From a virus: DNA of 64,000 bases. Where the stretch lies: positions 1-64,000 of IMG/VR virus record IMGVR_UViG_3300008740_000003; one strand, 5' to 3'. Position 1 is the stretch's first letter; each line of letters opens with the position of its first letter. The notes under the pieces were generated by a model that was given only the letters and a program-made list of their open reading frames with translations, was not told the DNA's origin and made no database searches. The position numbers and the translations under genes are program-made. Positions 1 to 64,000 of this stretch are shown one piece after another.

Positions 1-195
1 TTTATCAAAGATATTCAAAAATTAGAACGAACAGTAGATGCATTATTAAATGAAAGACTAGATGAATTAATAATGTTAAGACAAACTAAAAGACAAATTT
101 ACCAAGAACGTGCTGATCTAAAACTACAACAAGCAATTAATTCCTTAAAATATTTCAGTAAAATAGAGCTTTTGGCTTCCCTCTCAAAAGGATAA
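1..195 (+). CDS. C-terminal part of an unidentified protein (partial)
   Basis: Frame 1 is open from the first base to a TAA at 193-195, giving the last 64 residues of a protein whose start lies outside the window. The visible part is rich in Leu, Glu, Arg, Lys and Gln with heptad-like spacing (KLERTVDALL, then LIMLRQTKRQ) and probably forms a coiled coil. It ends with a short less charged tail, LLASLSKG. I do not recognise the family. The stop codon overlaps a late-promoter octamer (191-198) that would serve the next gene, so this gene is probably the last of its unit. Being upstream of virion genes, a structural or assembly role is plausible but only inferred. Confidence 0.6.
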   Translation, partial: FIKDIQKLERTVDALLNERLDELIMLRQTKRQIYQERADLKLQQAINSLKYFSKIELLASLSKG

Positions 196-198
196 ATA
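191..198 (+). promoter_or_regulatory. Late promoter octamer GATAAATA
   Basis: Matches the T4-type late consensus (TATAAATA, NATAAATA in marine relatives). It overlaps the stop of the partial upstream gene and lies 77 nt before the ATG at 276, leaving a leader with two hairpins. Confidence 0.55.
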
Positions 199-205
199 CA
201 ATTGA

Positions 206-224
206 ACTAGACATCTTGTCTAGT
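206..224 (+). other. Perfect 8-bp inverted repeat in leader
   Basis: ACTAGACA-TCT-TGTCTAGT forms an 8-bp stem with a 3-nt loop between the late octamer at 191-198 and the gene at 276. A second short stem (GCAG/CTGC, about 230-243) follows. No T-run follows, so it is not a standard terminator; it could be a 5' stability hairpin of the late transcript or a weak terminator of the upstream gene. Confidence 0.45.
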
Positions 225-275
225 CTTATGCAGACACAACTGCGTATAACATAGAACGTTAAAGGGAGAAAAAAA

Positions 276-710
276 ATGGGAAGACCAATCAAAAGTGCTG
301 AAACAGTTTCAGGCACAACAAAACTAGCAAGTGTTAACACAGCATTGCCAATCGGTTCAAGTGGACTTGCCGGCAATCAAATGATCTTTAAAGCATTTGT
401 TACAGGCGGTAGTGCAAAAGACACTACTAACATAATCCAAAAAGGTAATAAAAAGTTTCGTGTAACAACTTCAGACGGAACAGAAACGTGTGTACTTACA
501 GCAGTAGTACATGGTTCACTAGCGGCAAAACAAGTACAAGTAACTGGTACGGACAGTGCAGGTGGAACATACTTTGCAAGTAAACTCACAGGACGTCACT
601 TCATAGTTGGCGCTCTTGGAACAGGATCACAATTTGCAGTAGGAGACAAACCTCTTCTTGTTGCATCAGGTCCAACTATCAACGTAAGTGTTTCAATACC
701 TAACGGTTAA
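276..710 (+). CDS. Small virion-associated protein, MGRP family
   Basis: A 144-aa protein starting MGRPIKSAET, with no signal peptide or membrane segment, rich in Gly, Thr, Ser and Val as expected for an all-beta virion protein. The block IIQKGNKKFRV...TCVLT resembles IIKRQRGSNKFMV...GVCRL in the next gene, and both start MGRP, so the two look like divergent paralogues. The ATG is preceded by GGGAGAA about 9 nt upstream. It is followed by a clear rho-independent terminator at 738-768. The family is seen by its style in marine T4-like phages; its exact role (decoration, fibre or capsid-associated) is not known to me. Confidence 0.6.
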   Translation: MGRPIKSAETVSGTTKLASVNTALPIGSSGLAGNQMIFKAFVTGGSAKDTTNIIQKGNKKFRVTTSDGTETCVLTAVVHGSLAAKQVQVTGTDSAGGTYFASKLTGRHFIVGALGTGSQFAVGDKPLLVASGPTINVSVSIPNG

Positions 711-737
711 TAATATAAACTAGTAACGCATTAAATT

Positions 738-768
738 AAAAGGGGAAGTTTTCACGCTTCCCCTTTTT
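738..768 (+). terminator. Rho-independent terminator
   Basis: AAAAGGGGAAG (738-748) pairs with CTTCCCCTTTT (757-767) around an 8-nt loop and runs into TTTTT at 764-768. It lies 27 nt after the stop at 710 and directly before the late octamer at 770, so it insulates the two small MGRP genes. Confidence 0.9.
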
Positions 769-769
769 G

Positions 770-777
770 CATAAATA
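770..777 (+). promoter_or_regulatory. Late promoter octamer CATAAATA
   Basis: NATAAATA match directly downstream of the terminator and 19 nt before the ATG at 797. The predicted start site (about 6 nt after the octamer) leaves a short A/T-only leader without a clear Shine-Dalgarno sequence. Confidence 0.7.
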
Positions 778-796
778 AGTATAATATAATAAGAAT

Positions 797-1174
797 ATGG
801 GTAGACCAGTTAATAAGAAGCATTTTGGGATCGTTAGTGGTTCAGACAACAATTTTGTTGTTACTGTGAAAGTGGGTACAAACGCAGTTTCGGCAGTTGG
901 AATCATTAAAAGACAGCGTGGATCTAATAAATTTATGGTAGATGATGCTAATGATGATTCCGGAAATGAAGGAGTATGTAGGTTAGTTGATAAAGACATT
1001 AATAATTTAAATGATAATGAAATGTCTTTAACAGGTTACATAGGCGGAGCTGGTGACGGAGTTAGACTTAGAAAAGTGTTTAATAGAACCGCAATTGACT
1101 TTTCTGGAGTCCGTTATAAGTGGTCAGTTACAGATGACTCAACTTCTAGCCAAATGGTTTTAACTGCGGTATAA
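797..1174 (+). CDS. Small virion-associated protein, MGRP family
   Basis: A 125-aa protein beginning MGRPVNKKHF. Visible blocks are IIKRQRGSNKFMVDD, GVCRLVDKD, LNDNEMSLTG and a C-terminal RYKWSV. The pattern 'G.x.KF.V...GxCxL' is shared with the upstream 144-aa protein, indicating paralogy. The ORF starts from its own late promoter (770-777) just after a terminator and runs into the next gene with a 10-nt gap, so it heads a fibre operon. Predicted all-beta and soluble. I infer a small virion or fibre-associated protein; no biochemical role can be read from the sequence. Confidence 0.6.
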   Translation: MGRPVNKKHFGIVSGSDNNFVVTVKVGTNAVSAVGIIKRQRGSNKFMVDDANDDSGNEGVCRLVDKDINNLNDNEMSLTGYIGGAGDGVRLRKVFNRTAIDFSGVRYKWSVTDDSTSSQMVLTAV

Positions 1175-1184
1175 GGATTTATAA

Positions 1185-2168
1185 ATGTCAAGATTTGTTA
1201 CAGTACCAAGTGGTGATTATAAAGTAAAAGTCCAATCTGGTGGAGAGATAAAACTAGACACTGGAGTTGGTGTAGGTAATACTAGAGTAACAGGAAATTT
1301 AATCGTTGAAGGAACTCAAACTCAAGTAACATCAAATGAACTAACTGTTAAAGATAATATTATAGAAGTTAATAGTGGTGAAAATGGTGTAGGTGTAACA
1401 CTTAATCAAGCTGGAATCAGAGTAGACAGAGGAAGTTTAGTTGACGTTCAAATGTTATTTGACGAACAACTTCAATGGAATGATCCAGATTCTCAAACAA
1501 CTAGAAGCGGTGCCTTTACATTTGTAGATGTAAATGGTGCATTATTAGGTTTAAGAACTAATAGTATTAGTACTGGTGGAGCACTTTATTTCCAACCAGG
1601 AGGTTCTGGTTCTTTAAGAATAATAAAATCAACTTATGAAACTTACGTAACAGACGATAATGATATTCCAAATAAAAAATATGTTGATACAGAGATTGTA
1701 AATCAAATTAATTCATTAGCACCTGTGTTTATTGGACATAGTGATACAGAAGTAAGAGTAGCAGATTCTACAGGTGGAGCAAATCCAGTTAGTCAAATTA
1801 CAATGTCAGTAGATGGTGTAGTAAAAGCTAAAATGAATGGTAATTCATTTGAAATGTATAATACTACTGTTGATATTGGTCAAATTAGAATAGAAGATAA
1901 TATCATATCAAATACTGTAAGTAATGGTGATTTAAAACTAGAAGCACCTGGTACAGGAGCAGTAAAAGTTACTGATTCCTTTGTAATTAAGCAAACACCA
2001 GGCACTTTAGACCCTGCTACAGACCCAGCAGTTGATACAGACGGCGTTAAACTATATTCAAAAGTTCCAGCAGGAGGCGATACTGGGCTTTATTATGTAA
2101 ATACAAATGATGCTTATGGAGAAATGATCAGTAAAAATAGATCAATGGTCCTAAGTATGGTGTTATAA
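1185..2168 (+). CDS. Fibre-like structural protein, 327 aa
   Basis: Gly/Thr/Val/Asn-rich protein with the segment GNLIVEGTQTQV...ELTVKDNIIEVN, a repetitive beta motif that recurs in long fibre proteins of marine T4-like phages and again in the 916- and 1236-aa proteins downstream. Later segments (LRLEDNIISN-like 'IRIEDNIISNTVSNGDLKLEAPGTG') match the 'NTI..T..N.DLEL...GTG' repeat of those fibres. The C-terminus has a KLYSKVPAGGDTGLYYVN hairpin typical of fibre tips. It precedes the 111-aa small partner protein by 9 nt. Called a tail or accessory fibre protein on composition, repeats and context; receptor unknown. Confidence 0.65.
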   Translation: MSRFVTVPSGDYKVKVQSGGEIKLDTGVGVGNTRVTGNLIVEGTQTQVTSNELTVKDNIIEVNSGENGVGVTLNQAGIRVDRGSLVDVQMLFDEQLQWNDPDSQTTRSGAFTFVDVNGALLGLRTNSISTGGALYFQPGGSGSLRIIKSTYETYVTDDNDIPNKKYVDTEIVNQINSLAPVFIGHSDTEVRVADSTGGANPVSQITMSVDGVVKAKMNGNSFEMYNTTVDIGQIRIEDNIISNTVSNGDLKLEAPGTGAVKVTDSFVIKQTPGTLDPATDPAVDTDGVKLYSKVPAGGDTGLYYVNTNDAYGEMISKNRSMVLSMVL

Positions 2169-2177
2169 GGATAAAAA

Positions 2178-2513
2178 ATGGCTATTACAAACCACGAAAT
2201 TACAACAGGACAAACAGTAGATGTGTTACTTACACCAGCAGGTAAAAATTATGCAGTAACAGGTTTATTATTGTGTAATACTGCGGCCCAAGATCCAACA
2301 GGAGCAAATGATAGTACATTTACAATATATGCTGTAGCAAATGGTGAAACACCAGGTAATAAAAATATTATAGTCAACACGGCAACACTTCCAGGTGCTG
2401 AAACCTTCACGTTAGACACTGAAAAATTAATTTTAGCCGCAGGCGATAAAGTTAGAATTTCAATAGGTGGTGCATCTAATGTTGCTTCGGTTGTAAGCTA
2501 TCTGGAGGTATAA
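2178..2513 (+). CDS. Small fibre-partner beta protein (family A)
   Basis: A 111-aa protein lying directly after a fibre gene. It has the layout 'tVDVLLTPAG...vtgLLLCNTA...ftIyav...iivntatLpgaetftldteklILAAGDKVRIS...VVSYLEV'. The same layout (a CN/LN block, then a leucine-rich strand, then 'aGdk/qklxv.s', then a short last strand) is found in the 109-aa protein at 9973 and the 105-aa protein at 24110, each also directly downstream of a long fibre. I therefore group the three as paralogues that may cap, knob or help assemble the preceding fibre. Its stop overlaps the next start (TAATG). Confidence 0.6.
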   Translation: MAITNHEITTGQTVDVLLTPAGKNYAVTGLLLCNTAAQDPTGANDSTFTIYAVANGETPGNKNIIVNTATLPGAETFTLDTEKLILAAGDKVRISIGGASNVASVVSYLEV

Positions 2514-3307
2514 TGAAATTTCTAAAAAGACACTCTTCAAACAAAAGAATGCTTACTGGTAAAGGAGTAATCTACGATCAATATGAAAATATTAATATTG
2601 AATCTGTAGGTTCTATGCAAGTTCCTAAAGGAACAACTGCACAAAGACCCGGTTTACCTGTAGTTGGTCAACTCAGATATAACACAACAACTAAAAACTT
2701 TGAAGTTTATGAAGACGTATCCGGTGGTGGTACTATGTGGAAATCATTTAGATTAAGTGAACCATTTGCCGTAACTGTTCAATCATTAGGAAATGGAAAT
2801 GATACAGAAATAAACTTTGGTGTATTAGATTCAAATGATGGTGGTATGAAACAAGAACCATCTACACCTCAAGCAGTATTAGTAATGGTTGAAAACGTTT
2901 TACAAATTCCAACAACAAATTATACACTTATACAAAATCCTTGTTCTATTAATAGTACGCAAGTAGCTGTAGTACAAAATTATAATGCTTCTGGTGTTGG
3001 AGCATTTGAAAGTAAAGATTTAGCTTTTGTTGATTGGGTAGATAAAGGCTATCACGTAGGTCAACAATTTGTAGTAACAGGATCAGCTAATAACAATGGA
3101 ACTTATACAGTTACAGCAGTTACACAAACATATCTAAGTGCTAATCAATTACTTGTTAACGAAACTAACGTAGGAAATGCTCAAATTTTTGTAGATGGAA
3201 AAAGTTCAATAACATCTAATTCATATCCTGCAGGATATTATCTTGCATTTGGTACGCCTGTACCTACTGGAAAACCAGTAACAGTTATTCATAATTTAGA
3301 CAAATAA
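2513..3307 (+). CDS. Fibre/structural protein with RYNT hairpin motif, 264 aa
   Basis: The start ATG shares one base with the upstream stop, implying translational coupling. The N-terminal third has the motif 'VPKGTTAQRPGLP..GQLRYNTTTKNFEVYE...W', a beta-hairpin signature common at fibre ends in marine phages and repeated at the C-termini of the 916- and 1236-aa proteins. The rest ('vlvmVENVLQIPTTNYTLIQ', 'HVGQQFVVTGSANNNGTYTV') looks like small Ig-like or beta-sandwich modules. No catalytic motif seen. Likely a fibre or baseplate-associated adhesin component; confidence is in the class, not the role. Confidence 0.6.
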   Translation: MKFLKRHSSNKRMLTGKGVIYDQYENINIESVGSMQVPKGTTAQRPGLPVVGQLRYNTTTKNFEVYEDVSGGGTMWKSFRLSEPFAVTVQSLGNGNDTEINFGVLDSNDGGMKQEPSTPQAVLVMVENVLQIPTTNYTLIQNPCSINSTQVAVVQNYNASGVGAFESKDLAFVDWVDKGYHVGQQFVVTGSANNNGTYTVTAVTQTYLSANQLLVNETNVGNAQIFVDGKSSITSNSYPAGYYLAFGTPVPTGKPVTVIHNLDK

Positions 3308-3324
3308 ATTATTCCCCAAAATAC

Positions 3325-3332
3325 CATAAATA
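3325..3332 (+). promoter_or_regulatory. Late promoter octamer CATAAATA
   Basis: NATAAATA match 15 nt before the ATG at 3348; AAAAGGAG lies between them as Shine-Dalgarno sequence. Confidence 0.7.
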
Positions 3333-3347
3333 CGTAAAAGGAGTACT

Positions 3348-6098
3348 ATGCCAACAGGTACAGCAAATTTAGGTAGAATATCAGGACCATTACTTAAAGA
3401 AAATCTGACAAGAACTAGTGATTTAGCTTTTGAAACAGATTTGCTTTATATTGGGCATACTAATAATAAAATAGGTATTAGAACAGATGCTCCTTCTAAA
3501 GAATTAACTGTAACAGGAACAACAAAAATCCCTTCAGAATTAACTGTAACAACTGGTGCTCATATTGGAAATATGCTATGGGACCAAGATGGTATTAGAT
3601 CTTTAGTAGGTCCTATAACAATATCTACTGGAGCAGGCGGAGCCTTAACTTATAAAGAATTAAGAACAGAACATCTTTACTTCACAAATAGTACTATAGG
3701 TGCTTATAATACAAATTCAAACATTGACATTTATCCAGGTCCTGGTACTGGAAAATTTATAATTCCTAGTGATTTAAAATCTTACGGAAATATTCATTCC
3801 ACAGCAGATATTACATTCGATGGTAGTGTTTTTATAGGTGGAGATTCAGATGAAGACACTATTAAATTTGAAGGTGACATAACTTCAAACTTAATGCCAG
3901 ATCAATCAGTAACATACGACGTAGGTGCAAATGCGAAAAGATGGGGATACTTCCACGTAAAAAGTATGCCTGATTTGAATAATATTACTATTGATAATTT
4001 TATAAGTTTAAATGGAGTTGCTGTTAACTTAGGTATAACAAATAAATGGTATGTAACTACAGATGGTACTAATGCATTATCAGGTACTCACCCTAACTTT
4101 GCATTTGGAACTATTAAACATACTTTAAGTACTATTGAAGAAAGTACAGCTGGACCACATGAAGTTCACGTTTTTCCAGGAACATATGAAGAAATTTTTC
4201 CATTAGAAATTCCTGAAAATACTACTATCAAAGGTGTAGGTCAAGGAGCTGTTATTATAAAACCAACAGCTGGAACACAAAGTCAATTTGCATTTTTATT
4301 AAACGATAGTTGTTCTATACAAAATGTTACTATCACTGGAAGTTTAGGTGGTTTTAAATTTGCCAATAATGCAACTATTGTAAACAAATCGCCTTATCTA
4401 GCAGATATTAAATTAAAATTAGAAGATAGTACTGCTTACGGTTTTTCACTTAACGGAAATGTTACCGATACAAACAGTGAAGATAGTATAATACTTAAAA
4501 ATGTATCTATAAAATTAAATGATTCTAATTCAGTAGGAATTTATACTACTGGTACTGGCGTAAAATTAGAAGCAATAGAATGTATTATAGAAGGACCAGC
4601 TGATAAAGGAGTTTCTAATACAGGTGGAGAAATAAAAATACAAGGATCTATTTTCCGTAATTTAACTACAGCAATTAATGGAAATGGAGTTTCTGTAACT
4701 AATGCAATAGGTTGTGCATTTGATAAAGTAACTCAAAATGTAGTTGAAATTAATAATGCTAAAGTTTATACAAATTCATTTGATGAAAAAAATAATTTTG
4801 AAGTAGGTGATTTAACAGGAACAAATTATCACTTTGGAATTAGTGATAAACAATTTGATTTAAAATCTAATTCTATAACTTTAACAGATTCACAAATTAA
4901 TTTTATAGGTGGTGAACATACACATATTGACGGTAATGAATTAACTGTAGGTGATTATACTATAACTGATAGTACATTAAAATCTCATACAGGTGATATT
5001 AATGTTAAATCTACTGGAACAATTAATTTTAATACTGATACTAAAATTTTAAACAATAACAGTATAACAATATCAGGTGATGGAACTATAGCAGGTTCAT
5101 TAATTAATCTTGGTGATCAACCTACAGACGTTGTAGACTTTAATATGGATATGACACAAGATTTATTACCATCTGACAATACAATACGAAATTTAGGTTC
5201 CGCAAGTAAGCAATGGTATAAATCTACTTTTTCTACTGTAGATTTTGGTAACCTTGTAGTTCATAATAATACTATGAGAACAACAGAATCTAATGCTGAC
5301 TTAGAATTAAAAGGCAGTGGAACTGGTAATGTTGTTGCTGAAGAATTAACATTCGGTACTGGAATTTCTTCTGCAAATGATATAGTTTTTGATGCAGGAG
5401 CATCTACACTTACAATTAATAGTACAACAGCATTAAACATTCCTGTAGGAACAACTGCACAAAGTCCTACACAAGATAGAGGAATAAGATTTGACACTAC
5501 TAGTACATTATTTGAAGGATTTCATAGTGGAGCAATTCCTTTAGGTGGTGTAATAGATGCTGATTTAGATACTAAAATAGATTTAACAAGTAATCAATTT
5601 ACATTTAATATTGCTGGTTCTAGTGTGGGTACTTTAAATGCAACAGCACTAACACTTGATAGATTTGGAAGTCAAGATCAGGTTAATATAGACGGTAATA
5701 CTATAACTGTACCAGACGATGCCACAAATGCTCAAGCAGGTTTAGAAGCTAATGGTACTGGTAAAGTAATATTAGACACATCTAATTTTACTATATCTGG
5801 GGGTGAACTTCTTAATAGTGAAAGTGAAAGCGACACAGTTTTTACAGGTACAGGTTTAAAAGTAGATAGATTTATTAAAATAGATGCTCCTGCTATAAAA
5901 CTTCCATCAGGTTCTTCAGCAGATCAACAAACAAAAGCCAACTTAAAACAGGGCGAATTGTTCTGGAATACCGATGTTGCTATACTTCAAGTATGGACTG
6001 GAACTGAATGGAAATCTGCTACAGGACAAGCAGAAACAAGTATAACTATTGAAGATTTGGAAGCCATTAACTTAACATATAACTTAATAATTAATTAA
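3348..6098 (+). CDS. Long fibre protein with parallel beta-helix domain, 916 aa
   Basis: Residues 8-50 carry 'GRISGPLLKENL.R...LAFETDLLYI...N.IG..T..P', which is also the N-terminus of the 1236-aa protein, so this is probably the virion-attachment module. From about residue 234 a DUF1565/pectate-lyase-like right-handed beta-helix starts (WYVTTDGTN..SGT...FGTIKHTL; HVFPGTYEEIFPLEIPENTTIKGVG). Further repeats of 'TITDSTLKSHTGDINVKSTGTI' type follow. The C-terminus has a GTTAQSP...FDTTSTLFEGF hairpin and ends ITIEDLEAINLTYNLIIN, similar to the ends of two other fibres here. No lyase catalytic residues can be assigned; I read it as an adhesin. Strong SD (AAAAGGAG) and a late promoter precede it. 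Confidence 0.75.
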   Translation: MPTGTANLGRISGPLLKENLTRTSDLAFETDLLYIGHTNNKIGIRTDAPSKELTVTGTTKIPSELTVTTGAHIGNMLWDQDGIRSLVGPITISTGAGGALTYKELRTEHLYFTNSTIGAYNTNSNIDIYPGPGTGKFIIPSDLKSYGNIHSTADITFDGSVFIGGDSDEDTIKFEGDITSNLMPDQSVTYDVGANAKRWGYFHVKSMPDLNNITIDNFISLNGVAVNLGITNKWYVTTDGTNALSGTHPNFAFGTIKHTLSTIEESTAGPHEVHVFPGTYEEIFPLEIPENTTIKGVGQGAVIIKPTAGTQSQFAFLLNDSCSIQNVTITGSLGGFKFANNATIVNKSPYLADIKLKLEDSTAYGFSLNGNVTDTNSEDSIILKNVSIKLNDSNSVGIYTTGTGVKLEAIECIIEGPADKGVSNTGGEIKIQGSIFRNLTTAINGNGVSVTNAIGCAFDKVTQNVVEINNAKVYTNSFDEKNNFEVGDLTGTNYHFGISDKQFDLKSNSITLTDSQINFIGGEHTHIDGNELTVGDYTITDSTLKSHTGDINVKSTGTINFNTDTKILNNNSITISGDGTIAGSLINLGDQPTDVVDFNMDMTQDLLPSDNTIRNLGSASKQWYKSTFSTVDFGNLVVHNNTMRTTESNADLELKGSGTGNVVAEELTFGTGISSANDIVFDAGASTLTINSTTALNIPVGTTAQSPTQDRGIRFDTTSTLFEGFHSGAIPLGGVIDADLDTKIDLTSNQFTFNIAGSSVGTLNATALTLDRFGSQDQVNIDGNTITVPDDATNAQAGLEANGTGKVILDTSNFTISGGELLNSESESDTVFTGTGLKVDRFIKIDAPAIKLPSGSSADQQTKANLKQGELFWNTDVAILQVWTGTEWKSATGQAETSITIEDLEAINLTYNLIIN

Positions 6099-6138
6099 GC
6101 TATTATTCTAGCATACTACAACATAAATCCAAAACCAG

Positions 6139-6146
6139 TATAAATA
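6139..6146 (+). promoter_or_regulatory. Late promoter octamer TATAAATA (perfect)
   Basis: Exact T4 late consensus, 107 nt before the ATG at 6254, giving an unusually long leader (about 6152-6253) in this phage. Confidence 0.75.
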
Positions 6147-6151
6147 CTAAT

Positions 6152-6253
6152 AATGTTTAAATCAGACCTTGTTTTAGACAGGACAAACTGTGGTTCAACC
6201 CGCAAGGTAATGTGGTTGGTGGGACAAGATCCCCGTGCTAAAGGAGATAGAGA
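6152..6253 (+). promoter_or_regulatory. Long structured 5' leader of fibre gene
   Basis: About 100 nt between the predicted late start site and the ATG, visibly less AT-rich than its surroundings. ACCTTG (6166-6171) can pair with CAAGGT (6203-6208), enclosing ACAG/CTGT (6078-type stem at 6178-6181 and 6188-6191). CAACC (6196-6200) has an alternative partner GGTTG (6214-6218), and GGGA/TCCC (6221-6224, 6230-6233) forms a further stem. It ends in AAAGGAG at 6240-6246. Mutually exclusive pairings are possible, so it could regulate translation, but no known riboswitch class is recognised. Confidence 0.35.
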
Positions 6254-9200
6254 ATGGCCGTAGGTCGAATTTCAGGACAGCTCTTAAAGTCCAACTTACT
6301 TCGTAATGGAGTAAACCTGGCCTTCGAGACTGATCTTTTATACATTGATGTTAATAATTCTCGAATAGGAGTTAACACTGCTAGTCCCCAATATCCATTA
6401 GACATTAATGGAACAGCACGTACAACAAATTTAGAAGTCACAACTCAAGCAGTTATAAACAATATTACAATTGGTGCTAATTCAATTAGTACAACTGCAT
6501 CTTCTCTTAATATTACTTCACCTGATGGAATTTTATACAATAATAAACTATTAATTGATGATATGGAAATTAGTGGAAACACTATTAAAGCCATGGATTC
6601 TAATCAAAATTTTGAAATTATAACTAGTGGTACAGGTATTGTAGAAGTATTTGGAGACACTAGAGTTAATGGTAATATTCATGCTACAGGTAATATCAGA
6701 GCAGACGGAAATATTCAGATAGGTGACGCTGATACAGATTCAATTTCAATTGCGGCAGATTTTACAAGTAATATTACTCCAGATGTAACTGACACATATA
6801 ATATGGGTTCCGCGGCAAAAAGATGGAATGACGTATATGCAAATAATTTAATTGTAGACAACCTTACATTGAATGGTAACATTACTGTACAAGGTCTTGA
6901 CTTAACAGCTAGACCAGGAAAAATTTATTATGTTGCAACAAATGGTGATGATGCTAAAACAGGAACTCACCAAAATGATCCTTTTGCAACAGTTTCAAAA
7001 GCATTAACAACTGCATCAGATGGAGATTTAGTTTACATATATCCAGGAACATATAATGAAGTTTTACCTTTAACTATTCCTGCTGGAGTTTCAGTAAGAG
7101 GTGACGGTATTAGAGCAGTTGTTATTAAACCTCATGGAAGTACACCAAATAAAGATGTATTCATTCTTAATGGTGAAACTACTGTTGAAGATTTAACTAT
7201 TGCAGATTTTTATTATAATTCTGGTGCAACAGAAGGACACGCATTTAGATTAGCCACTGGCGCAGATAGTACATATTTCCAACTTACAAGTGATATACCT
7301 TTAATTAAAAATGTTGCTGTAATTACAAAAGGTTCAGTAACTTCTGGTGCAGACCCAAGAGGTTTTGACCAAGGAGATGCAGGTAAAGGAGCATTTCTTG
7401 ATGGACAAGTAGTTGGAGGAATTACTCCAGAAGTTAGAGTTAGATTTCAAAATTGTACATTTATTACACCTGGTATGGATGCAATAACAGTAACAAATGG
7501 TGTAAGAGTAGATTTTATTAATTCATTTACATATTTTGCAAACAAAGGTATTAATGTTACAGATGGATCATATGGTCAAGGTGGTGACGGAAAAACAAGA
7601 GTAAACATAACAGGATTATCAGGATCTTTTCCAGCACCTAGTGAAACTGTAACTTATTATGATAAAGATGGAGCAACAAAATTAGCTGAAGGAACAATTG
7701 AAACTGTAGATGCTGGTAATAATTTAATTGTATTAGATGGCAAAATAGGTGCGTTTTGTTTACCAACAACAAGACCTACTAAAAAAGTTACAGCAACAGG
7801 AACTACAATAGATGGAACAACTAAAAAATATGGAAGTGGAAGTTTCAAACAAACAGCTTCTAGTCATAATTTAAAAGTTGCAGGACATACTGACTTTGGA
7901 TTTGGAACTGGAAATTTCCAAATAGAAGGTTGGTTATATCCAACATCAGTACAAAGTAAAACTTTATTTAAAATAGGAAGTTTAGAAATTGATATTCTTA
8001 ATAATGTTCCTAGAGTTAAATTAGATGGAAATGTAATTGCAACGGAAGCCACAGGTTTTAATATTAGTGTTTGGACTCACTTTGCTGTAGGAAGACAAAA
8101 CAATACGTTAAAAATGTTTATTGGTGGAGTTAACAATAATGCTGTAGATGTTTCAGGTTGGACTGCAGATTTAAAAGATTCAAATGATGTTTATATAGGA
8201 AATAGTAATTCACTTAATAATGCCTTTGAAGGTTTTATGGATGATATTAGAATAATCAAAGGTGATATGACATATTCAGCAAACTTTACACCTGCTTCAG
8301 CAGAAATAACAAATACAAATAATAATAATGGTATTACAGCATTAATGTTAAATGCTAATGACTTTTTAGATAATCCTAAATTAGGTCAAGATATTAGATT
8401 CTCAGGTGGTTCAACAACTAATGAAATTACTTTAGCTGATTATTCAGACTTTGGATCAGATTTTAGAAGTGTATCAAGTGCAAACGTTTATGGAACTTAC
8501 GGTGTTGTTGCAGATGGTATTGGTGCAAATGTAAATTTAGTTAATCATAATTTTAATTACGTAGGTTCAGGAAAAAGTTTTGCAAATGATGTAAATGAAG
8601 TTGTTCAAGCAAATGAAGTTGTTGCTTCAACTAATGCAAAAATAAATTATAATTCAGTTGATCAAAGTGGTGGATTTAGACTTGGTGATCAATTTGCAGT
8701 AAATCAAAATACTGGATTAATAGAATTTAAATCTTCTGAATTAAGAATAGACACAACTTCTCAAATGTCAATTACTAATGGATCTAATACTACTGTTTTA
8801 GATGGTACAAAAGTAGAAACACCTAAATTAAGAATGAGTGGAACTACTATAGAAAGTTTATCAGGAAATCTTGATTTTAATTCAAGTACAAATGTAATTA
8901 ATTTATTAAACAATGTTAATGTTACAGGAAATTTAGATGTAACAGGAAATATAACAATTGGTGGTAACATAACAATTGGTGATGAAGCTACTGATACAGT
9001 TACTATTACAGCTGGAATAGGAAGTGATTTAATTCCTGCAACAGATAATACTTACAATCTAGGTAATGATACTAGTAGATGGAATACATTATTTGCAAAT
9101 GAAATACAAGTAGATAGTATTAATCTTACAAATAATGTAATTAAAACAACTGACAGTAATGCTGATTTAGAATTAATGGCAAATGGGACTGGCGGGATTA

Positions 9201-9964
9201 GATTAGAATCATTTAGATTTAATCAAAATACTATTACTAATGATTCAGGAGATATGACAATTACTCCTGCGACAGGTGTAGCAAGAGTTGACGGTACAGG
9301 AAGTATTAGAATACCAACAGGAACAACTGCTCAAAGACCTGGAAGTCCTGCAAATGGTATGATTCGTTATAATACAGATACAAGTTTATTTGAAGGATAT
9401 GAAGGATCAAATTGGGTAGCATTAACAGGTGTATATGATTTAGATAGAGACACTTATATTACAGCAGAAGCTTCTCCAGGAACAGATGATGATACTATTA
9501 GATTTTATGCTGGTGGAGTTTTGGTAGCAAATGTTAATTCTACTAGATTTGATATAACAAAATTAATAGTAGATGACATAGAAATTAGTGGAAATACCAT
9601 AAAAACTACGGGTGTAAACCAGGATTTAATATTAAATGCTAATGGTAATGGTAGCATTAGAATTGAAGACTTTAAATTCGAAGGAAATACGATAACTAAT
9701 ACTATATCGGCTCCAATCGTACTAAAAACGAGCGGAAACGGTTATGTTGATGTTTCAGATGCTGGTGGATTTGTACTTCCTTCCGGTACTGCAATAGATA
9801 GACCTGCTGTAGGTCAATTGGGTATGACAAGATATAATACTCAAGATAGCAGGGTAGAACTTTATGATGGAAGTAATTGGGGTTCAATTGCAGGTTCATC
9901 AGGAGCGATAAGCGTACTTGATGCAACTGAAATTTCAATAACATACGCAATTGCGTTAGGATAA
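6254..9964 (+). CDS. Long fibre protein with beta-helix and LamG-like domain, 1236 aa
   Basis: The N-terminus (GRISGQLLKSNLLR...LAFETDLLYI) is paralogous to the 916-aa protein. A DUF1565/pectate-lyase-like beta-helix begins near residue 223 (YYVATNGDDAKTGTHQNDPF; YPGTYNEVLPLTIPAGVSVRGDG). Residues about 525-685 form a LamG/concanavalin A-like sandwich: 'YGSGSFKQTA', 'GTGNFQIEGWLYP', 'WTHFAVGRQNNTLKMFIGG', 'FEGFMDDIRIIKG', a typical sugar-binding jelly roll. Repeats of 'NVTGNLDVTGNITIGGN' and 'NTIKTTDSNADLELMANGTG' follow. Two RYNT hairpins (GTTAQRPGSP..RYNT and GTAIDRP..RYNT) precede the C-terminal SITYAIALG. No enzyme active site is visible; a glycan-binding fibre is the likeliest reading. 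Confidence 0.75.
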   Translation: MAVGRISGQLLKSNLLRNGVNLAFETDLLYIDVNNSRIGVNTASPQYPLDINGTARTTNLEVTTQAVINNITIGANSISTTASSLNITSPDGILYNNKLLIDDMEISGNTIKAMDSNQNFEIITSGTGIVEVFGDTRVNGNIHATGNIRADGNIQIGDADTDSISIAADFTSNITPDVTDTYNMGSAAKRWNDVYANNLIVDNLTLNGNITVQGLDLTARPGKIYYVATNGDDAKTGTHQNDPFATVSKALTTASDGDLVYIYPGTYNEVLPLTIPAGVSVRGDGIRAVVIKPHGSTPNKDVFILNGETTVEDLTIADFYYNSGATEGHAFRLATGADSTYFQLTSDIPLIKNVAVITKGSVTSGADPRGFDQGDAGKGAFLDGQVVGGITPEVRVRFQNCTFITPGMDAITVTNGVRVDFINSFTYFANKGINVTDGSYGQGGDGKTRVNITGLSGSFPAPSETVTYYDKDGATKLAEGTIETVDAGNNLIVLDGKIGAFCLPTTRPTKKVTATGTTIDGTTKKYGSGSFKQTASSHNLKVAGHTDFGFGTGNFQIEGWLYPTSVQSKTLFKIGSLEIDILNNVPRVKLDGNVIATEATGFNISVWTHFAVGRQNNTLKMFIGGVNNNAVDVSGWTADLKDSNDVYIGNSNSLNNAFEGFMDDIRIIKGDMTYSANFTPASAEITNTNNNNGITALMLNANDFLDNPKLGQDIRFSGGSTTNEITLADYSDFGSDFRSVSSANVYGTYGVVADGIGANVNLVNHNFNYVGSGKSFANDVNEVVQANEVVASTNAKINYNSVDQSGGFRLGDQFAVNQNTGLIEFKSSELRIDTTSQMSITNGSNTTVLDGTKVETPKLRMSGTTIESLSGNLDFNSSTNVINLLNNVNVTGNLDVTGNITIGGNITIGDEATDTVTITAGIGSDLIPATDNTYNLGNDTSRWNTLFANEIQVDSINLTNNVIKTTDSNADLELMANGTGGIRLESFRFNQNTITNDSGDMTITPATGVARVDGTGSIRIPTGTTAQRPGSPANGMIRYNTDTSLFEGYEGSNWVALTGVYDLDRDTYITAEASPGTDDDTIRFYAGGVLVANVNSTRFDITKLIVDDIEISGNTIKTTGVNQDLILNANGNGSIRIEDFKFEGNTITNTISAPIVLKTSGNGYVDVSDAGGFVLPSGTAIDRPAVGQLGMTRYNTQDSRVELYDGSNWGSIAGSSGAISVLDATEISITYAIALG

Positions 9965-9972
9965 AAATTTAA

Positions 9973-10302
9973 ATGGCAACATATTTTAAAAATGCAATAA
10001 TAAAAGACGTTGGAACAGTTCCAATAACGGTATATTCACCGCCAATAGGAACGAATACAATTGTTTTAGGACTTAATCTTGCAAACTTAATTGATAGTGT
10101 TGTAAAAGTTACTGTAACGTTACAAGATACAACTAGTGTTTCAGGTTATATTGTTAAAGATGTAATGATTGCGCCAAATTCTAGTTTAAGAATTTTAAGT
10201 GCAGGTGAAAAATTAATTGTTGCCTCACAAAGTACACTACAAGTGAATGCAGATATTGCCGATTCAATAGATGTTGTAATGAGTTACGTGGAGTTAACAT
10301 AA
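9973..10302 (+). CDS. Small fibre-partner beta protein (family A)
   Basis: A 109-aa protein 8 nt after the 1236-aa fibre. Layout 'vpITVYSPPIGTNTIVLGLNLAN...vkVTVTLQD...gyIVKDVMIAPNSSLRILSAGEKLIVAS...vvmSYVELT' parallels the 111-aa protein at 2178 and the 105-aa protein at 24110 (core strand, polar strand, then a 'aGeKL.v.s' strand and a short terminal strand). Predicted single beta-sandwich, soluble. Because each family member follows a long fibre gene, I infer a distal tip, collar or fibre assembly partner. Its stop is separated from the next ATG by one base. Confidence 0.6.
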   Translation: MATYFKNAIIKDVGTVPITVYSPPIGTNTIVLGLNLANLIDSVVKVTVTLQDTTSVSGYIVKDVMIAPNSSLRILSAGEKLIVASQSTLQVNADIADSIDVVMSYVELT

Positions 10303-10303
10303 G

Positions 10304-10762
10304 ATGAGTAATATTGGTCAAAATTTAACGACATATTTGTCAGCAGGAATTAAAGATAGATATTTCTATGGTTTAAGAAGAACTGTTGAAGGTGAATTGT
10401 ATATGCACAAAATTGACCAAATGAAAGCCGGTGAATCAGTTTCAATAAATGTTCCAGGTAATCCTGAGAAAAATTTTACTGATTTTGATCAAGGCGTAGA
10501 TTTTTATGAAGGTAGAGGACCTAATCATTCTTTAGTTTATGAAAATTTAAAATACGAACAATTTAGATGGGACGATGTTAATCTAAATTATTATGTAAAT
10601 GATGCTGGAGAGTTAGTAGTAAGAATTAATGCTACAAAAGATCAGGGCACTGTCACTTATCCAGAAACTTTAGAAACAGCTGGTGTCCAACCTAAAGAAT
10701 TTACATTTGATAGAGATGTATATTCATTTGATAGTAATGAATCAACTTGGGATAGAACTTAA
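10304..10762 (+). CDS. YFYGLRR-family small virion protein, 152 aa
   Basis: Contains DRYFYGLRRTVEGELYMHKID, then 'NVPGNPEKNFTDFDQGVDFYEGR', 'YENLKYEQFRWDD.NLNYYVND.GELVVRIN'. The 118-aa protein at 12718 has every one of these blocks (SRYFYGLRRTSTGEVYLSKVD, RGEDFYDGRD, YENLVYEQYKWDGRNINYYIN), so the two are clear paralogues that bracket the 642-aa cupredoxin-containing fibre. This copy has an extra acidic C-terminal tail of about 35 residues. No known enzymatic motif. It is probably a small structural partner of neighbouring fibres; family unnamed to me. Confidence 0.6.
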   Translation: MSNIGQNLTTYLSAGIKDRYFYGLRRTVEGELYMHKIDQMKAGESVSINVPGNPEKNFTDFDQGVDFYEGRGPNHSLVYENLKYEQFRWDDVNLNYYVNDAGELVVRINATKDQGTVTYPETLETAGVQPKEFTFDRDVYSFDSNESTWDRT

Positions 10763-10782
10763 AAATACGTGGGAGTATAAAA

Positions 10783-12711
10783 ATGGCAAAAGAAATAATA
10801 AATGATGGTGTTATACCTAATGATGGTCAAGGTGACAATCTTAGGTTAGGTGCACAAAAAATAAATTCAAATTTTGATGAATTATATAACGCATTAGGAA
10901 ATGGAGAAACTTTATCTACTATTTCTTCTAATACAGTTACGGCAACAGGAGGTAATAAAATTACTTTCTATTTTCCAACTGAAGGAGATTTACCTAACGC
11001 AACAACTTATGACGGAATGTTCGCCCACGTACACGCCGACAATACAAGTAGAGTTGCTCATTCAGGAACTTGGATTAAATTAATTCAAGAAACTTCTTCT
11101 ATCGATATGTTATCAGATGTTGAGACTTCAAGTCCAGCACCAACTGAAGGACAAGCATTGGTTTGGAGTACTTCAAACAGCAGATGGCAGGCAGGAACAA
11201 TTGATTCAGGCGCAGGATCTTTTGTATCTTTAGCTGACACTCCAGGTAGTTTTGCTTCACATAATAATAAATTTGTATCTGTAAATTCCACTGCAAATGC
11301 TATAGAATTTAGTACACCTAGCGTTGATAGACTATCAGATGTTGATGTAACTACTACACCTCCAACAGCAGGACAAGTATTAAAATGGAATGGTACAAAT
11401 TGGATTCCAGGTGTTGATGCAACATCAGGTGGAGCAGGATCAGATGCAGATACATTAGATGGTTTAGATAGTACATATTTTTTAAATTATAATAATCTTA
11501 CTAACAAACCAACTGTAGCAACTACTTTAGTAGGATTAACTGATACTCCTGCAAATTATACAGGAGCGGCAAATAGATTTGTTAAAGTTAATAACGCAGG
11601 AGATGGAATAGTATTTTCCGTTGCAAGTACTGACGAAGGTAATTTATCAGAACTTTCTGATGTAACAACAATAGGAGATTATTACAATGTATCAAATGCA
11701 GTATACACACCTGCATCAGGAGTACTTGTATTAACTATTGGATTACATAATTTACAAGTTGGTCACAATATAAAAATTGCTTCAAACAGCATAGTCTTTA
11801 CTTGTGCTCAAGACAGTCATGCAACAGAACATAGTTATCCAAGAGGAAGTGGATCAAATTACGCAGGTGGAAAAGATCCTGCATATACTTCTACATCCGC
11901 AATTACGGCAGTAGGTACAGATTCGATTACTGTAAATGTTGGTATATCAAGTAATACAACAGCACACACTTTTATAAGAGCTACTGATAATTGTATATCA
12001 GTTACTGAAAAATCTTATAGTACATCAGCGGCATCATATACACCAGCAACTGGAGTACTTGTATTAACTATTGGAGCACATAGTATTAAAACAGGTCATT
12101 CTGTTTCGATTGTTACAAATAGTTTGACGTTTACGTGTGCTATGGATAGTCATGCAACAAACCATACATATCCAAGAGCATCTGGTTCGAACGCACCAGG
12201 TGGAGCTGATTATGTATACAATAAACCTGCTTTAGTTACAGAAACATCATCTACAACAATTACTGTAAATGTTGGTATATCTAGTAACCAAACAGCACAT
12301 ATTTTTGTAAGTGCTACTGCAAATAATATAAGAGTTGCACCATCACATGGTGATTCATTATATTTCAATGGAGTATCTTGGGTAAAACAAAACGGACCAA
12401 TATCAAGATATGAAATTACAAATGATGGAAATAACAATTATGTTTGGGAAGGTCCTGGTTTCTTAACTGCAACTAATGATCCAGTAATGTATATGAACAG
12501 AGGCCATACATATGTTTTAAACAATAGTTCAGGTGGTAGTCATCCATTTGAAATAAGAGTTAGTAATGGTGGATCAGCATATACAAGTGGAGTAACAGGT
12601 GATCAAAAAAATACACAGGTATTTAAAGTACCTATGGATGCACCTAGTACATTGTATTATCAATGTACATCTCATACAGCAATGGGTAACACAATTAACA
12701 TAGTGAGTTAA
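10783..12711 (+). CDS. Fibre protein with repeated FTC domain and C-terminal cupredoxin-like domain, 642 aa
   Basis: N-terminus 'DGQGDNLRLGAQKINSNFDELY' is the helical start found in many marine phage fibres. Two copies of a roughly 100-aa domain follow (about 307-407 and 420-515), each with 'YTPA.GVLVLTIG.H', 'FTCA.DSHAT.H.YPR' and 'ITVNVGISSN.TAH.F'. The last 90 residues look like a cupredoxin: 'MNRGHTYVLNNSSGGSHPFEIR' then 'FKVPMDAPSTLYYQCTSHTAM'. H587, C628, H631 and M634 reproduce the His + Cys-x2-His-x2-Met set of type 1 copper proteins (amicyanin spacing). Copper binding is inferred, not shown. Ala-Ala pairs here follow the GCG-GCA rule seen across the window. Confidence 0.7.
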   Translation: MAKEIINDGVIPNDGQGDNLRLGAQKINSNFDELYNALGNGETLSTISSNTVTATGGNKITFYFPTEGDLPNATTYDGMFAHVHADNTSRVAHSGTWIKLIQETSSIDMLSDVETSSPAPTEGQALVWSTSNSRWQAGTIDSGAGSFVSLADTPGSFASHNNKFVSVNSTANAIEFSTPSVDRLSDVDVTTTPPTAGQVLKWNGTNWIPGVDATSGGAGSDADTLDGLDSTYFLNYNNLTNKPTVATTLVGLTDTPANYTGAANRFVKVNNAGDGIVFSVASTDEGNLSELSDVTTIGDYYNVSNAVYTPASGVLVLTIGLHNLQVGHNIKIASNSIVFTCAQDSHATEHSYPRGSGSNYAGGKDPAYTSTSAITAVGTDSITVNVGISSNTTAHTFIRATDNCISVTEKSYSTSAASYTPATGVLVLTIGAHSIKTGHSVSIVTNSLTFTCAMDSHATNHTYPRASGSNAPGGADYVYNKPALVTETSSTTITVNVGISSNQTAHIFVSATANNIRVAPSHGDSLYFNGVSWVKQNGPISRYEITNDGNNNYVWEGPGFLTATNDPVMYMNRGHTYVLNNSSGGSHPFEIRVSNGGSAYTSGVTGDQKNTQVFKVPMDAPSTLYYQCTSHTAMGNTINIVS

Positions 12712-12717
12712 TAAATT

Positions 12718-13074
12718 ATGAGTCAAAACGAACTTGGAATAGGTATAGAAGAATTAACAAAAACACTTGGAGACTCTAGGTATTTTTATGGACTTAGAAG
12801 AACTAGTACAGGTGAAGTATATCTTTCTAAAGTAGATTTATTAGAATTAAATGACGGTGTTCAAGTTAATAGACCCGGTGCTATGGCAGGAAATTATAAA
12901 GACTTTACAAGAGGTGAAGACTTTTATGATGGTAGAGACATACAACATAAAAAAACTTATGAAAATTTAGTATACGAACAATATAAATGGGATGGAAGAA
13001 ATATTAATTATTATATTAACAATGAAGGTGAATTAGTATTAAGAGTTAATGAACAATATACATACGATGTATAA
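12718..13074 (+). CDS. YFYGLRR-family small virion protein, 118 aa
   Basis: Paralogue of the 152-aa protein at 10304: SRYFYGLRRTSTGEVYLSKVD near residue 20, 'RPGAMAGNYKDFTRGEDFYDGRD', and 'YENLVYEQYKWDGRNINYYINNEGELVLRVNE'. It lacks that protein's acidic C-terminal extension. It sits 6 nt after the cupredoxin-containing fibre and before the late promoter of the 1717-aa fibre. Function unknown; the conserved aromatic-rich core suggests a small beta domain that packs against a larger virion protein. Confidence 0.6.
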   Translation: MSQNELGIGIEELTKTLGDSRYFYGLRRTSTGEVYLSKVDLLELNDGVQVNRPGAMAGNYKDFTRGEDFYDGRDIQHKKTYENLVYEQYKWDGRNINYYINNEGELVLRVNEQYTYDV

Positions 13075-13082
13075 AATAAATA
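13075..13082 (+). promoter_or_regulatory. Late promoter octamer AATAAATA
   Basis: NATAAATA match directly after the upstream stop and 16 nt before the ATG at 13099. Confidence 0.65.
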
Positions 13083-13098
13083 CTAGTAATTAGGACTT

Positions 13099-16000
13099 AT
13101 GGCAGATTTTAAAATAGATAGAATACGTTTTAAATGGAAAGGTGACTGGTTAGCAGGAACTCAGTACGTTAAAGATGATATTGTAAGATATGGTGCAAAA
13201 GTTTATACTTGTATCGAAGTTCACATTGCTGATTCCAATTTTTATAACGACTTAGATAATGCTACACCAAAATGGTCTCTGACTATGTCAGGTCAGTCTT
13301 GGACAGGAAACTGGCAACCTAATAAATTTTATAAAATAGGTGAAGTAGCAAAAGTTGGAGCAACACTTTACCAAGTTACTCAAGGTCACTTATCAAATGC
13401 AGATGCAAATAATGGAATATTAGGTGATGAAAGTAAATGGGAATACTTTGCAAGAGGAGAAAAATGGACATCTACATGGTTACCTAATACACTTTATAGT
13501 GTAGGTGAAACAGTTGTTTATGGTGGATCAGTTTGGAAGTGTGTAACAGCACATACATCATCTACAGCGGTAGCTGGATTAGAATCTCATCAAGCTAAAT
13601 GGACACAATATCATAGATCAGACAATTACAGAGGTTATTGGACACCTAACACAAGATATTATCCAGATGATATTACAAGATATGGTGGAACAGTTTATAG
13701 AGCTGTAGCAGGACACACTTCTGCTCCTACAGATTATTGGAATGGATTTACATCAGCAGATTATTCAACAAATTCTTCAAACGGTGTAGGTGCAATTTTC
13801 AATATTTTTAAAATTGGTACAAGTTTTTATGCAAAATTTACAAACACAGGAACAAACTTTGCGGCGGCAAATACAATTACTGTAGTAGGTAGTAAAGTAG
13901 GTGGAGCCGACGGTGTAAATGATGTAGTAATAACAATTAGTTCAGTAGATGGCGGTGGAGCAATTTCTACTTTTACTGTAAATGGTACAGCGGTTTCTGG
14001 AAATAATGGTTTAGAAGCCAATCAAGCGGCATGGGAAATAGTTATTGAAGGTATAGATTATATAGGTCATTGGGCAGAAGGAACAAAATATAATAAAGGT
14101 TCATTAGTATCTTGGAGTCCGGGAATTTGGAAAGTAACAACTGATCACTGGTCAATAACACCACACATGAATGAAACTAATTTTTCATTGTGGGTACCAG
14201 GTGCAGAATATGAAGGTTCTTGGGACGCAAACAAATATTATCAAAAAGGTGATGTTGTACAATTTGGTGGATACAGTTATTCTGCTTTAGTAAGCAATAC
14301 AAATATTGCACCAGGTGTAACAGATAGTACAAATACTTGGGAATTATTACAAACAGGTTATAACCATCGAGGTGAATGGGATAGTACAACTGCATACAGA
14401 ACAGGAGATGTAGTTAGAGCAGGTGGTAATTTATTCATAGCAGTACAAGCCAACACAAATGATGATCCAGTTACAACTTTTGTTTATGATCCAGGTAGTG
14501 ATGCTCCTGATCCTTGGCAATTATTAGTAACAGGTGTAGCATTTAAAGGTCCTTGGAAAGAAAGCGATGCCAATGGAGCAATTACTTACTATGTAGGTGA
14601 TGTAGTTACAGAAAAAGCAGATTTATATCGTTGTATAACAACTCACGTTGCAACTTCTTCAGATGCTAAACCAACTTTAGATGAAGAAAGTGAAAATGTT
14701 GGACCACTTTGGGTTAGATTGGCACAAGGGGCTACAGGTAACATATTAGAAATAGATGGAGATTTAAAATCTCATTCAGGGTCTGAAGATACTAGAATTG
14801 CAATTGGATCCTTTGGACAATTATTCAAAGTTAATGACGCTAATGATTATGGAGTTTGGGGAGACCATGATGTAGTAGCTAAAGTATTTTATGTTTCACC
14901 TTATGGAGAAGATAAATTAACAAGTGGTAAAAGTGTTGCAGGTCCATTTAAAACAATCAAATATGCTTGTGACTTTGTTGCACAAGACTTGGCAAGTAGA
15001 ACTCCAGCAACTATAATTGTTAAAACAGGAGTTTACGAAGAAATTTTACCTATAAAAGTTCCAGCGAAAGTTCATATTTGGGGAGACTTTACAAGACGTG
15101 GTGCAAACGTTAGACCTAAATCAGGTTACGAAGGAACAGATATGTGGTATCTACATGATGCAACAGGAATTGCAAATGTAACAATGCAAGGATTAACTGG
15201 TGGATTAGGTTCTGCAAATGAATATGGAACTAAACGTCCATCTGGTGCGGCTTATGTTTCTTTAGATCCAGGAAGTGGACCTAGTGATGGAACAGTTCAT
15301 ATTACAACAAAATCACCTTATATTAAAAATTGTTCAATATTTGGAACAGGGTGTACTGGATTAAAAGTAGATGGTGACTTACACAATGGCGGATTTAAAT
15401 CATTTGTTGCAAATGATTGTACACACTTTATTGAAAATGGTGTTGCTTGTTGGGTTAATGGAGATGCTAGAGTAGAATTTGTATCAGTATTTTCTTATTA
15501 TTCACACATAGGATATTTGGCAACAAACGGTGGAAAATTTAGAGCAACAAACGGTAACTGTTCATATGGAGATTTTGGTGCTGTTGCAGAAGGACTTTTA
15601 GCAAGTGAAACACCTATATCAGGAAAAATTAATAACCAATCACAAGAAGCACATATAGACAAAGTATATAATGATGAAAATGAAATTTTTGCTTTTGCTT
15701 ATGATCACGCTGGACAAGATTATACTTCAGCAAGTATAACAATTCAAGGATCAGGAGAAGGTGCGGCAGGAGCCATACGTTGGCCACAAATAAGACATGG
15801 TGCAGTAAACAAAATTAGAGTTTTAGGATTAGATGATTCTTCAAATCCAGGTGGTACAGGATATACAAGTGAATTAGGAAATGCTCAATCTGGTACAAAT
15901 AAAGAAATTAAATTAAGACCTCAATATGAAGGAACAGTAAATGAAACTGTTGGACAAAGAATTTATATTTGGGAAGGTGCAGGAAGAGGACAATATGGAT

Positions 16001-18252
16001 ATATTTCTGGTTATAATGCAACAACAAAAGTTGCAACTGTTAAAAAAGAATTTGATGATACAGATGGTTGGCAACACTTCATGGGTGGTTACCCAATTGA
16101 ACCATTACTAGATGCATCTACAAAATATTCAATAGAACCTAGAATAACTTTTACTCCTAACGCTGGAAGTAGAAGTAATATTAGTTACGGTTCAACAGGA
16201 GAAATGTTATTAGGCGCTTCAGGAAAAATTGGAGCATCAGATATTACAGCTCTAATAGGAAATGGTGTAGGTAATAGAACTTCTGATGGTACAAATTGGC
16301 TTGCGGCTGGTGGAATTCCTGCAAAAGATTGGAATAGTATTACTAAAACAACAAATTATTTTGTAGCAACCGCGGCTGATGGAACATTAATTAGATCGGC
16401 TGATGGAACAAGTTGGACAGATATAAGTGCAAATATTCCTTCAGATGTATTAAGAGCATCTGCTTATGACGTTACTGAAAACGTTTTAATAATTGCTTCA
16501 GAAACAGGAATGATATACAGATCAACAGATGAAGGTGCTACATTTAGTTCAATTCAAGTTGAACTATATGATGGATCAACACCAGTGTTTACACAAATGG
16601 CTTGTGGTAATGGATTATTCATAGGTGCAAACACTACTGGACAAACTTGGGAAAGTATGGGCGGTGGTACAACTTGGACTAAAGCCGCTAATATGGGTGA
16701 CTTTTTAATGGACACTAATTCAGGATTACAAGTTGTTCATAGATATAATTTGAAAAAATTAACATTTGGTGGTGGTAAATTTGTTGCATCAGTACAAGAT
16801 GCACCTGGTGATGAAAGTACAGTTGCTAATAAATTTTTAATATCAAATGCTAACGCGGCACAATCACAAACATCATCTTCTTACAGTTGGACAGAAAGTG
16901 ATACGCCTCCACACGCAGGACCATATACAGATGTTGCATATTCTCAAGGAGTTTATATTGCAATTACTGACGGTGGGGATCATGCATATAGTTTTGATGC
17001 ATATTCTTGGAAACAATTAGATTCAGCATTGGCAGGAACTTACAATGGTATAGTAGGTGGAAGAAATACTGCAGGTGGATACTTTATTCCATTACGAACT
17101 GGTTCTCAATCTGGGGCAGAAAAAATTCTAAAAGGTGCAACACCTTTAGCTAGAGCAATTACAAGTTCTTCAGCAATTACAAATATACAAATTTTAGATC
17201 CAGGTAGTGGATATTCAACAGAACCTACAGTTACTATCACTGATAACAAAAATACTGCAGAAGCATCATTAAAATCATTTGTACAAAATGGAGTACTTTC
17301 ACAACCAGAATTTACAAACAGAGGTACAGGATTTATAAATGTAACTGCAACTTTAAGTGGAGATGGTTTTGCAGATGAATATCAAGTTGGACCTTATATT
17401 GAAGTTAAAGATTTATCTAGAAAACCTGGACCAGGTGCAATTTTATATGTAACTGGAATTGATGATCAAGTTTATAGAATTACTCAAATTAATAAAGTTG
17501 TTGGTGCAGAACCTAGCATTTCTGCTCAATTCAGAATAACACCAACAATGAAAGCAAATGAATCACCTGCTCATGATGTTGCATTAACAATAAGAGAAAA
17601 ATATTCTCAAGTTAGATTAACAGGTCACGATTTCTTAGACATTGGAACAGGTAATAAATCTACAACTAATTATCCAGGTTTATATACTACTGGTTATACA
17701 GAAGGTTATGAACTTAAACAACAAAATGAAACTGTATCAAATGGAGGAGGTAGAGTATTTTATACTTCTACTGACCAAGATGGAAATTACAGAGTTGGTG
17801 AATTATTTGAAGTAGAACAGGCAACAGGAATAGTAACTCTAAATGCTGATTTATTTGACTTGTCAGGTTTAACTGAATTAAGTTTAGGTGGTATTGTAAT
17901 AGGTGGAACTGAAGTTAAAATTGAAGAATTTAGTACTGATGGTACAATGGCGGCTAATAGTGATAACGTTATACCAACACAAAGAGCAATTGCATCATAT
18001 ATAGGTTCAAAAGTTTCTGGTGGTGGAGCAAATCTTACAACAAATGAAGTAAGAGCAGGACAAATTAAATTAAGAAATAATGAAATGTTTAATGAAGCAT
18101 TTCCCACAAATGGTCAAATTGAATTCTCTGGAGCAGTATCAATAGCGGCTGTAAGTGGTAGTATTATAGCAACTTCATACTTTTTAGGGGCAGGACCGGC
18201 TGAATTTTTAAATGAGGGTGGCCCTGAAAGAGACGCATTATATGGTGAATAA
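13099..18252 (+). CDS. Giant fibre: ChtBD3-like repeats, beta-helix, Asp-box propeller, 1717 aa
   Basis: Residues about 5-545 hold eight ChtBD3/CBM5-12-like repeats of the form 'W.G.W.....Y..gDvV.YGG..Y.c...HTS......W'. A pectate-lyase-like beta-helix follows from about 596 (FYVSPYGEDKLTSGKS; VKTGVYEEILPIKVPAKVHIWGD), with the blocks 'GLGSANEYGTKRPSGAAYVSLDPG' and 'GTGCTGLKVDGDLHNGGF'. Residues about 1018-1350 contain Asp-box/BNR-like repeats (RSADGTSWT, RSTDEGATF), a likely beta-propeller absent from the paralogue at 18301. The C-terminus carries 'QATGIVTLNADLFDLSGLTELSLGG' and 'EFSTDGTMAANSDNVIPTQRAI', shared with that paralogue. No sialidase catalytic set is evident. It is probably a host-surface adhesin. 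Confidence 0.75.
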   Translation: MADFKIDRIRFKWKGDWLAGTQYVKDDIVRYGAKVYTCIEVHIADSNFYNDLDNATPKWSLTMSGQSWTGNWQPNKFYKIGEVAKVGATLYQVTQGHLSNADANNGILGDESKWEYFARGEKWTSTWLPNTLYSVGETVVYGGSVWKCVTAHTSSTAVAGLESHQAKWTQYHRSDNYRGYWTPNTRYYPDDITRYGGTVYRAVAGHTSAPTDYWNGFTSADYSTNSSNGVGAIFNIFKIGTSFYAKFTNTGTNFAAANTITVVGSKVGGADGVNDVVITISSVDGGGAISTFTVNGTAVSGNNGLEANQAAWEIVIEGIDYIGHWAEGTKYNKGSLVSWSPGIWKVTTDHWSITPHMNETNFSLWVPGAEYEGSWDANKYYQKGDVVQFGGYSYSALVSNTNIAPGVTDSTNTWELLQTGYNHRGEWDSTTAYRTGDVVRAGGNLFIAVQANTNDDPVTTFVYDPGSDAPDPWQLLVTGVAFKGPWKESDANGAITYYVGDVVTEKADLYRCITTHVATSSDAKPTLDEESENVGPLWVRLAQGATGNILEIDGDLKSHSGSEDTRIAIGSFGQLFKVNDANDYGVWGDHDVVAKVFYVSPYGEDKLTSGKSVAGPFKTIKYACDFVAQDLASRTPATIIVKTGVYEEILPIKVPAKVHIWGDFTRRGANVRPKSGYEGTDMWYLHDATGIANVTMQGLTGGLGSANEYGTKRPSGAAYVSLDPGSGPSDGTVHITTKSPYIKNCSIFGTGCTGLKVDGDLHNGGFKSFVANDCTHFIENGVACWVNGDARVEFVSVFSYYSHIGYLATNGGKFRATNGNCSYGDFGAVAEGLLASETPISGKINNQSQEAHIDKVYNDENEIFAFAYDHAGQDYTSASITIQGSGEGAAGAIRWPQIRHGAVNKIRVLGLDDSSNPGGTGYTSELGNAQSGTNKEIKLRPQYEGTVNETVGQRIYIWEGAGRGQYGYISGYNATTKVATVKKEFDDTDGWQHFMGGYPIEPLLDASTKYSIEPRITFTPNAGSRSNISYGSTGEMLLGASGKIGASDITALIGNGVGNRTSDGTNWLAAGGIPAKDWNSITKTTNYFVATAADGTLIRSADGTSWTDISANIPSDVLRASAYDVTENVLIIASETGMIYRSTDEGATFSSIQVELYDGSTPVFTQMACGNGLFIGANTTGQTWESMGGGTTWTKAANMGDFLMDTNSGLQVVHRYNLKKLTFGGGKFVASVQDAPGDESTVANKFLISNANAAQSQTSSSYSWTESDTPPHAGPYTDVAYSQGVYIAITDGGDHAYSFDAYSWKQLDSALAGTYNGIVGGRNTAGGYFIPLRTGSQSGAEKILKGATPLARAITSSSAITNIQILDPGSGYSTEPTVTITDNKNTAEASLKSFVQNGVLSQPEFTNRGTGFINVTATLSGDGFADEYQVGPYIEVKDLSRKPGPGAILYVTGIDDQVYRITQINKVVGAEPSISAQFRITPTMKANESPAHDVALTIREKYSQVRLTGHDFLDIGTGNKSTTNYPGLYTTGYTEGYELKQQNETVSNGGGRVFYTSTDQDGNYRVGELFEVEQATGIVTLNADLFDLSGLTELSLGGIVIGGTEVKIEEFSTDGTMAANSDNVIPTQRAIASYIGSKVSGGGANLTTNEVRAGQIKLRNNEMFNEAFPTNGQIEFSGAVSIAAVSGSIIATSYFLGAGPAEFLNEGGPERDALYGE
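13114..14725 (+). repeat. Eight tandem ChtBD3-like repeats (protein level)
   Basis: Repeat unit of about 55-70 aa beginning with W/F-x-G-x-W and containing 'GDVV+YGG' and 'HTS'. The fourth unit is lengthened by an inserted segment (about 13740-14010). The same array occurs at 18313-19625. Confidence 0.7.
16150..17140 (+). other. Inserted Asp-box propeller domain within fibre gene
   Basis: Compared with the 1923-aa paralogue, the shared sequence 'YSIEPRITF' and 'ARAITSSSAITNIQILDPGSGYSTEP' is split here by about 330 residues with S-x-D-x-G-x-T-[WF] boxes. See the 1717-aa gene. Confidence 0.6.
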
Positions 18253-18267
18253 GGATTTAACAGTAAT

Positions 18268-18275
18268 GATAAATA
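18268..18275 (+). promoter_or_regulatory. Late promoter octamer GATAAATA
   Basis: NATAAATA match 25 nt before the ATG at 18301; AAAAGGA lies between as ribosome binding site. Confidence 0.7.
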
Positions 18276-18300
18276 AAAGATATAAAAGGATTTAACGAAA

Positions 18301-21300
18301 ATGGCTGAGTTTAAACTAGGTAGAATTAAGTTTGTTTGGAAAGGTTCTTGGGCAACTACTACAACTTATTATGTTGATGACGTAATAAGATATGGTGGAA
18401 GAACTTACAATTGCGTAACTAATCACACATCTGGTACATTTCAAACTGATTTAGGTGCTGTAAAATGGCAACTAATGTCAGATGGTATAGAGTGGAAAAG
18501 TGATTGGGTTGCAAATACAACTTATAAACCAAATGATGTAGTAAAATACGGTGGTTACATTTATCTTGCTAACACTGGTCATACCTCAGCGGCAACAGTT
18601 GCTTTAGGATTAGAAGCCGATCAAGCTAAATGGGATTTATTCATAGAAGGTTTTGATTGGAAATCTGATTGGACAATTTCTACAAGATATAAGAAAAACG
18701 ATTTAGTAAAATATGGTGGTTCAGTTTATCTTTGTATAACAGAACACGAATCAGATAACACAACAGCAGTTGGTCTAGAAGGTCAACAAGCTAAATGGGA
18801 AATTTTTGGAAAAGGTTTTGTTTGGTCAGGTGACTGGGCAATCAATACTAGATATAAAGTTAATGACACCGTTAGATATGGTGGACAAATTTACGTTGCT
18901 ATAACTGGACATACTTCAGCGGCAACTGAAGCAGATGGTTTAGAAGCCAACCAAGGACAATGGCAAGCCTTACACAAAGGAATTGAATTCAAAGGTGACC
19001 ACGCAACAGCAACAAGATATAAAGTAAATGATGTTGTAAAATATGGTGCAAACATTTGGATTTGTACAACACAACATACATCAACAGGAATTTTATCTGC
19101 CGATGAAGCTAATTGGTCAATTTTAATTCCAGGTATTGAATTTGAAGATACTTGGAGCAACTCTACAAATTATCAACCAGGTGACTTTGTTACTTACGGT
19201 GGATATAGTTATGTTGCAGATAGAAATAATATTAATAAACTTCCACCTGATAACTCAAGTGATTGGACTTTATTCGTAACAGGATTTAATTTAAGAGGTG
19301 ACTATAATGCCGCAACTGCATACAAACAAGGTGACGTTGTTAGAGTAGGCGGTTTCACTTATCTTGCAATTGCAGATGGAACAGGTAATAGACCACCAAA
19401 TGTAACTAAATGGGATAAACTTAACGAAGGATTATATTGGAAAGGTGCTTGGACAAATGCAACTTACTATGACAAAGGAGATATAGTAAGAGGTACAACA
19501 AACACTACTACAAGTTATCTTTGTATAACAGAACACACATCAAATAACGTTGGTCCATCAACAATTAATCAACCAGACTATCCACCAGGAGCAGGTGTTG
19601 ATACTAGTGCATGGCAATTATTGGCGGGTGGTGCAGAATCTTCTGTATTAACAACGAAAGGTGATCTTTTAATTTATGGTCAATCAGGACCAGCAAGATT
19701 ACCAATTGGTAAAGCAGGACAAACTTTAGTTGTAAATAATGCAGGTGACTTACCTGAATGGGGATACTTTGGTGCAATAGATCAAGTTTATTACACAGGT
19801 CCAGCAGGACAAGACAAACCTTCTCCAGATGCAGGAACAACACTTGACAAACCTTGGAAATCTTTAAGATATGCTTTATGGCAAATTGAACAAGGACCAA
19901 GAAATCCTCAAGGAACTTATTTGTTAGAAAGAAACAAAGCATTCATTCAAGAAGAAACTTTAGCTTGGATTAATGCACAAATTTCAGGAAACACTGCACC
20001 ATTTACAAATGCTTACACATACGACGCTGTTAAATGTAGAAGAGATGCAGGATTTATGATAGATGCACTTTTATATGATTTAAGACATGGCGGAAATGAA
20101 AAATCAAGATATGCAACACTTAGAATTTCAACACAAACAGAATTTGTAAATCATAAAGATGAATTAACAGCTTATCTTAATAGATTAGTTTATATTTCTC
20201 AACAATGTGTAGCCAATAATGCAGGTTATTCTGCTTTACAAGGTACAGTTAATCAACTTATTGATAATAATTACGTAACTGAATCTGCAGTATCAGGAGA
20301 AATTGCAAGTTATGTAAAAATTGCAACAGATTGTCTTGCGGCAGGAAATACAGCTGGAGTTCCAGCAGAAGAAGTTCCACAAACTACATTATTTGCTAAG
20401 AGCGGAACATATGAAGAAGTGTTACCTCTTTCAGTTAAAAAAGGATTAGCAATAGTAGGAGATGAATTAAGATCAACAATTGTTAAACCAGCAGGTCAAA
20501 TTGTTGGTACAAGTGACACACAATATACATTACAAGGTCTTGGTAGACTACAGGCAATTATATCTGATATAGTTACAAATAGTGCTGTAACACCAACACC
20601 AGTAGGCGGAGTTATAACTTTTACAACACCAGGTGCAGACTTAGGTTTTGTTAATGGAACTTATAATAACGTTGCAGTAACAGGTGGTTCTGGATCAGGA
20701 TGTACAATGGATGTAACTGTATTATCATACACAATTACTAGTCTTACTGTAAATCAACCAGGACAAAATTATGCAATTTCTGATTCATTAACAATTCCAG
20801 GAGCAACAATTGGATCTGATGGAGTATTCACAGTTAATAGTGTTACAACAGGAAATAATTTAACACAAAATACAGATGCACCAGCAGGTTCAGGAGCGGC
20901 AGGAACAGCGGCGGCGGCAATTGCACAAAATATTTACGACCATATAGATTTCAAAGTTAATGCTAATGGATCTGATCCAGCATTGACAGGAACAAATACT
21001 GCTCAAGCAGATGCAGGTTATTCAGATGCAAGATTAAGATTGTTAGCAAATATGGATTTTGTTGCTTTAGAAGTTGCAGAATTTGTACAAAGAGCAAATC
21101 CATCTCATAGTAATTTTAAAGATAAATGTTTAGCAGATGTCAAATATTATCTACGAGCAATAATGGATGATATGCAATATACTGGAAATTACAAATCATT
21201 AAAAGCATCTGATTCATATATTAATTCTAGACTTACTACAGGTTCAGCTACAAGCGATATGTTCTATGTAAGAAATGCAACAGGAATTAGAAATATGACA

Positions 21301-24072
21301 GTTCAAGGATTAAATGGAACATTAGGTTCTGCAAACGCTTATGGAACAAAACGTCCAACAGCAGGAGCATATGTATCATTAGATCCAGGCTGGGGAACAA
21401 CACACGAAGAAGTATGGATTACTTCTAAATCACCTTATATACAAAACGTAACAACATTTGGAACAGGATGTACTGGATTAAAAGTAGATGGTGCATTACA
21501 CGATGGCGGTTTTGATTCTGTTGTTGCAAATGACTTTACGCAATTATGTGATGATGGTATAGGTGCATGGATTACAAATTTAGGTAGAGTAGAACTTGTA
21601 TCAGTATTTTCTTATTACGCACACATCGGTTATCTATCAGAAAATGGTGGAAAACTTCGTGCTACAAACGGTAACTCATCTTATGGTGACTATGGTTGCG
21701 TTGCAGAAGGAGTTGATTCTTCTGAAACTGCTATAACAGGAACAGTTGATAATCATAGTGAAGACGCAGATGTTGCCAATGTAATGACAGATGGTAATAA
21801 AATTTTAGCATTCGAATATAATAATGCTGGAAGACAATATTCTGGTGCTACACTTACAATATCAGGAGATGGTTATGGAATTACAGGTGAAACTGCAACT
21901 TATAATACTGGTGGTGTTTACAAAATTAGATTATTAGAAACTAATACAGTAACAAGTAACCTTGGTGGTGCGACATATATGTCTGCTACTAACAATGCAC
22001 AAACAGGTACAGCTACACAAATTACAATAGCTAACGCAGATAGTAACGCCAGTGGTGCATACACAGGTATGGCAATATGGATTACAAAAGGTAAAGGTGT
22101 AGGTCAATATGCATACATCGACGCTTACAATTCTGCAAGTAAAGTTGCAACTGTTAAAAAATATTCAGACGACGCGGCAGGATGGGAAAGATATGGCGGA
22201 GACGCAGTTGAAACTCTTTTAGATGCTACAACAGAATATACAATAGAACCTAGAGTAGTTATTGGTGCTCCAAATAATGATGGTAGTACAGCAGTTAGAC
22301 AAGCAGTTGCAAGAGCAATTGTAACTTCTGAAAAGATTTCTTCAGTAAGAATTATAGATTGTGGTGCAAGTTATACTTCAGCACCAGCAGTAACATTTAC
22401 TGATCCTAATAATACTACAGATGCTCCAGTACAATCATACATAGATGATGGTGTACTAGGTCAACCAACTTTCACTGCAGGTGGAACAGCTTATAATACT
22501 GCAAGTGTAACAATTACAGAAGAACCTACAGCTAAAAACATAACAGCTATTTCACAAGCCACTGTAGCTGTTGTTACATCAGCAGGACATAATCTAGTTG
22601 ACGGAACTAAAGTAACATTTGCAAGTGTTGGTGGAATGTCAGAATTAAACACAGGTGTATGGTATTACATTAAAACATTAACAGTAGATACATTTGGATT
22701 ATATACTAACGATGATTTAACTGCTGGATTAGATTCTACAAACTTTACAACATACACTTCAGGTGGAACTGCAACACCATTTGGTGGACACAGAGATGAA
22801 TTCCAAAACGGAAGATATATTCAAGTAGAAGGTTTATCAAAAGTTCCACAAACAGGATCAAATCTAGAATTTGATGGAATTTCAACTGAAACATTTCCTT
22901 ATGCATATACTCTTATAACTGCAAACAAGGCTTATATAGAAGATGAAGTAATAGCATGGTTTAATACAACTTATCCAGGAATACACAATGCTGGACAAAA
23001 TACAAAATGCGAAAGAGATGTTGGATATGAAATTGATGCAATGGCATATGATATAAAATACGGTGGTAATACAGAAACTATTAGAGTTGCTAAAGCATAC
23101 TGGCAAGGTGTTACTTCTCAATTAGCGGCAGGTGAACAAGCATACGCAGTTGCAGTTAATAACAAAGTAAAAGAAATGCTTAACGATTATATTTTAGATA
23201 ACGTAGCTTGGACAACAACACAAAGTCCAGTTGTTACATCACAAACAACTAATTCTAATAATGGTGAGTTAGGTGTAAAAGACAAAGTTACAAGTTTAAT
23301 TAAAACTTTAAATGATGTAATTGAAAATGGTTTAACTTCTGTACCAACTACACAAGGATTAAACAATCCATACTTTAAATTAGTAAGTGTACAAAAATTA
23401 CGTGGTACTCAAGCTCCATATTCAGCATTATTACAAATTAGTCCACAAATGACAGCCGCTCAAGCTCCAGCACATGGAACTGGTTTATCTGTTAGACTTA
23501 GATATTCACAAGTTAGATTAACTGGTCACGATTTCCTAGGAGTAGGAACTGGTAACCAAGCATCTACAAATTATCCTGGAACGCCAAATAGAACTAACGA
23601 CCAAGAAAGAGAAACTGTTGAAAGAGGTGGTGGTAGAGTATTCTTTACTGCAACTGACCAAGACGGTAACTTTAGAGTTGGTGACTTGTTCTCAGTACAA
23701 CAGGCGACTGGTATTGCATCATTAAATGCAGATGCATTTAACATTTCAGGATTACAAGAACTTCAGTTAGGAGATTTAACACTAGGCGGAACATCTGCTT
23801 CTGTTAATGAATTCTCTACTGACGGTACATTTGCGGCAAATAGCGACAAAATTGTACCAACACAAAGAGCGATAAGAACATATGTTTCATCACAAATTGG
23901 TGGTGGTGCAAGTGCTATTAACGTAAATACTATTACTGCTGGTCAAATTGTGATCACTAGTAATACAATAAGTACAACAACAGGAGCAAGTATCCAAATT
24001 AACGCTGGTGTTAACTTCAAAAAAGGAGTTGCAGGAGCGCCATTGGCAATGAATTACTTGATCCATAGTTAA
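18301..24072 (+). CDS. Giant fibre: ChtBD3-like repeats, beta-helix, helical KCxRD modules, 1923 aa
   Basis: Paralogue of the 1717-aa protein: the same start (MAEFKLGRIKFVWKG), eight ChtBD3-like repeats to about residue 445, a beta-helix region from about 496 (YYTGPAGQDKPSPDAG; AKSGTYEEVLPLSVKKGLAIVGD), 'TLGSANAYGTKRPTAGAYVSLDPG', 'GTGCTGLKVDGALHDGGF' and the same C-terminal blocks. It differs by insertions of predicted helical modules marked 'KCRRDAGFMIDALLYDLRHGGN' (about 575), 'KCLADVKYYLRAIMDDMQYTGN' (about 945) and 'KCERDVGYEIDAMAYDIKYGGN' (about 1565), related to modules in the 2572-aa protein. No catalytic site is assigned. The 105-aa family A protein follows. Confidence 0.75.
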   Translation: MAEFKLGRIKFVWKGSWATTTTYYVDDVIRYGGRTYNCVTNHTSGTFQTDLGAVKWQLMSDGIEWKSDWVANTTYKPNDVVKYGGYIYLANTGHTSAATVALGLEADQAKWDLFIEGFDWKSDWTISTRYKKNDLVKYGGSVYLCITEHESDNTTAVGLEGQQAKWEIFGKGFVWSGDWAINTRYKVNDTVRYGGQIYVAITGHTSAATEADGLEANQGQWQALHKGIEFKGDHATATRYKVNDVVKYGANIWICTTQHTSTGILSADEANWSILIPGIEFEDTWSNSTNYQPGDFVTYGGYSYVADRNNINKLPPDNSSDWTLFVTGFNLRGDYNAATAYKQGDVVRVGGFTYLAIADGTGNRPPNVTKWDKLNEGLYWKGAWTNATYYDKGDIVRGTTNTTTSYLCITEHTSNNVGPSTINQPDYPPGAGVDTSAWQLLAGGAESSVLTTKGDLLIYGQSGPARLPIGKAGQTLVVNNAGDLPEWGYFGAIDQVYYTGPAGQDKPSPDAGTTLDKPWKSLRYALWQIEQGPRNPQGTYLLERNKAFIQEETLAWINAQISGNTAPFTNAYTYDAVKCRRDAGFMIDALLYDLRHGGNEKSRYATLRISTQTEFVNHKDELTAYLNRLVYISQQCVANNAGYSALQGTVNQLIDNNYVTESAVSGEIASYVKIATDCLAAGNTAGVPAEEVPQTTLFAKSGTYEEVLPLSVKKGLAIVGDELRSTIVKPAGQIVGTSDTQYTLQGLGRLQAIISDIVTNSAVTPTPVGGVITFTTPGADLGFVNGTYNNVAVTGGSGSGCTMDVTVLSYTITSLTVNQPGQNYAISDSLTIPGATIGSDGVFTVNSVTTGNNLTQNTDAPAGSGAAGTAAAAIAQNIYDHIDFKVNANGSDPALTGTNTAQADAGYSDARLRLLANMDFVALEVAEFVQRANPSHSNFKDKCLADVKYYLRAIMDDMQYTGNYKSLKASDSYINSRLTTGSATSDMFYVRNATGIRNMTVQGLNGTLGSANAYGTKRPTAGAYVSLDPGWGTTHEEVWITSKSPYIQNVTTFGTGCTGLKVDGALHDGGFDSVVANDFTQLCDDGIGAWITNLGRVELVSVFSYYAHIGYLSENGGKLRATNGNSSYGDYGCVAEGVDSSETAITGTVDNHSEDADVANVMTDGNKILAFEYNNAGRQYSGATLTISGDGYGITGETATYNTGGVYKIRLLETNTVTSNLGGATYMSATNNAQTGTATQITIANADSNASGAYTGMAIWITKGKGVGQYAYIDAYNSASKVATVKKYSDDAAGWERYGGDAVETLLDATTEYTIEPRVVIGAPNNDGSTAVRQAVARAIVTSEKISSVRIIDCGASYTSAPAVTFTDPNNTTDAPVQSYIDDGVLGQPTFTAGGTAYNTASVTITEEPTAKNITAISQATVAVVTSAGHNLVDGTKVTFASVGGMSELNTGVWYYIKTLTVDTFGLYTNDDLTAGLDSTNFTTYTSGGTATPFGGHRDEFQNGRYIQVEGLSKVPQTGSNLEFDGISTETFPYAYTLITANKAYIEDEVIAWFNTTYPGIHNAGQNTKCERDVGYEIDAMAYDIKYGGNTETIRVAKAYWQGVTSQLAAGEQAYAVAVNNKVKEMLNDYILDNVAWTTTQSPVVTSQTTNSNNGELGVKDKVTSLIKTLNDVIENGLTSVPTTQGLNNPYFKLVSVQKLRGTQAPYSALLQISPQMTAAQAPAHGTGLSVRLRYSQVRLTGHDFLGVGTGNQASTNYPGTPNRTNDQERETVERGGGRVFFTATDQDGNFRVGDLFSVQQATGIASLNADAFNISGLQELQLGDLTLGGTSASVNEFSTDGTFAANSDKIVPTQRAIRTYVSSQIGGGASAINVNTITAGQIVITSNTISTTTGASIQINAGVNFKKGVAGAPLAMNYLIHS
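18313..19625 (+). repeat. Eight tandem ChtBD3-like repeats (protein level)
   Basis: Units such as 'WKSDWVANTTYKPNDVVKYGG' of about 50-60 aa, paralogous to the array at 13114-14725 and better conserved between neighbouring units, suggesting more recent duplication. Confidence 0.7.
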
Positions 24073-24078
24073 TAAATA
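24071..24078 (+). promoter_or_regulatory. Late promoter octamer AATAAATA
   Basis: Overlaps the stop codon of the 1923-aa fibre; ATG at 24110 lies 31 nt downstream with CAAGGAG as ribosome binding site. Confidence 0.65.
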
Positions 24079-24109
24079 GTTAAAACATTTAAACAAGGAG
24101 ATAAAACAC

Positions 24110-24427
24110 ATGGCTTCAGGAAGATTAGGCAAAGCAGACTTGGTGGCCAGTACCGATACCGTAGTTTACACGGTACCTGCGGATACTTTTACCGTAGCTA
24201 CTGTGTCTATCTGTAATAGAGGTAACCAAGTTGTCACTATCAAAATGGCAGTGGCAGATGCGGCAACCCCAGACGCTTCAGAATACGTTGAACACAACGT
24301 TGAAATTCTGTCAGCAGGGGTTTTAGAACGTTCAGGTTTAGTGATGTCAGCTGGTCAAAAGCTAGTTGTATGGTCATCAGGCGCTAACGTAGCCGCAGTA
24401 GCAATGGGCATTGAAACTGGATTATAA
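24110..24427 (+). CDS. Small fibre-partner beta protein (family A)
   Basis: A 105-aa protein with the blocks 'TDTVVYTVPADTFTVATVSICNRGNQVVTIKMAVADA', 'YVEHNVEILSAGVLERSGLVMSAGQKLVVWS', arranged as in the proteins at 2178 and 9973. It is higher in G+C than its neighbours by eye and has a strong SD (AAGGAG), suggesting high expression. It follows the largest ChtBD3-type fibre. The single-domain beta fold and repeated placement after fibres suggest a conserved structural partner. I cannot name the family. Confidence 0.65.
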   Translation: MASGRLGKADLVASTDTVVYTVPADTFTVATVSICNRGNQVVTIKMAVADAATPDASEYVEHNVEILSAGVLERSGLVMSAGQKLVVWSSGANVAAVAMGIETGL

Positions 24428-24446
24428 TATTATACTATGTATAATA
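24428..24446 (+). other. Perfect 8-bp AT-rich inverted repeat after stop
   Basis: TATTATAC-TAT-GTATAATA starts right after the stop of the 105-aa gene. No T-run follows; possibly a weak terminator or 3' end stabiliser. Confidence 0.35.
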
Positions 24447-24465
24447 CTTAAATCAGTCTAAAATG

Positions 24466-24473
24466 CATAAATA
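24466..24473 (+). promoter_or_regulatory. Late promoter octamer CATAAATA
   Basis: NATAAATA match 28 nt before the ATG at 24502; AAGGAAAAAAGGA lies between. Confidence 0.7.
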
Positions 24474-24501
24474 ATTAAAATAAGGAAAAAAGGACGCAAA
24501 A

Positions 24502-24834
24502 ATGGGAAGATATATTTCAACAACTGGAACTGCTGGAGTAGTAACCAAAGAGGTTAATACTACTTACAGTGCCTCTGTTAATGATAGAATTCTTGCTGAT
24601 TCAACAGGTGGAGCATTTACAATTACTCTACCAGTTAGTACAGGTTTGTTAGTTAATGATACAATACAAATTATTGACGCAACAGCTCAAGCAGGAACTA
24701 ATAACATAACAGTTGGAAGAAATGGTGCTCTTATCCAAGGTTCAGCAGAAGATTTAACAGTCGATTTAGCAGGTGCTATTATGACTTTAATCTATACTGG
24801 TGCAACTTATGGATGGATAGTAGGTGCTGTATAA
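24502..24834 (+). CDS. Fibre C-terminal-type single-domain protein, 110 aa
   Basis: The whole protein corresponds to a domain usually found at the end of phage fibres: 'YSASVNDRILADSTGGAFTITLP', 'NDTIQIIDATAQAGTNNITVGRNG', 'GSAEDLTVDLAGAIMTLIYTG..YGW'. The combination of a strand ending in TLP, a T-x-N-I-T-V strand and a terminal YTG-x2-YGW hairpin makes the match easy to recognise. Here it is encoded as a free-standing gene with its own late promoter. Its N-terminus MGRYIST echoes the MGRP start of the two small proteins at the beginning of the window. Likely a small trimeric virion or fibre protein. Confidence 0.65.
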   Translation: MGRYISTTGTAGVVTKEVNTTYSASVNDRILADSTGGAFTITLPVSTGLLVNDTIQIIDATAQAGTNNITVGRNGALIQGSAEDLTVDLAGAIMTLIYTGATYGWIVGAV

Positions 24835-24894
24835 TATTTTTATTATATAACATTAACCATTAAAATATTGTAAGGAGTTTTAAAAAAGGTAGAT

Positions 24895-25875
24895 ATGCCA
24901 GCAACAAGTCTTAGAGGATTATTAGGAACTAAACAAGATACTTTCGTAGCATTTGGCGAAGAAAATCTTGAGAAGGGTAGAATATATGTCTACACTCAAG
25001 GTGCCAACTATTCGAGATTATGGTGCGGATTTTGTTTTCACCCAGGTGAAGCAGGAACGGCTACAATAGAAGTTTGGGGAGCTGGTGGTAGTGGTGCAGA
25101 AATGTGCTGTTGCGGATTTGGCTTACCTGGTAATTCAGCGGCATACGTAAAAAGAACTATCTCATTAGCGGCTAATGGTTATATTTGCGGATGTACTGGT
25201 CAATCCTGTGGTAATGGAGATACATTATGTCACAGAGGTTGCTCTGAACCAACTTTCATGAATATTTCCAAAGATGGCACAGCAGGTGGATGTACTTGTA
25301 TTTGTGCTCAAGGTGGAGCAGGTGGCGTTTCTTACTGTTCTTCAAACGAATCATTTTATTGTTGTTATAAAGCAAACGGTTTTTGTGTTACAAAAACTGA
25401 AAACGATCACTGCGGTATTGTATGTAATATGTGCGATGGAAAACATATCGCTCAAGGATATTGCGGAAATATAATGTGTCCAGGAAGAACTTCTTGTGTA
25501 TCAGCATTTGGCTGTCACCCAAGTTGTCCTTGTCAATTCCACTGGCACAATCCGACACCGGCAGGAATGTTCAGTGAAAACGGAGCATATATCACTTACA
25601 ATACAGAAAATAATAATGGATTTTCACAATGGTCAGGTCACGGAGGTCACCAATTGGAAGCATCACTAGGTGCTGGAAGATTCCCAACTGGTGGAATACC
25701 TTGGGCAACTTGCTGGGGAGCAAGTAAGGCTTGTAACTGTTATGAAGCAGATCCATGTATACCACACGTTCCAGTAGGAATGGGAGGTCACGGACCAATG
25801 CCTTGCGATGGAGTAAGAGATCACGCAAACAGAGGTGGCCATGGTGGAGTTAGAATTAAATGGATTACAGGATAG
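24895..25875 (+). CDS. Cys/Gly-rich adhesin-like protein, copy 1 of 3
   Basis: A 326-aa protein with about 31 cysteines (near 9.5%) and very high glycine. The N-terminal half has 'ATIEVWGAGGSGAEMCCCGFGLPGN', the opening of the Gly-rich domain of phage tail-tip proteins. The C-terminus 'RDHANRGGHGGVRIKW' matches the closing strand of such domains. In between are CC, CxC, CxxC motifs (CTCIC, HPSCPC, CNC). Shared landmarks with the next two genes: NLEKGxIY, EMCCCG, HRG/HSGCS, FYCC, CGIxCN, CNCYExDxC, MPCDGVRDH. Likely receptor-binding tip proteins held by disulfides or metals; function not demonstrated. Confidence 0.6.
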   Translation: MPATSLRGLLGTKQDTFVAFGEENLEKGRIYVYTQGANYSRLWCGFCFHPGEAGTATIEVWGAGGSGAEMCCCGFGLPGNSAAYVKRTISLAANGYICGCTGQSCGNGDTLCHRGCSEPTFMNISKDGTAGGCTCICAQGGAGGVSYCSSNESFYCCYKANGFCVTKTENDHCGIVCNMCDGKHIAQGYCGNIMCPGRTSCVSAFGCHPSCPCQFHWHNPTPAGMFSENGAYITYNTENNNGFSQWSGHGGHQLEASLGAGRFPTGGIPWATCWGASKACNCYEADPCIPHVPVGMGGHGPMPCDGVRDHANRGGHGGVRIKWITG

Positions 25876-25884
25876 GATAAAATT

Positions 25885-26892
25885 ATGGCATCATTAACGA
25901 CATTATTGCAAACAAAATATGATGGGATAGCGGCTGGAGAAACTAACCTGGAAAAAGGTACAATTTATACTTTTTATCCTTCCAACGATTATAACACAAA
26001 CTTCCAATGTCACGTATGTTGGAAACCACCTGCAAACGGTACAGCACTTTTAGAAGTTTGGGGAGCGGCTGGATCAGGTGCAGAAATGTGTTGTTGCGGT
26101 GGAGGAATACCAGGTAACCCAGGTGGTTATGCTAAAAAACAACTAGCGGCTTTTGGTGCAAGTTGGTCAGATTGTTTTGTTTGTTCAGTTATTGGTTTAT
26201 CATGCGGTAACTCAGATACTTTAAGTCACAGAGGACGTTCAGAACCAACTCAAGTTTGTTGGTTTGCCGGCGGAGCAGATGGATGTATTTGTTCTGAAGG
26301 TGGTCAAGGAGGATGTTCTATTTGTTCTACTGGTAATGCATTATATTGTTGTTTTGTAGCACAAAATTATTGTCATACACAAGGTGGAAGCACTTATTGT
26401 GGAATAATTTGTAATTATAGAGATGATGGTGGAAACAGTTATGACGGTGCAGATTATTGTGCATTTGCTTATGGCGGAGATGTAAACTGTTATGGTGGAT
26501 TTAGTTGTTATTACTTTAGAGGATGTCAACCAAACTGTAACTGTAGATATATTGCAGTAATTAAAGTTCCACCTGGAATGGTTTCAGAGTGCGGTGGAGA
26601 AGTTCAATACGCACACGATGAAGATAGTGAAAAAGTTTATCACTCAGGTTCAGGCGGAATTATGGGAGTTATGGAACCTCTTAATTTAATGACAAGAAGT
26701 CCTACACAAGGTTCACCTTACAACGCTTGTTGGACAGGTAATGACTCTTGCGGTTGTTATCAAGATCAAGGATGTATTCACTTCTTTCCAGGAGGAATAC
26801 CAGGACAAGGACCAACACCGTGCGATGGATATAGAGATCACGCATGGAGAGGTGGAAACGGAATATTAAGAATTAAGTTTATAGCTTCGTAA
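25885..26892 (+). CDS. Cys/Gly-rich adhesin-like protein, copy 2 of 3
   Basis: A 335-aa tandem paralogue with about 30 cysteines. Landmarks: NLEKGTIYTFYPSNDY, 'ALLEVWGAAGSGAEMCCCGGGIPGN', SHRGRSEPTQVC, ALYCC, YCGIICNY, 'CGCYQDQGCIHFF', 'TPCDGYRDHAWRGGNG'. The central part (nt about 26400-26560) is expanded and tyrosine-rich relative to the other copies, the kind of variation expected in a receptor-contact region. The 9-nt gap to the upstream copy has no late promoter, so both are likely cotranscribed. Same inferred role as copy 1. Confidence 0.6.
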   Translation: MASLTTLLQTKYDGIAAGETNLEKGTIYTFYPSNDYNTNFQCHVCWKPPANGTALLEVWGAAGSGAEMCCCGGGIPGNPGGYAKKQLAAFGASWSDCFVCSVIGLSCGNSDTLSHRGRSEPTQVCWFAGGADGCICSEGGQGGCSICSTGNALYCCFVAQNYCHTQGGSTYCGIICNYRDDGGNSYDGADYCAFAYGGDVNCYGGFSCYYFRGCQPNCNCRYIAVIKVPPGMVSECGGEVQYAHDEDSEKVYHSGSGGIMGVMEPLNLMTRSPTQGSPYNACWTGNDSCGCYQDQGCIHFFPGGIPGQGPTPCDGYRDHAWRGGNGILRIKFIAS

Positions 26893-26897
26893 AAAGG

Positions 26898-26905
26898 AAT
26901 AAATA
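26898..26905 (+). promoter_or_regulatory. Late promoter octamer AATAAATA
   Basis: Lies 5 nt before the ATG at 26911, so a transcript from it would start at or next to the ATG. The AAGGA just upstream could serve translation from read-through mRNA. Confidence 0.55.
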
Positions 26906-26910
26906 TTATT

Positions 26911-27882
26911 ATGGCAACATTAAAAAACATATTAACAACAAGACAACCGGCAAGTATGTCAGAAAATAACCTAGAAAAAGGTTACATTTATGCATATTCT
27001 CCGGGTACTCAATTTGCTAATTTTTGTAATGGTGTTTGTTGGACAGCTATAGCAGATGGAAAAGCTATTGTAGAAATTTGGGGAGCTGGTGGATCTGGTT
27101 CTCGTATGTGTTGTTGCGGAGATGGATTACCAGGTAATGCAGGAGCATATTCTAAAAAAACAATTCAAGTAAATCAAGGTGATACAATTACAGCTACTTT
27201 AGGAATGGCTTGTAGAGCTCACCCACTTTGTCACTCAGGATGTAGTGATTCAACTCAATTATGTTACATAACAACTACTGGAAGTGCAGATGGTTGTATG
27301 TGTGCAAGAGGTGGATATGGTGGAAAATCTATGTGTACAACTGGTACATCTTTCTATTGTTGTTACAGTGCAGAAGGTTTCTGTACTAATAGATGTAACA
27401 ATGACAATTGTGGAATGACTTGTAACTGGTGTAATGGTGCATGGGAAGCCTTAGCATATGGTGGAGATATAAATTGTTGTGGACAAATAGGCTGTACTAG
27501 TTGGTTCGGCTGTTGCCCTCACTGTAAATGTTTCTTCCAAAGACACGCTCCTATACCTTCAGGACTTTTTGCGGAAAATGGAGCATTAATTACGTTCCAA
27601 ACAGAATCAGATGGAACACCTATGTCTAACTGGTCAGGTAACCAATTATTCCAATATTATGCGGCTCTTAATTTGGCTACTAAATCACCAAGACAAGGAA
27701 ATCCAAGAGCTTATTGTTGGAGATCAGACAGATCTTGCGGTTGTTATGAATCACAAGGATGTGCTAATTTCTTACCAACAGGAGCAGGTGGACTACCGCC
27801 AATGGCTTGTCCAGACGTTAGAGACCACGGAATACGTGGAGGACACGGAGGAGTTAGAATCAAGTTTATAGCTTCGGCATAA
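26911..27882 (+). CDS. Cys/Gly-rich adhesin-like protein, copy 3 of 3
   Basis: A 323-aa paralogue of the two preceding genes with about 31 cysteines. Landmarks: NLEKGYIYAYSPG, 'AIVEIWGAGGSGSRMCCCGDGLPGN', CHSGCSDSTQLC, FYCC, CGMTCNWCNG, 'CGCYESQGCANF', 'MACPDVRDHGIRGGHGGVRIKF'. It keeps nearly all the cysteine positions, so the pattern is under constraint and not a by-product of composition. It may have its own late promoter immediately upstream. Probably part of the same tip complex as copies 1 and 2, perhaps giving alternative or hetero-oligomeric receptor binding. Confidence 0.6.
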   Translation: MATLKNILTTRQPASMSENNLEKGYIYAYSPGTQFANFCNGVCWTAIADGKAIVEIWGAGGSGSRMCCCGDGLPGNAGAYSKKTIQVNQGDTITATLGMACRAHPLCHSGCSDSTQLCYITTTGSADGCMCARGGYGGKSMCTTGTSFYCCYSAEGFCTNRCNNDNCGMTCNWCNGAWEALAYGGDINCCGQIGCTSWFGCCPHCKCFFQRHAPIPSGLFAENGALITFQTESDGTPMSNWSGNQLFQYYAALNLATKSPRQGNPRAYCWRSDRSCGCYESQGCANFLPTGAGGLPPMACPDVRDHGIRGGHGGVRIKFIASA

Positions 27883-27897
27883 TAATTGCAGGAGTAG

Positions 27898-27905
27898 GAT
27901 AAATA
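27898..27905 (+). promoter_or_regulatory. Late promoter octamer GATAAATA
   Basis: NATAAATA match 23 nt before the ATG at 27929; AAAGGAA lies between. Confidence 0.65.
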
Positions 27906-27928
27906 GTTAAAACAAAGGAACAAAAATT

Positions 27929-28582
27929 ATGATAACAAAAGCGTTTAACATTGAGATGCCAAATAAACCATACGTGGACAACTTTTCAGATAATACTGTC
28001 CATGCTTCAGAATATGTTGGATTTAAATACGTTAAAGTAATAGTAGATGCAAATGATTGGGTAGTAAATGTAACTTCTGAAGCTGATTCAATGGCCGAAT
28101 TAAACGAACAAGCATCTCCAGTTCCAGCAGGTTGCAGTGCAGTTGTAATTGACGCTACAGCAAATCCTTTTGAAGCGGCTTTTATTACAGGAGATTATAC
28201 AACTGGTGCAGTTGCGGCTTATGAAGAATCATTAGGAACAAATGATGATGACGGAAATCCAGAAACTTGGTCATATACTTGGCAAGAAAATAGCCTTTTA
28301 GCTCAAATTTACTTACACGGTACAATGAAATATACAGCTGGTTCTTTTGTTAAACCTCAAATGAGAACACACGCATTAACTAGACAAATGTTCTTAGATT
28401 CTTTAGGACCATTAGCTGATGGTTTACAAGCTAATCTTGATGCAGATACGGCAGATCCTAAATATACAGCGGCACAAAGACAAGCAGTTGTAGATCACAA
28501 AGCATACGTAGATAATATTCCTACAAAATACGCGGCAGTTGACCATTGGAAGATTCCTTTCAAACCAATGCCTCAAGTGTAA
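27929..28582 (+). CDS. Possible tail-fibre assembly or structural protein, 217 aa
   Basis: The N-terminal half is beta-type (YVGFKYVKVIVDANDWVVNV), the middle contains 'GNPETWSYTWQENSLLAQIY', and the C-terminal 60 residues are helical and end in 'YVDNIPTKYAAVDHWKIPFKPMP'. A helical C-terminus ending in W-x-I/P-F/P-x-P is reminiscent of phage tail-fibre assembly chaperones, and the position directly after three tip-like genes fits, but the match is too weak to name it. It is cysteine-poor (one Cys) unlike its upstream neighbours. Could equally be a small virion protein. Confidence 0.4.
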   Translation: MITKAFNIEMPNKPYVDNFSDNTVHASEYVGFKYVKVIVDANDWVVNVTSEADSMAELNEQASPVPAGCSAVVIDATANPFEAAFITGDYTTGAVAAYEESLGTNDDDGNPETWSYTWQENSLLAQIYLHGTMKYTAGSFVKPQMRTHALTRQMFLDSLGPLADGLQANLDADTADPKYTAAQRQAVVDHKAYVDNIPTKYAAVDHWKIPFKPMPQV

Positions 28583-28622
28583 TAATTTAATACTTCTAAT
28601 CACATTTCAAGAATTTTAGGTT

Positions 28623-28652
28623 ACACTATTCGTACCTAATAAGTAATAGTGT
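28623..28652 (+). other. Inverted repeat before glycosyltransferase cassette
   Basis: ACACTATT (28623-28630) pairs with AATAGTGT (28645-28652) around a 14-nt loop. There is no T-run and no late octamer in this 80-nt gap, so the repeat may mark an operator, a weak terminator or a boundary of an acquired cassette. Confidence 0.35.
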
Positions 28653-28662
28653 TAATCTAATT

Positions 28663-29640
28663 ATGACTGAAAATAATCCAATATCTAGACCAAAAGCATT
28701 TTTTTTAAATGGGGGAATGGGCAGAATAATTTGTGCCATCCCTGCCCTTGAAAAATACTATAATGAATCTAACGATAAAGATTTTATTATAGTAATAGAA
28801 GGTATCCAAAATATCTTAGATGGTCATCCAACATTAGATTCTAAAACATTTGACTATGGTCATAAAAATTTATTCCACACTAAACTTGTAAAAATGGATG
28901 TGATAAGTTTAGAGCCATATAGAGTATGGGAATACTATAATCAAAAATGTAATATAACTCAAGCATTTGATATTTTAATTAATAACAAAGGCGTTAGAGA
29001 ATTATCAGCACCTACAATTAATCTAAGTCAAGAAGAATTACTTGCAGGGAAAAAAGCAGTTAAAGAAATTAAAGATAAACTTAAAAAAGAAAAAGTAATT
29101 GTTTTACAACCTTTTGGACGAGGCATTCAACAAATAGATAATAGTTTTGTAGATAAAACTTGTCGAAGTATGGAATTTAAAAATCTAAAAAGTATAATAA
29201 GAAAATTACAAGCACAAGATTATGCAATTATATTAATGGCAGAATTTGGAATTGAATTAAAAGGTGAGAAATATCCAGATGAAGTAGCAATGCCTGAAGG
29301 AATTGATTTAAGAAAATGGTTAGCAATTATAAAAAATTGTGATCATTTTTTAGGTTGTGATAGTGTAGGTCAACATTTAGCCTATATAGGTGGAACAGAA
29401 GCAACAGTAATAATTGGTGCAACGTTCCCAGTTAATACATCATATCCTAAAACAAAAGGAATTAATATTATAGATATGGGACAAATAGATAGAGAATATG
29501 ATCCAATAAGAATAACAAACGATGAACAAGTTAGTAGACATAATGAAAAATTAATGTGGATGTCTGATGAAGTAGAAGATTATGTTGTAAATGTAATATT
29601 AGGAAAACAAAAAACTGACGAGGAAGAACTAAATGAATAA
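28663..29640 (+). CDS. GT9-like glycosyltransferase (heptosyltransferase-like), copy 1
   Basis: A 325-aa protein with two Rossmann-like halves. N-terminal 'FLNGGMGRIICAIPALEKY' is the acceptor-side glycine loop of GT9/GT-B enzymes. C-terminal 'VIVLQPFGRG', then 'NLKSIIRKLQAQDYAIILMAE' and 'CDHFLGCDSVGQHLAYIGGTEATVIIGATFP' match the donor-side region (typically T/S-G-x2-H-L-A-x-G-x-P-T-x-x-x-F-G). GT9 members transfer heptose from ADP-heptose to lipopolysaccharide core; substrate here is inferred only. It overlaps the carbamoyltransferase start by 8 nt. A paralogue lies at 31431. With HldE and HldD in the window, a heptosyl donor could be made by the phage itself. Confidence 0.65.
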   Translation: MTENNPISRPKAFFLNGGMGRIICAIPALEKYYNESNDKDFIIVIEGIQNILDGHPTLDSKTFDYGHKNLFHTKLVKMDVISLEPYRVWEYYNQKCNITQAFDILINNKGVRELSAPTINLSQEELLAGKKAVKEIKDKLKKEKVIVLQPFGRGIQQIDNSFVDKTCRSMEFKNLKSIIRKLQAQDYAIILMAEFGIELKGEKYPDEVAMPEGIDLRKWLAIIKNCDHFLGCDSVGQHLAYIGGTEATVIIGATFPVNTSYPKTKGINIIDMGQIDREYDPIRITNDEQVSRHNEKLMWMSDEVEDYVVNVILGKQKTDEEELNE

Positions 29641-31444
29641 ATCAGGTTATATTGCGGCAATAGCCAGAGGACATAATGCAGGAATATGTTTATTAAAAGA
29701 TGGAGAAATTGTTTTTGCAATAGAAGAAGAAAGATTATCTAGACACAAATACGATGGTGGTCCTTATCGTTCAATGATGGAAGTATTAAAATATACTGAC
29801 AAAATAGATTATTTAATTGTAGCTCATACACAACCATTAGATGATCCTACTACTGGTAAAGTAGATTATACTCATGATGATGTATATACAGGAATAGCAA
29901 GAAAATTAGGTTTAATAGATAGAAAAGCAAATTTAAAACAACACCCACAAGTAATTGACCTAAGTCATATTCATCATAAGTTACACGCCGGTTGTGCTTT
30001 TTATAGATCAGGATTTGATAAAGCCTGTTCGGTTATTGTTGATGGAGCAGGAACTTTTATGCCTGTTAATAATCAACTTACAGGAGATTTATGGATGTTT
30101 GAAATAGAATCTATTTTTGATTGTTCATATCCTAATAATATAACAACTGTATGGAAACACTACGGTACTGGTTCTGCGTCTCCTGGAGCACATATGACAA
30201 AAATGGATTCATCTAAAATGGGAGAACCTGGTAAAACTCATGAATGTTTATTTTCAGATGTAGCAGGAATTGTTAAAGTTTATGAAGCAGTTACTCAATA
30301 CTGTGGATTCTCAGCCATTGAAGCAGGAAAAACAATGGGATTATTTCCTTATGGAAAACCTAATGATAGAATTCCTCCATTATTTCATAATGAAATAAAA
30401 TATATGTCTTTATCTAATAGACATTTAATAATTCCTACATATCCTAATGCGGCAATAGTAAATGAAGGCATTTATGATTATTTAGATGAAACACCTACAG
30501 ACAATCCTGATGTTACTAAACTACCTAATAGAAGAGATTTAGCCTATGCTTGTCAAACAGAAACTCAAGCAGAAGTTTTAAAATTAATTTATAAAGCTGT
30601 AGAAATGACAGGTCAAAAAAATGTTGTATTATCTGGTGGATATGGATTAAATTGTGTAGCAAATTATTGGTATCTTGAGTCTTTAAGAAAAGATGGAATT
30701 AATTTATTTGTTGAACCAGTATCAAATGACGCCGGAACAGCCATTGGAGCGGCTCTTTTATTTTATTATGGTATGTCAGAAGATATGACAAAAAGACCAC
30801 TTACTACATTATGTCAAGGTCCAGAAAGAAAATATACATTAGAAGAAATAGAAAAATTAGCAAATAAACCTGGTGTTGAATTGATGGACGCAAACGATAA
30901 AGATGTAGTTAAATTAATGATAGAAAAAAATATTGTTTCAATGTTTCAAGGAAAATCAGAAAGTGGTCCAAGAGCATTAGGTAACAGAAGTATTTTATTT
31001 GATCCTTCATTTAAAGATGGTAAAGATTTTGTTAATATAGTTAAACGAAGAGAATATTTTAGACCATTTGCAGGATCTATATTACATGAACACGTACACG
31101 AATGGTTTGATTTAAGAGGAATGGAAGAAAGTCCTTATATGATGTATGCTGTAAATTGTCAAGAAGGAATAGCAGAAAAAATTCCTAGTATTATACACGT
31201 AGATGGTACTTGTAGAATACAAACAGTTAAAGAAGAACAAAATCCATTGTATTATAAATTAATTAAAGAGTTTTATAATCAAACAAAAATACCAATTGTG
31301 TTTAATACGTCATTTAATTTAGCTGGAGAACCACTTGTAGAAACATTAGAAGACGCTATATGGACTCTTGAACAATCTCTTTTAGAATATTTGTATCTTC
31401 CAGAATATGGAAAAATGATAAAGGTAAAAAATGTTAAGAAATAG
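29633..31444 (+). CDS. NodU/CmcH-family carbamoyltransferase
   Basis: A 603-aa protein, full length for the family. The N-terminal domain (about 1-360) is the Kae1/actin-like fold: 'ARGHNAGICLLKDGEIVFAIEEERLSR', 'HIHHKLHAGCAFYRSGFDKA..IVDGAG', 'MGLFPYG', 'VVLSGGYGLNCVANYW' and 'PVSNDAGTAIGAALLFYY'. The C-terminal YrdC-like part has 'GKSESGPRALGNRSIL', 'KRREYFRPFAGSI' and 'FNTSFNLAGEPLVETLEDA'. Family members move a carbamoyl group from carbamoyl phosphate via carbamoyl-adenylate to a hydroxyl, often on a sugar. Here it is sandwiched and overlapped by two GT9-like genes (8 and 14 nt), so it probably decorates the sugar they add. Confidence 0.85.
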   Translation: MNKSGYIAAIARGHNAGICLLKDGEIVFAIEEERLSRHKYDGGPYRSMMEVLKYTDKIDYLIVAHTQPLDDPTTGKVDYTHDDVYTGIARKLGLIDRKANLKQHPQVIDLSHIHHKLHAGCAFYRSGFDKACSVIVDGAGTFMPVNNQLTGDLWMFEIESIFDCSYPNNITTVWKHYGTGSASPGAHMTKMDSSKMGEPGKTHECLFSDVAGIVKVYEAVTQYCGFSAIEAGKTMGLFPYGKPNDRIPPLFHNEIKYMSLSNRHLIIPTYPNAAIVNEGIYDYLDETPTDNPDVTKLPNRRDLAYACQTETQAEVLKLIYKAVEMTGQKNVVLSGGYGLNCVANYWYLESLRKDGINLFVEPVSNDAGTAIGAALLFYYGMSEDMTKRPLTTLCQGPERKYTLEEIEKLANKPGVELMDANDKDVVKLMIEKNIVSMFQGKSESGPRALGNRSILFDPSFKDGKDFVNIVKRREYFRPFAGSILHEHVHEWFDLRGMEESPYMMYAVNCQEGIAEKIPSIIHVDGTCRIQTVKEEQNPLYYKLIKEFYNQTKIPIVFNTSFNLAGEPLVETLEDAIWTLEQSLLEYLYLPEYGKMIKVKNVKK

Positions 31445-32378
31445 TGCTATCTTTTTAAATGGCGGTGCTGGAAGAATGATTAGTTCCATACCTGCATTAG
31501 AAAATTTTGAAAAAGAAAATCCTAATGATGATTTTGTAATAATTTGTGAAGGTGGAACTGATGTTTTAAAAGGTCATCCAACATTATATTATAAAACATA
31601 TGACAATTGGCATAAAGGACTTTTTAAAGAATTAATAAAAGATAGAAATTGTATTAATCCTGAACCATATAGAGTATGGGAATACTATACTCAAAAATGT
31701 AGTCTTGCTCAAGCATATGATATTGCAATTAATAATAAAGGTATAAGAGAATTACAAAAACCTACAATAAGATTAAGCAAAGATGAACTATTATATGCTC
31801 GAAAAATGTTAACTGAAGTAAAAGAAAAATGCAAAAAAGATAAAATAATTGTTATTCAACCCTTTGGAAGAGGTGTTAGAAAAGAAGATAAAGATGTAGT
31901 TGACATTACCGGCAGAAGTATGGAAACTAAAAATCTTTATAATATAGTAAGAAAGTTATCTAAAAAATATGCTGTAATGATTATGACAGAAACACCATTA
32001 GAATTTAATAAGCATATGTCATCACCTGTAGCTACACCACAAAACGTACATATTAGAATATGGATGGCTGTAATTAGACAATGTGATCACTTTGTAGGAT
32101 GTGACAGTGTAGGTGCACATATGGCTTATACTTTTGACACAACTACAACATCTATTATAGGATCTACATTTCCTATTAATACATCATTTCCAGATTATGA
32201 AAAATTTGATGTCATTGATTTGGGCAAAGAAGACCGTGTTTATAGCCCTATAAGAATTACTGTAGATGAATTTTCAGACCGTATAAACGAGGGTATTATG
32301 GAGATGAATGACCAACAAGAGCAACAAGTTATTGCATCTGTCAATAGAATGATAAAACACGGTAAAAATACCCGTTAA
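31431..32378 (+). CDS. GT9-like glycosyltransferase, copy 2
   Basis: A 315-aa paralogue of the protein at 28663, aligned along its length: 'FLNGGAGRMISSIPALENF', 'KGHPTLYYKTYDNWHKGLF', 'EPYRVWEYYTQKCSLAQAYDIAINNKGIRELQ', 'IVIQPFGRG', 'CDHFVGCDSVGAHMAYTFDTTTTSIIGSTFPINTSFP'. The conserved EPYRVWEYY..KC block is shared only by these two and is probably specific for their acceptor. It overlaps the carbamoyltransferase end by 14 nt, completing a three-gene operon. Likely adds a second sugar or a variant of the first; donor and acceptor unknown. Confidence 0.65.
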   Translation: MLRNSAIFLNGGAGRMISSIPALENFEKENPNDDFVIICEGGTDVLKGHPTLYYKTYDNWHKGLFKELIKDRNCINPEPYRVWEYYTQKCSLAQAYDIAINNKGIRELQKPTIRLSKDELLYARKMLTEVKEKCKKDKIIVIQPFGRGVRKEDKDVVDITGRSMETKNLYNIVRKLSKKYAVMIMTETPLEFNKHMSSPVATPQNVHIRIWMAVIRQCDHFVGCDSVGAHMAYTFDTTTTSIIGSTFPINTSFPDYEKFDVIDLGKEDRVYSPIRITVDEFSDRINEGIMEMNDQQEQQVIASVNRMIKHGKNTR

Positions 32379-32414
32379 GCCCAATATCTACTTAAACTTT
32401 ATCCTAATAAAATT

Positions 32415-32422
32415 GGTAAATA
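32415..32422 (+). promoter_or_regulatory. Variant late promoter octamer GGTAAATA
   Basis: One mismatch to NATAAATA, 22 nt before the ATG at 32445. The ribosome site GAAGGA sits in a small stem GAAG-GAAT-CTTC (32431-32442). Confidence 0.45.
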
Positions 32423-32444
32423 CACTTAAAGAAGGAATCTTCAT

Positions 32445-32867
32445 ATGTTTGATGTGTCAAAACTATTTGGAAAAGGCGATAAAAATACGCTATTAATGAA
32501 AAATGGGTTAAATTTTTCATATAATGGTCCGTATGCTACAGTTGTAGAAGGATTAATTTTAGACAGATTTCATGTTGGAACTTTTTGTTCTGCAGAATAT
32601 ACAATATCTATAGACTATGATACTAATAATAAAGAAATTATTAGAGCACTAGTAGTAGGTAGCCCATCAAATAGTTCTGTAACAATTTACGGAAGATCAA
32701 ATTTAGGAAATGATTTAGTAAAATTAACTAGTACAGTTACTAATTCTTATGTAGAATTAAAACTAGATCCTGAACAAAAAACATCAACAACAAAATATGA
32801 CGGTTCAAAAGCTATTTTCAAAGCAACATATTATCAAACAATGAATGCTTTGGTAGGTGGTGCATAA
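32445..32867 (+). CDS. Virion-associated hypothetical protein, 140 aa
   Basis: Soluble, mainly beta protein beginning MFDVSKLFGKGDKNTLLMKNGLNFSYNG. Visible segments 'RFHVGTFCSAEYTISIDYD', 'IIRALVVGSPSNSSVTIYGR' and 'KAIFKATYYQTMNAL' look like strands of a single beta-sandwich resembling small proteins of marine T4-like virions ('F.aaeYtisvd...iE...vvg....a...vygR...g..l..l.a'). It lies between the glycosylation cassette and the next fibre, each with a late promoter. Probably a minor structural protein. No further assignment is possible. Confidence 0.55.
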   Translation: MFDVSKLFGKGDKNTLLMKNGLNFSYNGPYATVVEGLILDRFHVGTFCSAEYTISIDYDTNNKEIIRALVVGSPSNSSVTIYGRSNLGNDLVKLTSTVTNSYVELKLDPEQKTSTTKYDGSKAIFKATYYQTMNALVGGA

Positions 32868-32885
32868 TATATGAAGTTATATTTT

Positions 32886-32893
32886 GATAAATA
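32886..32893 (+). promoter_or_regulatory. Late promoter octamer GATAAATA
   Basis: NATAAATA match 15 nt before the ATG at 32909; no strong Shine-Dalgarno sequence between. Confidence 0.65.
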
Positions 32894-32908
32894 TAGAGTA
32901 TAAAGACT

Positions 32909-34765
32909 ATGGCAGTAAATTATAAACAGTTTGAAGCAAACTATGGATTTAAGAGTCCAGGATTTACGGTTGACAATCTTGGTAATGTAATAGTAAGAAC
33001 AATTACTAATACATATACTCCAACTGCGACTGACTCTATAGATTATACAGTTACAGAATCTACAAATAATTTTAGTATTACAGATAAAGAAAGCAATAAT
33101 TTAGGATCAAATCCTGTTCTTGATTTAAAAAGAGGTACAACTTACGTTTTTAGCCTTGATACTACATCTGTTACATTTAATATTTTTGCACCTGATACAA
33201 ATAATAATTCAGTACCTGGTGAGCTTTATAATACTGGGTTATCACATACTACAAGTATTAATGGACAAAATCTTTCAACTGATACATGGACAGTTCAACA
33301 AACTTGGCAACAAGAAACAACAGCATATAGTAGACCTGTAACTGTTGTTGTACCTAATACTGTTGGAACATCCTTAGAAGGTAAACAAATTCCTGTAATT
33401 ATATCTTTACACAATGCAAATCAATCATCCGGAAATGCTATTACACATTTAAATTATCTAACAGATAAAATTATAGTTGCTCCTCAAGGTTATAGTAAAG
33501 AATGGAATGTTGGATATTCATCTAGTAAAGCAGATGATATAGCATATCTTGATGCAATAATAGATAAGTTAGCAACTTTTGATAACGTAGATATAAGAGA
33601 AATTTCAATTCATGGACAAGGACTTGGTGGTCAAATGGCACACCAATATGCTTTACAAACAACAAAAACAAATATTAAAAATGTAATTATTGAATCAGCA
33701 TTATTTAATGAAGATCAATATAGAGAAAATACAAACATTTTCTACAAAATGGCTTTATCTAATCTAGGAGATTCAACAGCAGTTTCTTGGACACCTGTAA
33801 CACCTTTAACTAAATCAAAAGTTGTAATGTTTCATGGTGAAGAAGATTTAGCGTATCCATTTAATGGAGGAGTTGTAGCAGGCGAAACTATTTTAACAGC
33901 GGCAACTACAATATATGGATGGGCAAAAGCCGTTGGTACTAGTCAAAGTAAATTAACATCTGGAACACTACAAAGTGATGGAGCAAGTTTATATTCTTAT
34001 AATTCAGGTGCAGTAGCATTATATGGCTATCCTAATGTAGCACAATCTTGGGAAGGAGCTGTAAAAACAAGCATTCAAACAAAAGTAAATGAAACAGCAA
34101 CACCTAGTTCATTTTTAGATATTCCTACAGCTTCAACTGTATCAGGAGCAAGTGCTCAAGCAAAAACTAAAGGACTTTTAAGTTTTATAGTACCAATTGA
34201 TGCCCCAGATAAAATATTTTATGGTGATGGAGACAAAATACCTAATGCGGCAATGAATATAACTAATCCTACGGTAACAGGAATTGGATCATTTAGTTCT
34301 ATTCTTAATACAGGAAATTTAATAAGTTCAGGTGTAGATGCAACTATAACAATTAGTCCTACAGGTACTGGTACAGTAGATATTAATCCAGCTGGCGGTG
34401 GTACTATAAACAATGTAAATGTTAATGCATCAAATTTAACAACATCTGGTGAAGTATCAATAACACCTAATTCAGACGTAACTATAAGCCCGCAAATAAG
34501 TGGAACACTAACAATTAATCCTACAGCAACAGGAGTTTTAAATAATGTAACTGTAGGGCAATCTGTTCCTAAAGCTGGGTCTTTTACTACTCTCGTTTCG
34601 ACGTCAGGAACGTTAAATAGTACTACAATTGGTACAACAACACCTGCTAATGCTGGATTTTTACAGGCATCGGGCGAAAATGCGCCTTCAACAGGTAAAC
34701 ACTTGACCAATAAAACTTATGTGGACGCAACTAGTATGGTTTATTCTATTGCGTTAGGAGTATAA
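32909..34765 (+). CDS. Fibre protein with degenerate esterase domain nested in cupredoxin-like domain, 618 aa
   Basis: Residues about 143-410 match the PHB-depolymerase/feruloyl-esterase-like (LpqC type) alpha/beta hydrolases: 'IPVIISLHNANQSSG', 'DKIIVAPQGYSKEWNVG', 'DDIAYLDAIIDKL', 'HGQGLGGQMAHQYAL', 'FHGEEDLAYPFNGG', 'AQSWEG'. The nucleophile elbow G-x-S-x-G reads G236-Q-G238-L-G240, and the usual H-x-W-P-G reads Q379-S-W381-E-G, so Ser and His of the triad are replaced; D313 remains. Flanking pieces ('LKRGTTYVF..VTFNI' and 'FIVPIDAPDKIFY...NAAMNI') align with the two halves of the cupredoxin-like domain at the end of the 642-aa protein, without its copper ligands. Residues 455-618 are fibre repeats ending YVDATSMVYSIALGV. 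Confidence 0.7.
   Translation: MAVNYKQFEANYGFKSPGFTVDNLGNVIVRTITNTYTPTATDSIDYTVTESTNNFSITDKESNNLGSNPVLDLKRGTTYVFSLDTTSVTFNIFAPDTNNNSVPGELYNTGLSHTTSINGQNLSTDTWTVQQTWQQETTAYSRPVTVVVPNTVGTSLEGKQIPVIISLHNANQSSGNAITHLNYLTDKIIVAPQGYSKEWNVGYSSSKADDIAYLDAIIDKLATFDNVDIREISIHGQGLGGQMAHQYALQTTKTNIKNVIIESALFNEDQYRENTNIFYKMALSNLGDSTAVSWTPVTPLTKSKVVMFHGEEDLAYPFNGGVVAGETILTAATTIYGWAKAVGTSQSKLTSGTLQSDGASLYSYNSGAVALYGYPNVAQSWEGAVKTSIQTKVNETATPSSFLDIPTASTVSGASAQAKTKGLLSFIVPIDAPDKIFYGDGDKIPNAAMNITNPTVTGIGSFSSILNTGNLISSGVDATITISPTGTGTVDINPAGGGTINNVNVNASNLTTSGEVSITPNSDVTISPQISGTLTINPTATGVLNNVTVGQSVPKAGSFTTLVSTSGTLNSTTIGTTTPANAGFLQASGENAPSTGKHLTNKTYVDATSMVYSIALGV
34756..34760 (+). promoter_or_regulatory. Shine-Dalgarno sequence for the Cys-rich mini-gene
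   Basis: AGGAG, 8 nt before the ATG at 34769, lying inside the last codons of the upstream fibre gene. It supports real translation of the 31-codon ORF. Confidence 0.6.
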
Positions 34766-34768
34766 AAA

Positions 34769-34864
34769 ATGGCTTGCGAAAACGAAAAATGTAAATGCGA
34801 AAATTGTACTTGTGATCCTTGTTTATGTACGGAAGACAAACAGTGTGAGTGTGCAAAGGAATAA
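34769..34864 (+). CDS. Metallothionein-like 31-aa protein
   Basis: ATG at 34769, TAA at 34862-34864, giving 31 residues of which 9 are cysteine (positions 3, 8, 10, 13, 15, 18, 20, 26, 28). The core CKCENCTCDPCLC is an uninterrupted C-x-C-x2-C-x-C-x2-C-x-C array followed by a last C-x-C, and the rest is Glu, Lys, Asp and Asn with no aromatic residue. This is the composition and spacing of metallothioneins, which bind Zn, Cu or Cd through thiolates. The gene has its own Shine-Dalgarno sequence, lies 3 nt after one fibre gene and 5 nt before another, and is on the same strand, so it is probably translated late in infection. Metal binding is inferred; a small Cys-rich zinc knuckle is the alternative. 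Confidence 0.7.
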   Translation: MACENEKCKCENCTCDPCLCTEDKQCECAKE

Positions 34865-34869
34865 TTTAA

Positions 34870-37800
34870 ATGGCTAAGAAAAAATTAAAAAATTATATAT
34901 TTCAAACAGGAATTCCTAAAAGCGGGAATAATTATCCTATTGCTCACAATCTTATCTCTAAAAACGTAGACTGGATTAAAGATGAGATGATGGGGTACAT
35001 CTTAGAAAAAACAAATTTACATACAAAAGCAGATATATATCCTAATACATCTAACAGAATTACAAACAATAGAACTTTTATTAAAGATGAAGTATGGGCT
35101 TGGGTGGCGGCACAAGTTGCAGGTAACGTTGCACCATTTGCCGGTTTCACTAAAACTGAAGACACTATAGAAGCAGATGTAGAAAAAGTAGTAGATGCTA
35201 TTGCACGTGACGTTAGATATGGTGGTAATGAAAATTTAAGAACTCAAACAGGAACATATTTTATAGATGGTGTACTTCAATTAGCTAATAGTGGAGATCC
35301 TGAAATCGCATATTGGACTTATATGCGAACACTTATAAAAGATTATATTTTACCTGGAAGTGCATTTAGTTCTTTACAAACTAGTACATCTTACACTCCT
35401 ACAGGAGCAACATATACGCCAGCAACTGGTGATATGATTTTAACTATTGGTGCTCACACTTTAACAGTTGGACAATCTGTTAGAATTAGTACACTTGGTT
35501 TAACTTTTACGTGTGCAAAGGACAACAATGCAACAAATCACAGTTATCCAAGAGCGTCTGGTTCAAACGCACCCGGTGGTGCTGATTATTTTTATAATAA
35601 ACCAGTTAAAATTACAGCTAAAGATTCAATGTCAATTACTATAAATGTAGGAGTATCTAGTAATACATCAGCACATACTTTTGTAAGTGCTTCTTCTGGA
35701 TCTGTACAAAGTGGAACAATACAAGATTTAACAGGAACAAATGCTGAAAGTGCCGGTGTTACAGATTATGATACAAAATTAGGTCAATTAATTAATACAG
35801 TTGACAATGGATATCTTCAATTACCAGCTTTAATAAGTAGCTCTTATAAATTTGAAAATTTTACTTATAATACAGACAAGTGTAATAGAGATTATCAATT
35901 TATTCTTGATGCATATCTTAATGATTTACGTTACAATGGTAACAAACAAACAAGATTTATTGCTTCTAAATTCTGGGTTGGAACAACTCCTCAGATAGAT
36001 GGTGATAGACAACCAGAAATTGCCGCAACAAATTGGGTTAGAGATTTAATAACTAATTACGTTTTAGCAAATAGATCAGTAAACTTCACTCCAACAAATG
36101 CAGTATACACACCTACAACTGGAGTAATGACATTAACTATTGGAACACACCCAATAACAGTTGGTCAATATATTAGAATTAATACAAATAGTTTGACGTT
36201 TACGTGTGCTATGGATAACCATGGATCAAATCATACATATCCAAGAGCAACAGGCTCGAATGCACCAGGTGGGGCTGACTATGCCTATAATGAACCAGTT
36301 TTAGTTACAGGAATAAGTGCAGATTCAATTACTGTAAACGTAGGAATATCAAGTAATACAACAGCACATACTTTTGTAAGTGCTACTACAGGTGCAGTTA
36401 CAAGATCAAAACAAAGCCCAGTTGTTACTACACAATTTACAGATGGAACTCTTTCTGAATCAAATGCGGCAAGTAGAATAGTAACATTGTCAAATATTAT
36501 TGCTGATGTAAAAGAATTTGGTTTAGATAATTTACCAACATTAGAAAAAAATGAAGTATCTAGTTTAAAAGTTGTTAATCCAGGTGGACAAGTTAATCAT
36601 GAAGATATTTTATTAATTACAAACACTACAAGAAATACTGTATTATATAATTTTGCAGATGCAAGTCTTGGTTGTACAGTAGAATATGAAAAAGAAGAAG
36701 ATGATGATTTTAAAGCATTCTTACAAGGTAGTGATACTGTAACTACAATATTTTTAAATGCTGATACTAGTACACACTCATTAACTGATGCAGTATCTAT
36801 TTTTATAGAAGGCGGAGAACTTAAAACAAGACCATTTGATTTTGGTACTGACGCAATTGAAAGATTTAGAATTGCAAAACCACAATCAATGATAGATGCT
36901 GACTTTGAGTATGGACTACAGCCAACCAAGTGGCAAGCGATTGCAACACAAAGAGGTTATCCATCAATTTACGAAGTACCGGGAACAGATGTAGATATTG
37001 CATCAGTAACAACTGACGCATCAACTGGTACAGCAGGAATAGGTGCATCATTAATAACTGTAACAACAGTTGGTCCTCACTCCATGTTAGCAGGAGATCC
37101 ATTAACTATTATAGGTTTTGCAGGATCAGGAGTAGAAGGGGCAGGTAGAGCCCAAGGGTCATTTGTTGTAAATGCTATAACATCTAATAAAATTTTTAAT
37201 TACTATGCAAAAGCAAAAGTAGGAACATCAAACGCACAGGTCATATCAACTAAATTTACTCAAATGCGTAAAGGTGCATTTTATACTGGAGCAGATTTAG
37301 GAGAACCGACTTTCTCTGTTGTAACTCAAGGATCAAGTGGATCAGTTGCAACTTCATTAAAAGTATTATCAGGACAAACAATTGTTCCATTTACTGGAAC
37401 AGCTCCTCCAACAGGAGCACCAGTGGCAGGAACAGGTATTGCAACTGGTACACAAATTACAGCAATTACAGGTTCAGGTGGAGCAATAGTTAGTCCAAAA
37501 ATTAAAGGAGATTATGCTTCAGGTGTAACTCAAGTTGAAGTCGTAGATGCGGCTGGTATTTTACAAAATTCTGTAATGGATAGAGGTGATGGGTTTGGTA
37601 CAAATATTATAAACGTTAATGGAATGGTTTTAACTTTATCAAGTCCCTTACAATCAAGTTTAATAGGTGATCAAACAGTTTATCAAAATGTTGCTGGATT
37701 AAACAGATCACCAAATGGTTCAGGTGCAACTTGGAATGTAAGTTGGACTGGTGGAACTTATACTGTTGCAATATCTGTAACTGGTCTAAATTATCAAGTA

Positions 37801-40800
37801 GGTGATGCAATAACAATTCTTGGAACGGCTTTAAGTGCATCAACACCAGCAAACGATTTAACAATTAATGTAGATAGTGTAGATACTGCAGGAGAAATTC
37901 TTTCTTTCAGTTATTCAGGAACTGCATTTGACGGAACAGGATCAGTATCAAACGCAACTGGTAGTGTACCAGGTGGCGTAGGAACAGGCGGCACATTTAA
38001 TATTACTAAAACAGCTGGAACATATTCAGTAGCATTGGCAAGTAAAACATATACAGCTATAACTCCTGCATACGCAGGCGGTAATGGTGCTGGATCTATT
38101 TGGGACATAACAATATTGAATAATACTTTTAGTGCCGTTACAATGTCAAATGGTGGAACTGGTTTCATTGTTAATGATTCATTAAGATTTGCAGGAACAG
38201 AATTTGGTGGAGTTGGAGATACTAATGAATTATTAATTAGAGTTACTGGTGAAAGTTCAGGAGTAATAACAGGTCATTCATCTGCAGGTACGGCTCCTGA
38301 TGCAGTAGTAACATACTCAAACCCAGCATTTACTACAAGTGGTTCAGGAACATTAGCACAATTTAACGTAACAAGAACAGGTACAACTTATTCAGCAGTT
38401 ATAACAGGATTAGGAACAAATTACGCACAAAATGATACTATAACAATTGATGGTGGTAATTTAGGTGGTGCATCAACAACAAATGATTGTACATTAACAG
38501 TTGCAACTGTAGACGGTTCAGGTGGAATAACAAGTGTTACACCTACAGGTACAGCCGTAAACACACAATCCTGGACTGGATTAACATCAGCTAACAACTA
38601 TGTAGGTTCAGGAGCTCAATTTAGTGTTACTAACGCAGGCGGTGGTGGTAGCTATAGTAATGTTACAGTAACGTCAGTTGGAGAACATTATACATTAGGT
38701 CAAGAATTAAAAATATCAGGAACAACATTAGGAGGCTTATCTCCTACACACGATTTAACAATTACATTGGATACAGCATTAGGAGCCAATGACGCAATTG
38801 TACAAGGTAATTGGACAGATAGTGGTAATGCTTTACCAGGACCTGAATCAATGGCTTATGTAGTAAATGATATATTAGAAGTTTCTGGTTCGGCTTTGGG
38901 CGGAGTTAATACGACCAATGATGCATACGTTAGAGTGTCTAGCGTAGACGCAGACGGGTCTATTACAGGATTAGCTGTTAGTGGAACAGGAACTGATGGA
39001 GACGTAACATATACGGAAATACCAGAATGGGATGGTTCAACGATACCAGGATGGACTACAAACCAATCAGGTACAGGTGCAACATTTACAATTCAAAGAG
39101 TAGGAACAGCTTATACAGCCACAGTAGTAGCGATAGGATCAGGATTTGTAGGAACAGAACAAATAACAATTTTAGGAACACACTTAGGTGGTGCAACACC
39201 TGGCAATGACGCTTCATTTACTATTTCAACAGTTGACGGATCAGGTGGTATTACAGCCATTAGTGCAGTAACAGGAACCGCGGCTAATACTCAAACATAT
39301 ACAAATGCACCTACATCAAAAAGAATAGGTCAAGGTGAAGCATTTGATATTAGTATTTCAGGTGGAAATTATACTGTAGATGCAATTGCACAGGCAGGTA
39401 CAAATTTCTGGGTAGGACAAATAGTTAAAATTTCTGGATCAACATTATATGGTGCTTCACCAGGAAATGATTTATCATTAGAAATTACATCAATAGATGC
39501 AGTATCAACAGGCGGAATAACAGGCGTAACTGCTACTGGAAGTGCTAACACAGGTACTGGTGCTGTAGGAACATTAATAGGTGGAAGTAATAGACCACAG
39601 GCTGGTGTTGGAGCAGTATTCTACATAACTAGATCATATACAAATGATTCATCAACTACATATACAGAAGCAACAGTTTCATCTTTAGGAACAGGTTATA
39701 ATGTAGGAGATCAAATTGTAGTTTCCGGTTCAAGTTTAGGTGGAGGAACACCTACGCATGATTGCAGTATTACTGTTCAAGCTGTAAATTCATTTGGTGG
39801 TATAACACAATGTACTCATTCAGGTAGTGCAGTAACAGGAACAGGTGTATCAGTTTATTCATCTATTACTTTATCAGATGCAACTACACAAGTTTTACCT
39901 TCTTCATCTACAATAACTTATAGTGCGATAGCAACAATACAAGTACAATTTTTAACACCACACGGTTTAGTTCCAGGAGATGGTTTCTTAGTAACTATTG
40001 GATCTGATAATGGAAGTAATAATCATTTATTAGCATCAGGACCATTCCTTGTTACAGAACTTCCAGCAACTAATCAATTAAGATTCCAAGCTAGAGCTCC
40101 AGGACAAATTACGGATCAGGATTGGTCTGGATTCGTATATGTTAGACCAGATTCATTCTTCGTACATAGACCATTTGATGGAGGTGTACAATTAGGAACA
40201 GGTGGACCACAACATGGTGCACAGGCGATAAGACAATCTAAAAAATATATTAGATATCAATCAGGTAAAGGTATAATGTATACAACGGGTGCCTTGTTTG
40301 CTCCTTCTTATGATATTTTAAATATTGTAGCAGAAGGTAAAACACTTGGTTCAGTTATATCAGTTACTACAGATGAAGTTGATCACGGTTTACAAGTTGG
40401 TGCAATTATAACATTAATTGGAATAGCACAACAAGAATTTAATGATGATTATACAGTAACTCAAATAGTAAATGAAAGAACATTTAAAGTTACTGCTCAA
40501 AGTACTTTAAGTATGTTAACTCCAGAATTTAAAGATCAACCACAAGTATCATTAAAAAATTGGAATGGTGCAACTGTAAGATCAGGTATATTTGATGATC
40601 AAAATGGAATTTTCTGGGAATATGATGGTGTAAACTTAAATCTTGTACAAAGAACAGCTACAAGACAATTAGCAGGAACAATTTCAGTAAATCCTGATTC
40701 TAATACAATTGCAGGAACAGGAACAAGATTTAGAGAACAATTAAAAGCAGGTGATAGAATAGTAATAAGAGGTATGACTCACGTTGTATCTAGTGTTACG

Positions 40801-42588
40801 GATAATGTAACAATGAATGTTACTCCAGACTATAGAGGAGTTAATGCTTCATCTGGTGTTAAAAGTTGTTTAGTATTTGATAAAAAAGTTAAACAAGCTA
40901 ACTGGAATTTAGATAGAGTAGACGGAACAGGAGCTAGTGGATATGATTTAAATGTATCTAAGATGCAGATGATCGGTTTACAAATGTCCTGGTATGGAGC
41001 AGGATTTATTGACTATATGACTAGAGGTGGTGATGGTAACTTTATTTTCTGTCACAGAATGAGAAATTCTAACATCAATACAGAAGCATATATGAGAACA
41101 GGTAACCAACCTGTACGTTATGAAGTTACAAATGAAGGTCCTAATGGTAAACTTTCAGATAATTTAACTGCAGGAGATACAACAATAAGATTAATAGATG
41201 CTTCTTTCTTCCCACCAGGTGGCGGAACACTTTATATAGATAATGAAATTATAACATACACAACTGTTACTGGTAATAAATTAACAGGTGTTACTAGAGC
41301 AACTCAATTAACTAACTTTTCTGCAGGAGCTACTAGATCATATACAGCAGGTCCGGCGGCTGAACACTTTAGAAATACAGGAGTTGTATTAATTAGTAAC
41401 TCAGCAAGTCCAATTATATCACACTGGGGATCATCTTACATAACAGATGGTGACTTTGATGAAGAACGTGGATATCTGTTTAGTTACTCAGCAACGAATT
41501 TAGAATTATCAACTACGAAAAAAACTGTGTTCCTAATAAGATTAGCACCATCAGTTGCTAACGCTTTAACAGGAGACCTTGGAGATAGAGACTTGCTTAA
41601 CAGAGCCCAGTTGCTACTTGAAGGTATAGAAATTACAACTGAACCTGAAGCTACTAATCCAGGTTCACTAGTTGTACAAGGGGTTATTAATCCTCAAAAC
41701 TATCCAATTGATCCAAGTGATATAGGTTGGACGGGACTGTCAGGAACTGCACAAGGTGGTCAACCATCATTTGCTCAAATAGCGGCAGGTGGTTCGGTTA
41801 ACTGGAACGGTGGTGCAACTCAGGTTACAGCAACAGCAGACACATCGGCGGCAATTTCAACTCAAGTTACAAACAACTGGTGGAACATGGGTACTTGGTA
41901 TAACAATTATTCATACTGGTTAAAAGAAGATGGTCCAGGAAACAACAATGGTTTTGATGACAGAAATATTAAAGTGGGAGATTCAGTAAGTGGTGGTAGT
42001 TTCCCTGCAAATACAATTATTACAGAGCTTTATGAATATTCTTATTACTACCTAGCATACTACAGTAATAATCACGGTGGTATTCCAATGGGAACACCTA
42101 TTACGTTTTCTATGGGAGGTACATTAACTAATACAAACTACTTGTACATGGATCCAACTTCATGGGAAGCTTCAAATGCCACACAAGGTACAGAATTAGA
42201 AGACGCTAATTTTCCAGCTGGTACATCAGTTATTAGTGTGGATCCAATAGCAAGATATGGTCCAGTTAGTGGTGGTACAAATTATTACAAAGTAACGTTT
42301 TCACAAACGTCTACCGGGGCTATTGCCGCAGGTGCAAGTGTTACGTTCTTATTTGGTAATCCACCATATGCACAACCAGGTGAAACGATCTTTTCATTCG
42401 TTGCACAGCCAGGTGAAAGAGCAACATTATCTCTTCATCCGATCAAGGAATTGACTAATACTACATTAGGTGGAAGAGGAACATTTCCTAATGGTCCAGA
42501 TGCGTTAGCAATTAACGTATACAGAACATCAGGTGCTGGAGCAGTTAACGGTACAGTTACACTGCGTTGGTCAGAAGCTCAAGCGTAA
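34870..42588 (+). CDS. Giant modular virion protein, 2572 aa
   Basis: The largest gene in the window. N-terminus MAKKKLKNYIFQTGIPKSGNN. Residues about 75-140 and 330-400 are helical modules with 'EKVVDAIARDVRYGGN' and 'KCNRDYQFILDAYLNDLRYNGNKQTRF', related to those in the 1923-aa fibre. Between and after them are two copies (about 181-280 and 414-512) of the FTC domain also found twice in the 642-aa protein. Residues about 950-1665 are eight repeats of 'G..Y..gd.i.I.Gs.LGG.sp.nDltitv..vd..GgIt...tGtA'. The remainder (about 1700-2572) is a long unique beta-rich region with 'GTRFREQLKAGDRIVIRG' and 'LSDNLTAGDTTIRLIDASFFP'. Probably a long fibre or baseplate-attached protein. Its stop abuts the convergent cupin stop. 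Confidence 0.7.
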   Translation: MAKKKLKNYIFQTGIPKSGNNYPIAHNLISKNVDWIKDEMMGYILEKTNLHTKADIYPNTSNRITNNRTFIKDEVWAWVAAQVAGNVAPFAGFTKTEDTIEADVEKVVDAIARDVRYGGNENLRTQTGTYFIDGVLQLANSGDPEIAYWTYMRTLIKDYILPGSAFSSLQTSTSYTPTGATYTPATGDMILTIGAHTLTVGQSVRISTLGLTFTCAKDNNATNHSYPRASGSNAPGGADYFYNKPVKITAKDSMSITINVGVSSNTSAHTFVSASSGSVQSGTIQDLTGTNAESAGVTDYDTKLGQLINTVDNGYLQLPALISSSYKFENFTYNTDKCNRDYQFILDAYLNDLRYNGNKQTRFIASKFWVGTTPQIDGDRQPEIAATNWVRDLITNYVLANRSVNFTPTNAVYTPTTGVMTLTIGTHPITVGQYIRINTNSLTFTCAMDNHGSNHTYPRATGSNAPGGADYAYNEPVLVTGISADSITVNVGISSNTTAHTFVSATTGAVTRSKQSPVVTTQFTDGTLSESNAASRIVTLSNIIADVKEFGLDNLPTLEKNEVSSLKVVNPGGQVNHEDILLITNTTRNTVLYNFADASLGCTVEYEKEEDDDFKAFLQGSDTVTTIFLNADTSTHSLTDAVSIFIEGGELKTRPFDFGTDAIERFRIAKPQSMIDADFEYGLQPTKWQAIATQRGYPSIYEVPGTDVDIASVTTDASTGTAGIGASLITVTTVGPHSMLAGDPLTIIGFAGSGVEGAGRAQGSFVVNAITSNKIFNYYAKAKVGTSNAQVISTKFTQMRKGAFYTGADLGEPTFSVVTQGSSGSVATSLKVLSGQTIVPFTGTAPPTGAPVAGTGIATGTQITAITGSGGAIVSPKIKGDYASGVTQVEVVDAAGILQNSVMDRGDGFGTNIINVNGMVLTLSSPLQSSLIGDQTVYQNVAGLNRSPNGSGATWNVSWTGGTYTVAISVTGLNYQVGDAITILGTALSASTPANDLTINVDSVDTAGEILSFSYSGTAFDGTGSVSNATGSVPGGVGTGGTFNITKTAGTYSVALASKTYTAITPAYAGGNGAGSIWDITILNNTFSAVTMSNGGTGFIVNDSLRFAGTEFGGVGDTNELLIRVTGESSGVITGHSSAGTAPDAVVTYSNPAFTTSGSGTLAQFNVTRTGTTYSAVITGLGTNYAQNDTITIDGGNLGGASTTNDCTLTVATVDGSGGITSVTPTGTAVNTQSWTGLTSANNYVGSGAQFSVTNAGGGGSYSNVTVTSVGEHYTLGQELKISGTTLGGLSPTHDLTITLDTALGANDAIVQGNWTDSGNALPGPESMAYVVNDILEVSGSALGGVNTTNDAYVRVSSVDADGSITGLAVSGTGTDGDVTYTEIPEWDGSTIPGWTTNQSGTGATFTIQRVGTAYTATVVAIGSGFVGTEQITILGTHLGGATPGNDASFTISTVDGSGGITAISAVTGTAANTQTYTNAPTSKRIGQGEAFDISISGGNYTVDAIAQAGTNFWVGQIVKISGSTLYGASPGNDLSLEITSIDAVSTGGITGVTATGSANTGTGAVGTLIGGSNRPQAGVGAVFYITRSYTNDSSTTYTEATVSSLGTGYNVGDQIVVSGSSLGGGTPTHDCSITVQAVNSFGGITQCTHSGSAVTGTGVSVYSSITLSDATTQVLPSSSTITYSAIATIQVQFLTPHGLVPGDGFLVTIGSDNGSNNHLLASGPFLVTELPATNQLRFQARAPGQITDQDWSGFVYVRPDSFFVHRPFDGGVQLGTGGPQHGAQAIRQSKKYIRYQSGKGIMYTTGALFAPSYDILNIVAEGKTLGSVISVTTDEVDHGLQVGAIITLIGIAQQEFNDDYTVTQIVNERTFKVTAQSTLSMLTPEFKDQPQVSLKNWNGATVRSGIFDDQNGIFWEYDGVNLNLVQRTATRQLAGTISVNPDSNTIAGTGTRFREQLKAGDRIVIRGMTHVVSSVTDNVTMNVTPDYRGVNASSGVKSCLVFDKKVKQANWNLDRVDGTGASGYDLNVSKMQMIGLQMSWYGAGFIDYMTRGGDGNFIFCHRMRNSNINTEAYMRTGNQPVRYEVTNEGPNGKLSDNLTAGDTTIRLIDASFFPPGGGTLYIDNEIITYTTVTGNKLTGVTRATQLTNFSAGATRSYTAGPAAEHFRNTGVVLISNSASPIISHWGSSYITDGDFDEERGYLFSYSATNLELSTTKKTVFLIRLAPSVANALTGDLGDRDLLNRAQLLLEGIEITTEPEATNPGSLVVQGVINPQNYPIDPSDIGWTGLSGTAQGGQPSFAQIAAGGSVNWNGGATQVTATADTSAAISTQVTNNWWNMGTWYNNYSYWLKEDGPGNNNGFDDRNIKVGDSVSGGSFPANTIITELYEYSYYYLAYYSNNHGGIPMGTPITFSMGGTLTNTNYLYMDPTSWEASNATQGTELEDANFPAGTSVISVDPIARYGPVSGGTNYYKVTFSQTSTGAIAAGASVTFLFGNPPYAQPGETIFSFVAQPGERATLSLHPIKELTNTTLGGRGTFPNGPDALAINVYRTSGAGAVNGTVTLRWSEAQA
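35410..35700 (+). repeat. FTC domain copy in 2572-aa protein (1)
   Basis: Encodes 'YTPATGDMILTIGAHTLTVG', 'FTCAKDNNATNHSYPRASGSNAPGGADY' and 'ITINVGVSSNTSAHTFVSA'. Related copies lie at about 11701-11990, 12037-12330 and 36109-36400. Confidence 0.75.
36109..36400 (+). repeat. FTC domain copy in 2572-aa protein (2)
   Basis: Near-identical in stretches of DNA to the copy at 12037-12330; both contain the run AGTTTGACGTTTACGTGTGC followed by TATGGATA, pointing to recent exchange or duplication between two fibre genes 24 kb apart. Confidence 0.75.
37716..39861 (+). repeat. Eight degenerate tandem beta repeats (protein level)
   Basis: Each unit of about 80-95 aa has a strand ending in 'Y..GD.I.I.G..LGG', then 'TP.NDLTI.V..VD..GGIT', then a Ser/Thr-Gly linker. 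Conserved at protein level and diverged at DNA level. Confidence 0.65.
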
Positions 42589-42978
42589 TTATTTCTTTTC
42601 AGGATTGTCTTTTTTGGATTGGCTATCGCCTTTTATAACTCTATAATTATCTTCAGAATGATCAGGTGTACTAACTTCGGATACGCTACCATGATCAGAT
42701 ACTAATTCTAATTGATGAGGCATTAATGGTGGATTGTACCAAGTTTCACCTTCTTTAAATTCTTTAGTATATAAGGTTGCATCTTTAGTATCAATCCAAT
42801 GTAATTTGAATACTCCACTATTACAAAACCAAGTTTCATCTTTGTCTTTATGAAAATGCATACTAAATTTTGCACCTTTTTTAGTAAAGACCATAATTTT
42901 TCCACAGTATTTGTCGCTGGATGCCCATATTAATTCATAGCCCCAACCCATTTCTCTTTTACCTAGTTTATTGATCAT
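42589..42978 (-). CDS. Cupin-domain protein
   Basis: A 129-aa single-domain cupin. Motif 1 is HFHKDKDE (H41, H43, E48) and motif 2 is around PPLMPHQL (H88), giving a likely metal site. 'WGYELIWAS' near the N-terminus and 'FKEGETWYNPPLMPHQL' resemble mannose-6-phosphate isomerase-type or nucleotide-sugar cupins. Last gene of the minus-strand chain; its start overlaps the end of hldD by 11 nt and its stop touches the stop of the 2572-aa gene. Context suggests a step in sugar metabolism such as isomerisation or epimerisation, but substrate is unknown. The Lys/Asp/Glu-rich C-terminal tail is probably disordered. Confidence 0.7.
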   Translation of the reverse strand: MINKLGKREMGWGYELIWASSDKYCGKIMVFTKKGAKFSMHFHKDKDETWFCNSGVFKLHWIDTKDATLYTKEFKEGETWYNPPLMPHQLELVSDHGSVSEVSTPDHSEDNYRVIKGDSQSKKDNPEKK

Positions 42979-43789
42979 CGATAAATTCCTTAACTGTTTT
43001 CCAATTAATGTCTATATGTTTATTTAATTTTGTTAAATCGGCGCAAGTATAAGTTTGATATTGTTTGCTTAAATTTATTGGCATAGGTATTGTTTCTAAT
43101 TTGGCATTGTATTTTTCAGCAATAATTTTAGCTATTCTTAAAAAACTAGTAGACTTACCAGTACCTACATTAAAAATACCACTTGTATCTGTTGTTAACA
43201 TTTGTTCATGTACTTTACATATATCACTTACACAAACAAAATCTCTCATATAATTTTCACTATTTTCAAAAACTTTAATTACTTTATTTTCTTTAGCTTG
43301 TTTTGTAAATTTAGTTATAGGTGACGCTTGATCTTTTTTATCTTCTTCATGAGGACCATACACATTAAAATATCTAAATCCTTGAACAAGAATTTGAAAT
43401 CCATCTTTATCTACAGATTCTACAAAACGATCAAAGAAATATTTGCTCCATGCATAAGCATTCATAGGATAAACAGGACCTTCTTCATTAAAATTTCCTG
43501 TAGTTCCATATACACTAGCAGAGCTGGCGTATTGAAAATTTGTTCCCATAGTATCACATAATTGTAACAACCTCATACTAAAGTCATAATTTTGTTTCAT
43601 TATTTTGTTTACATTTGTTTCAGTAGTTTTAGAAATTGCTCCTAAATGAATTATCCAATCATATTTTGATGGATCTGGGAAAGAATTTTCTATATAATCA
43701 TAACCTTCTACAGTATGTCCTTTAGTTTGTAAATATGCAAACAAATTACGTCCTATAAATCCTTTATATCCTGTTATTAAAATATTCAT
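42968..43789 (-). CDS. hldD: ADP-L-glycero-D-manno-heptose 6-epimerase
   Basis: A 273-aa extended-SDR protein. I start it at the ATG whose first base is the last base of the upstream stop (TAATG at 43789), giving MNILITG; an alternative ATG 21 nt upstream would add MANRRIL. The NAD(P) loop is G7-x2-G10-x2-G13 and the catalytic pair is Y112-x3-K116. Diagnostic HldD blocks are 'GFRYFNVYGPHE', 'ENYMRDFV', 'SGIFNVGTGKSTSF' and 'YQTYTCADLTKL', which separate it from UDP-glucose and GDP-mannose epimerases. The enzyme flips C6 of ADP-D-glycero-D-manno-heptose. It shares an operon with HldE, the previous step of the pathway. Slightly shorter than bacterial HldD (about 310 aa). Confidence 0.85.
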   Translation of the reverse strand: MNILITGYKGFIGRNLFAYLQTKGHTVEGYDYIENSFPDPSKYDWIIHLGAISKTTETNVNKIMKQNYDFSMRLLQLCDTMGTNFQYASSASVYGTTGNFNEEGPVYPMNAYAWSKYFFDRFVESVDKDGFQILVQGFRYFNVYGPHEEDKKDQASPITKFTKQAKENKVIKVFENSENYMRDFVCVSDICKVHEQMLTTDTSGIFNVGTGKSTSFLRIAKIIAEKYNAKLETIPMPINLSKQYQTYTCADLTKLNKHIDINWKTVKEFIDDQ

Positions 43790-44388
43790 TAGTATCCGTC
43801 TGTTTGCCAATCTCTAGTTAATTTACATATTTCTTCTGGTATAGACAAATAAGAATATTTGCTATCTGGAATTGGCACAAAATTAATATTAATTGCTATT
43901 CTAACTTTTTCATCTGTACAAGTAGAACCTGAATGATTTAGATAGCTAGGAAAAATAACCATTGAATTTGCAACACTAGGTATTTGTACACCATTTTTAA
44001 ATTCAGTATATCCATTATTAGTATTAACATAAAATATTGCTGTAAGTGAGCAAGGATGAATAGTATCTATATGGTATCCGTGAACAACTACTTTATCGGC
44101 TTTTGGAATAAGATTAGCTTTAATTCTAACAAAGTTTATTGGATCTAAAACTGCAAAAATTGGCATTAAAATTTCCCAATTTTCTCCTTGTGTAACAATT
44201 TTACTAAATTCTTGAAATTGATGTACAAATTGTTGTTGATATTCTGATGTACCTGGTTTTGCCATAGCATCTCCTACAACATAATCATAATAGTACCAAG
44301 GAAAACTTTTATCCATTATTCTATTTCTTAATTTTTCAAAATCTTCAGTACTTAATACATCATTAACAGTTATAATTTTATCTTTCAT
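43789..44388 (-). CDS. 2-oxoglutarate-Fe(II) oxygenase
   Basis: A 199-aa protein with the iron-binding triad H106-x-D108 and H152 and the 2-oxoglutarate-binding R163 in the right order and spacing ('YHIDTIHPCSLTAIFYVN', 'FPSYLNHSG', 'KVRIAININF'), so a double-stranded beta-helix oxygenase is well supported. Small enzymes of this kind are common in marine T4-like phages and hydroxylate proteins, nucleotides or sugars; the substrate cannot be read here. It lies between hldE (11-nt overlap) and hldD (1-nt overlap), so sugar modification is one possibility and hydroxylation of a virion protein another. Confidence 0.85.
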   Translation of the reverse strand: MKDKIITVNDVLSTEDFEKLRNRIMDKSFPWYYYDYVVGDAMAKPGTSEYQQQFVHQFQEFSKIVTQGENWEILMPIFAVLDPINFVRIKANLIPKADKVVVHGYHIDTIHPCSLTAIFYVNTNNGYTEFKNGVQIPSVANSMVIFPSYLNHSGSTCTDEKVRIAININFVPIPDSKYSYLSIPEEICKLTRDWQTDGY

Positions 44389-45619
44389 TTTTAATTTTCT
44401 CTATTATATCACTTGTAGAATGTCCTTCTATTCTTGAAAAAATTTTGACGTCTGCAAGTTCATTTCCTATTACTGTTTCTACAGTCCAATCACCGCCTTT
44501 TACTATAATATCTGGCATAATTTCTTTCATAAGATTGTGTGGATTATCTTCTTCAAAAACTTTAACTTCATCTACCCACGGTAACATCATTAATTGTTTA
44601 ACTCTTTTATCAACATCATTAATAGGTCTATCAGGACCTTTTATTTTTTTAACACTAGCATCACTATTAATTCCAACAATTAATTTTTTACCTAAACTTT
44701 TTGCATATTTTAATAATTCTAAATGACCTATATGTAAAATATCAAATACTCCATTAGTAAAAATAACTCCTTTTTGTAAATCATTTAAAGTAACAGGAAC
44801 AACACCACGTTGTTCTACATTTCTAGCTGATGCCATACACGCTAATTTACAACATTCAAATACATTAATATCTTTGGATATACCATAAGCTAATACACTT
44901 AAAAATGTATCTCCTGCACCTGTGACGTCAGCAACATCTTTTGCTTTTTCTTTTAATAATTGATATTCACCTGTAGTAGATAATACATGAGCACCATTAC
45001 TACCATCTGTAACTATTAACCATGTCCATTGATGATCTCGCATAAATTTAAGAGCATCACTAATTGAAAATACACCATTCCATTCTTTGTATTCTTTCAT
45101 ATTTGGTTTAACAATATAAGCTCCATCATAGGTATCTGCACTTTGTTTTGGATCAACTATTACATATTTTGTTTTTTCTAATAATTTAGATATTGTATCT
45201 TTTTTAATAACACCTTTATTATAATCACTAACAATTACTATATCATTTTCTTTACAGTCAACAATAATTTCATTAGAATAATTTTCTTCTTTATCTAATC
45301 TTAATACGTGTTTACCACCTTGACCTATTATTCTAGTTTTAGTAGTTGTAACAGAATGATCATAATTTAATTTAGGATGTATTTCTTGTGTCAAAAATAA
45401 TTTTATTAATTTTTTACCTGAGTCATCTTGTCCTACTGCACCATATAATTCACAAAATATTTTTAAATTTGCAATATTAACTGCAACATTTCCAGCACCA
45501 CCTATACTATATCTTTTATTTTGTTCTTTTAAAACTAATACAGGTCCTTCAGGTGAAACTCTATTAGCTTGACCTTCTACCCATACATCTAGCATAATAT
45601 CACCAATTATTTTAATCAT
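44378..45619 (-). CDS. hldE: Bifunctional heptose-7-P kinase / heptose-1-P adenylyltransferase
   Basis: A 413-aa fusion with the same order as bacterial HldE (477 aa in E. coli). Domain 1 is a PfkB/ribokinase fold: GGAGNVAVNIANL (40-52) and DVTGAGDTF (231-239) with catalytic D237. Domain 2 is a nucleotidyltransferase: 'FTNGVFDILHIGH' with HIGH at 296-299, and 'KIKGPDRPIND..KR' and 'DIIVKGGDW' downstream. It phosphorylates D-glycero-D-manno-heptose 7-phosphate and later adenylylates the 1-phosphate to ADP-heptose. GmhA and GmhB are not in the window, so the host or another phage region must supply them. Starts in a 4-nt ATGA overlap with the NUDIX gene. Confidence 0.9.
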   Translation of the reverse strand: MIKIIGDIMLDVWVEGQANRVSPEGPVLVLKEQNKRYSIGGAGNVAVNIANLKIFCELYGAVGQDDSGKKLIKLFLTQEIHPKLNYDHSVTTTKTRIIGQGGKHVLRLDKEENYSNEIIVDCKENDIVIVSDYNKGVIKKDTISKLLEKTKYVIVDPKQSADTYDGAYIVKPNMKEYKEWNGVFSISDALKFMRDHQWTWLIVTDGSNGAHVLSTTGEYQLLKEKAKDVADVTGAGDTFLSVLAYGISKDINVFECCKLACMASARNVEQRGVVPVTLNDLQKGVIFTNGVFDILHIGHLELLKYAKSLGKKLIVGINSDASVKKIKGPDRPINDVDKRVKQLMMLPWVDEVKVFEEDNPHNLMKEIMPDIIVKGGDWTVETVIGNELADVKIFSRIEGHSTSDIIEKIKNER

Positions 45620-46050
45620 GTTATAAATTTAACCATTTTAAAAACTGTTTCTAATTTTGTTTGATTAGTTTTATTTTGTAATGTTTTTCTTAATCCTTGA
45701 TGCAAAGGCTTTGGCCATCTACCAAAAGACACCCACGAATATCCATCGTGTTCTTTGTTTAATTTAGGAATAAATTCATTTTTGACTAAACAGAGATATG
45801 TATGATATAAGAAATTTTCATCATTACTGATAAAAGTTTCCATTGGAATAGTTTTAATAATTTTTTGGTCACCTATCTCTTCTTTAATTTCTCTTTTTAA
45901 ACCTACCCACGCATTAGAATCAGTAGTAGTTGTACCACCAACTAAACCCCAAACATGGTTTTGTTTGCTTTGTGTTCTATGTAATAATAAAAAACGTTGG
46001 GTGTCTAAAGTATAGAAAAGTGCTCCGCAACCAATTATTCTCTGGGTCAT
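45616..46050 (-). CDS. NUDIX hydrolase
   Basis: A 144-aa protein with a NUDIX box at 39-61: G39-x5-S45-x7-R53-E54-I-K-E57-E58-I-G60. The core R-E-x2-E-E-x-G is intact, while the first glutamate of the consensus is Ser45. 'HVWGLVGGTTTTDSNAWVGLKREIKEEIG' (split here at the box) resembles the GDP-mannose hydrolase/small NUDIX group. Such enzymes cleave nucleoside diphosphate-X, for example nucleotide sugars. It sits immediately upstream of hldE (ATGA overlap), so an ADP-sugar or housekeeping substrate is possible, but this is context only. Confidence 0.8.
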   Translation of the reverse strand: MTQRIIGCGALFYTLDTQRFLLLHRTQSKQNHVWGLVGGTTTTDSNAWVGLKREIKEEIGDQKIIKTIPMETFISNDENFLYHTYLCLVKNEFIPKLNKEHDGYSWVSFGRWPKPLHQGLRKTLQNKTNQTKLETVFKMVKFIT

Positions 46051-46063
46051 GTAAATAATTATC

Positions 46064-47524
46064 TTAAAGAGAGATGTTCCAGGTTCCTTTACGATATTCG
46101 CCTTCGAAACTTAATAACCAATTTGTGCCATCCCATTTATATTGAATGCCTGTATTAAGGTTGGTAATATAGGTAGGTGTAAATGCTGTTGAATCATCTA
46201 AATTATTAGCACTTGCATTAAAAATTATTGTCCAATCTGTTCCATTCCATTCTACAATATCATTAGCTTCTGCTATAAAGTCTCCTGCATTACCTTTCCA
46301 TGCATCTGGACCGTCTTGATTTCCTGCATCTCCTACAGGTCCTAGTAATAATAATCTTTGACCTGCTACTTTTGTAGTTGATGGATTATAAGTTGATGGA
46401 TCTATTATAAAATCTACTGTACCTTTTGCGTCTGCATATCCTTGAATAACAGAGTCAGTAGGAATAGAATCTGTGTCCCAATTTACAATTAATTGATTTT
46501 CATTTAAAGTGTTTACTGCAAACGTTCCAGTAATTCTTGTGCTTACATCTTTTCTATTCAAATATAATGTACTAATTCCTGCTTTGTAATTTCCTGGTAA
46601 TCTATCTAATAAAGAATTCCAATTTACATTTCCTACAACACCTTTTTCTATTATTTGTGCAATATTATTCATTACAAGTACATCATATTGAATGCCTGTA
46701 GTTCCTACAATACTATCAACATCTGGTTTGTAAGCAACACTAGTATCAATTTTACCATCAGCTGTTTTAACAATATCTGCTTTAATACTTTTAGTATAAT
46801 CATCTTGATATGCTTGTAATTCAGGCATTGTTTGACTAAGGTCAATATTACCTGTTTTTTCATTGTATATGCTAGTAATAATTTGAGTTACTACTCCTAA
46901 TTTTTTAACTTTAGTTGGCGGACTTATCCAAATAGGTGTTGTAAATCCTAAAGTAGCTACATCTATTTCACTTTCTGTTCCAGTTGGAATTGTTCTTCCA
47001 CTAAATTGTACACTTGTTAAATCTACTACACTTAAACTAGTCCAATCAATATAATTGTCTGTAGTTTGGATTTCTAAACTTGGATTGAATAACATCATAA
47101 CTTGTTCTAAAATTTGTAATTTTTGTTCTGTGTTTGTAGACCATATATCACAACTTACTCCTAATGTATAAGGCGTAGGCATTAATCTTTCAACAGTATA
47201 ATTTGCTCCTTGAACATTTAAATATTCTTTTCCTGATTCATCATATTTTCTTTCTCTTACGTGAATTTTGCTAACGTAAGTAGCATCTGCTAATCTGTCT
47301 CTAGCCATTTCTAAATTAGTAATGTATATTGCCATTCTTGGAGCTGATGGGATTTTATTTTCTGAATTATCTCTAACAATATGAGCAACTTGTCTAGTCA
47401 TATCTCCGTACATAACAGGTATTTGTCTTAAAACACCATCACCATCTTTATAGCTAAAGTTACTCATTAGTCTAATAATTTGAGTTATGTATCGTCTAAT
47501 TTGTCCGTCGTAAAAAAATTGCAT
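46064..47524 (-). CDS. gp15: Tail sheath stabiliser / completion protein, gp15-like
   Basis: A 486-aa protein. The first 180 residues match T4 gp15 in order: 'FFYDGQIRRYITQIIRLMSNF' (T4 has FYNSSFRRYATLMGDLFSN), 'QIPVMYGDMTRQVAHIV', 'APRMAIYITNLEMARDRLADATYV', 'YTVERLMPTPYTLGVSCDIWSTNTEQKLQILEQVMMLFNPSLEIQ'. gp15 caps the sheath and joins tail to neck. T4 gp15 is about 270 aa, so this version has about 200 extra C-terminal residues, including two 'W/Y-K-W-D/N-G-T-x-W' hairpins like those in gp14, the sheath and fibres. Start overlaps the 55-aa gene's stop (TAATG). Confidence 0.8.
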   Translation of the reverse strand: MQFFYDGQIRRYITQIIRLMSNFSYKDGDGVLRQIPVMYGDMTRQVAHIVRDNSENKIPSAPRMAIYITNLEMARDRLADATYVSKIHVRERKYDESGKEYLNVQGANYTVERLMPTPYTLGVSCDIWSTNTEQKLQILEQVMMLFNPSLEIQTTDNYIDWTSLSVVDLTSVQFSGRTIPTGTESEIDVATLGFTTPIWISPPTKVKKLGVVTQIITSIYNEKTGNIDLSQTMPELQAYQDDYTKSIKADIVKTADGKIDTSVAYKPDVDSIVGTTGIQYDVLVMNNIAQIIEKGVVGNVNWNSLLDRLPGNYKAGISTLYLNRKDVSTRITGTFAVNTLNENQLIVNWDTDSIPTDSVIQGYADAKGTVDFIIDPSTYNPSTTKVAGQRLLLLGPVGDAGNQDGPDAWKGNAGDFIAEANDIVEWNGTDWTIIFNASANNLDDSTAFTPTYITNLNTGIQYKWDGTNWLLSFEGEYRKGTWNISL

Positions 47525-47691
47525 TATTTCTTCTCTAATTTAAATTTTTCATTTGCTTTTTTATTTGTTGGTTCATAAAAAGTTCTAACTTTACCCATAT
47601 ATTTTCGAGTAACTTTTTTAAGTCCTACTGCTTTTTCTGTGCCCGGTATAGGAATACCCCACACGCCTCCTAAAAATTCTCTAAGTCTCAT
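47524..47691 (-). CDS. 55-aa basic protein between gp14 and gp15
   Basis: ATG at 47691 shares a base with the gp14-like stop, and its own TAA shares a base with the gp15-like ATG, so it fits exactly into a TAATG-TAATG chain. The product has 55 aa, starts MRLREFLGGVWGIPIPGTEKAV and ends in a Lys-rich tail. Too short for most gene callers, but the double coupling argues strongly that it is translated. The internal block GIPIPGTEKAVGLKKVTRKYMGK is probably the folded or docking part. A small neck or tail-completion cofactor is the natural guess; I know no named homologue. Confidence 0.7.
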   Translation of the reverse strand: MRLREFLGGVWGIPIPGTEKAVGLKKVTRKYMGKVRTFYEPTNKKANEKFKLEKK

Positions 47692-48848
47692 TAACTATCT
47701 GCCTTAGGTTTAAGTGCTTTAGACAAACTTTGTCTTTCAGGTACTGATTTTCCACCTATTGTATTAGTTGCCGTATTATTAACAAACCCTGTCTTCATTG
47801 TATTTCTTGCATCTGTATTAGTTAGTGTCATACGTAATGCATCTTCCATTTTAATCCATCTTGAACCATCAAATCTAAATAATCTATTTGGTAAAAAGTC
47901 AGTTCTTAAATAATAATCACCTTTAATAGATCCTGTTGGGAAAGTAATTCCATGACCAAATACTTCACCATTAGGTGCAAGACCATCACCTAATAAGTAT
48001 CCATCATACCCTTCTCTTTCAGGTGTTTGATGTACTCTATCTGCTAATTCATTTTGTGTACTAGCATCTAACGTACTTGTATCTGTTGTAACAAGTTCGT
48101 TTCTACCTTGTTTATCTACTTGTAATGTATATAAATGACTAGTTTCATATCCACTTTTTTTAGTATCTGCTTCTGCTTGAGCAACAACGGCATTATTAAT
48201 TTGCATTTCTTTTTCATAAGTGGATAATACATCTCTTAATGTTTGACTTGATCCTTCTTCTGCAGGTAAATCTAGTATGCCTTTAAATTCTTGACTGTCT
48301 ACTATTTGTTTTAATTTTACTCTATATAAATGAGGATACCACGATACACTAAATCCTTCTGCCGCCCTGCTTATATCTTCTACTACATAGTATCTTTTTA
48401 ATGCTAAATTAAAATCATTTAAGGCGTGTTCATCTTTAAGATGTGGTAATTCGAATACATCTCCTGGCATAACTTTTCTACCTAAAGTTTCTACAGATGT
48501 AGATATAGGAATAGTCATAAACAACGTATCATTTTGTAAAAATAATCCAAATTGACTCATATCAAAGTCAATATCTTGTACGTTGTAAATGCCTCTTAAT
48601 TGATAAATGCTAGAATCATATTTTCTGTCCCTGTTTTCAAGGAATAACATATCTTGAATATTTGTTTCTTTAACAGCATTATACCTTGGTTGGCTAGATG
48701 TAGCATCTGCTTCTTCAGGATTCTTAGGTCCAAGGTATTTGTGTACAAATACATCAGTACCACCCACAGTAAACATCTCATTAACTGTTTTATCTAGAAA
48801 AGCGTAATCATGGCCCTTCTCTGGTTTATATAGACTAATTCTTGGCAT
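47691..48848 (-). CDS. gp14: Neck protein, gp14-like
   Basis: A 385-aa protein. The N-terminal half follows T4 gp14: 'YNAVKETNIQDMLFLENRDRKYDSSIYQLRGIYNV', 'MSQFGLFLQNDTLFMTIP', 'VMPGDVFELPHLKDEHALNDFN', matching T4's '[23 protein letters not shown]', 'FGMQVQDEVTLSIN' and 'EGDLIYFPMDNSLFEIN'. With gp13 it forms the head-tail neck. T4 gp14 is 256 aa; the extra C-terminal part contains a 'GDYYLRTDFLPNRLFRFDGSRW' hairpin. First gene of the minus-strand chain, with a late octamer only 6 nt upstream of the ATG, and divergent from gp13. Confidence 0.8.
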   Translation of the reverse strand: MPRISLYKPEKGHDYAFLDKTVNEMFTVGGTDVFVHKYLGPKNPEEADATSSQPRYNAVKETNIQDMLFLENRDRKYDSSIYQLRGIYNVQDIDFDMSQFGLFLQNDTLFMTIPISTSVETLGRKVMPGDVFELPHLKDEHALNDFNLALKRYYVVEDISRAAEGFSVSWYPHLYRVKLKQIVDSQEFKGILDLPAEEGSSQTLRDVLSTYEKEMQINNAVVAQAEADTKKSGYETSHLYTLQVDKQGRNELVTTDTSTLDASTQNELADRVHQTPEREGYDGYLLGDGLAPNGEVFGHGITFPTGSIKGDYYLRTDFLPNRLFRFDGSRWIKMEDALRMTLTNTDARNTMKTGFVNNTATNTIGGKSVPERQSLSKALKPKADS

Positions 48849-48854
48849 ATGTTA

Positions 48855-48862
48855 TATTTATT
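48855..48862 (-). promoter_or_regulatory. Late promoter octamer AATAAATA (minus strand)
   Basis: Reads AATAAATA on the minus strand, ending 6 nt before the gp14 ATG at 48848. Predicted start falls one base before the ATG, so the mRNA for this eight-gene chain should be practically leaderless. No other octamer was seen within the chain. Confidence 0.65.
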
Positions 48863-48877
48863 CATAGCAAGGTCCTT

Positions 48878-48885
48878 GATAAATA
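48878..48885 (+). promoter_or_regulatory. Late promoter octamer GATAAATA
   Basis: NATAAATA match 18 nt before the gp13 ATG at 48904. Together with the minus-strand octamer at 48855-48862 it forms a 31-bp divergent late promoter between the two neck genes. Confidence 0.7.
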
Positions 48886-48903
48886 TCTATAGAGACATAT
48901 AAA

Positions 48904-49662
48904 ATGGCAGATTTAGCAACACAAAAGCAAGAAATCTTTGACTACGTATACAATATGCTAGGTGGTGGTATGGTAGAAGTAGAGCTAGATCCACCTCACT
49001 ATGAGACAGCTTTACAGGATTCACTTGATAGATTTAGACAAAGATCCGACAATTCAGTGGAAGAAAGCTATATGTTTCTACCTACAGTAATAGACCAAAA
49101 CGCATATACCTTAGGACAAGAAGTAATAGAAGTTAAAAAAATATATAGACGTTCAATTGGTTCTAGAACAGGTGGTGGAGACGGTGGTACACTATTTGAA
49201 CCATTCAATTTAGCATACACAAATACATACTTGTTGGCAAGTACAAATATGGGTGGACTATCAACTTACAACTTGTTTACACAATATCAAGAACTTGTAG
49301 GAAGAATGTTTGGTAGCTTTATTGAATTTAAATGGAATACTACAACCAAAGAATTAACATTATTACAGAGACCTAGAGCAGAAGAAGAAATTCTATTATA
49401 TTGCTATAATTATAGACCTACTACAGAATTATTAAATGATTATCTTGCTAAAGAATGGCTTAAAAGATATACTCTAGCATTATGTAAAATGGCACTAGGA
49501 CAAGCAAGATCTAAATTTGCCACAATAGCAGGCCCACAAGGCGGTGCCGCTTTAAATGGTCCACAACTTATTCAAGAAGCACAATCCGAAATAGAAAAAC
49601 TTGACGAAGAGCTAAAATTACAAGTTGGCGGTGGTCAAGGATATCACTTCACAATTGGTTAA
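48904..49662 (+). CDS. gp13: Neck protein, gp13-like
   Basis: A 252-aa protein with the gp13 profile: N-terminal helix 'QEIFDYVYNMLGGGMVEVELDPPHYETALQDSLDRFRQRSDNSVEESYMFLP', then 'YTLGQEVIEVKKIYRRSIG', 'FTQYQELVGRMFGSFIEFKWNTTTKELTLLQRP' and 'WLKRYTLALCKMALGQARSKF..IAGPQGGAALNGPQLIQEAQSEIEKLDEEL'. The last block is characteristic of gp13 in marine T4-like phages. It works with gp14 in the neck that joins packaged heads to tails. In this genome it is transcribed divergently from gp14, whereas the two are codirectional in T4. Confidence 0.85.
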   Translation: MADLATQKQEIFDYVYNMLGGGMVEVELDPPHYETALQDSLDRFRQRSDNSVEESYMFLPTVIDQNAYTLGQEVIEVKKIYRRSIGSRTGGGDGGTLFEPFNLAYTNTYLLASTNMGGLSTYNLFTQYQELVGRMFGSFIEFKWNTTTKELTLLQRPRAEEEILLYCYNYRPTTELLNDYLAKEWLKRYTLALCKMALGQARSKFATIAGPQGGAALNGPQLIQEAQSEIEKLDEELKLQVGGGQGYHFTIG

Positions 49663-49671
49663 TAATAACAT

Positions 49672-49700
49672 TTGACATTATAACTATTATCCGTTATAGT
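49672..49700 (+). promoter_or_regulatory. Sigma70-type promoter for dNMP kinase
   Basis: TTGACA (49672-49677), 17-nt spacer, TATAGT (49695-49700). The predicted start base is 49707, the A of the ATG, so the early transcript would be leaderless; no Shine-Dalgarno sequence is present. Confidence 0.7.
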
Positions 49701-49706
49701 ATTAAA

Positions 49707-50300
49707 ATGATTATCGGTATTTGTGGATTAATGGGTAGTGGTAAAGATACAATAGCTAACCATCTTATTCAAAAACATCAATTTAAAAAAATCTCATTCG
49801 CAGACAAATTAAAAGAGTCTGTTGCTACGATGTTTGATTGGGACAAAACTATGCTTGACGGTCAAACAGATGAAAGTAGACAATGGCGTGAACAACCAGA
49901 TGAATATTGGTCTAAAGAAGTAGGTAAATCTATTACTCCAAGATTTGTATTACAAAAATTTGGTACAGAATGTATGCGTGATAATTTTTATGACGGTATA
50001 TGGGTTAGTATGACTAAAAAGAAAATTTTAGATAATCCTAATTCTAGCTGGGTTATTCCTGATGTTAGGTTTGAAAACGAAGTTAAAATGATTAAAAGTA
50101 TTGGTGGTCAAGTATGGTGGGTAAGAAGAGGTGAATTACCTACATGGTTTAGAGTTTATCAAGATATAGGTGTTGAACCTAAAGATGTACACCCTAGTGA
50201 ATGGGCTTGGGCAAAAGCAGACTTTGATAAAATTTTAGATAATAATTCTACAGTAGATAGTCTTAGAAATCAGGTACAAGATCACCTTGTTTCCATTTAA
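49707..50300 (+). CDS. Deoxynucleoside monophosphate kinase, gp1-like
   Basis: A 197-aa P-loop kinase. The Walker A loop G7-L-M-G-S-G-K13-D14-T15 is at the very N-terminus, so the start at 49707 cannot move downstream. 'ISFADKLKESVATMFDWD', 'TPRFVLQKFGTECMRDNFYDGIWV', 'VIPDVRFENEVKMIKSIGGQVWWVRRG' and 'HPSEW' are the dNMP kinase landmarks of T4 gp1 relatives. It phosphorylates dNMPs from host DNA breakdown to dNDPs for phage DNA synthesis. It sits among late genes but has a sigma70-type promoter, which fits earlier expression. The 3' end overlaps the convergent HNH gene by 38 nt. Confidence 0.85.
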   Translation: MIIGICGLMGSGKDTIANHLIQKHQFKKISFADKLKESVATMFDWDKTMLDGQTDESRQWREQPDEYWSKEVGKSITPRFVLQKFGTECMRDNFYDGIWVSMTKKKILDNPNSSWVIPDVRFENEVKMIKSIGGQVWWVRRGELPTWFRVYQDIGVEPKDVHPSEWAWAKADFDKILDNNSTVDSLRNQVQDHLVSI

Positions 50301-50604
50301 ATCCTTGTTTGTGTAAAGTTCTTTGACAGTTAGCACATACCGTTTTAAGGTTTTTAAAATTACAATTAGTTAAATGTCCGTCAATATGGTAAACATTAAA
50401 TTGTTCTGTTGAGTCACTTTTATATCCACACTTATCGCATTTTGCTTTCATACGGTATCCTGCATTATACCATTTAGGCATTCCATGACTTGTTCCCCCA
50501 TACCTAATACAAGCTTCACATTTTCTTCTGTAAAACGTTATACCCTTTTTACGATAGTTAATTGCACAAGGATTCCTACGACAATAGTTACATAAAGGTC
50601 TCAT
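50263..50604 (-). CDS. HNH-type zinc-binding endonuclease-like protein
   Basis: A 113-aa protein with two zinc-binding parts: N-terminal 'CNYCRRNPCAINYRKKG..FYRRKCEAC' and a C-terminal HNH-like core 'CDKCGYKSD...FNVYHIDGHLTNCNFKNLKTVCANCQ' (H-I-D-G, N-L-x3-C-x2-C). This is the beta-beta-alpha metal nuclease layout of small free-standing HNH proteins, including homing-type endonucleases of T4-like phages. It is encoded opposite to its neighbours, overlapping the dNMP kinase end by 38 nt, which suits a mobile or recently inserted gene. It might also act in packaging or DNA processing. Late-like octamer immediately upstream. Confidence 0.75.
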   Translation of the reverse strand: MRPLCNYCRRNPCAINYRKKGITFYRRKCEACIRYGGTSHGMPKWYNAGYRMKAKCDKCGYKSDSTEQFNVYHIDGHLTNCNFKNLKTVCANCQRTLHKQGFKWKQGDLVPDF

Positions 50605-50610
50605 ATAACG

Positions 50611-50618
50611 TATTTACC
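50611..50618 (-). promoter_or_regulatory. Variant late octamer GGTAAATA (minus strand)
   Basis: Ends 6 nt before the HNH ATG at 50604; predicted start would be one base before the ATG. One mismatch to NATAAATA. Confidence 0.4.
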
Positions 50619-50674
50619 TGCCCTTTTCAGGCCCTTTTCTAGACATAATTATAGCTTATATTTTGTTGATATAG

Positions 50675-50682
50675 TATAAATA
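50675..50682 (+). promoter_or_regulatory. Late promoter octamer TATAAATA (perfect)
   Basis: Exact T4 consensus 37 nt before the gp18 ATG at 50720; AGCAGGAG precedes the ATG. The perfect match suits a very highly expressed gene. Confidence 0.8.
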
Positions 50683-50719
50683 ACGTTAACAATAGAAATA
50701 TTAAGCAGGAGATTATAAA

Positions 50720-53700
50720 ATGGCATTAGTTTCACCAGGAGTACAAGTAAGCGTAATAGACGAAAGTTTCTATACACCGGCCGAACCAGGCACGGTGCCA
50801 ATGATATTTGTGGCAACAGCACAAGATAAAACTTCAAGTTCAGGTACAGGTACAGCAACAGGTACATTAGCCGCAAACAACGGTAAAGTTTACCTAATGA
50901 CGTCTCAAAGAGAATTAGCTGAAACATTTGGTGATCCAGTATTCAAAAAAGATGCTAACAATAATCCTATACACGGTGGTGAATTAAACGAATACGGTTT
51001 ACAAGCGGCTTACTCATACTTAGGTGTAGCCAACAGAGCATACGTGGCAAGAGCGGCAATTGACACAGGTCAACTAGAAGCAAGTGCTACAATGGCAACT
51101 GCAGATCCTGAATCAGGAACTTCCTGGTTAGATACTGCAAGTACAGATTATGGTATGTTTTCTTGGAACAGTAATGCGTCATCTACTACAGGTGGTCAAA
51201 CATACACAAAAATTTATCCAACAGTATTAACTGATACTACACATCTTTCAGGTGGAGACGGTTCAATTCCTAAAACTTCATTTGGTGCAGTAGGTGATTA
51301 TGTTGTTAATGCTACAACTTCATACAATGACATTTATTTCAAAAGATATGATAATACTTGGGTTAATGTAGGAACACCGGCTTGGAAAAAATCCCAAGCT
51401 ACAGTAACAGGTACAGTAGCAAATCCTACAGTTACAAACACAGGAACATTTGTAGTAAATGGTTCAACAGTTACATCAGGTGGTACTGATGTTGCGGCAG
51501 TTGTTACTGCAATTAATAACGCGACAATTACAGGAATTTCTGCTAGAGCAGTAGCAGGTATATTAGAAATTTATAGTGAAGGAACTGGCGCTGGTGGTTA
51601 TGCAGATACAGTTGTTATAGCAAACGGTGGTGGTAACGCAGGTTTAGAAACAGAATTAGGAATTGCGGCAGGTACTTACTACTTGCCTAAGGCGGATGTT
51701 CAAGCTCATACTAGTGTTCCAGCTTTCAAAAATTCATCTGGTGGAAATATGACATCAGGAAGACCAGCAGGTTCAATTTGGATTAAAACAACAACTCCTA
51801 ATTTAGGATCAAATTATAAAATCAAAAAATTCAATGCAACTACTAAATTATGGGAAGATTTAACATCACCTTTATATTCAAGTGGTAACAATGCTATCTA
51901 CAATTTAGATAGAGTTGGCGGTGGAAAAAATCTTGCTGTTGGTACAACATATATAAACTACGATAATGGTACAACTGAATTAGATTTAAGACCATACAGA
52001 AGAGCAAATACAGGTAACACATCAATTACTTCAAGTGTAATTGCAACGCAAGTAACAGGCGGTACATACGCATTTAATATTGCTGAATCAATAGTTGGAC
52101 AAGATGCAATGTCATCTGCGTCTACTATTTCAGTAACAACTACAGCGGCGGCAACAGACTCAGATGTTATTGCGGCAGGAATTAATGGTGCAGGAATGGT
52201 TAACGTTAGTGCAACTGTTGACAGTTTAAACAGAGTTGTAATTTCACACAATGACGGTGGTGAAATGCATATTACTGATACTGGCGGAGTATTAGCATTA
52301 GCTGGTTTCTCAAGCACAACAACTAATATGGAATATGAGCCAGGTACAGATGCGGCAACAAATCCTAAACAATGGAGAGCTTCTAACTGGACAGTATTAA
52401 CATATACAGCTTCAGCAACGGCTCCAACATCACTTGCGGCAGATGGTCAACTTTGGTATTCTTCAGTTATTGATTCTGTTGATATTATGGAACACAATGG
52501 ATCTAAATGGGATGGATATTTAACTGTAAATGCAGGAACAGATCCAGCAGGACCACAAGTAAAAGCTACAGCACCTACTACACAATCAGATGCAACAGCA
52601 TTAGTAGAAGGTGACATTTGGATTGATTCTTCAGACTTAGAAAATTATCCTAAAATTAATAAATGGAATGCAACTTCTCTTAAATGGGTTGCAGTAGACA
52701 ACAGTGATCAAACAACAGAAGATGGTGTTGTATTCGCTGACGCTAGAAGTTCAACTGCAGGTGCAGATACAACAGATGCTACAATTGTTGCTTTACTATC
52801 AAGCGATTATGTAGATACTGATGCTCCAGATCCAGCATTATATCCAAAAGGAACATTGTTATTCAATTTACGTAGAAGTGGATTTAATGTTAAGAAATTT
52901 GCAAGAAATTATGTAGATACAACAGCTAATAATACTAGAATGGGTGATGTATCAATGAGTGGTTATTATGCTCACAGATGGGTAACAGAATCAGCTAATA
53001 ATTCAGATGGTTCAGGTGCATTTGGAAGAAAATCACAAAGAAAAGTTGTAGTACAATCACTACAAGCATTAGTTAATGCTAATCAAGATATTAGAGATGA
53101 TGAATCTAGAATATTCAATTTAGTTGCGGCTCCTGGCTATCCAGAATTAATTGGAGAACTAGTTAGCTTAAACACTGACAGAGGATTATCAGCATTTATA
53201 GTTGGTGATGCTCCGTTTAGATTGTCTTCAGATTCAACATCATTAAGCGATTGGGCAACGAACGTTAATTCAGCAGTTGAAGATAACGACAAAGGACTTG
53301 TAACTTCAAATGATTATCTTGGAGTATTTTATCCATCAGGATTTACAAGCGATAACTTCGGCAAAAACATAACTGTTCCAGCAAGTCACATGATGCTTAG
53401 AACGATTGCTTTAAGCGATCAAGTTTCTTATCCATGGTTTGCTCCAGCAGGAACTAGACGAGGTACTATAACGAATGCTTCTTCAACTGGTTACATTAAT
53501 AGCGAAGGTGAATTTACTGCGTCAGCATTAAATGAAGGTCAAAGAGATACTTTATACAGTAATAACGTTAATCCAATTACTTTCATAACAGGTGCAGGTT
53601 TAGTTAACTATGGACAAAAAACTAGATCAGGTGCAACTTCATCTTTAGACAGAATTAATGTTTCAAGATTAGTAATTTACATTAGAAGTCAATTAAACAA

Positions 53701-53965
53701 ATTGGCTAGACCTTTTGTGTTTGAACCTAATGATAAAATTACAAGAGATGAAATTAAAGCTCAAGCAGACAGCCTATTACTTGAATTAGTAGGTAACAGA
53801 GCATTATACGACTTCTTAGTAGTGTGTGATGAATCAAACAACACACCTGCAAGAATAGACAGAAACGAACTTTATTTAGACATAGCAATAGAGCCAGTTA
53901 AAGCAGTGGAATTTATATACATTCCATTAAGACTTAAAAACACTGGTGAAATAGCAGGTTTATAA
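50720..53965 (+). CDS. gp18: Tail sheath protein, gp18-like
   Basis: N-terminus 'SPGVQVSVIDESFYTPAEPGTVPMIFVATAQDK' and 'ELNEYGLQAAYSYLGVANRAYVARAAID' are standard for contractile sheath subunits. The C-terminal half has 'AAPGYPELIGELVSLNTDRGLSAFIVGDAPF', 'VPASHMMLRTIALSDQVSYPWFAPAGTRRG', 'NPITFITGAGLVNYGQKT' and 'RLVIYIRSQLNKLARPFVFEPND', the conserved core of gp18. At 1081 aa it is much longer than T4 gp18 (659 aa). The surplus lies at about 120-720, the surface-domain region, and contains four 'G.I/Y.W..........K.NxTxxxW' hairpins. It assembles the contractile outer tail. Confidence 0.9.
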   Translation: MALVSPGVQVSVIDESFYTPAEPGTVPMIFVATAQDKTSSSGTGTATGTLAANNGKVYLMTSQRELAETFGDPVFKKDANNNPIHGGELNEYGLQAAYSYLGVANRAYVARAAIDTGQLEASATMATADPESGTSWLDTASTDYGMFSWNSNASSTTGGQTYTKIYPTVLTDTTHLSGGDGSIPKTSFGAVGDYVVNATTSYNDIYFKRYDNTWVNVGTPAWKKSQATVTGTVANPTVTNTGTFVVNGSTVTSGGTDVAAVVTAINNATITGISARAVAGILEIYSEGTGAGGYADTVVIANGGGNAGLETELGIAAGTYYLPKADVQAHTSVPAFKNSSGGNMTSGRPAGSIWIKTTTPNLGSNYKIKKFNATTKLWEDLTSPLYSSGNNAIYNLDRVGGGKNLAVGTTYINYDNGTTELDLRPYRRANTGNTSITSSVIATQVTGGTYAFNIAESIVGQDAMSSASTISVTTTAAATDSDVIAAGINGAGMVNVSATVDSLNRVVISHNDGGEMHITDTGGVLALAGFSSTTTNMEYEPGTDAATNPKQWRASNWTVLTYTASATAPTSLAADGQLWYSSVIDSVDIMEHNGSKWDGYLTVNAGTDPAGPQVKATAPTTQSDATALVEGDIWIDSSDLENYPKINKWNATSLKWVAVDNSDQTTEDGVVFADARSSTAGADTTDATIVALLSSDYVDTDAPDPALYPKGTLLFNLRRSGFNVKKFARNYVDTTANNTRMGDVSMSGYYAHRWVTESANNSDGSGAFGRKSQRKVVVQSLQALVNANQDIRDDESRIFNLVAAPGYPELIGELVSLNTDRGLSAFIVGDAPFRLSSDSTSLSDWATNVNSAVEDNDKGLVTSNDYLGVFYPSGFTSDNFGKNITVPASHMMLRTIALSDQVSYPWFAPAGTRRGTITNASSTGYINSEGEFTASALNEGQRDTLYSNNVNPITFITGAGLVNYGQKTRSGATSSLDRINVSRLVIYIRSQLNKLARPFVFEPNDKITRDEIKAQADSLLLELVGNRALYDFLVVCDESNNTPARIDRNELYLDIAIEPVKAVEFIYIPLRLKNTGEIAGL

Positions 53966-53968
53966 TAA

Positions 53969-53976
53969 GATAAATA
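53969..53976 (+). promoter_or_regulatory. Late promoter octamer GATAAATA
   Basis: NATAAATA match 15 nt before the gp19 ATG at 53992, with TAGGAG as ribosome site. Confidence 0.75.
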
Positions 53977-53991
53977 CTATAGGAGAAACAA

Positions 53992-54618
53992 ATGAGTATA
54001 TCGACACTATCAAAGATTACAGTACCATTGAATTCTAGCCAATCAGCTAGTAATCAAGGTCTATTGATGCCTAAATTACAATATCGTTTTAGAGTATCAT
54101 TAGAAAACTTTGGTGTATCAACTCCTACAACTGAACTAACAAAACAAGTTGTTGACGTTACAAGACCTAATTTAAGTTTTGAAAATACAACAATAGATGT
54201 TTACAATTCTAAAGTATTTTTAGCAGGTAAACATACTTGGGAACCAATTACATTAACATTAAGAGAAGATGTTGCAAATAATGTTCAAAAATTAGTTGGC
54301 GAGCAACTACAAAAACAATTTGATTTCTTTGAACAATCTGCGGCGGCTTCAGGTGCAGATTACAAATTCGTAACTAGAATAGAAGTAACTGACGGTGCAA
54401 ATGGTGCCAATGTAGTTAATATTTTAGAAACATATGAATTATATGGTTGCTATGTTCAATCAGCAAACTATAACACTTTAGCATACAACTCTAGTGAACC
54501 AGTAACTGTTACGTTAGTAATGCATTATGATAATGCTATACAAACACCACAAGGTACAGGAATAGGTACGTCAGTGGGCAGAACAGTTAATACTTTAATC
54601 ACTGGTGGTGGTGCATAA
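53992..54618 (+). CDS. gp19: Tail tube protein, gp19-like
   Basis: A 208-aa protein with 'LLMPKLQYRFRVSLENFGV', 'LTKQVVDVTRPNLSFENTTIDVYNSKVFLAGKHTWEPITLTLREDVANNVQKLV', 'QLQKQFDFFEQS' and 'NILETYELYGCYVQSANYNTLAYNSSEPVTVTLVMHYDNA', which is the gp19 tail tube fold from start to end. Tube subunits stack as hexamers inside the sheath and conduct DNA. It directly follows gp18 as in T4, has its own late promoter and is followed by a strong terminator at 54647-54670. Confidence 0.9.
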   Translation: MSISTLSKITVPLNSSQSASNQGLLMPKLQYRFRVSLENFGVSTPTTELTKQVVDVTRPNLSFENTTIDVYNSKVFLAGKHTWEPITLTLREDVANNVQKLVGEQLQKQFDFFEQSAAASGADYKFVTRIEVTDGANGANVVNILETYELYGCYVQSANYNTLAYNSSEPVTVTLVMHYDNAIQTPQGTGIGTSVGRTVNTLITGGGA

Positions 54619-54646
54619 TAACAAAATTTAAAATTCCACTAATAGA

Positions 54647-54670
54647 GGAGGCGCTAAGGCGCCTTTTTTA
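54647..54670 (+). terminator. Rho-independent terminator after gp19
   Basis: AGGCGC (54649-54654), loop TAAG, GCGCCT (54659-54664) and a T-run to 54670. The GC-rich stem stands out in this AT-rich DNA. It separates gp19 from the next late unit. Confidence 0.92.
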
Positions 54671-54693
54671 TTCTCTACCCTGTTTTTCTACTC

Positions 54694-54701
54694 GATAAAT
54701 A
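54694..54701 (+). promoter_or_regulatory. Late promoter octamer GATAAATA
   Basis: Ends 6 nt before the ATG at 54708; with a terminator upstream, the predicted transcript starts one base before the ATG and has no Shine-Dalgarno sequence. Confidence 0.75.
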
Positions 54702-54707
54702 CTGTAT

Positions 54708-55859
54708 ATGGCAAATTTATTAAATGGATTTTTAGATAATTTAAAAAGCGGTACCTTATCGCCAAAAGGTAATCTTGGTGATTTCGCTCATGCGGCTAGA
54801 CTATATGTTGATGATAGTTTTAGACTTGCACCTAAAGTAAAATTTTTATATCACGTAGCATTTACTCTAAATGAATCAGTATTAAAATCTGATCCACCAA
54901 TATCTAAACACGGAACAGAATTAAATATGTTAGTAAAAGGTGTAGAACTACCTAAATATTCTATTGATACAGATACAGTTTTTGCGTATAATAAAAAAAG
55001 AAAAATTCAAAAAAAAATTCAATATGATCCTATAAGCATTGTATTCCATGATGATAATTATGGTGTAACAACTGCTATGTGGGAATCATATTATAGATAT
55101 TATTTTAAAGATGGTAATTATGGAGCTCTTGATAATGCAGGAAATCCTGACTCAGGTGTGCCTAGACAATTTAATAGAACAGCAGGTGGCCCATATAATA
55201 GAGGAAATACATATTTGTCATCTGATCATAATAGATATAGATTTGGTTTAGATGCTGGATCTTTTGATCCGTTCTTTCGTAGTATTCAAATTTATCAAAT
55301 GGCTAGAAAAACATTTACTTGTTTTACAATAGTTAATCCTGTAATTTCTGGTTGGACGCATGATTCAATGCAAAATGAAGAAACTGGTCCAGTAACAAAT
55401 CAAATGACTATAGAATATGAAACTGTATTTTATAGTAGAGGTAGAGTAGTTAAAGGTAGTGCACCTAAAGGATTTGCCTTAGAACATTATGATAAAACAC
55501 CTAGTCCTAATTCTTTAAGTGGTGGAGGAACTACAAGTGTATTTGGTCAAGGAGGAATATTAAGTGGATTATTTAATGATGGTTCAGGTCCTCATACATA
55601 CATAGGTAGTCAATTAGGAGCTGGCGGCGGTAAAATGACTTTAGGGTCTATAATAAGAACTGCCAACAGAATTAAAAATGCTAAAAATTTAACTAAAGGT
55701 GGATTAATACAAGAAGGTGTTAATATATTAACAGGAGCAATAGGTAAAATAGGCGGGACTTCAGATTCTTCTTATGGTGTTGCTAATACTGTTATTGGTA
55801 GAACAGCTTCTAATGTTAGAGGTGGAGTAGTTAAAGCAATTAAAGGAATAAGCAAATAA
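54708..55859 (+). CDS. gp19/gp54-type tail tube-associated protein
   Basis: A 383-aa protein. Its middle follows the tube fold: 'FLYHVAFTLNESVLKSD', 'LNMLVKGVELPKYSIDTDTVFAYNKKRKIQKKIQYDPISIVFHDDNYGVTTAMWESYYRYYFKDG', 'IYQMARKTFTCFTIVNPVISGWTHDSMQNEETGPVTNQMTIEYETVFYS'. The tube core in a longer protein is typical of the baseplate tube-initiating proteins (gp54/gp48 type). The C-terminal 120 residues are Gly-rich then helical (IIRTANRIKNAKNL). Its likely job is to link baseplate hub and first tube ring. gp54 is my preferred equivalent but is not proven. Confidence 0.6.
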   Translation: MANLLNGFLDNLKSGTLSPKGNLGDFAHAARLYVDDSFRLAPKVKFLYHVAFTLNESVLKSDPPISKHGTELNMLVKGVELPKYSIDTDTVFAYNKKRKIQKKIQYDPISIVFHDDNYGVTTAMWESYYRYYFKDGNYGALDNAGNPDSGVPRQFNRTAGGPYNRGNTYLSSDHNRYRFGLDAGSFDPFFRSIQIYQMARKTFTCFTIVNPVISGWTHDSMQNEETGPVTNQMTIEYETVFYSRGRVVKGSAPKGFALEHYDKTPSPNSLSGGGTTSVFGQGGILSGLFNDGSGPHTYIGSQLGAGGGKMTLGSIIRTANRIKNAKNLTKGGLIQEGVNILTGAIGKIGGTSDSSYGVANTVIGRTASNVRGGVVKAIKGISK

Positions 55860-56227
55860 TGTCACAAAATATACCAAGTACAACAGAAAATAATTCGGAA
55901 ACAAATGTAAAAGAATTTTTTAATCAATTTTTTACAGAAACTATAACGTTTCCTAGTAGTCAAGTAGATGCAGTTGTTGGATTTTTCGAATCAAGAGGAT
56001 TTGATAAAGTTGCTAGTATAAGCACAGCTACAATTTTATTACAACAAGCAAAATTAGATAATGTAAATGTATTTCAATTAATTGATACATTAAAAGGATT
56101 AAAATCAGCTAATTTAAGTTACATGGTAACTGAAGTATTAAATCATAATAGATCAAAAATTTCTTCTTTAGGTTATAAAATAACCGATTCAAATGAGGCC
56201 ACTCAAAAAAGAAATATAGTGGTGTAG
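55859..56227 (+). CDS. Conserved-looking structural hypothetical, 122 aa
   Basis: ATG shares a base with the upstream stop (TAATG), so it is translated with the tube-associated protein. The protein is helical: 'NVKEFFNQFFTETITFPSSQVDAVVGFFESRGFDKVASISTATILLQQAKLDNVNVFQLIDTLKGLKSANLSYMVTEVLNHNRSKISSLGYK' (shown in parts: FFNQFF, VDAVVGFFESRGFDK, NVFQLIDTLKGL, TEVLNHNRS). The tail NR-S-x-LGYK is the kind of end seen in small baseplate or tail proteins of marine T4-like phages. No known domain is recognised. The location between a tube-initiator-like gene and gp4 suggests a tail or head-completion role. Confidence 0.55.
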   Translation: MSQNIPSTTENNSETNVKEFFNQFFTETITFPSSQVDAVVGFFESRGFDKVASISTATILLQQAKLDNVNVFQLIDTLKGLKSANLSYMVTEVLNHNRSKISSLGYKITDSNEATQKRNIVV

Positions 56228-56230
56228 TCC

Positions 56231-56668
56231 ATGAAGCGTTATCTAAATGGCAAATTCACTCCTAAGAATCCTGGCAAATACATAGGTAATAGATCTCCTT
56301 TATATAGATCAAGTTGGGAATTCGCTTTCATGAGATTCTGTGATGAAAGTCCTAGTATTAGTAAATGGGCCAATGAAGCAATTAAAATTCCTTACAAACA
56401 TCCTTTCACAGGAAAGTTTTCAATTTATGTTCCTGATTTCTTTATAGCATACACAGATAAAAAAGGAAAAAGCCACGCAGAAGTTATAGAAATTAAACCT
56501 GAAAATCAAACTAAAAAAGAAAGTATAGGTGAAAGTAGAACTAACAAAATACACTATGTAGTCAATCAAGCCAAATGGGGTTCCGCTATAGCATGGTGTA
56601 AAAACAAAGGTTTTAGATTTAGAGTTGTTAATGAAAAAGACCTTTTCCATACTGGAAGACGCGGATAA
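56231..56668 (+). CDS. gp4: Head completion protein, gp4-like
   Basis: A 145-aa protein matching T4 gp4 along its length: 'GKFTPKNPGKYIGNRSPLYRSSWEFAFMRFCDESPSISKWANEAIKIPY' (T4: GKWVPKNISKYRGDPKKITYRSNWEKFFFEWLDKNPEIIAWGSE), 'FFIAYTDKKGKSHAEVIEIKPENQT', 'YVVNQAKWGSAIAWCKNKGFRFRVVNE'. The fold is a PD-(D/E)xK-like nuclease core with D-x(n)-E-I-K-P visible. gp4 completes the head after packaging. The sequence is very well preserved in spite of the AT-rich genome. Confidence 0.88.
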   Translation: MKRYLNGKFTPKNPGKYIGNRSPLYRSSWEFAFMRFCDESPSISKWANEAIKIPYKHPFTGKFSIYVPDFFIAYTDKKGKSHAEVIEIKPENQTKKESIGESRTNKIHYVVNQAKWGSAIAWCKNKGFRFRVVNEKDLFHTGRRG

Positions 56669-56675
56669 TATTCTA

Positions 56676-56683
56676 AATAAATA
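56676..56683 (+). promoter_or_regulatory. Late promoter octamer AATAAATA
   Basis: NATAAATA match 15 nt before the gp16 ATG at 56699, no clear Shine-Dalgarno sequence. Confidence 0.65.
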
Positions 56684-56698
56684 TAGTAGCATATAATT

Positions 56699-57205
56699 AT
56701 GACCAAAAAATTAGAAGAATTACTAAACTTACCTGAATCTCAAGAAATAGTAGATGAAGAAAAAGCTAAAGAAGTTAAAGCTGACGTTAAAAAAGTAAAA
56801 ATTGAAGACCACGAATCTACTAAAAGAGATATAGCAGAATTGGATAAAATAACAGCCGCTTTACCTCAAGTAAAAGGATTAGGAGATATGTCTGATACAG
56901 AGGTAAATGATATTAGTTCCAAAGCCATTGACGCATATGAAGATTTAATGGACTTAGGTATGAACGTAGAAAGCAGGTACTCTTCTAGAGTATTTGAAGT
57001 AGCTGGACAAATGCTTAAAACAGCCCTAGATGCCAGGGTAGCTAAAATAGATAAGAAGCTTAAAATGGTCGATTTACAGCTAAAGAAACAAAAGCAAGAC
57101 TCTAAACAGGGTGTTGATGACACTACTAACATAGTACAGGGCGAAGGATACGTCATTACTGACCGGAACAGTTTACTCGAGAAGTTGAAGAAACTGGCTA
57201 AATAA
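56699..57205 (+). CDS. gp16: Terminase small subunit, gp16-like
   Basis: A 168-aa, highly charged helical protein similar in size to T4 gp16 (164 aa). The central helix pair 'DISSKAIDAYEDLMDLGMNVESRYSSRVFEVAGQMLKTALDARVAKIDKKLKMVDLQLKKQK' corresponds to the oligomerising coiled coil ('[29 protein letters not shown]' in T4), and 'IVQGEGYVITDRNSLLEKLKKL' to the C-terminal 'NATVFMGSPTDLMEEIG'. It recognises DNA and regulates gp17. Unlike T4, it is separated from gp17 by two extra genes; its stop overlaps the first of them (TAATG). Confidence 0.8.
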   Translation: MTKKLEELLNLPESQEIVDEEKAKEVKADVKKVKIEDHESTKRDIAELDKITAALPQVKGLGDMSDTEVNDISSKAIDAYEDLMDLGMNVESRYSSRVFEVAGQMLKTALDARVAKIDKKLKMVDLQLKKQKQDSKQGVDDTTNIVQGEGYVITDRNSLLEKLKKLAK

Positions 57206-57756
57206 TGCATATGGACAAAAGTTTTAAAGAATATCTAGCTGAAAGTAAAAGAACTTACAATTTCAAAGTAGGTTTAGCAGGTATGTTAGCAGATGATACA
57301 GCTGACAAACTTGAATCAGCTATGCAGAAATATAGTGTAGTTAAAATGAGTAATGGCAAAAAAACGCCTATTCAGAAAAAAGCATTAGATTTTCCTGCAT
57401 TAGAAAATACAGAAGTTACATATTTTGATATTGAAGTTGAATATCCAACAACTACTTCTGTACTTGAAGAATATTTAAAACATACATTAGGTTTAGCTGA
57501 AAATCATATAGTAGTTAGAAAACCTGGTGACCCTTTAGTTGCTCAACAAGAAGAGCCAAAAGAAGGTGACGGAAAAGCTAATTTAGAAAGTGAATATCCT
57601 AAAGCTGATCCTAAAGCACAAAAAACAGCAGGTACTTCTAGAGTAATGGAATTACTTAAAGAATTAGAAAAAGTTAGAAAAGATAGAGAGGCTCCTGATG
57701 CCGCTAAAGATGTTAAAACTAATCCAGAAGGCGACAAAGGAATAATGGAGAGATAA
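57205..57756 (+). CDS. Charged protein with FKEYL motif, 183 aa
   Basis: Starts MHMDKSFKEYLAESKRTYNF; a second ATG two codons later is possible. The first 110 residues form an alpha/beta domain ('YNFKVGLAGMLADDTADKLESAMQKY', 'EVTYFDIEVEYPTTTSVLEEYL'), and the rest is a Pro/Glu/Lys/Asp-rich, probably disordered tail. An N-terminal F-x2-Y/F-L-x-E motif is seen in T4-like prohead core or scaffold-associated proteins, but I cannot confirm that relation. Located between gp16 and gp17 with one-base overlap upstream and one base gap downstream, so made together with the terminase subunits. Confidence 0.55.
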   Translation: MHMDKSFKEYLAESKRTYNFKVGLAGMLADDTADKLESAMQKYSVVKMSNGKKTPIQKKALDFPALENTEVTYFDIEVEYPTTTSVLEEYLKHTLGLAENHIVVRKPGDPLVAQQEEPKEGDGKANLESEYPKADPKAQKTAGTSRVMELLKELEKVRKDREAPDAAKDVKTNPEGDKGIMER

Positions 57757-57757
57757 G

Positions 57758-58234
57758 ATGGATATTAGAGATTTTATAGGTAAAGTAGACAAGATTCAAA
57801 GCAAAGAAGAAAACAGAAAAGAAGCTAACAAAGAAACTTTAAAAGAAGCAGTTCAGTTTTCTATGGTTGGTGACAATCTTGATGATATCCAAAACTTCTT
57901 ACAAATTTTTAAAAATGCAGGAGTACAAGCACCAAAAATGGATGCCGCTACTACTACACAAGACGTAGAAGATATATTACAACCTGATGCCGAAGCTACA
58001 GAAGAAACTAAAGATGAAGTACCTGGTAAAGCAAGTACTACACCTGACCCAGAAGTTAAAGATACTAACTTTATGACAAAGGATATAGCAGGCGGTATTA
58101 ATAAAGCTAAAAAAACTTATCCTAAAGTGTCATCTGGTGACAATCCAATGGCTATGGAACAAGAAACTGTTGATTTTGTTGCAAAAGTTAAAGAAGATAT
58201 AGCAAGTCAATACAAAGAATACAAAGCAAAGTAG
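57758..58234 (+). CDS. Charged acidic protein between gp16 and gp17, 158 aa
   Basis: Begins MDIRDFIGKVDKIQSKEENRKE, followed by a short helical segment 'GDNLDDIQNFLQIFKNAGVQAPK', a long acidic, Thr/Ala/Pro-rich stretch and a C-terminal helix 'VDFVAKVKEDIASQYKEYK'. Low sequence complexity, no membrane segment, no catalytic motif. It shares the general style of the 183-aa protein and of the C-terminal third of the 692-aa protein downstream, all flanking gp17. It may be a packaging or prohead-associated accessory factor. Unnamed. Confidence 0.5.
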   Translation: MDIRDFIGKVDKIQSKEENRKEANKETLKEAVQFSMVGDNLDDIQNFLQIFKNAGVQAPKMDAATTTQDVEDILQPDAEATEETKDEVPGKASTTPDPEVKDTNFMTKDIAGGINKAKKTYPKVSSGDNPMAMEQETVDFVAKVKEDIASQYKEYKAK

Positions 58235-58266
58235 TTTTCAAAACATTTTCCACCCCCCAGTTTACT

Positions 58267-58274
58267 ACTAAATA
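58267..58274 (+). promoter_or_regulatory. Variant late octamer ACTAAATA
   Basis: One mismatch to NATAAATA; ends 5 nt before the gp17 ATG at 58280, so its transcript would begin at the ATG. Confidence 0.4.
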
Positions 58275-58279
58275 TTAGT

Positions 58280-59872
58280 ATGTCAATGAAAAGTTTAGAT
58301 GGTGTACTAACCAAAAAAGCACACCTTAAGGAAAGATTTACAGAGGATCAACTAACAGATCTGACTAAATGTACAAATCCAGATAATGGTTTTGAACATT
58401 TTGCTAAAAATTATTTTCATATCCAACATCCTGTACAGGGTAAATTATTATTCAAACCTTATGAATATCAATCTAGACTTTTAAACAGTTATCATAATTA
58501 TAGATTTAATATTAATATGCTACCACGACAAAGTGGAAAAACTACTTCAGCCGCTTGTTATCTATTATGGTATGCAATGTTTCATCCAGACCAAGTTGTA
58601 TTAATTGCCGCACACAAATTTGCTGGTGCCCAAGAAATTATGCAACGTATTCGTTATGGATATGAATTATGTCCTGATCATATTAGAGCAGGTGTAATAA
58701 ACTATAATAAAGGTTCTATGGAATTTGAAAATGGAAGTAGAATAGTTAGCACAACAACTACTACAAATACTGGAAGAGGTATGGCGATATCATTATTATA
58801 TTGTGATGAGTTTGCTTTCGTAAATGCCGGTATTGCCAGAGAATTTTGGACTTCTATTTCTCCTACACTAGCAACAGGAGGTAAAGCAATAGTTACATCA
58901 ACTCCTAATTCAGATGAAGATATGTTTGCAACTTTATGGAAACAATCTCAAGATAAATTTGATGAACACGGTAATGAAGCAGAACTTGGATCAAATGGCT
59001 TTCATGGTTATACTTGTATGTGGAACGAACATCCGGATCGAGATGAAGAATGGAAACAGGCAGAATTAAGTAGAATAGGTGAAGAAAGATTTAGACGAGA
59101 ATATGGTTGTGAATTTTTAGTTTATGATGAAACTTTAATTAATAGTATTTTCTTATCAACGTTAGATGGAAAAGAACCTATAATGAATATGGGACAAACA
59201 CGTTGGTATGAAAAAATTAATTCAGAAAGTATTTACGTAATAGCATTAGATCCTGCAATGGGTACCGGTGGAGACAATGCCGCAATACAAGTTTATGAAT
59301 TACCAAGTTACAAACAAGTAGGCGAATGGAAACATAATATGACTGGTATACCACAACAAGTTAGAATTCTAAAAGACATATCAACTTACATTAAAGATGA
59401 ATCAGGAAATCCTAATGGTTCAAATATATATTGGAGTGTAGAAAATAATACAATAGGTGAGTCAGCATTATTAGTAATTCAAGACTTTGGTGAGGATTCT
59501 ATACCCGGTATGTTTGTAAATGAACCTATTAGAAAAGGTCATATTAGAAAATTTAGAAAAGGTTTTAATACAACTCATAAAACTAAAATAAGTGCCTGTG
59601 CAAGATTAAAATCAATGATAGAAAGAAACAAAATGACAATTCATAGTAAACCTCTAATTAGTGAACTTAAATCATATGTGGCGGCAGGTTCCTCTTATAG
59701 AGCTAAAACAGGTGAAAAAGATGACCTAGTTAGTGCATCTTTATTAGCTATGAGGATCATACAAGTATTAAAAGACTGGGATCCTAAAGTATATACGTCA
59801 TTTAGCCAGGCAGATGAAGATACAACAGAAAGAGTTATACCACTACCAGTGTTCGCAAGTTACACAGGGTAG
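58280..59872 (+). CDS. gp17: Terminase large subunit, gp17-like
   Basis: A 530-aa packaging motor. The adenine-binding YQSRLL precedes Walker A R83-Q-S-G-K87-T88-T. Walker B is 'LLYCDE' (D176, E177), followed by the coupling motif around 'VTSTPNSDED'. The C-terminal RNase H-like nuclease has 'VIALDPAMGTGGDNAAI', 'YWSVENNTIGESAL' and 'KDDLVSASLLAMRI' carrying the metal-binding acids. All motifs are intact and the length suits the marine T4-like group (T4: 610 aa). It translocates and cuts concatemeric DNA. Downstream gene is the 692-aa protein rather than gp18 as in T4. Confidence 0.93.
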   Translation: MSMKSLDGVLTKKAHLKERFTEDQLTDLTKCTNPDNGFEHFAKNYFHIQHPVQGKLLFKPYEYQSRLLNSYHNYRFNINMLPRQSGKTTSAACYLLWYAMFHPDQVVLIAAHKFAGAQEIMQRIRYGYELCPDHIRAGVINYNKGSMEFENGSRIVSTTTTTNTGRGMAISLLYCDEFAFVNAGIAREFWTSISPTLATGGKAIVTSTPNSDEDMFATLWKQSQDKFDEHGNEAELGSNGFHGYTCMWNEHPDRDEEWKQAELSRIGEERFRREYGCEFLVYDETLINSIFLSTLDGKEPIMNMGQTRWYEKINSESIYVIALDPAMGTGGDNAAIQVYELPSYKQVGEWKHNMTGIPQQVRILKDISTYIKDESGNPNGSNIYWSVENNTIGESALLVIQDFGEDSIPGMFVNEPIRKGHIRKFRKGFNTTHKTKISACARLKSMIERNKMTIHSKPLISELKSYVAAGSSYRAKTGEKDDLVSASLLAMRIIQVLKDWDPKVYTSFSQADEDTTERVIPLPVFASYTG

Positions 59873-59879
59873 ATAAATA
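59872..59879 (+). promoter_or_regulatory. Late promoter octamer GATAAATA
   Basis: Starts on the last base of the gp17 stop and ends 8 nt before the ATG at 59888; a leader of about 3 nt is predicted. Confidence 0.65.
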
Positions 59880-59887
59880 CAAGATAT

Positions 59888-61966
59888 ATGAACACAAGAG
59901 CAGTTGCAAACGATTTATTCGCTAAAATTAGGGGACGATTTCCAGCAGTCACTTTGGGTAATGACGCAGGAGAAGTTACTAGTAATCCCGAAGAAGCACG
60001 GTATTTTGACTTCGATTTTCAAGAAGCTGGAAAGCAACTAGGAAAGGTAAGTATTAGTATAGACGACAAAGATGGTCTAGTAGTACTACACAATACGGAT
60101 TTTATAGAGGATGCCGATAGTGGAGTAAAGCATAAGTGGTTTGAATTTCTTAAAGAATTAAGAAATTTTGCTAAATCAAGAATGCTTAATTTTGATACAA
60201 GGGATATTACTAAAAGCAACCTTGAAAAACGAGACTATCAATATTTGAGTCAAACACGTCAAGATGGCGAGGAAAAAAGAATGAGTGAATCTAATATATA
60301 CGGAACTACAAAAACTAGTTTTCAACCTATTGGAAATGCACGTTTAGTTATTAAACACTCTGCTCCAATAGATATGTCTGTTGGTGCTAACAGATCTCGA
60401 AGAATAGAATCTTTATTCATAGAAAGTCCTAAAGGAGAAAGATTTAGATATCCTCTTAAACATCTTAACGGTGCAAGAGCAATGGCTCAACATATTTCCA
60501 ATGGCGGTGTTCCATATGATGATTTTGGAAAACATATAGCAGGATTAAGTGAAGAACTTTCAAAACTAAAACAATTTAAAACATATATTAATCGTTCAGC
60601 TGTGATGGCAGAAGGTCTTAAAAGTTATCTATCTATTGTAGATGAAAGAGTAGAAGAAATTAAAAGTACCTGCCAAAAATTACAAAGAAATTCATATTAT
60701 TCAGAAGCAATTAAAGATTATAAAACAACAGAAGTTAAAGAAGTTCCTGAAGAAATTAAACAAAATTGGATAGATGAATTAACAATTAAAACTTTCAAAG
60801 AAGAATTAAAAGACGTATTTCCTTACATTTATAATTTAGTTTCAGAAAAAACAACAGCAAAAGAAGTTACACCAGAAGACTTTGATGAAGCAGGAGGCTT
60901 TCAAGGAGAAACAGAACCTCATATGCTTCAGTATGATTTAGCAGGTGACTTTGATCAAGAAAATGGTGTATCGGACGAACACGCAAAAGAAATTGAAGCC
61001 AAATTAGCTGATGCTGGTATTACAGCAGAAGTTCATCCAGACGAAATGCGTTATCAAGGAATTCATATTCATACATTAGCATCTGCAGAAGAAGTAGAAA
61101 AAGTATTAGCTGGAATGATTGAACATATTGCTGACATAGAAGATTTTGAACAAGCATTGAATACTATTGTAGGCGAAGCAGAAAATGGTTTATTTTCATC
61201 TGATCCTGAAGAAGCTAAACAATCTTTGACAAAATTAAATAATTTAATGGACAAACATTTCCCTGCAGGAGTAAATGGTGTTAATGGTTTAGAAAGTTTA
61301 CAAGGTATTATCGACGATAAAGAATTAAACGATCAAATAGTGTCAATGGGTAAAGAAGATAGTGATGCTTGTATAAGAGGCACAATAATGAATTATATTA
61401 AAAGCAAAAGACCAGATTTAGCTCAAAGCATCAATGTAGGTGATATGAAACCAGAAGGCGAAACATTTACTTGGGAAAATATTAAACCTTATGTGTCAAT
61501 GTACAAAGGTGATGACGGAAAAACAGTTTATGATGTTTTAGACAAAGATAGTAAGTCTGTATTCCAATCAAATAAAGCCAAAGAAGCAATGGCATATTTG
61601 AAAAAGAATTTTGACGCATTAAGAAAAGGTGAAATGAAACCAGAAATGCCAGCAGGTTGGGAAGATGATTCCGGTAATGTTTCTATAATGAAAGGACCAG
61701 ATGGCAAAATTAGTTTAGAACCAAAAGCTGAACCAGGTAAAGAAGAAGAACCAGAACTTGATGATCCAAAAAATTTAGCTGAATTTATTAAAAGTCATTT
61801 TGATTATACAACTAACAATTTTCCAAAAGGTGAAACAGGTCTTTTAACAGCAGTTGAAAAAAGATTTGGTGAAAAACACGTAAGAACTGCTGAAGCTATT
61901 ATCCAAAAATTAATGACGGGCCAAGATAAGCAAATTAATAGAATAAAAAAATTGGCTGGCGTTTAA
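59888..61966 (+). CDS. Unidentified 692-aa protein downstream of gp17
   Basis: Unknown family. The N-terminal 330 residues form an alpha/beta region ('ARYFDFDFQEAGKQLGKVSISIDD', 'VVLHNTDFIEDADSGVKHKWFEFLKELRNFAKSRMLNFDTRDITKSNLEKRDYQYLSQT', 'MSESNIYGTTKTSFQPIGNARLVIKHSAPIDM', 'RIESLFIESPKGERFRYPLKHLNGARAMAQHISNGG') of a type repeatedly seen in marine T4-like phages. A central acidic helical part (about 330-560) and a charged C-terminus with 'FIKSHFDYTTNNFPKGETGLLTAVEKRFGEKHVR..EAIIQKLM' follow. The helical end could bind nucleic acid or protein. Late promoter and neighbours suggest a packaging, head or internal virion role. Confidence 0.55.
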   Translation: MNTRAVANDLFAKIRGRFPAVTLGNDAGEVTSNPEEARYFDFDFQEAGKQLGKVSISIDDKDGLVVLHNTDFIEDADSGVKHKWFEFLKELRNFAKSRMLNFDTRDITKSNLEKRDYQYLSQTRQDGEEKRMSESNIYGTTKTSFQPIGNARLVIKHSAPIDMSVGANRSRRIESLFIESPKGERFRYPLKHLNGARAMAQHISNGGVPYDDFGKHIAGLSEELSKLKQFKTYINRSAVMAEGLKSYLSIVDERVEEIKSTCQKLQRNSYYSEAIKDYKTTEVKEVPEEIKQNWIDELTIKTFKEELKDVFPYIYNLVSEKTTAKEVTPEDFDEAGGFQGETEPHMLQYDLAGDFDQENGVSDEHAKEIEAKLADAGITAEVHPDEMRYQGIHIHTLASAEEVEKVLAGMIEHIADIEDFEQALNTIVGEAENGLFSSDPEEAKQSLTKLNNLMDKHFPAGVNGVNGLESLQGIIDDKELNDQIVSMGKEDSDACIRGTIMNYIKSKRPDLAQSINVGDMKPEGETFTWENIKPYVSMYKGDDGKTVYDVLDKDSKSVFQSNKAKEAMAYLKKNFDALRKGEMKPEMPAGWEDDSGNVSIMKGPDGKISLEPKAEPGKEEEPELDDPKNLAEFIKSHFDYTTNNFPKGETGLLTAVEKRFGEKHVRTAEAIIQKLMTGQDKQINRIKKLAGV

Positions 61967-61996
61967 TCCTAAAATCATATCCAAAAAAAATACTTG

Positions 61997-62004
61997 ACTA
62001 AATA
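61997..62004 (+). promoter_or_regulatory. Variant late octamer ACTAAATA upstream of gp32
   Basis: One mismatch to NATAAATA, 93 nt before the gp32 ATG. It may add late transcription to the sigma70-type start downstream, but could be chance in AT-rich DNA. Confidence 0.3.
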
Positions 62005-62021
62005 TTAGAGTTAATATAGTA

Positions 62022-62050
62022 TTGACATTATGTTTGTCTTGTGCTACATT
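62022..62050 (+). promoter_or_regulatory. Sigma70-type promoter upstream of gp32
   Basis: TTGACA (62022-62027), 17-nt spacer, TACATT (62045-62050), giving a leader of about 40 nt that ends in the ribosome site AGGAGG (62083-62088). Confidence 0.7.
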
Positions 62051-62097
62051 AACAATAAGGCACAATTAACAAAGGCTAAAAATAGGAGGCTTATATT

Positions 62098-63045
62098 ATG
62101 GCAACATTAGCAGACATTCGTGCAAAACTTAAAGAACAAGAAGCACGACAAGGCGGCGGAAGCCGATCAGGCGGAGACAACGCCATTTTTCCATTTTGGA
62201 ATCTGAAAGAAGGAGAGCAGGCAACTGTTCGTTTCTTGCCGGATGGAAATAAAGAAAACACTTTTTTCTGGAAGGAACGTTTAATGATTAAACTACCTTT
62301 CCAAGGCATAAAAAGTGAAACAGACTCTAAACCGGTACAGGTACAAGTTCCATGTATGGAAATGTATGGAGAATCTTGTCCTATACTATCAGAAGTTAGA
62401 GGATGGTTTAAAGATCCCAAGTTAGAGGATATGGGAAGAAAATATTGGAAGAAAAGATCTTATATCTTTCAAGGTTTTGTTGGAACAAATCCTTTAAATG
62501 AGGAAACTACACCAGAAAATCCAATTAGAAGATTTATAATTGGACCACAAATTTTCCAAATTATCAAAGGTGCATTAATGGACCCAGACATGGAAGATTT
62601 GCCAACGGATTCAGTAAACGGTGTTGATTTTAGAATAATCAAAACTAGCAAAGGTGGCTATGCAGATTATTCAACTTCGACTTGGTCAAGAAAATCAAGA
62701 CCACTTTCTGAAGAAGAAAATAAAGCAGTTGAACAACATAGTTTGTGGAACTTGAGCGACTTTCTTCCAAAGAAACCATCTGAAGTAGACGTTAAAGTAA
62801 TCAAAGAAATGTTTGAAGCATCTGTGGATGGCGAAGCATATGACCAAGAAAAATATGGTCAATACTTTAGACCAGCAGGTATTAGTGCAAGAACAGGTGA
62901 TCCAGTAGCAACGCCAAAAGCGACTACACCAGAACCTAAAAAAAGTACGGTTCAGGAAACACCTAAGTCTAATGCTGATACTAATAAACAGAATAGTAAG
63001 GCTGAAGACATTTTAGCGATGATTAGAGCAAGACAACAAAAGTAA
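62098..63045 (+). CDS. gp32: Single-stranded DNA-binding protein, gp32-like
   Basis: A 315-aa protein with the gp32 N-terminal arm (MATLADIRAKLKEQEAR), the OB-fold core 'FPFWNLKEGEQATVRFLPDGNKENTFFWKERLMIKLPF', 'VPCMEMYGESCPILSEV', 'KYWKKRSYIFQGFVGTNP', 'RRFIIGPQIFQIIK' and a disordered C-terminal tail ending 'AEDILAMIRARQQK'. The T4 zinc site (H64, C77, C87, C90) is incomplete: only two cysteines are present in 'CMEMYGESCPIL' and no matching His is visible. It coats ssDNA during replication, recombination and repair. Strong AGGAGG site and a sigma70-type promoter support early-to-middle high expression. Confidence 0.9.
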   Translation: MATLADIRAKLKEQEARQGGGSRSGGDNAIFPFWNLKEGEQATVRFLPDGNKENTFFWKERLMIKLPFQGIKSETDSKPVQVQVPCMEMYGESCPILSEVRGWFKDPKLEDMGRKYWKKRSYIFQGFVGTNPLNEETTPENPIRRFIIGPQIFQIIKGALMDPDMEDLPTDSVNGVDFRIIKTSKGGYADYSTSTWSRKSRPLSEEENKAVEQHSLWNLSDFLPKKPSEVDVKVIKEMFEASVDGEAYDQEKYGQYFRPAGISARTGDPVATPKATTPEPKKSTVQETPKSNADTNKQNSKAEDILAMIRARQQK

Positions 63046-63054
63046 CTTAATTAA

Positions 63055-63081
63055 TATGGTGGGGGCTAGTTCCCCACTATA
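63055..63081 (+). terminator. Stable hairpin after gp32
   Basis: TATGGTGGGG pairs with CCCCACTATA (one G-T pair) around a 7-nt loop. There is no T-run, so it may be a 3' mRNA-stabilising hairpin or attenuator rather than a full terminator. Confidence 0.55.
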
Positions 63082-63089
63082 GAAATATT

Positions 63090-63188
63090 ATGAAAAGAGA
63101 AATTAAAAAAATAATAGACTGGATATTATATAAACAAATTCCTGCCTGGATATTGTTAGTAGTAATAATTATCTGGATCTTAATATAG
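63090..63188 (+). CDS. 32-aa single-pass membrane peptide
   Basis: ATG at 63090, TAG at 63186-63188. The basic start MKREIKKIIDWILYKQIP is followed by a hydrophobic segment 'AWILLVVIIIWILI' running to the C-terminus, enough for one membrane helix. It lies in the 150-nt gap between gp32 and uvsX on the same strand. The ribosome site is weak. Small hydrophobic peptides in phages can be inhibitors of host functions, superinfection factors or lysis regulators; nothing specific can be said here. Could be spurious, but the positive-inside topology and fit in the gap favour a real gene. Confidence 0.4.
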   Translation: MKREIKKIIDWILYKQIPAWILLVVIIIWILI

Positions 63189-63196
63189 GATAAACA

Positions 63197-64000
63197 ATGG
63201 CAAATAAGGCATTCGACGCATCAAAATTCAGAAAAAATTTAACAAAAAGTATAACAGGATTAGGTATAGGATTTACAGATCCAACAGATTGGATAAGCAC
63301 AGGTAATTATGCATTAAATTATCTAATATCAGGAGATTTCAATAAAGGTGTTCCATTAGGAAAAGTTACAGTATTAGCAGGTGAACCACAAGCAGGTAAA
63401 TCTTATATAGCATCAGGTAATATTGTTAAAGCGGCACAAGATCAAGGAATTTTTGTAATTTTAATAGATTCAGAAAATGCTTTAGATGAAAAATGGTTAC
63501 AAGCACTTAACGTAGATACAGATGAGAAAAAACTTTTAAAATTAAGTTTATCTATGATAGATGATGTAGCAAAAACTATATCAACATTTATGAAAGATTA
63601 CAAAGAACAATATGCAGATAATAAAGTAGATGCACCAAAAATTTTATTTGTAGTTGATAGTTTAGGTATGTTATTAACACCAACTGATGTTGATCAATTT
63701 GAGAAAGGTGATATGAAAGGTGATTTAGGTAGAAAAGCAAAATCACTAACAGCACTTGTAAGAAATTGTGTTAATATGTTTGGTAGTTGGAATGTCGGAC
63801 TTGTTGCAACAAATCATACTTACGCATCACAAGATATGTTTGACCCAGATGATAAAATATCAGGTGGACAAGGATTTGTATATGCATCAAGTATTGTAAT
63901 TGCAATGAAAAAATTAAAGTTAAAAGAAGATGAAGATGGTAATAAAATAACAGATGTACGTGGTATTAGAGCATCTTGTAAAGTAATGAAAACAAGATTT
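63197..64000 (+). CDS. uvsX: RecA-like recombinase UvsX (partial, 3' end outside window)
   Basis: 268 codons are visible and the frame is open to the window end. Walker A is G62-E-P-Q-A-G-K68-S69, Walker B 'KILFVVDSLGML', followed by 'WNVGLVATNHTYASQDMFDPDDKISGGQGFVYASSIVIAM', the conserved UvsX/RecA core with the L2-region glycine-rich loop. N-terminus 'GIGFTDPTDWISTGNYALNYLISGDFNKGVPLGKVTVLAGEP' is typical of T4-like UvsX. It drives strand exchange on gp32-coated ssDNA, in keeping with the adjacent gp32 gene. Start at 63197 lies 8 nt after the small membrane ORF. Confidence 0.92.
   Translation, partial: MANKAFDASKFRKNLTKSITGLGIGFTDPTDWISTGNYALNYLISGDFNKGVPLGKVTVLAGEPQAGKSYIASGNIVKAAQDQGIFVILIDSENALDEKWLQALNVDTDEKKLLKLSLSMIDDVAKTISTFMKDYKEQYADNKVDAPKILFVVDSLGMLLTPTDVDQFEKGDMKGDLGRKAKSLTALVRNCVNMFGSWNVGLVATNHTYASQDMFDPDDKISGGQGFVYASSIVIAMKKLKLKEDEDGNKITDVRGIRASCKVMKTRF

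Follow-up and report, generated by a model that had tools for sequence, protein, structure and literature searches.

In cellular organisms, the smtB-smtA system pairs a metal-sensing repressor with its metallothionein. In marine phages, genes for the Fe-S assembly scaffold IscU and for A-type carriers are already known as auxiliary genes (Nishimura et al. 2017, PMC5332604). A search of the open-access literature gave no description of phage or viral metallothioneins. Here we examined a stretch of 64,000 nucleotides (hereafter, the window; positions 1 to 64,000 of the IMG/VR record IMGVR_UViG_3300008740_000003, 89,496 bases in full), in which a 31-aa mini-protein is encoded among virion genes. 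The features of the window to which the text refers are as follows.

24895-25875, 25885-26892 and 26911-27882: three tandem Cys-rich virion-like paralogues, about 325 aa and about 30 Cys each
32909..34765, plus strand: 618-aa fibre-like protein of the upstream gene, its middle part resembling an alpha/beta-hydrolase (weak Pfam match; PHROG of unknown function)
34756..34760, plus strand: AGGAG ribosome-binding site of the mini-gene, 8 nt 5' of its ATG, within the final codons of the upstream gene
34769..34864, plus strand: the mini-gene, a 31-aa metallothionein-like ORF with nine Cys, C-x4-C-x-C-x2-C-x-C-x2-C-x-C-x5-C-x-C
34769..34865, plus strand: presence/absence segment of 97 bp, comprising the ORF and 1 further nt and missing in contigs L480, L481 and L483
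34856..34860, plus strand: AAGGA within the final codons of the mini-gene, probably serving the gene downstream as ribosome-binding site
34870..42588, plus strand: virion structural protein of 2572 aa, encoded downstream (by match to PHROG families of that kind)

The mini-gene product, MACENEKCKCENCTCDPCLCTEDKQCECAKE, carries Cys at residues 3, 8, 10, 13, 15, 18, 20, 26 and 28 (9 of its 31 residues) and contains no Phe, Trp, Tyr or His. It combines the features by which metallothioneins are described, namely small size, a Cys content of at least 20%, CxC/CxxC clusters and few or no aromatics. The ORF lies 3 nt from the upstream ORF, which ends at 34765, and 5 nt from the downstream ORF, which starts at 34870. 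The array C-x-C-x2-C-x-C-x2-C-x-C occurred once in the window and in none of 100 dinucleotide shuffles, and once across the full 89,496-base record. The segment 34769-34864 is a genuine gene, beyond chance. The first-pass annotation of this DNA, which had described a 31-aa ORF with nine Cys, no aromatics, an AGGAG site and gaps of 3 and 5 nt, was borne out by the sequence in all these respects. As to its placement of the ORF between two fibre genes, both neighbours are virion or fibre-like; the 2572-aa protein matches virion structural PHROGs, and the 618-aa protein belongs to a PHROG of unknown function.

The host of the mini-gene is a T4-like myovirus, with a gp15-like tail-sheath stabiliser, a sheath protein, a T4-type terminase and gp9/10-like and gp32-like proteins in its 89,496-base record. 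The 618-aa protein (32909-34765) showed a weak match to the chlorophyllase Pfam family, and its expected nucleophile motif reads G-Q-G-L-G, suggesting that the hydrolase-like middle may bind rather than catalyse. The region 13099-24072 contains a pair of very long genes, with products of 1717 and 1923 aa that carry five family 5/12 carbohydrate-binding modules each, and the product of the second matches tail fibre PHROGs. The three Cys-rich virion-like proteins reported in the earlier annotation are indeed present (24895-27882), with a VWGAGGSG...CCCG motif; the one paralogue tested matched only a PHROG of unknown function. A Pfam scan of 30 window proteins did not detect the type 1 copper domain reported along with them.

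Searching viral small ORFs for the Cys array, as the first-pass annotation had proposed, was productive. Three pattern scans of IMG/VR and one of genome contigs were carried out, with patterns that fixed only the central Cys residues. The scans recovered at least 162 small ORFs of 20-53 aa, representing at least 99 distinct sequences, and most of these ORFs were preceded by a good ribosome-binding site. Exactly nine Cys were present in 74 of the 92 distinct sequences analysed, the mean Cys content was 29%, and any aromatic residue was present in 10 of the 92. The consensus was M-C-x-N-E-x-C-K-C-E-N-C-T-C-D-P-C-E-C-T-x-E-N-x-C-G-C. The outer Cys columns, which had been left free in the search patterns, were conserved (83/94, 76/85 and 71/80), as were N, T and P residues besides the Cys spacing. 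Both TGT and TGC were present in each Cys column, indicating selection on the residue. The window protein thus belongs to a large, conserved and apparently previously undescribed family of phage mini-proteins, which are shorter than the lengths that gene callers and protein-family libraries usually cover. The motif CxCxxCxCDPCxC was also observed within larger phage proteins of 59-708 aa (L013, L020, L058, L072, L078, L096 and L107), suggesting that it may be a portable metal-binding segment.

This conservation bears on the idea that the mini-ORF is a Cys-codon-rich leader peptide, making translation of the next gene depend on the supply of cysteine. The ORF has the appearance of one, being short, rich in Cys codons and placed directly before a large gene whose ribosome-binding site falls in its final codons. 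However, the Cys spacing and the N, T and P residues are conserved, the 5-nt gap leaves no space for an attenuator, the genes downstream of family members are very varied, and the cellular member on L267 is followed by a terminator-like sequence rather than by a regulated gene. We rejected the leader peptide as having hardly any likelihood.

Close relatives of the window phage were informative about the status of the mini-gene. In three contigs (L480, L481 and L483), in which the upstream gene is 85% identical, TATAAAAA is joined directly to TTAAATGG, whereas the window has ATG...TAAT between TATAAAAA and TTAAATGG. No second copy of the mini-gene was found elsewhere in the records of these contigs, one of which is 88 kb. 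Persistence in close relatives, which had been set as a check on the gene, therefore did not hold, and the loss of exactly the mini-gene marks it as accessory rather than false. A second, less exact empty site was found in L289, at an iscU-type locus. Comparison by blastn of the window with L118, a 14-kb contig of a dissimilar phage, showed only 96 nt in common, at 84% identity and bounded exactly by the ORF. In more distant relatives of the window phage, another family member, MPCNNPNCQCENCTCENCTC[GR]E, lies elsewhere in the genome, directly before a gene upstream of the terminase. Taken together, the empty sites, L118 and the relocated member point to repeated gain, loss or relocation of the mini-gene. 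The mini-gene is an accessory cassette with gene-precise boundaries, and the clean empty sites mean that a gene as short as about 100 bp can come or go as an exact unit.

These observations also weigh on the proposal that the mini-protein is a virion-assembly factor, supplying the adjacent fibre proteins or the Cys-rich virion proteins with metal or free thiols, or holding these for them. Such a role would fit a gene that is flanked by virion genes 3 and 5 nt away, in a phage that also encodes three virion-like proteins of about 30 Cys apiece. However, the same pair of genes also occurs with an empty site between them, and relatives of the mini-gene occupy entirely different operons. Moreover, 46 IMG/VR loci carried relatives of the Cys-rich virion protein and only 3 of the 46 showed the mini-gene (short contigs may conceal some), and it was absent from relatives with a 95%-identical Cys-rich protein. 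A link with the Cys-rich virion proteins is thus no requirement for the mini-gene. We regard a role in virion assembly as improbable, and the earlier suggestion that the mini-protein loads metal into virion proteins is weakened by the same comparison.

To characterise the surroundings of the family, flanking genes were clustered and Pfam was run on representatives. Among the matches listed, IscU scaffolds lay beside family members at 45 loci, with 29 distinct mini-proteins, and A-type Fe-S carriers at 19 loci; further recurrent neighbours were M15 peptidase (35 loci), Hsp20 (32 loci) and a weak SNase-like match (31 loci). T4 neck protein, gp15 and terminase genes also recurred near family members. 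In a reverse search starting from IscU, a family member was present at 33 of 80 loci, with one further match (L286) judged spurious, whereas a control search from the window terminase gave 0 of 80 loci despite more sequence scanned (Fisher p ~4e-12; the loci are phylogenetically non-independent, so that their shared ancestry makes this comparison overstate the number of independent events). An IscU record labelled as an Acinetobacter phage proved to be a chromosomal isc operon and was left out. The mini-gene is thus associated with iscU in phages other than that of the window, in at least three arrangements with iscU or A-type genes: it follows iscU at a distance of about 50 nt, precedes it with a nuclease-like gene separating the two, or starts inside the iscU stop. 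The family, its mobility and this association with Fe-S assembly had all escaped the first-pass annotation. At six loci, a 15-20 aa version with six Cys (CxCxxCxCxPCxC) starts in the region of the iscU stop codon, and in two contigs (L007 948-1375 and L037 745-1165) the six-Cys mini-gene overlaps iscU by 8 nt.

The main rival to a general metal buffer is that the family serves Fe-S cluster biogenesis specifically, acting as a carrier of iron, sulfur or clusters or as a guard of IscU, and using the host ISC system where the phage lacks iscU. In accordance with this, iscU or A-type genes adjoin or overlap the mini-gene in the several arrangements above, a Fe-S assembly gene is present in the same short locus for 29 of the 99 distinct mini-protein sequences, and the phage IscU proteins retain their three conserved Cys regions. 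On the other hand, most loci, the window included, have no Fe-S gene in reach, genes for Hsp20, M15 peptidase, neck and terminase proteins also recur nearby, and in both cellular relatives the partner is an ArsR-type metal regulator and not an isc gene. We consider a dedicated Fe-S role unlikely. Neither IscU nor an A-type carrier was found in the 89,496-base record of the host phage, which may be incomplete, suggesting that the Fe-S link may not apply to this phage. It is conceivable, although doubtful, that mobile metallothionein-type microproteins of 15-50 aa are companions of phage Fe-S assembly in iscA-iscU-mini operons, guarding the scaffold or feeding it with metal in infection, and spreading between unrelated phages as gene-precise cassettes of about 100 bp.

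The cellular relatives, recovered in the one scan of genome contigs, were found in two Oscillospiraceae metagenome-assembled genomes, possibly of termite-gut origin to judge by their record names. In both, an ArsR-family regulator (PF01022) lies directly upstream of the mini-gene with a 4-nt overlap (L267 3353-3798; L268 7013-7446), and in L267 the terminator-like sequence noted above lies 3' of the mini-gene. The C-terminus of the regulator is a Cys-rich tail (CHCGPDCSCLHCC in L267). Within the order to which the cellular relative belongs, a search of 295 genomes matched the seed genome alone. No ArsR-type regulator was seen adjoining the window mini-gene. By analogy, the order of regulator and mini-gene would be the arrangement expected of a metal-sensing repressor and its metallothionein, and it appears to be the most direct pointer to metal.

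We prefer the hypothesis that the mini-protein is a cytosolic metallothionein-type thiolate chelator, which we consider probable; metal binding, its stoichiometry, the metal concerned and the benefit in infection are what we infer. This reading draws on the conserved Cys of the family, on the ArsR-family regulator of the cellular relatives and on the neighbouring IscU and A-type carriers, as well as on a profile match to the metallothionein 1m0j, on a stretch resembling SmtA, and on a model that shows neither helices nor sheets and has no Foldseek match, these last three being described below. Because there is no hydrophobic signal-peptide-like stretch, the thiols would be expected to be reduced in the cytosol. 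The nine Cys, on a flexible chain, would wrap a small metal-thiolate cluster; by analogy, the presence of nine Cys and no His suggests a Zn3/Cd3 or Cu(I)-rich thiolate cluster, and the stoichiometry might resemble that of nine-Cys metallothionein domains, with about three divalent Zn/Cd or about six Cu(I). The mini-gene, a single-gene accessory cassette, sits in-line in virion-gene operons and is probably translationally coupled. During infection, the mini-protein most likely scavenges or buffers thiophilic metals freed or mis-bound as the host is dismantled, and where a phage brings its own iscU and A-type carriers, the mini-protein would prevent these metals from reaching the Fe-S scaffold. 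If true, this would make the family a widespread phage-encoded metallothionein family and allow marine viruses to act directly on the trace metals of their hosts. The pairing with iscU leads to a testable idea, namely that phages rebuilding Fe-S proteins in infection may need a thiolate guard against Cu/Zn.

No Pfam, PHROG or NCBIfam model matched the window protein at E 10, no Pfam model covered the 26 family members that were scanned, and PF02069 (SmtA/BmtA) matched neither the window protein nor any of these 26 members at E up to 10. In the eukaryotic metallothionein Pfam families, one of the 26 members matched PF12749 at E 9.2, which is not significant. The family profile gave a single match in the PDB, the metallothionein 1m0j, at an E of 0.71 that amounts to no demonstrable homology. 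Doublesex (1lpv), a single-sequence PDB match at E 0.098, was dropped as a chance Cys match because the profile does not recover it. The AlphaFold model contained no helices or strands of useful length (pLDDT 79.5, pTM 0.33) and had no Foldseek match in the PDB, as can be expected if the protein is folded by metal. Searches by tblastn of cultured phages or plasmids, with three family members as queries, gave one match at E=10 over half the query, or none (the low-complexity filter may hide some), and blastn of the mini-gene region against phages gave no match. The earlier term 'metallothionein-like' is well supported for the protein type, given nine conserved Cys, 29% Cys, few aromatics, the weak 1m0j match and ArsR beside the cellular relatives, but not at the level of families, as no Pfam metallothionein family matched at a usable score.

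Compared with known systems, the phage Fe-S genes described in PMC5332604 are the commonest neighbours of the mini-gene, whereas the main text of that study makes no mention of metallothionein or cysteine and the mini-gene occurs also in phages lacking IscU and A-type carriers. The vertebrate-type nine-Cys domain of 1m0j (MT_nc) shares with the mini-protein nine Cys, CxC/CxxC clusters, a chain of about 30 residues and the lack of aromatics, and differs in that its Cys spacings come in another order. Relative to SmtA/BmtA (PF02069; PDB 1jjd), the mini-protein is half as long (31 aa), without His or aromatics, and the aromatic/His-bearing part of SmtA is missing from it. However, the profile aligns NCTCDPCLCTED with KCACEPCLCNVD of SmtA over a similar 12-residue stretch, the two share a local CxCxPCxC (NCTCDPCLC against KCACEPCLC in SmtA), and, as with SmtA, a gene of the ArsR/SmtB family lies upstream of the cellular relatives of the mini-gene.
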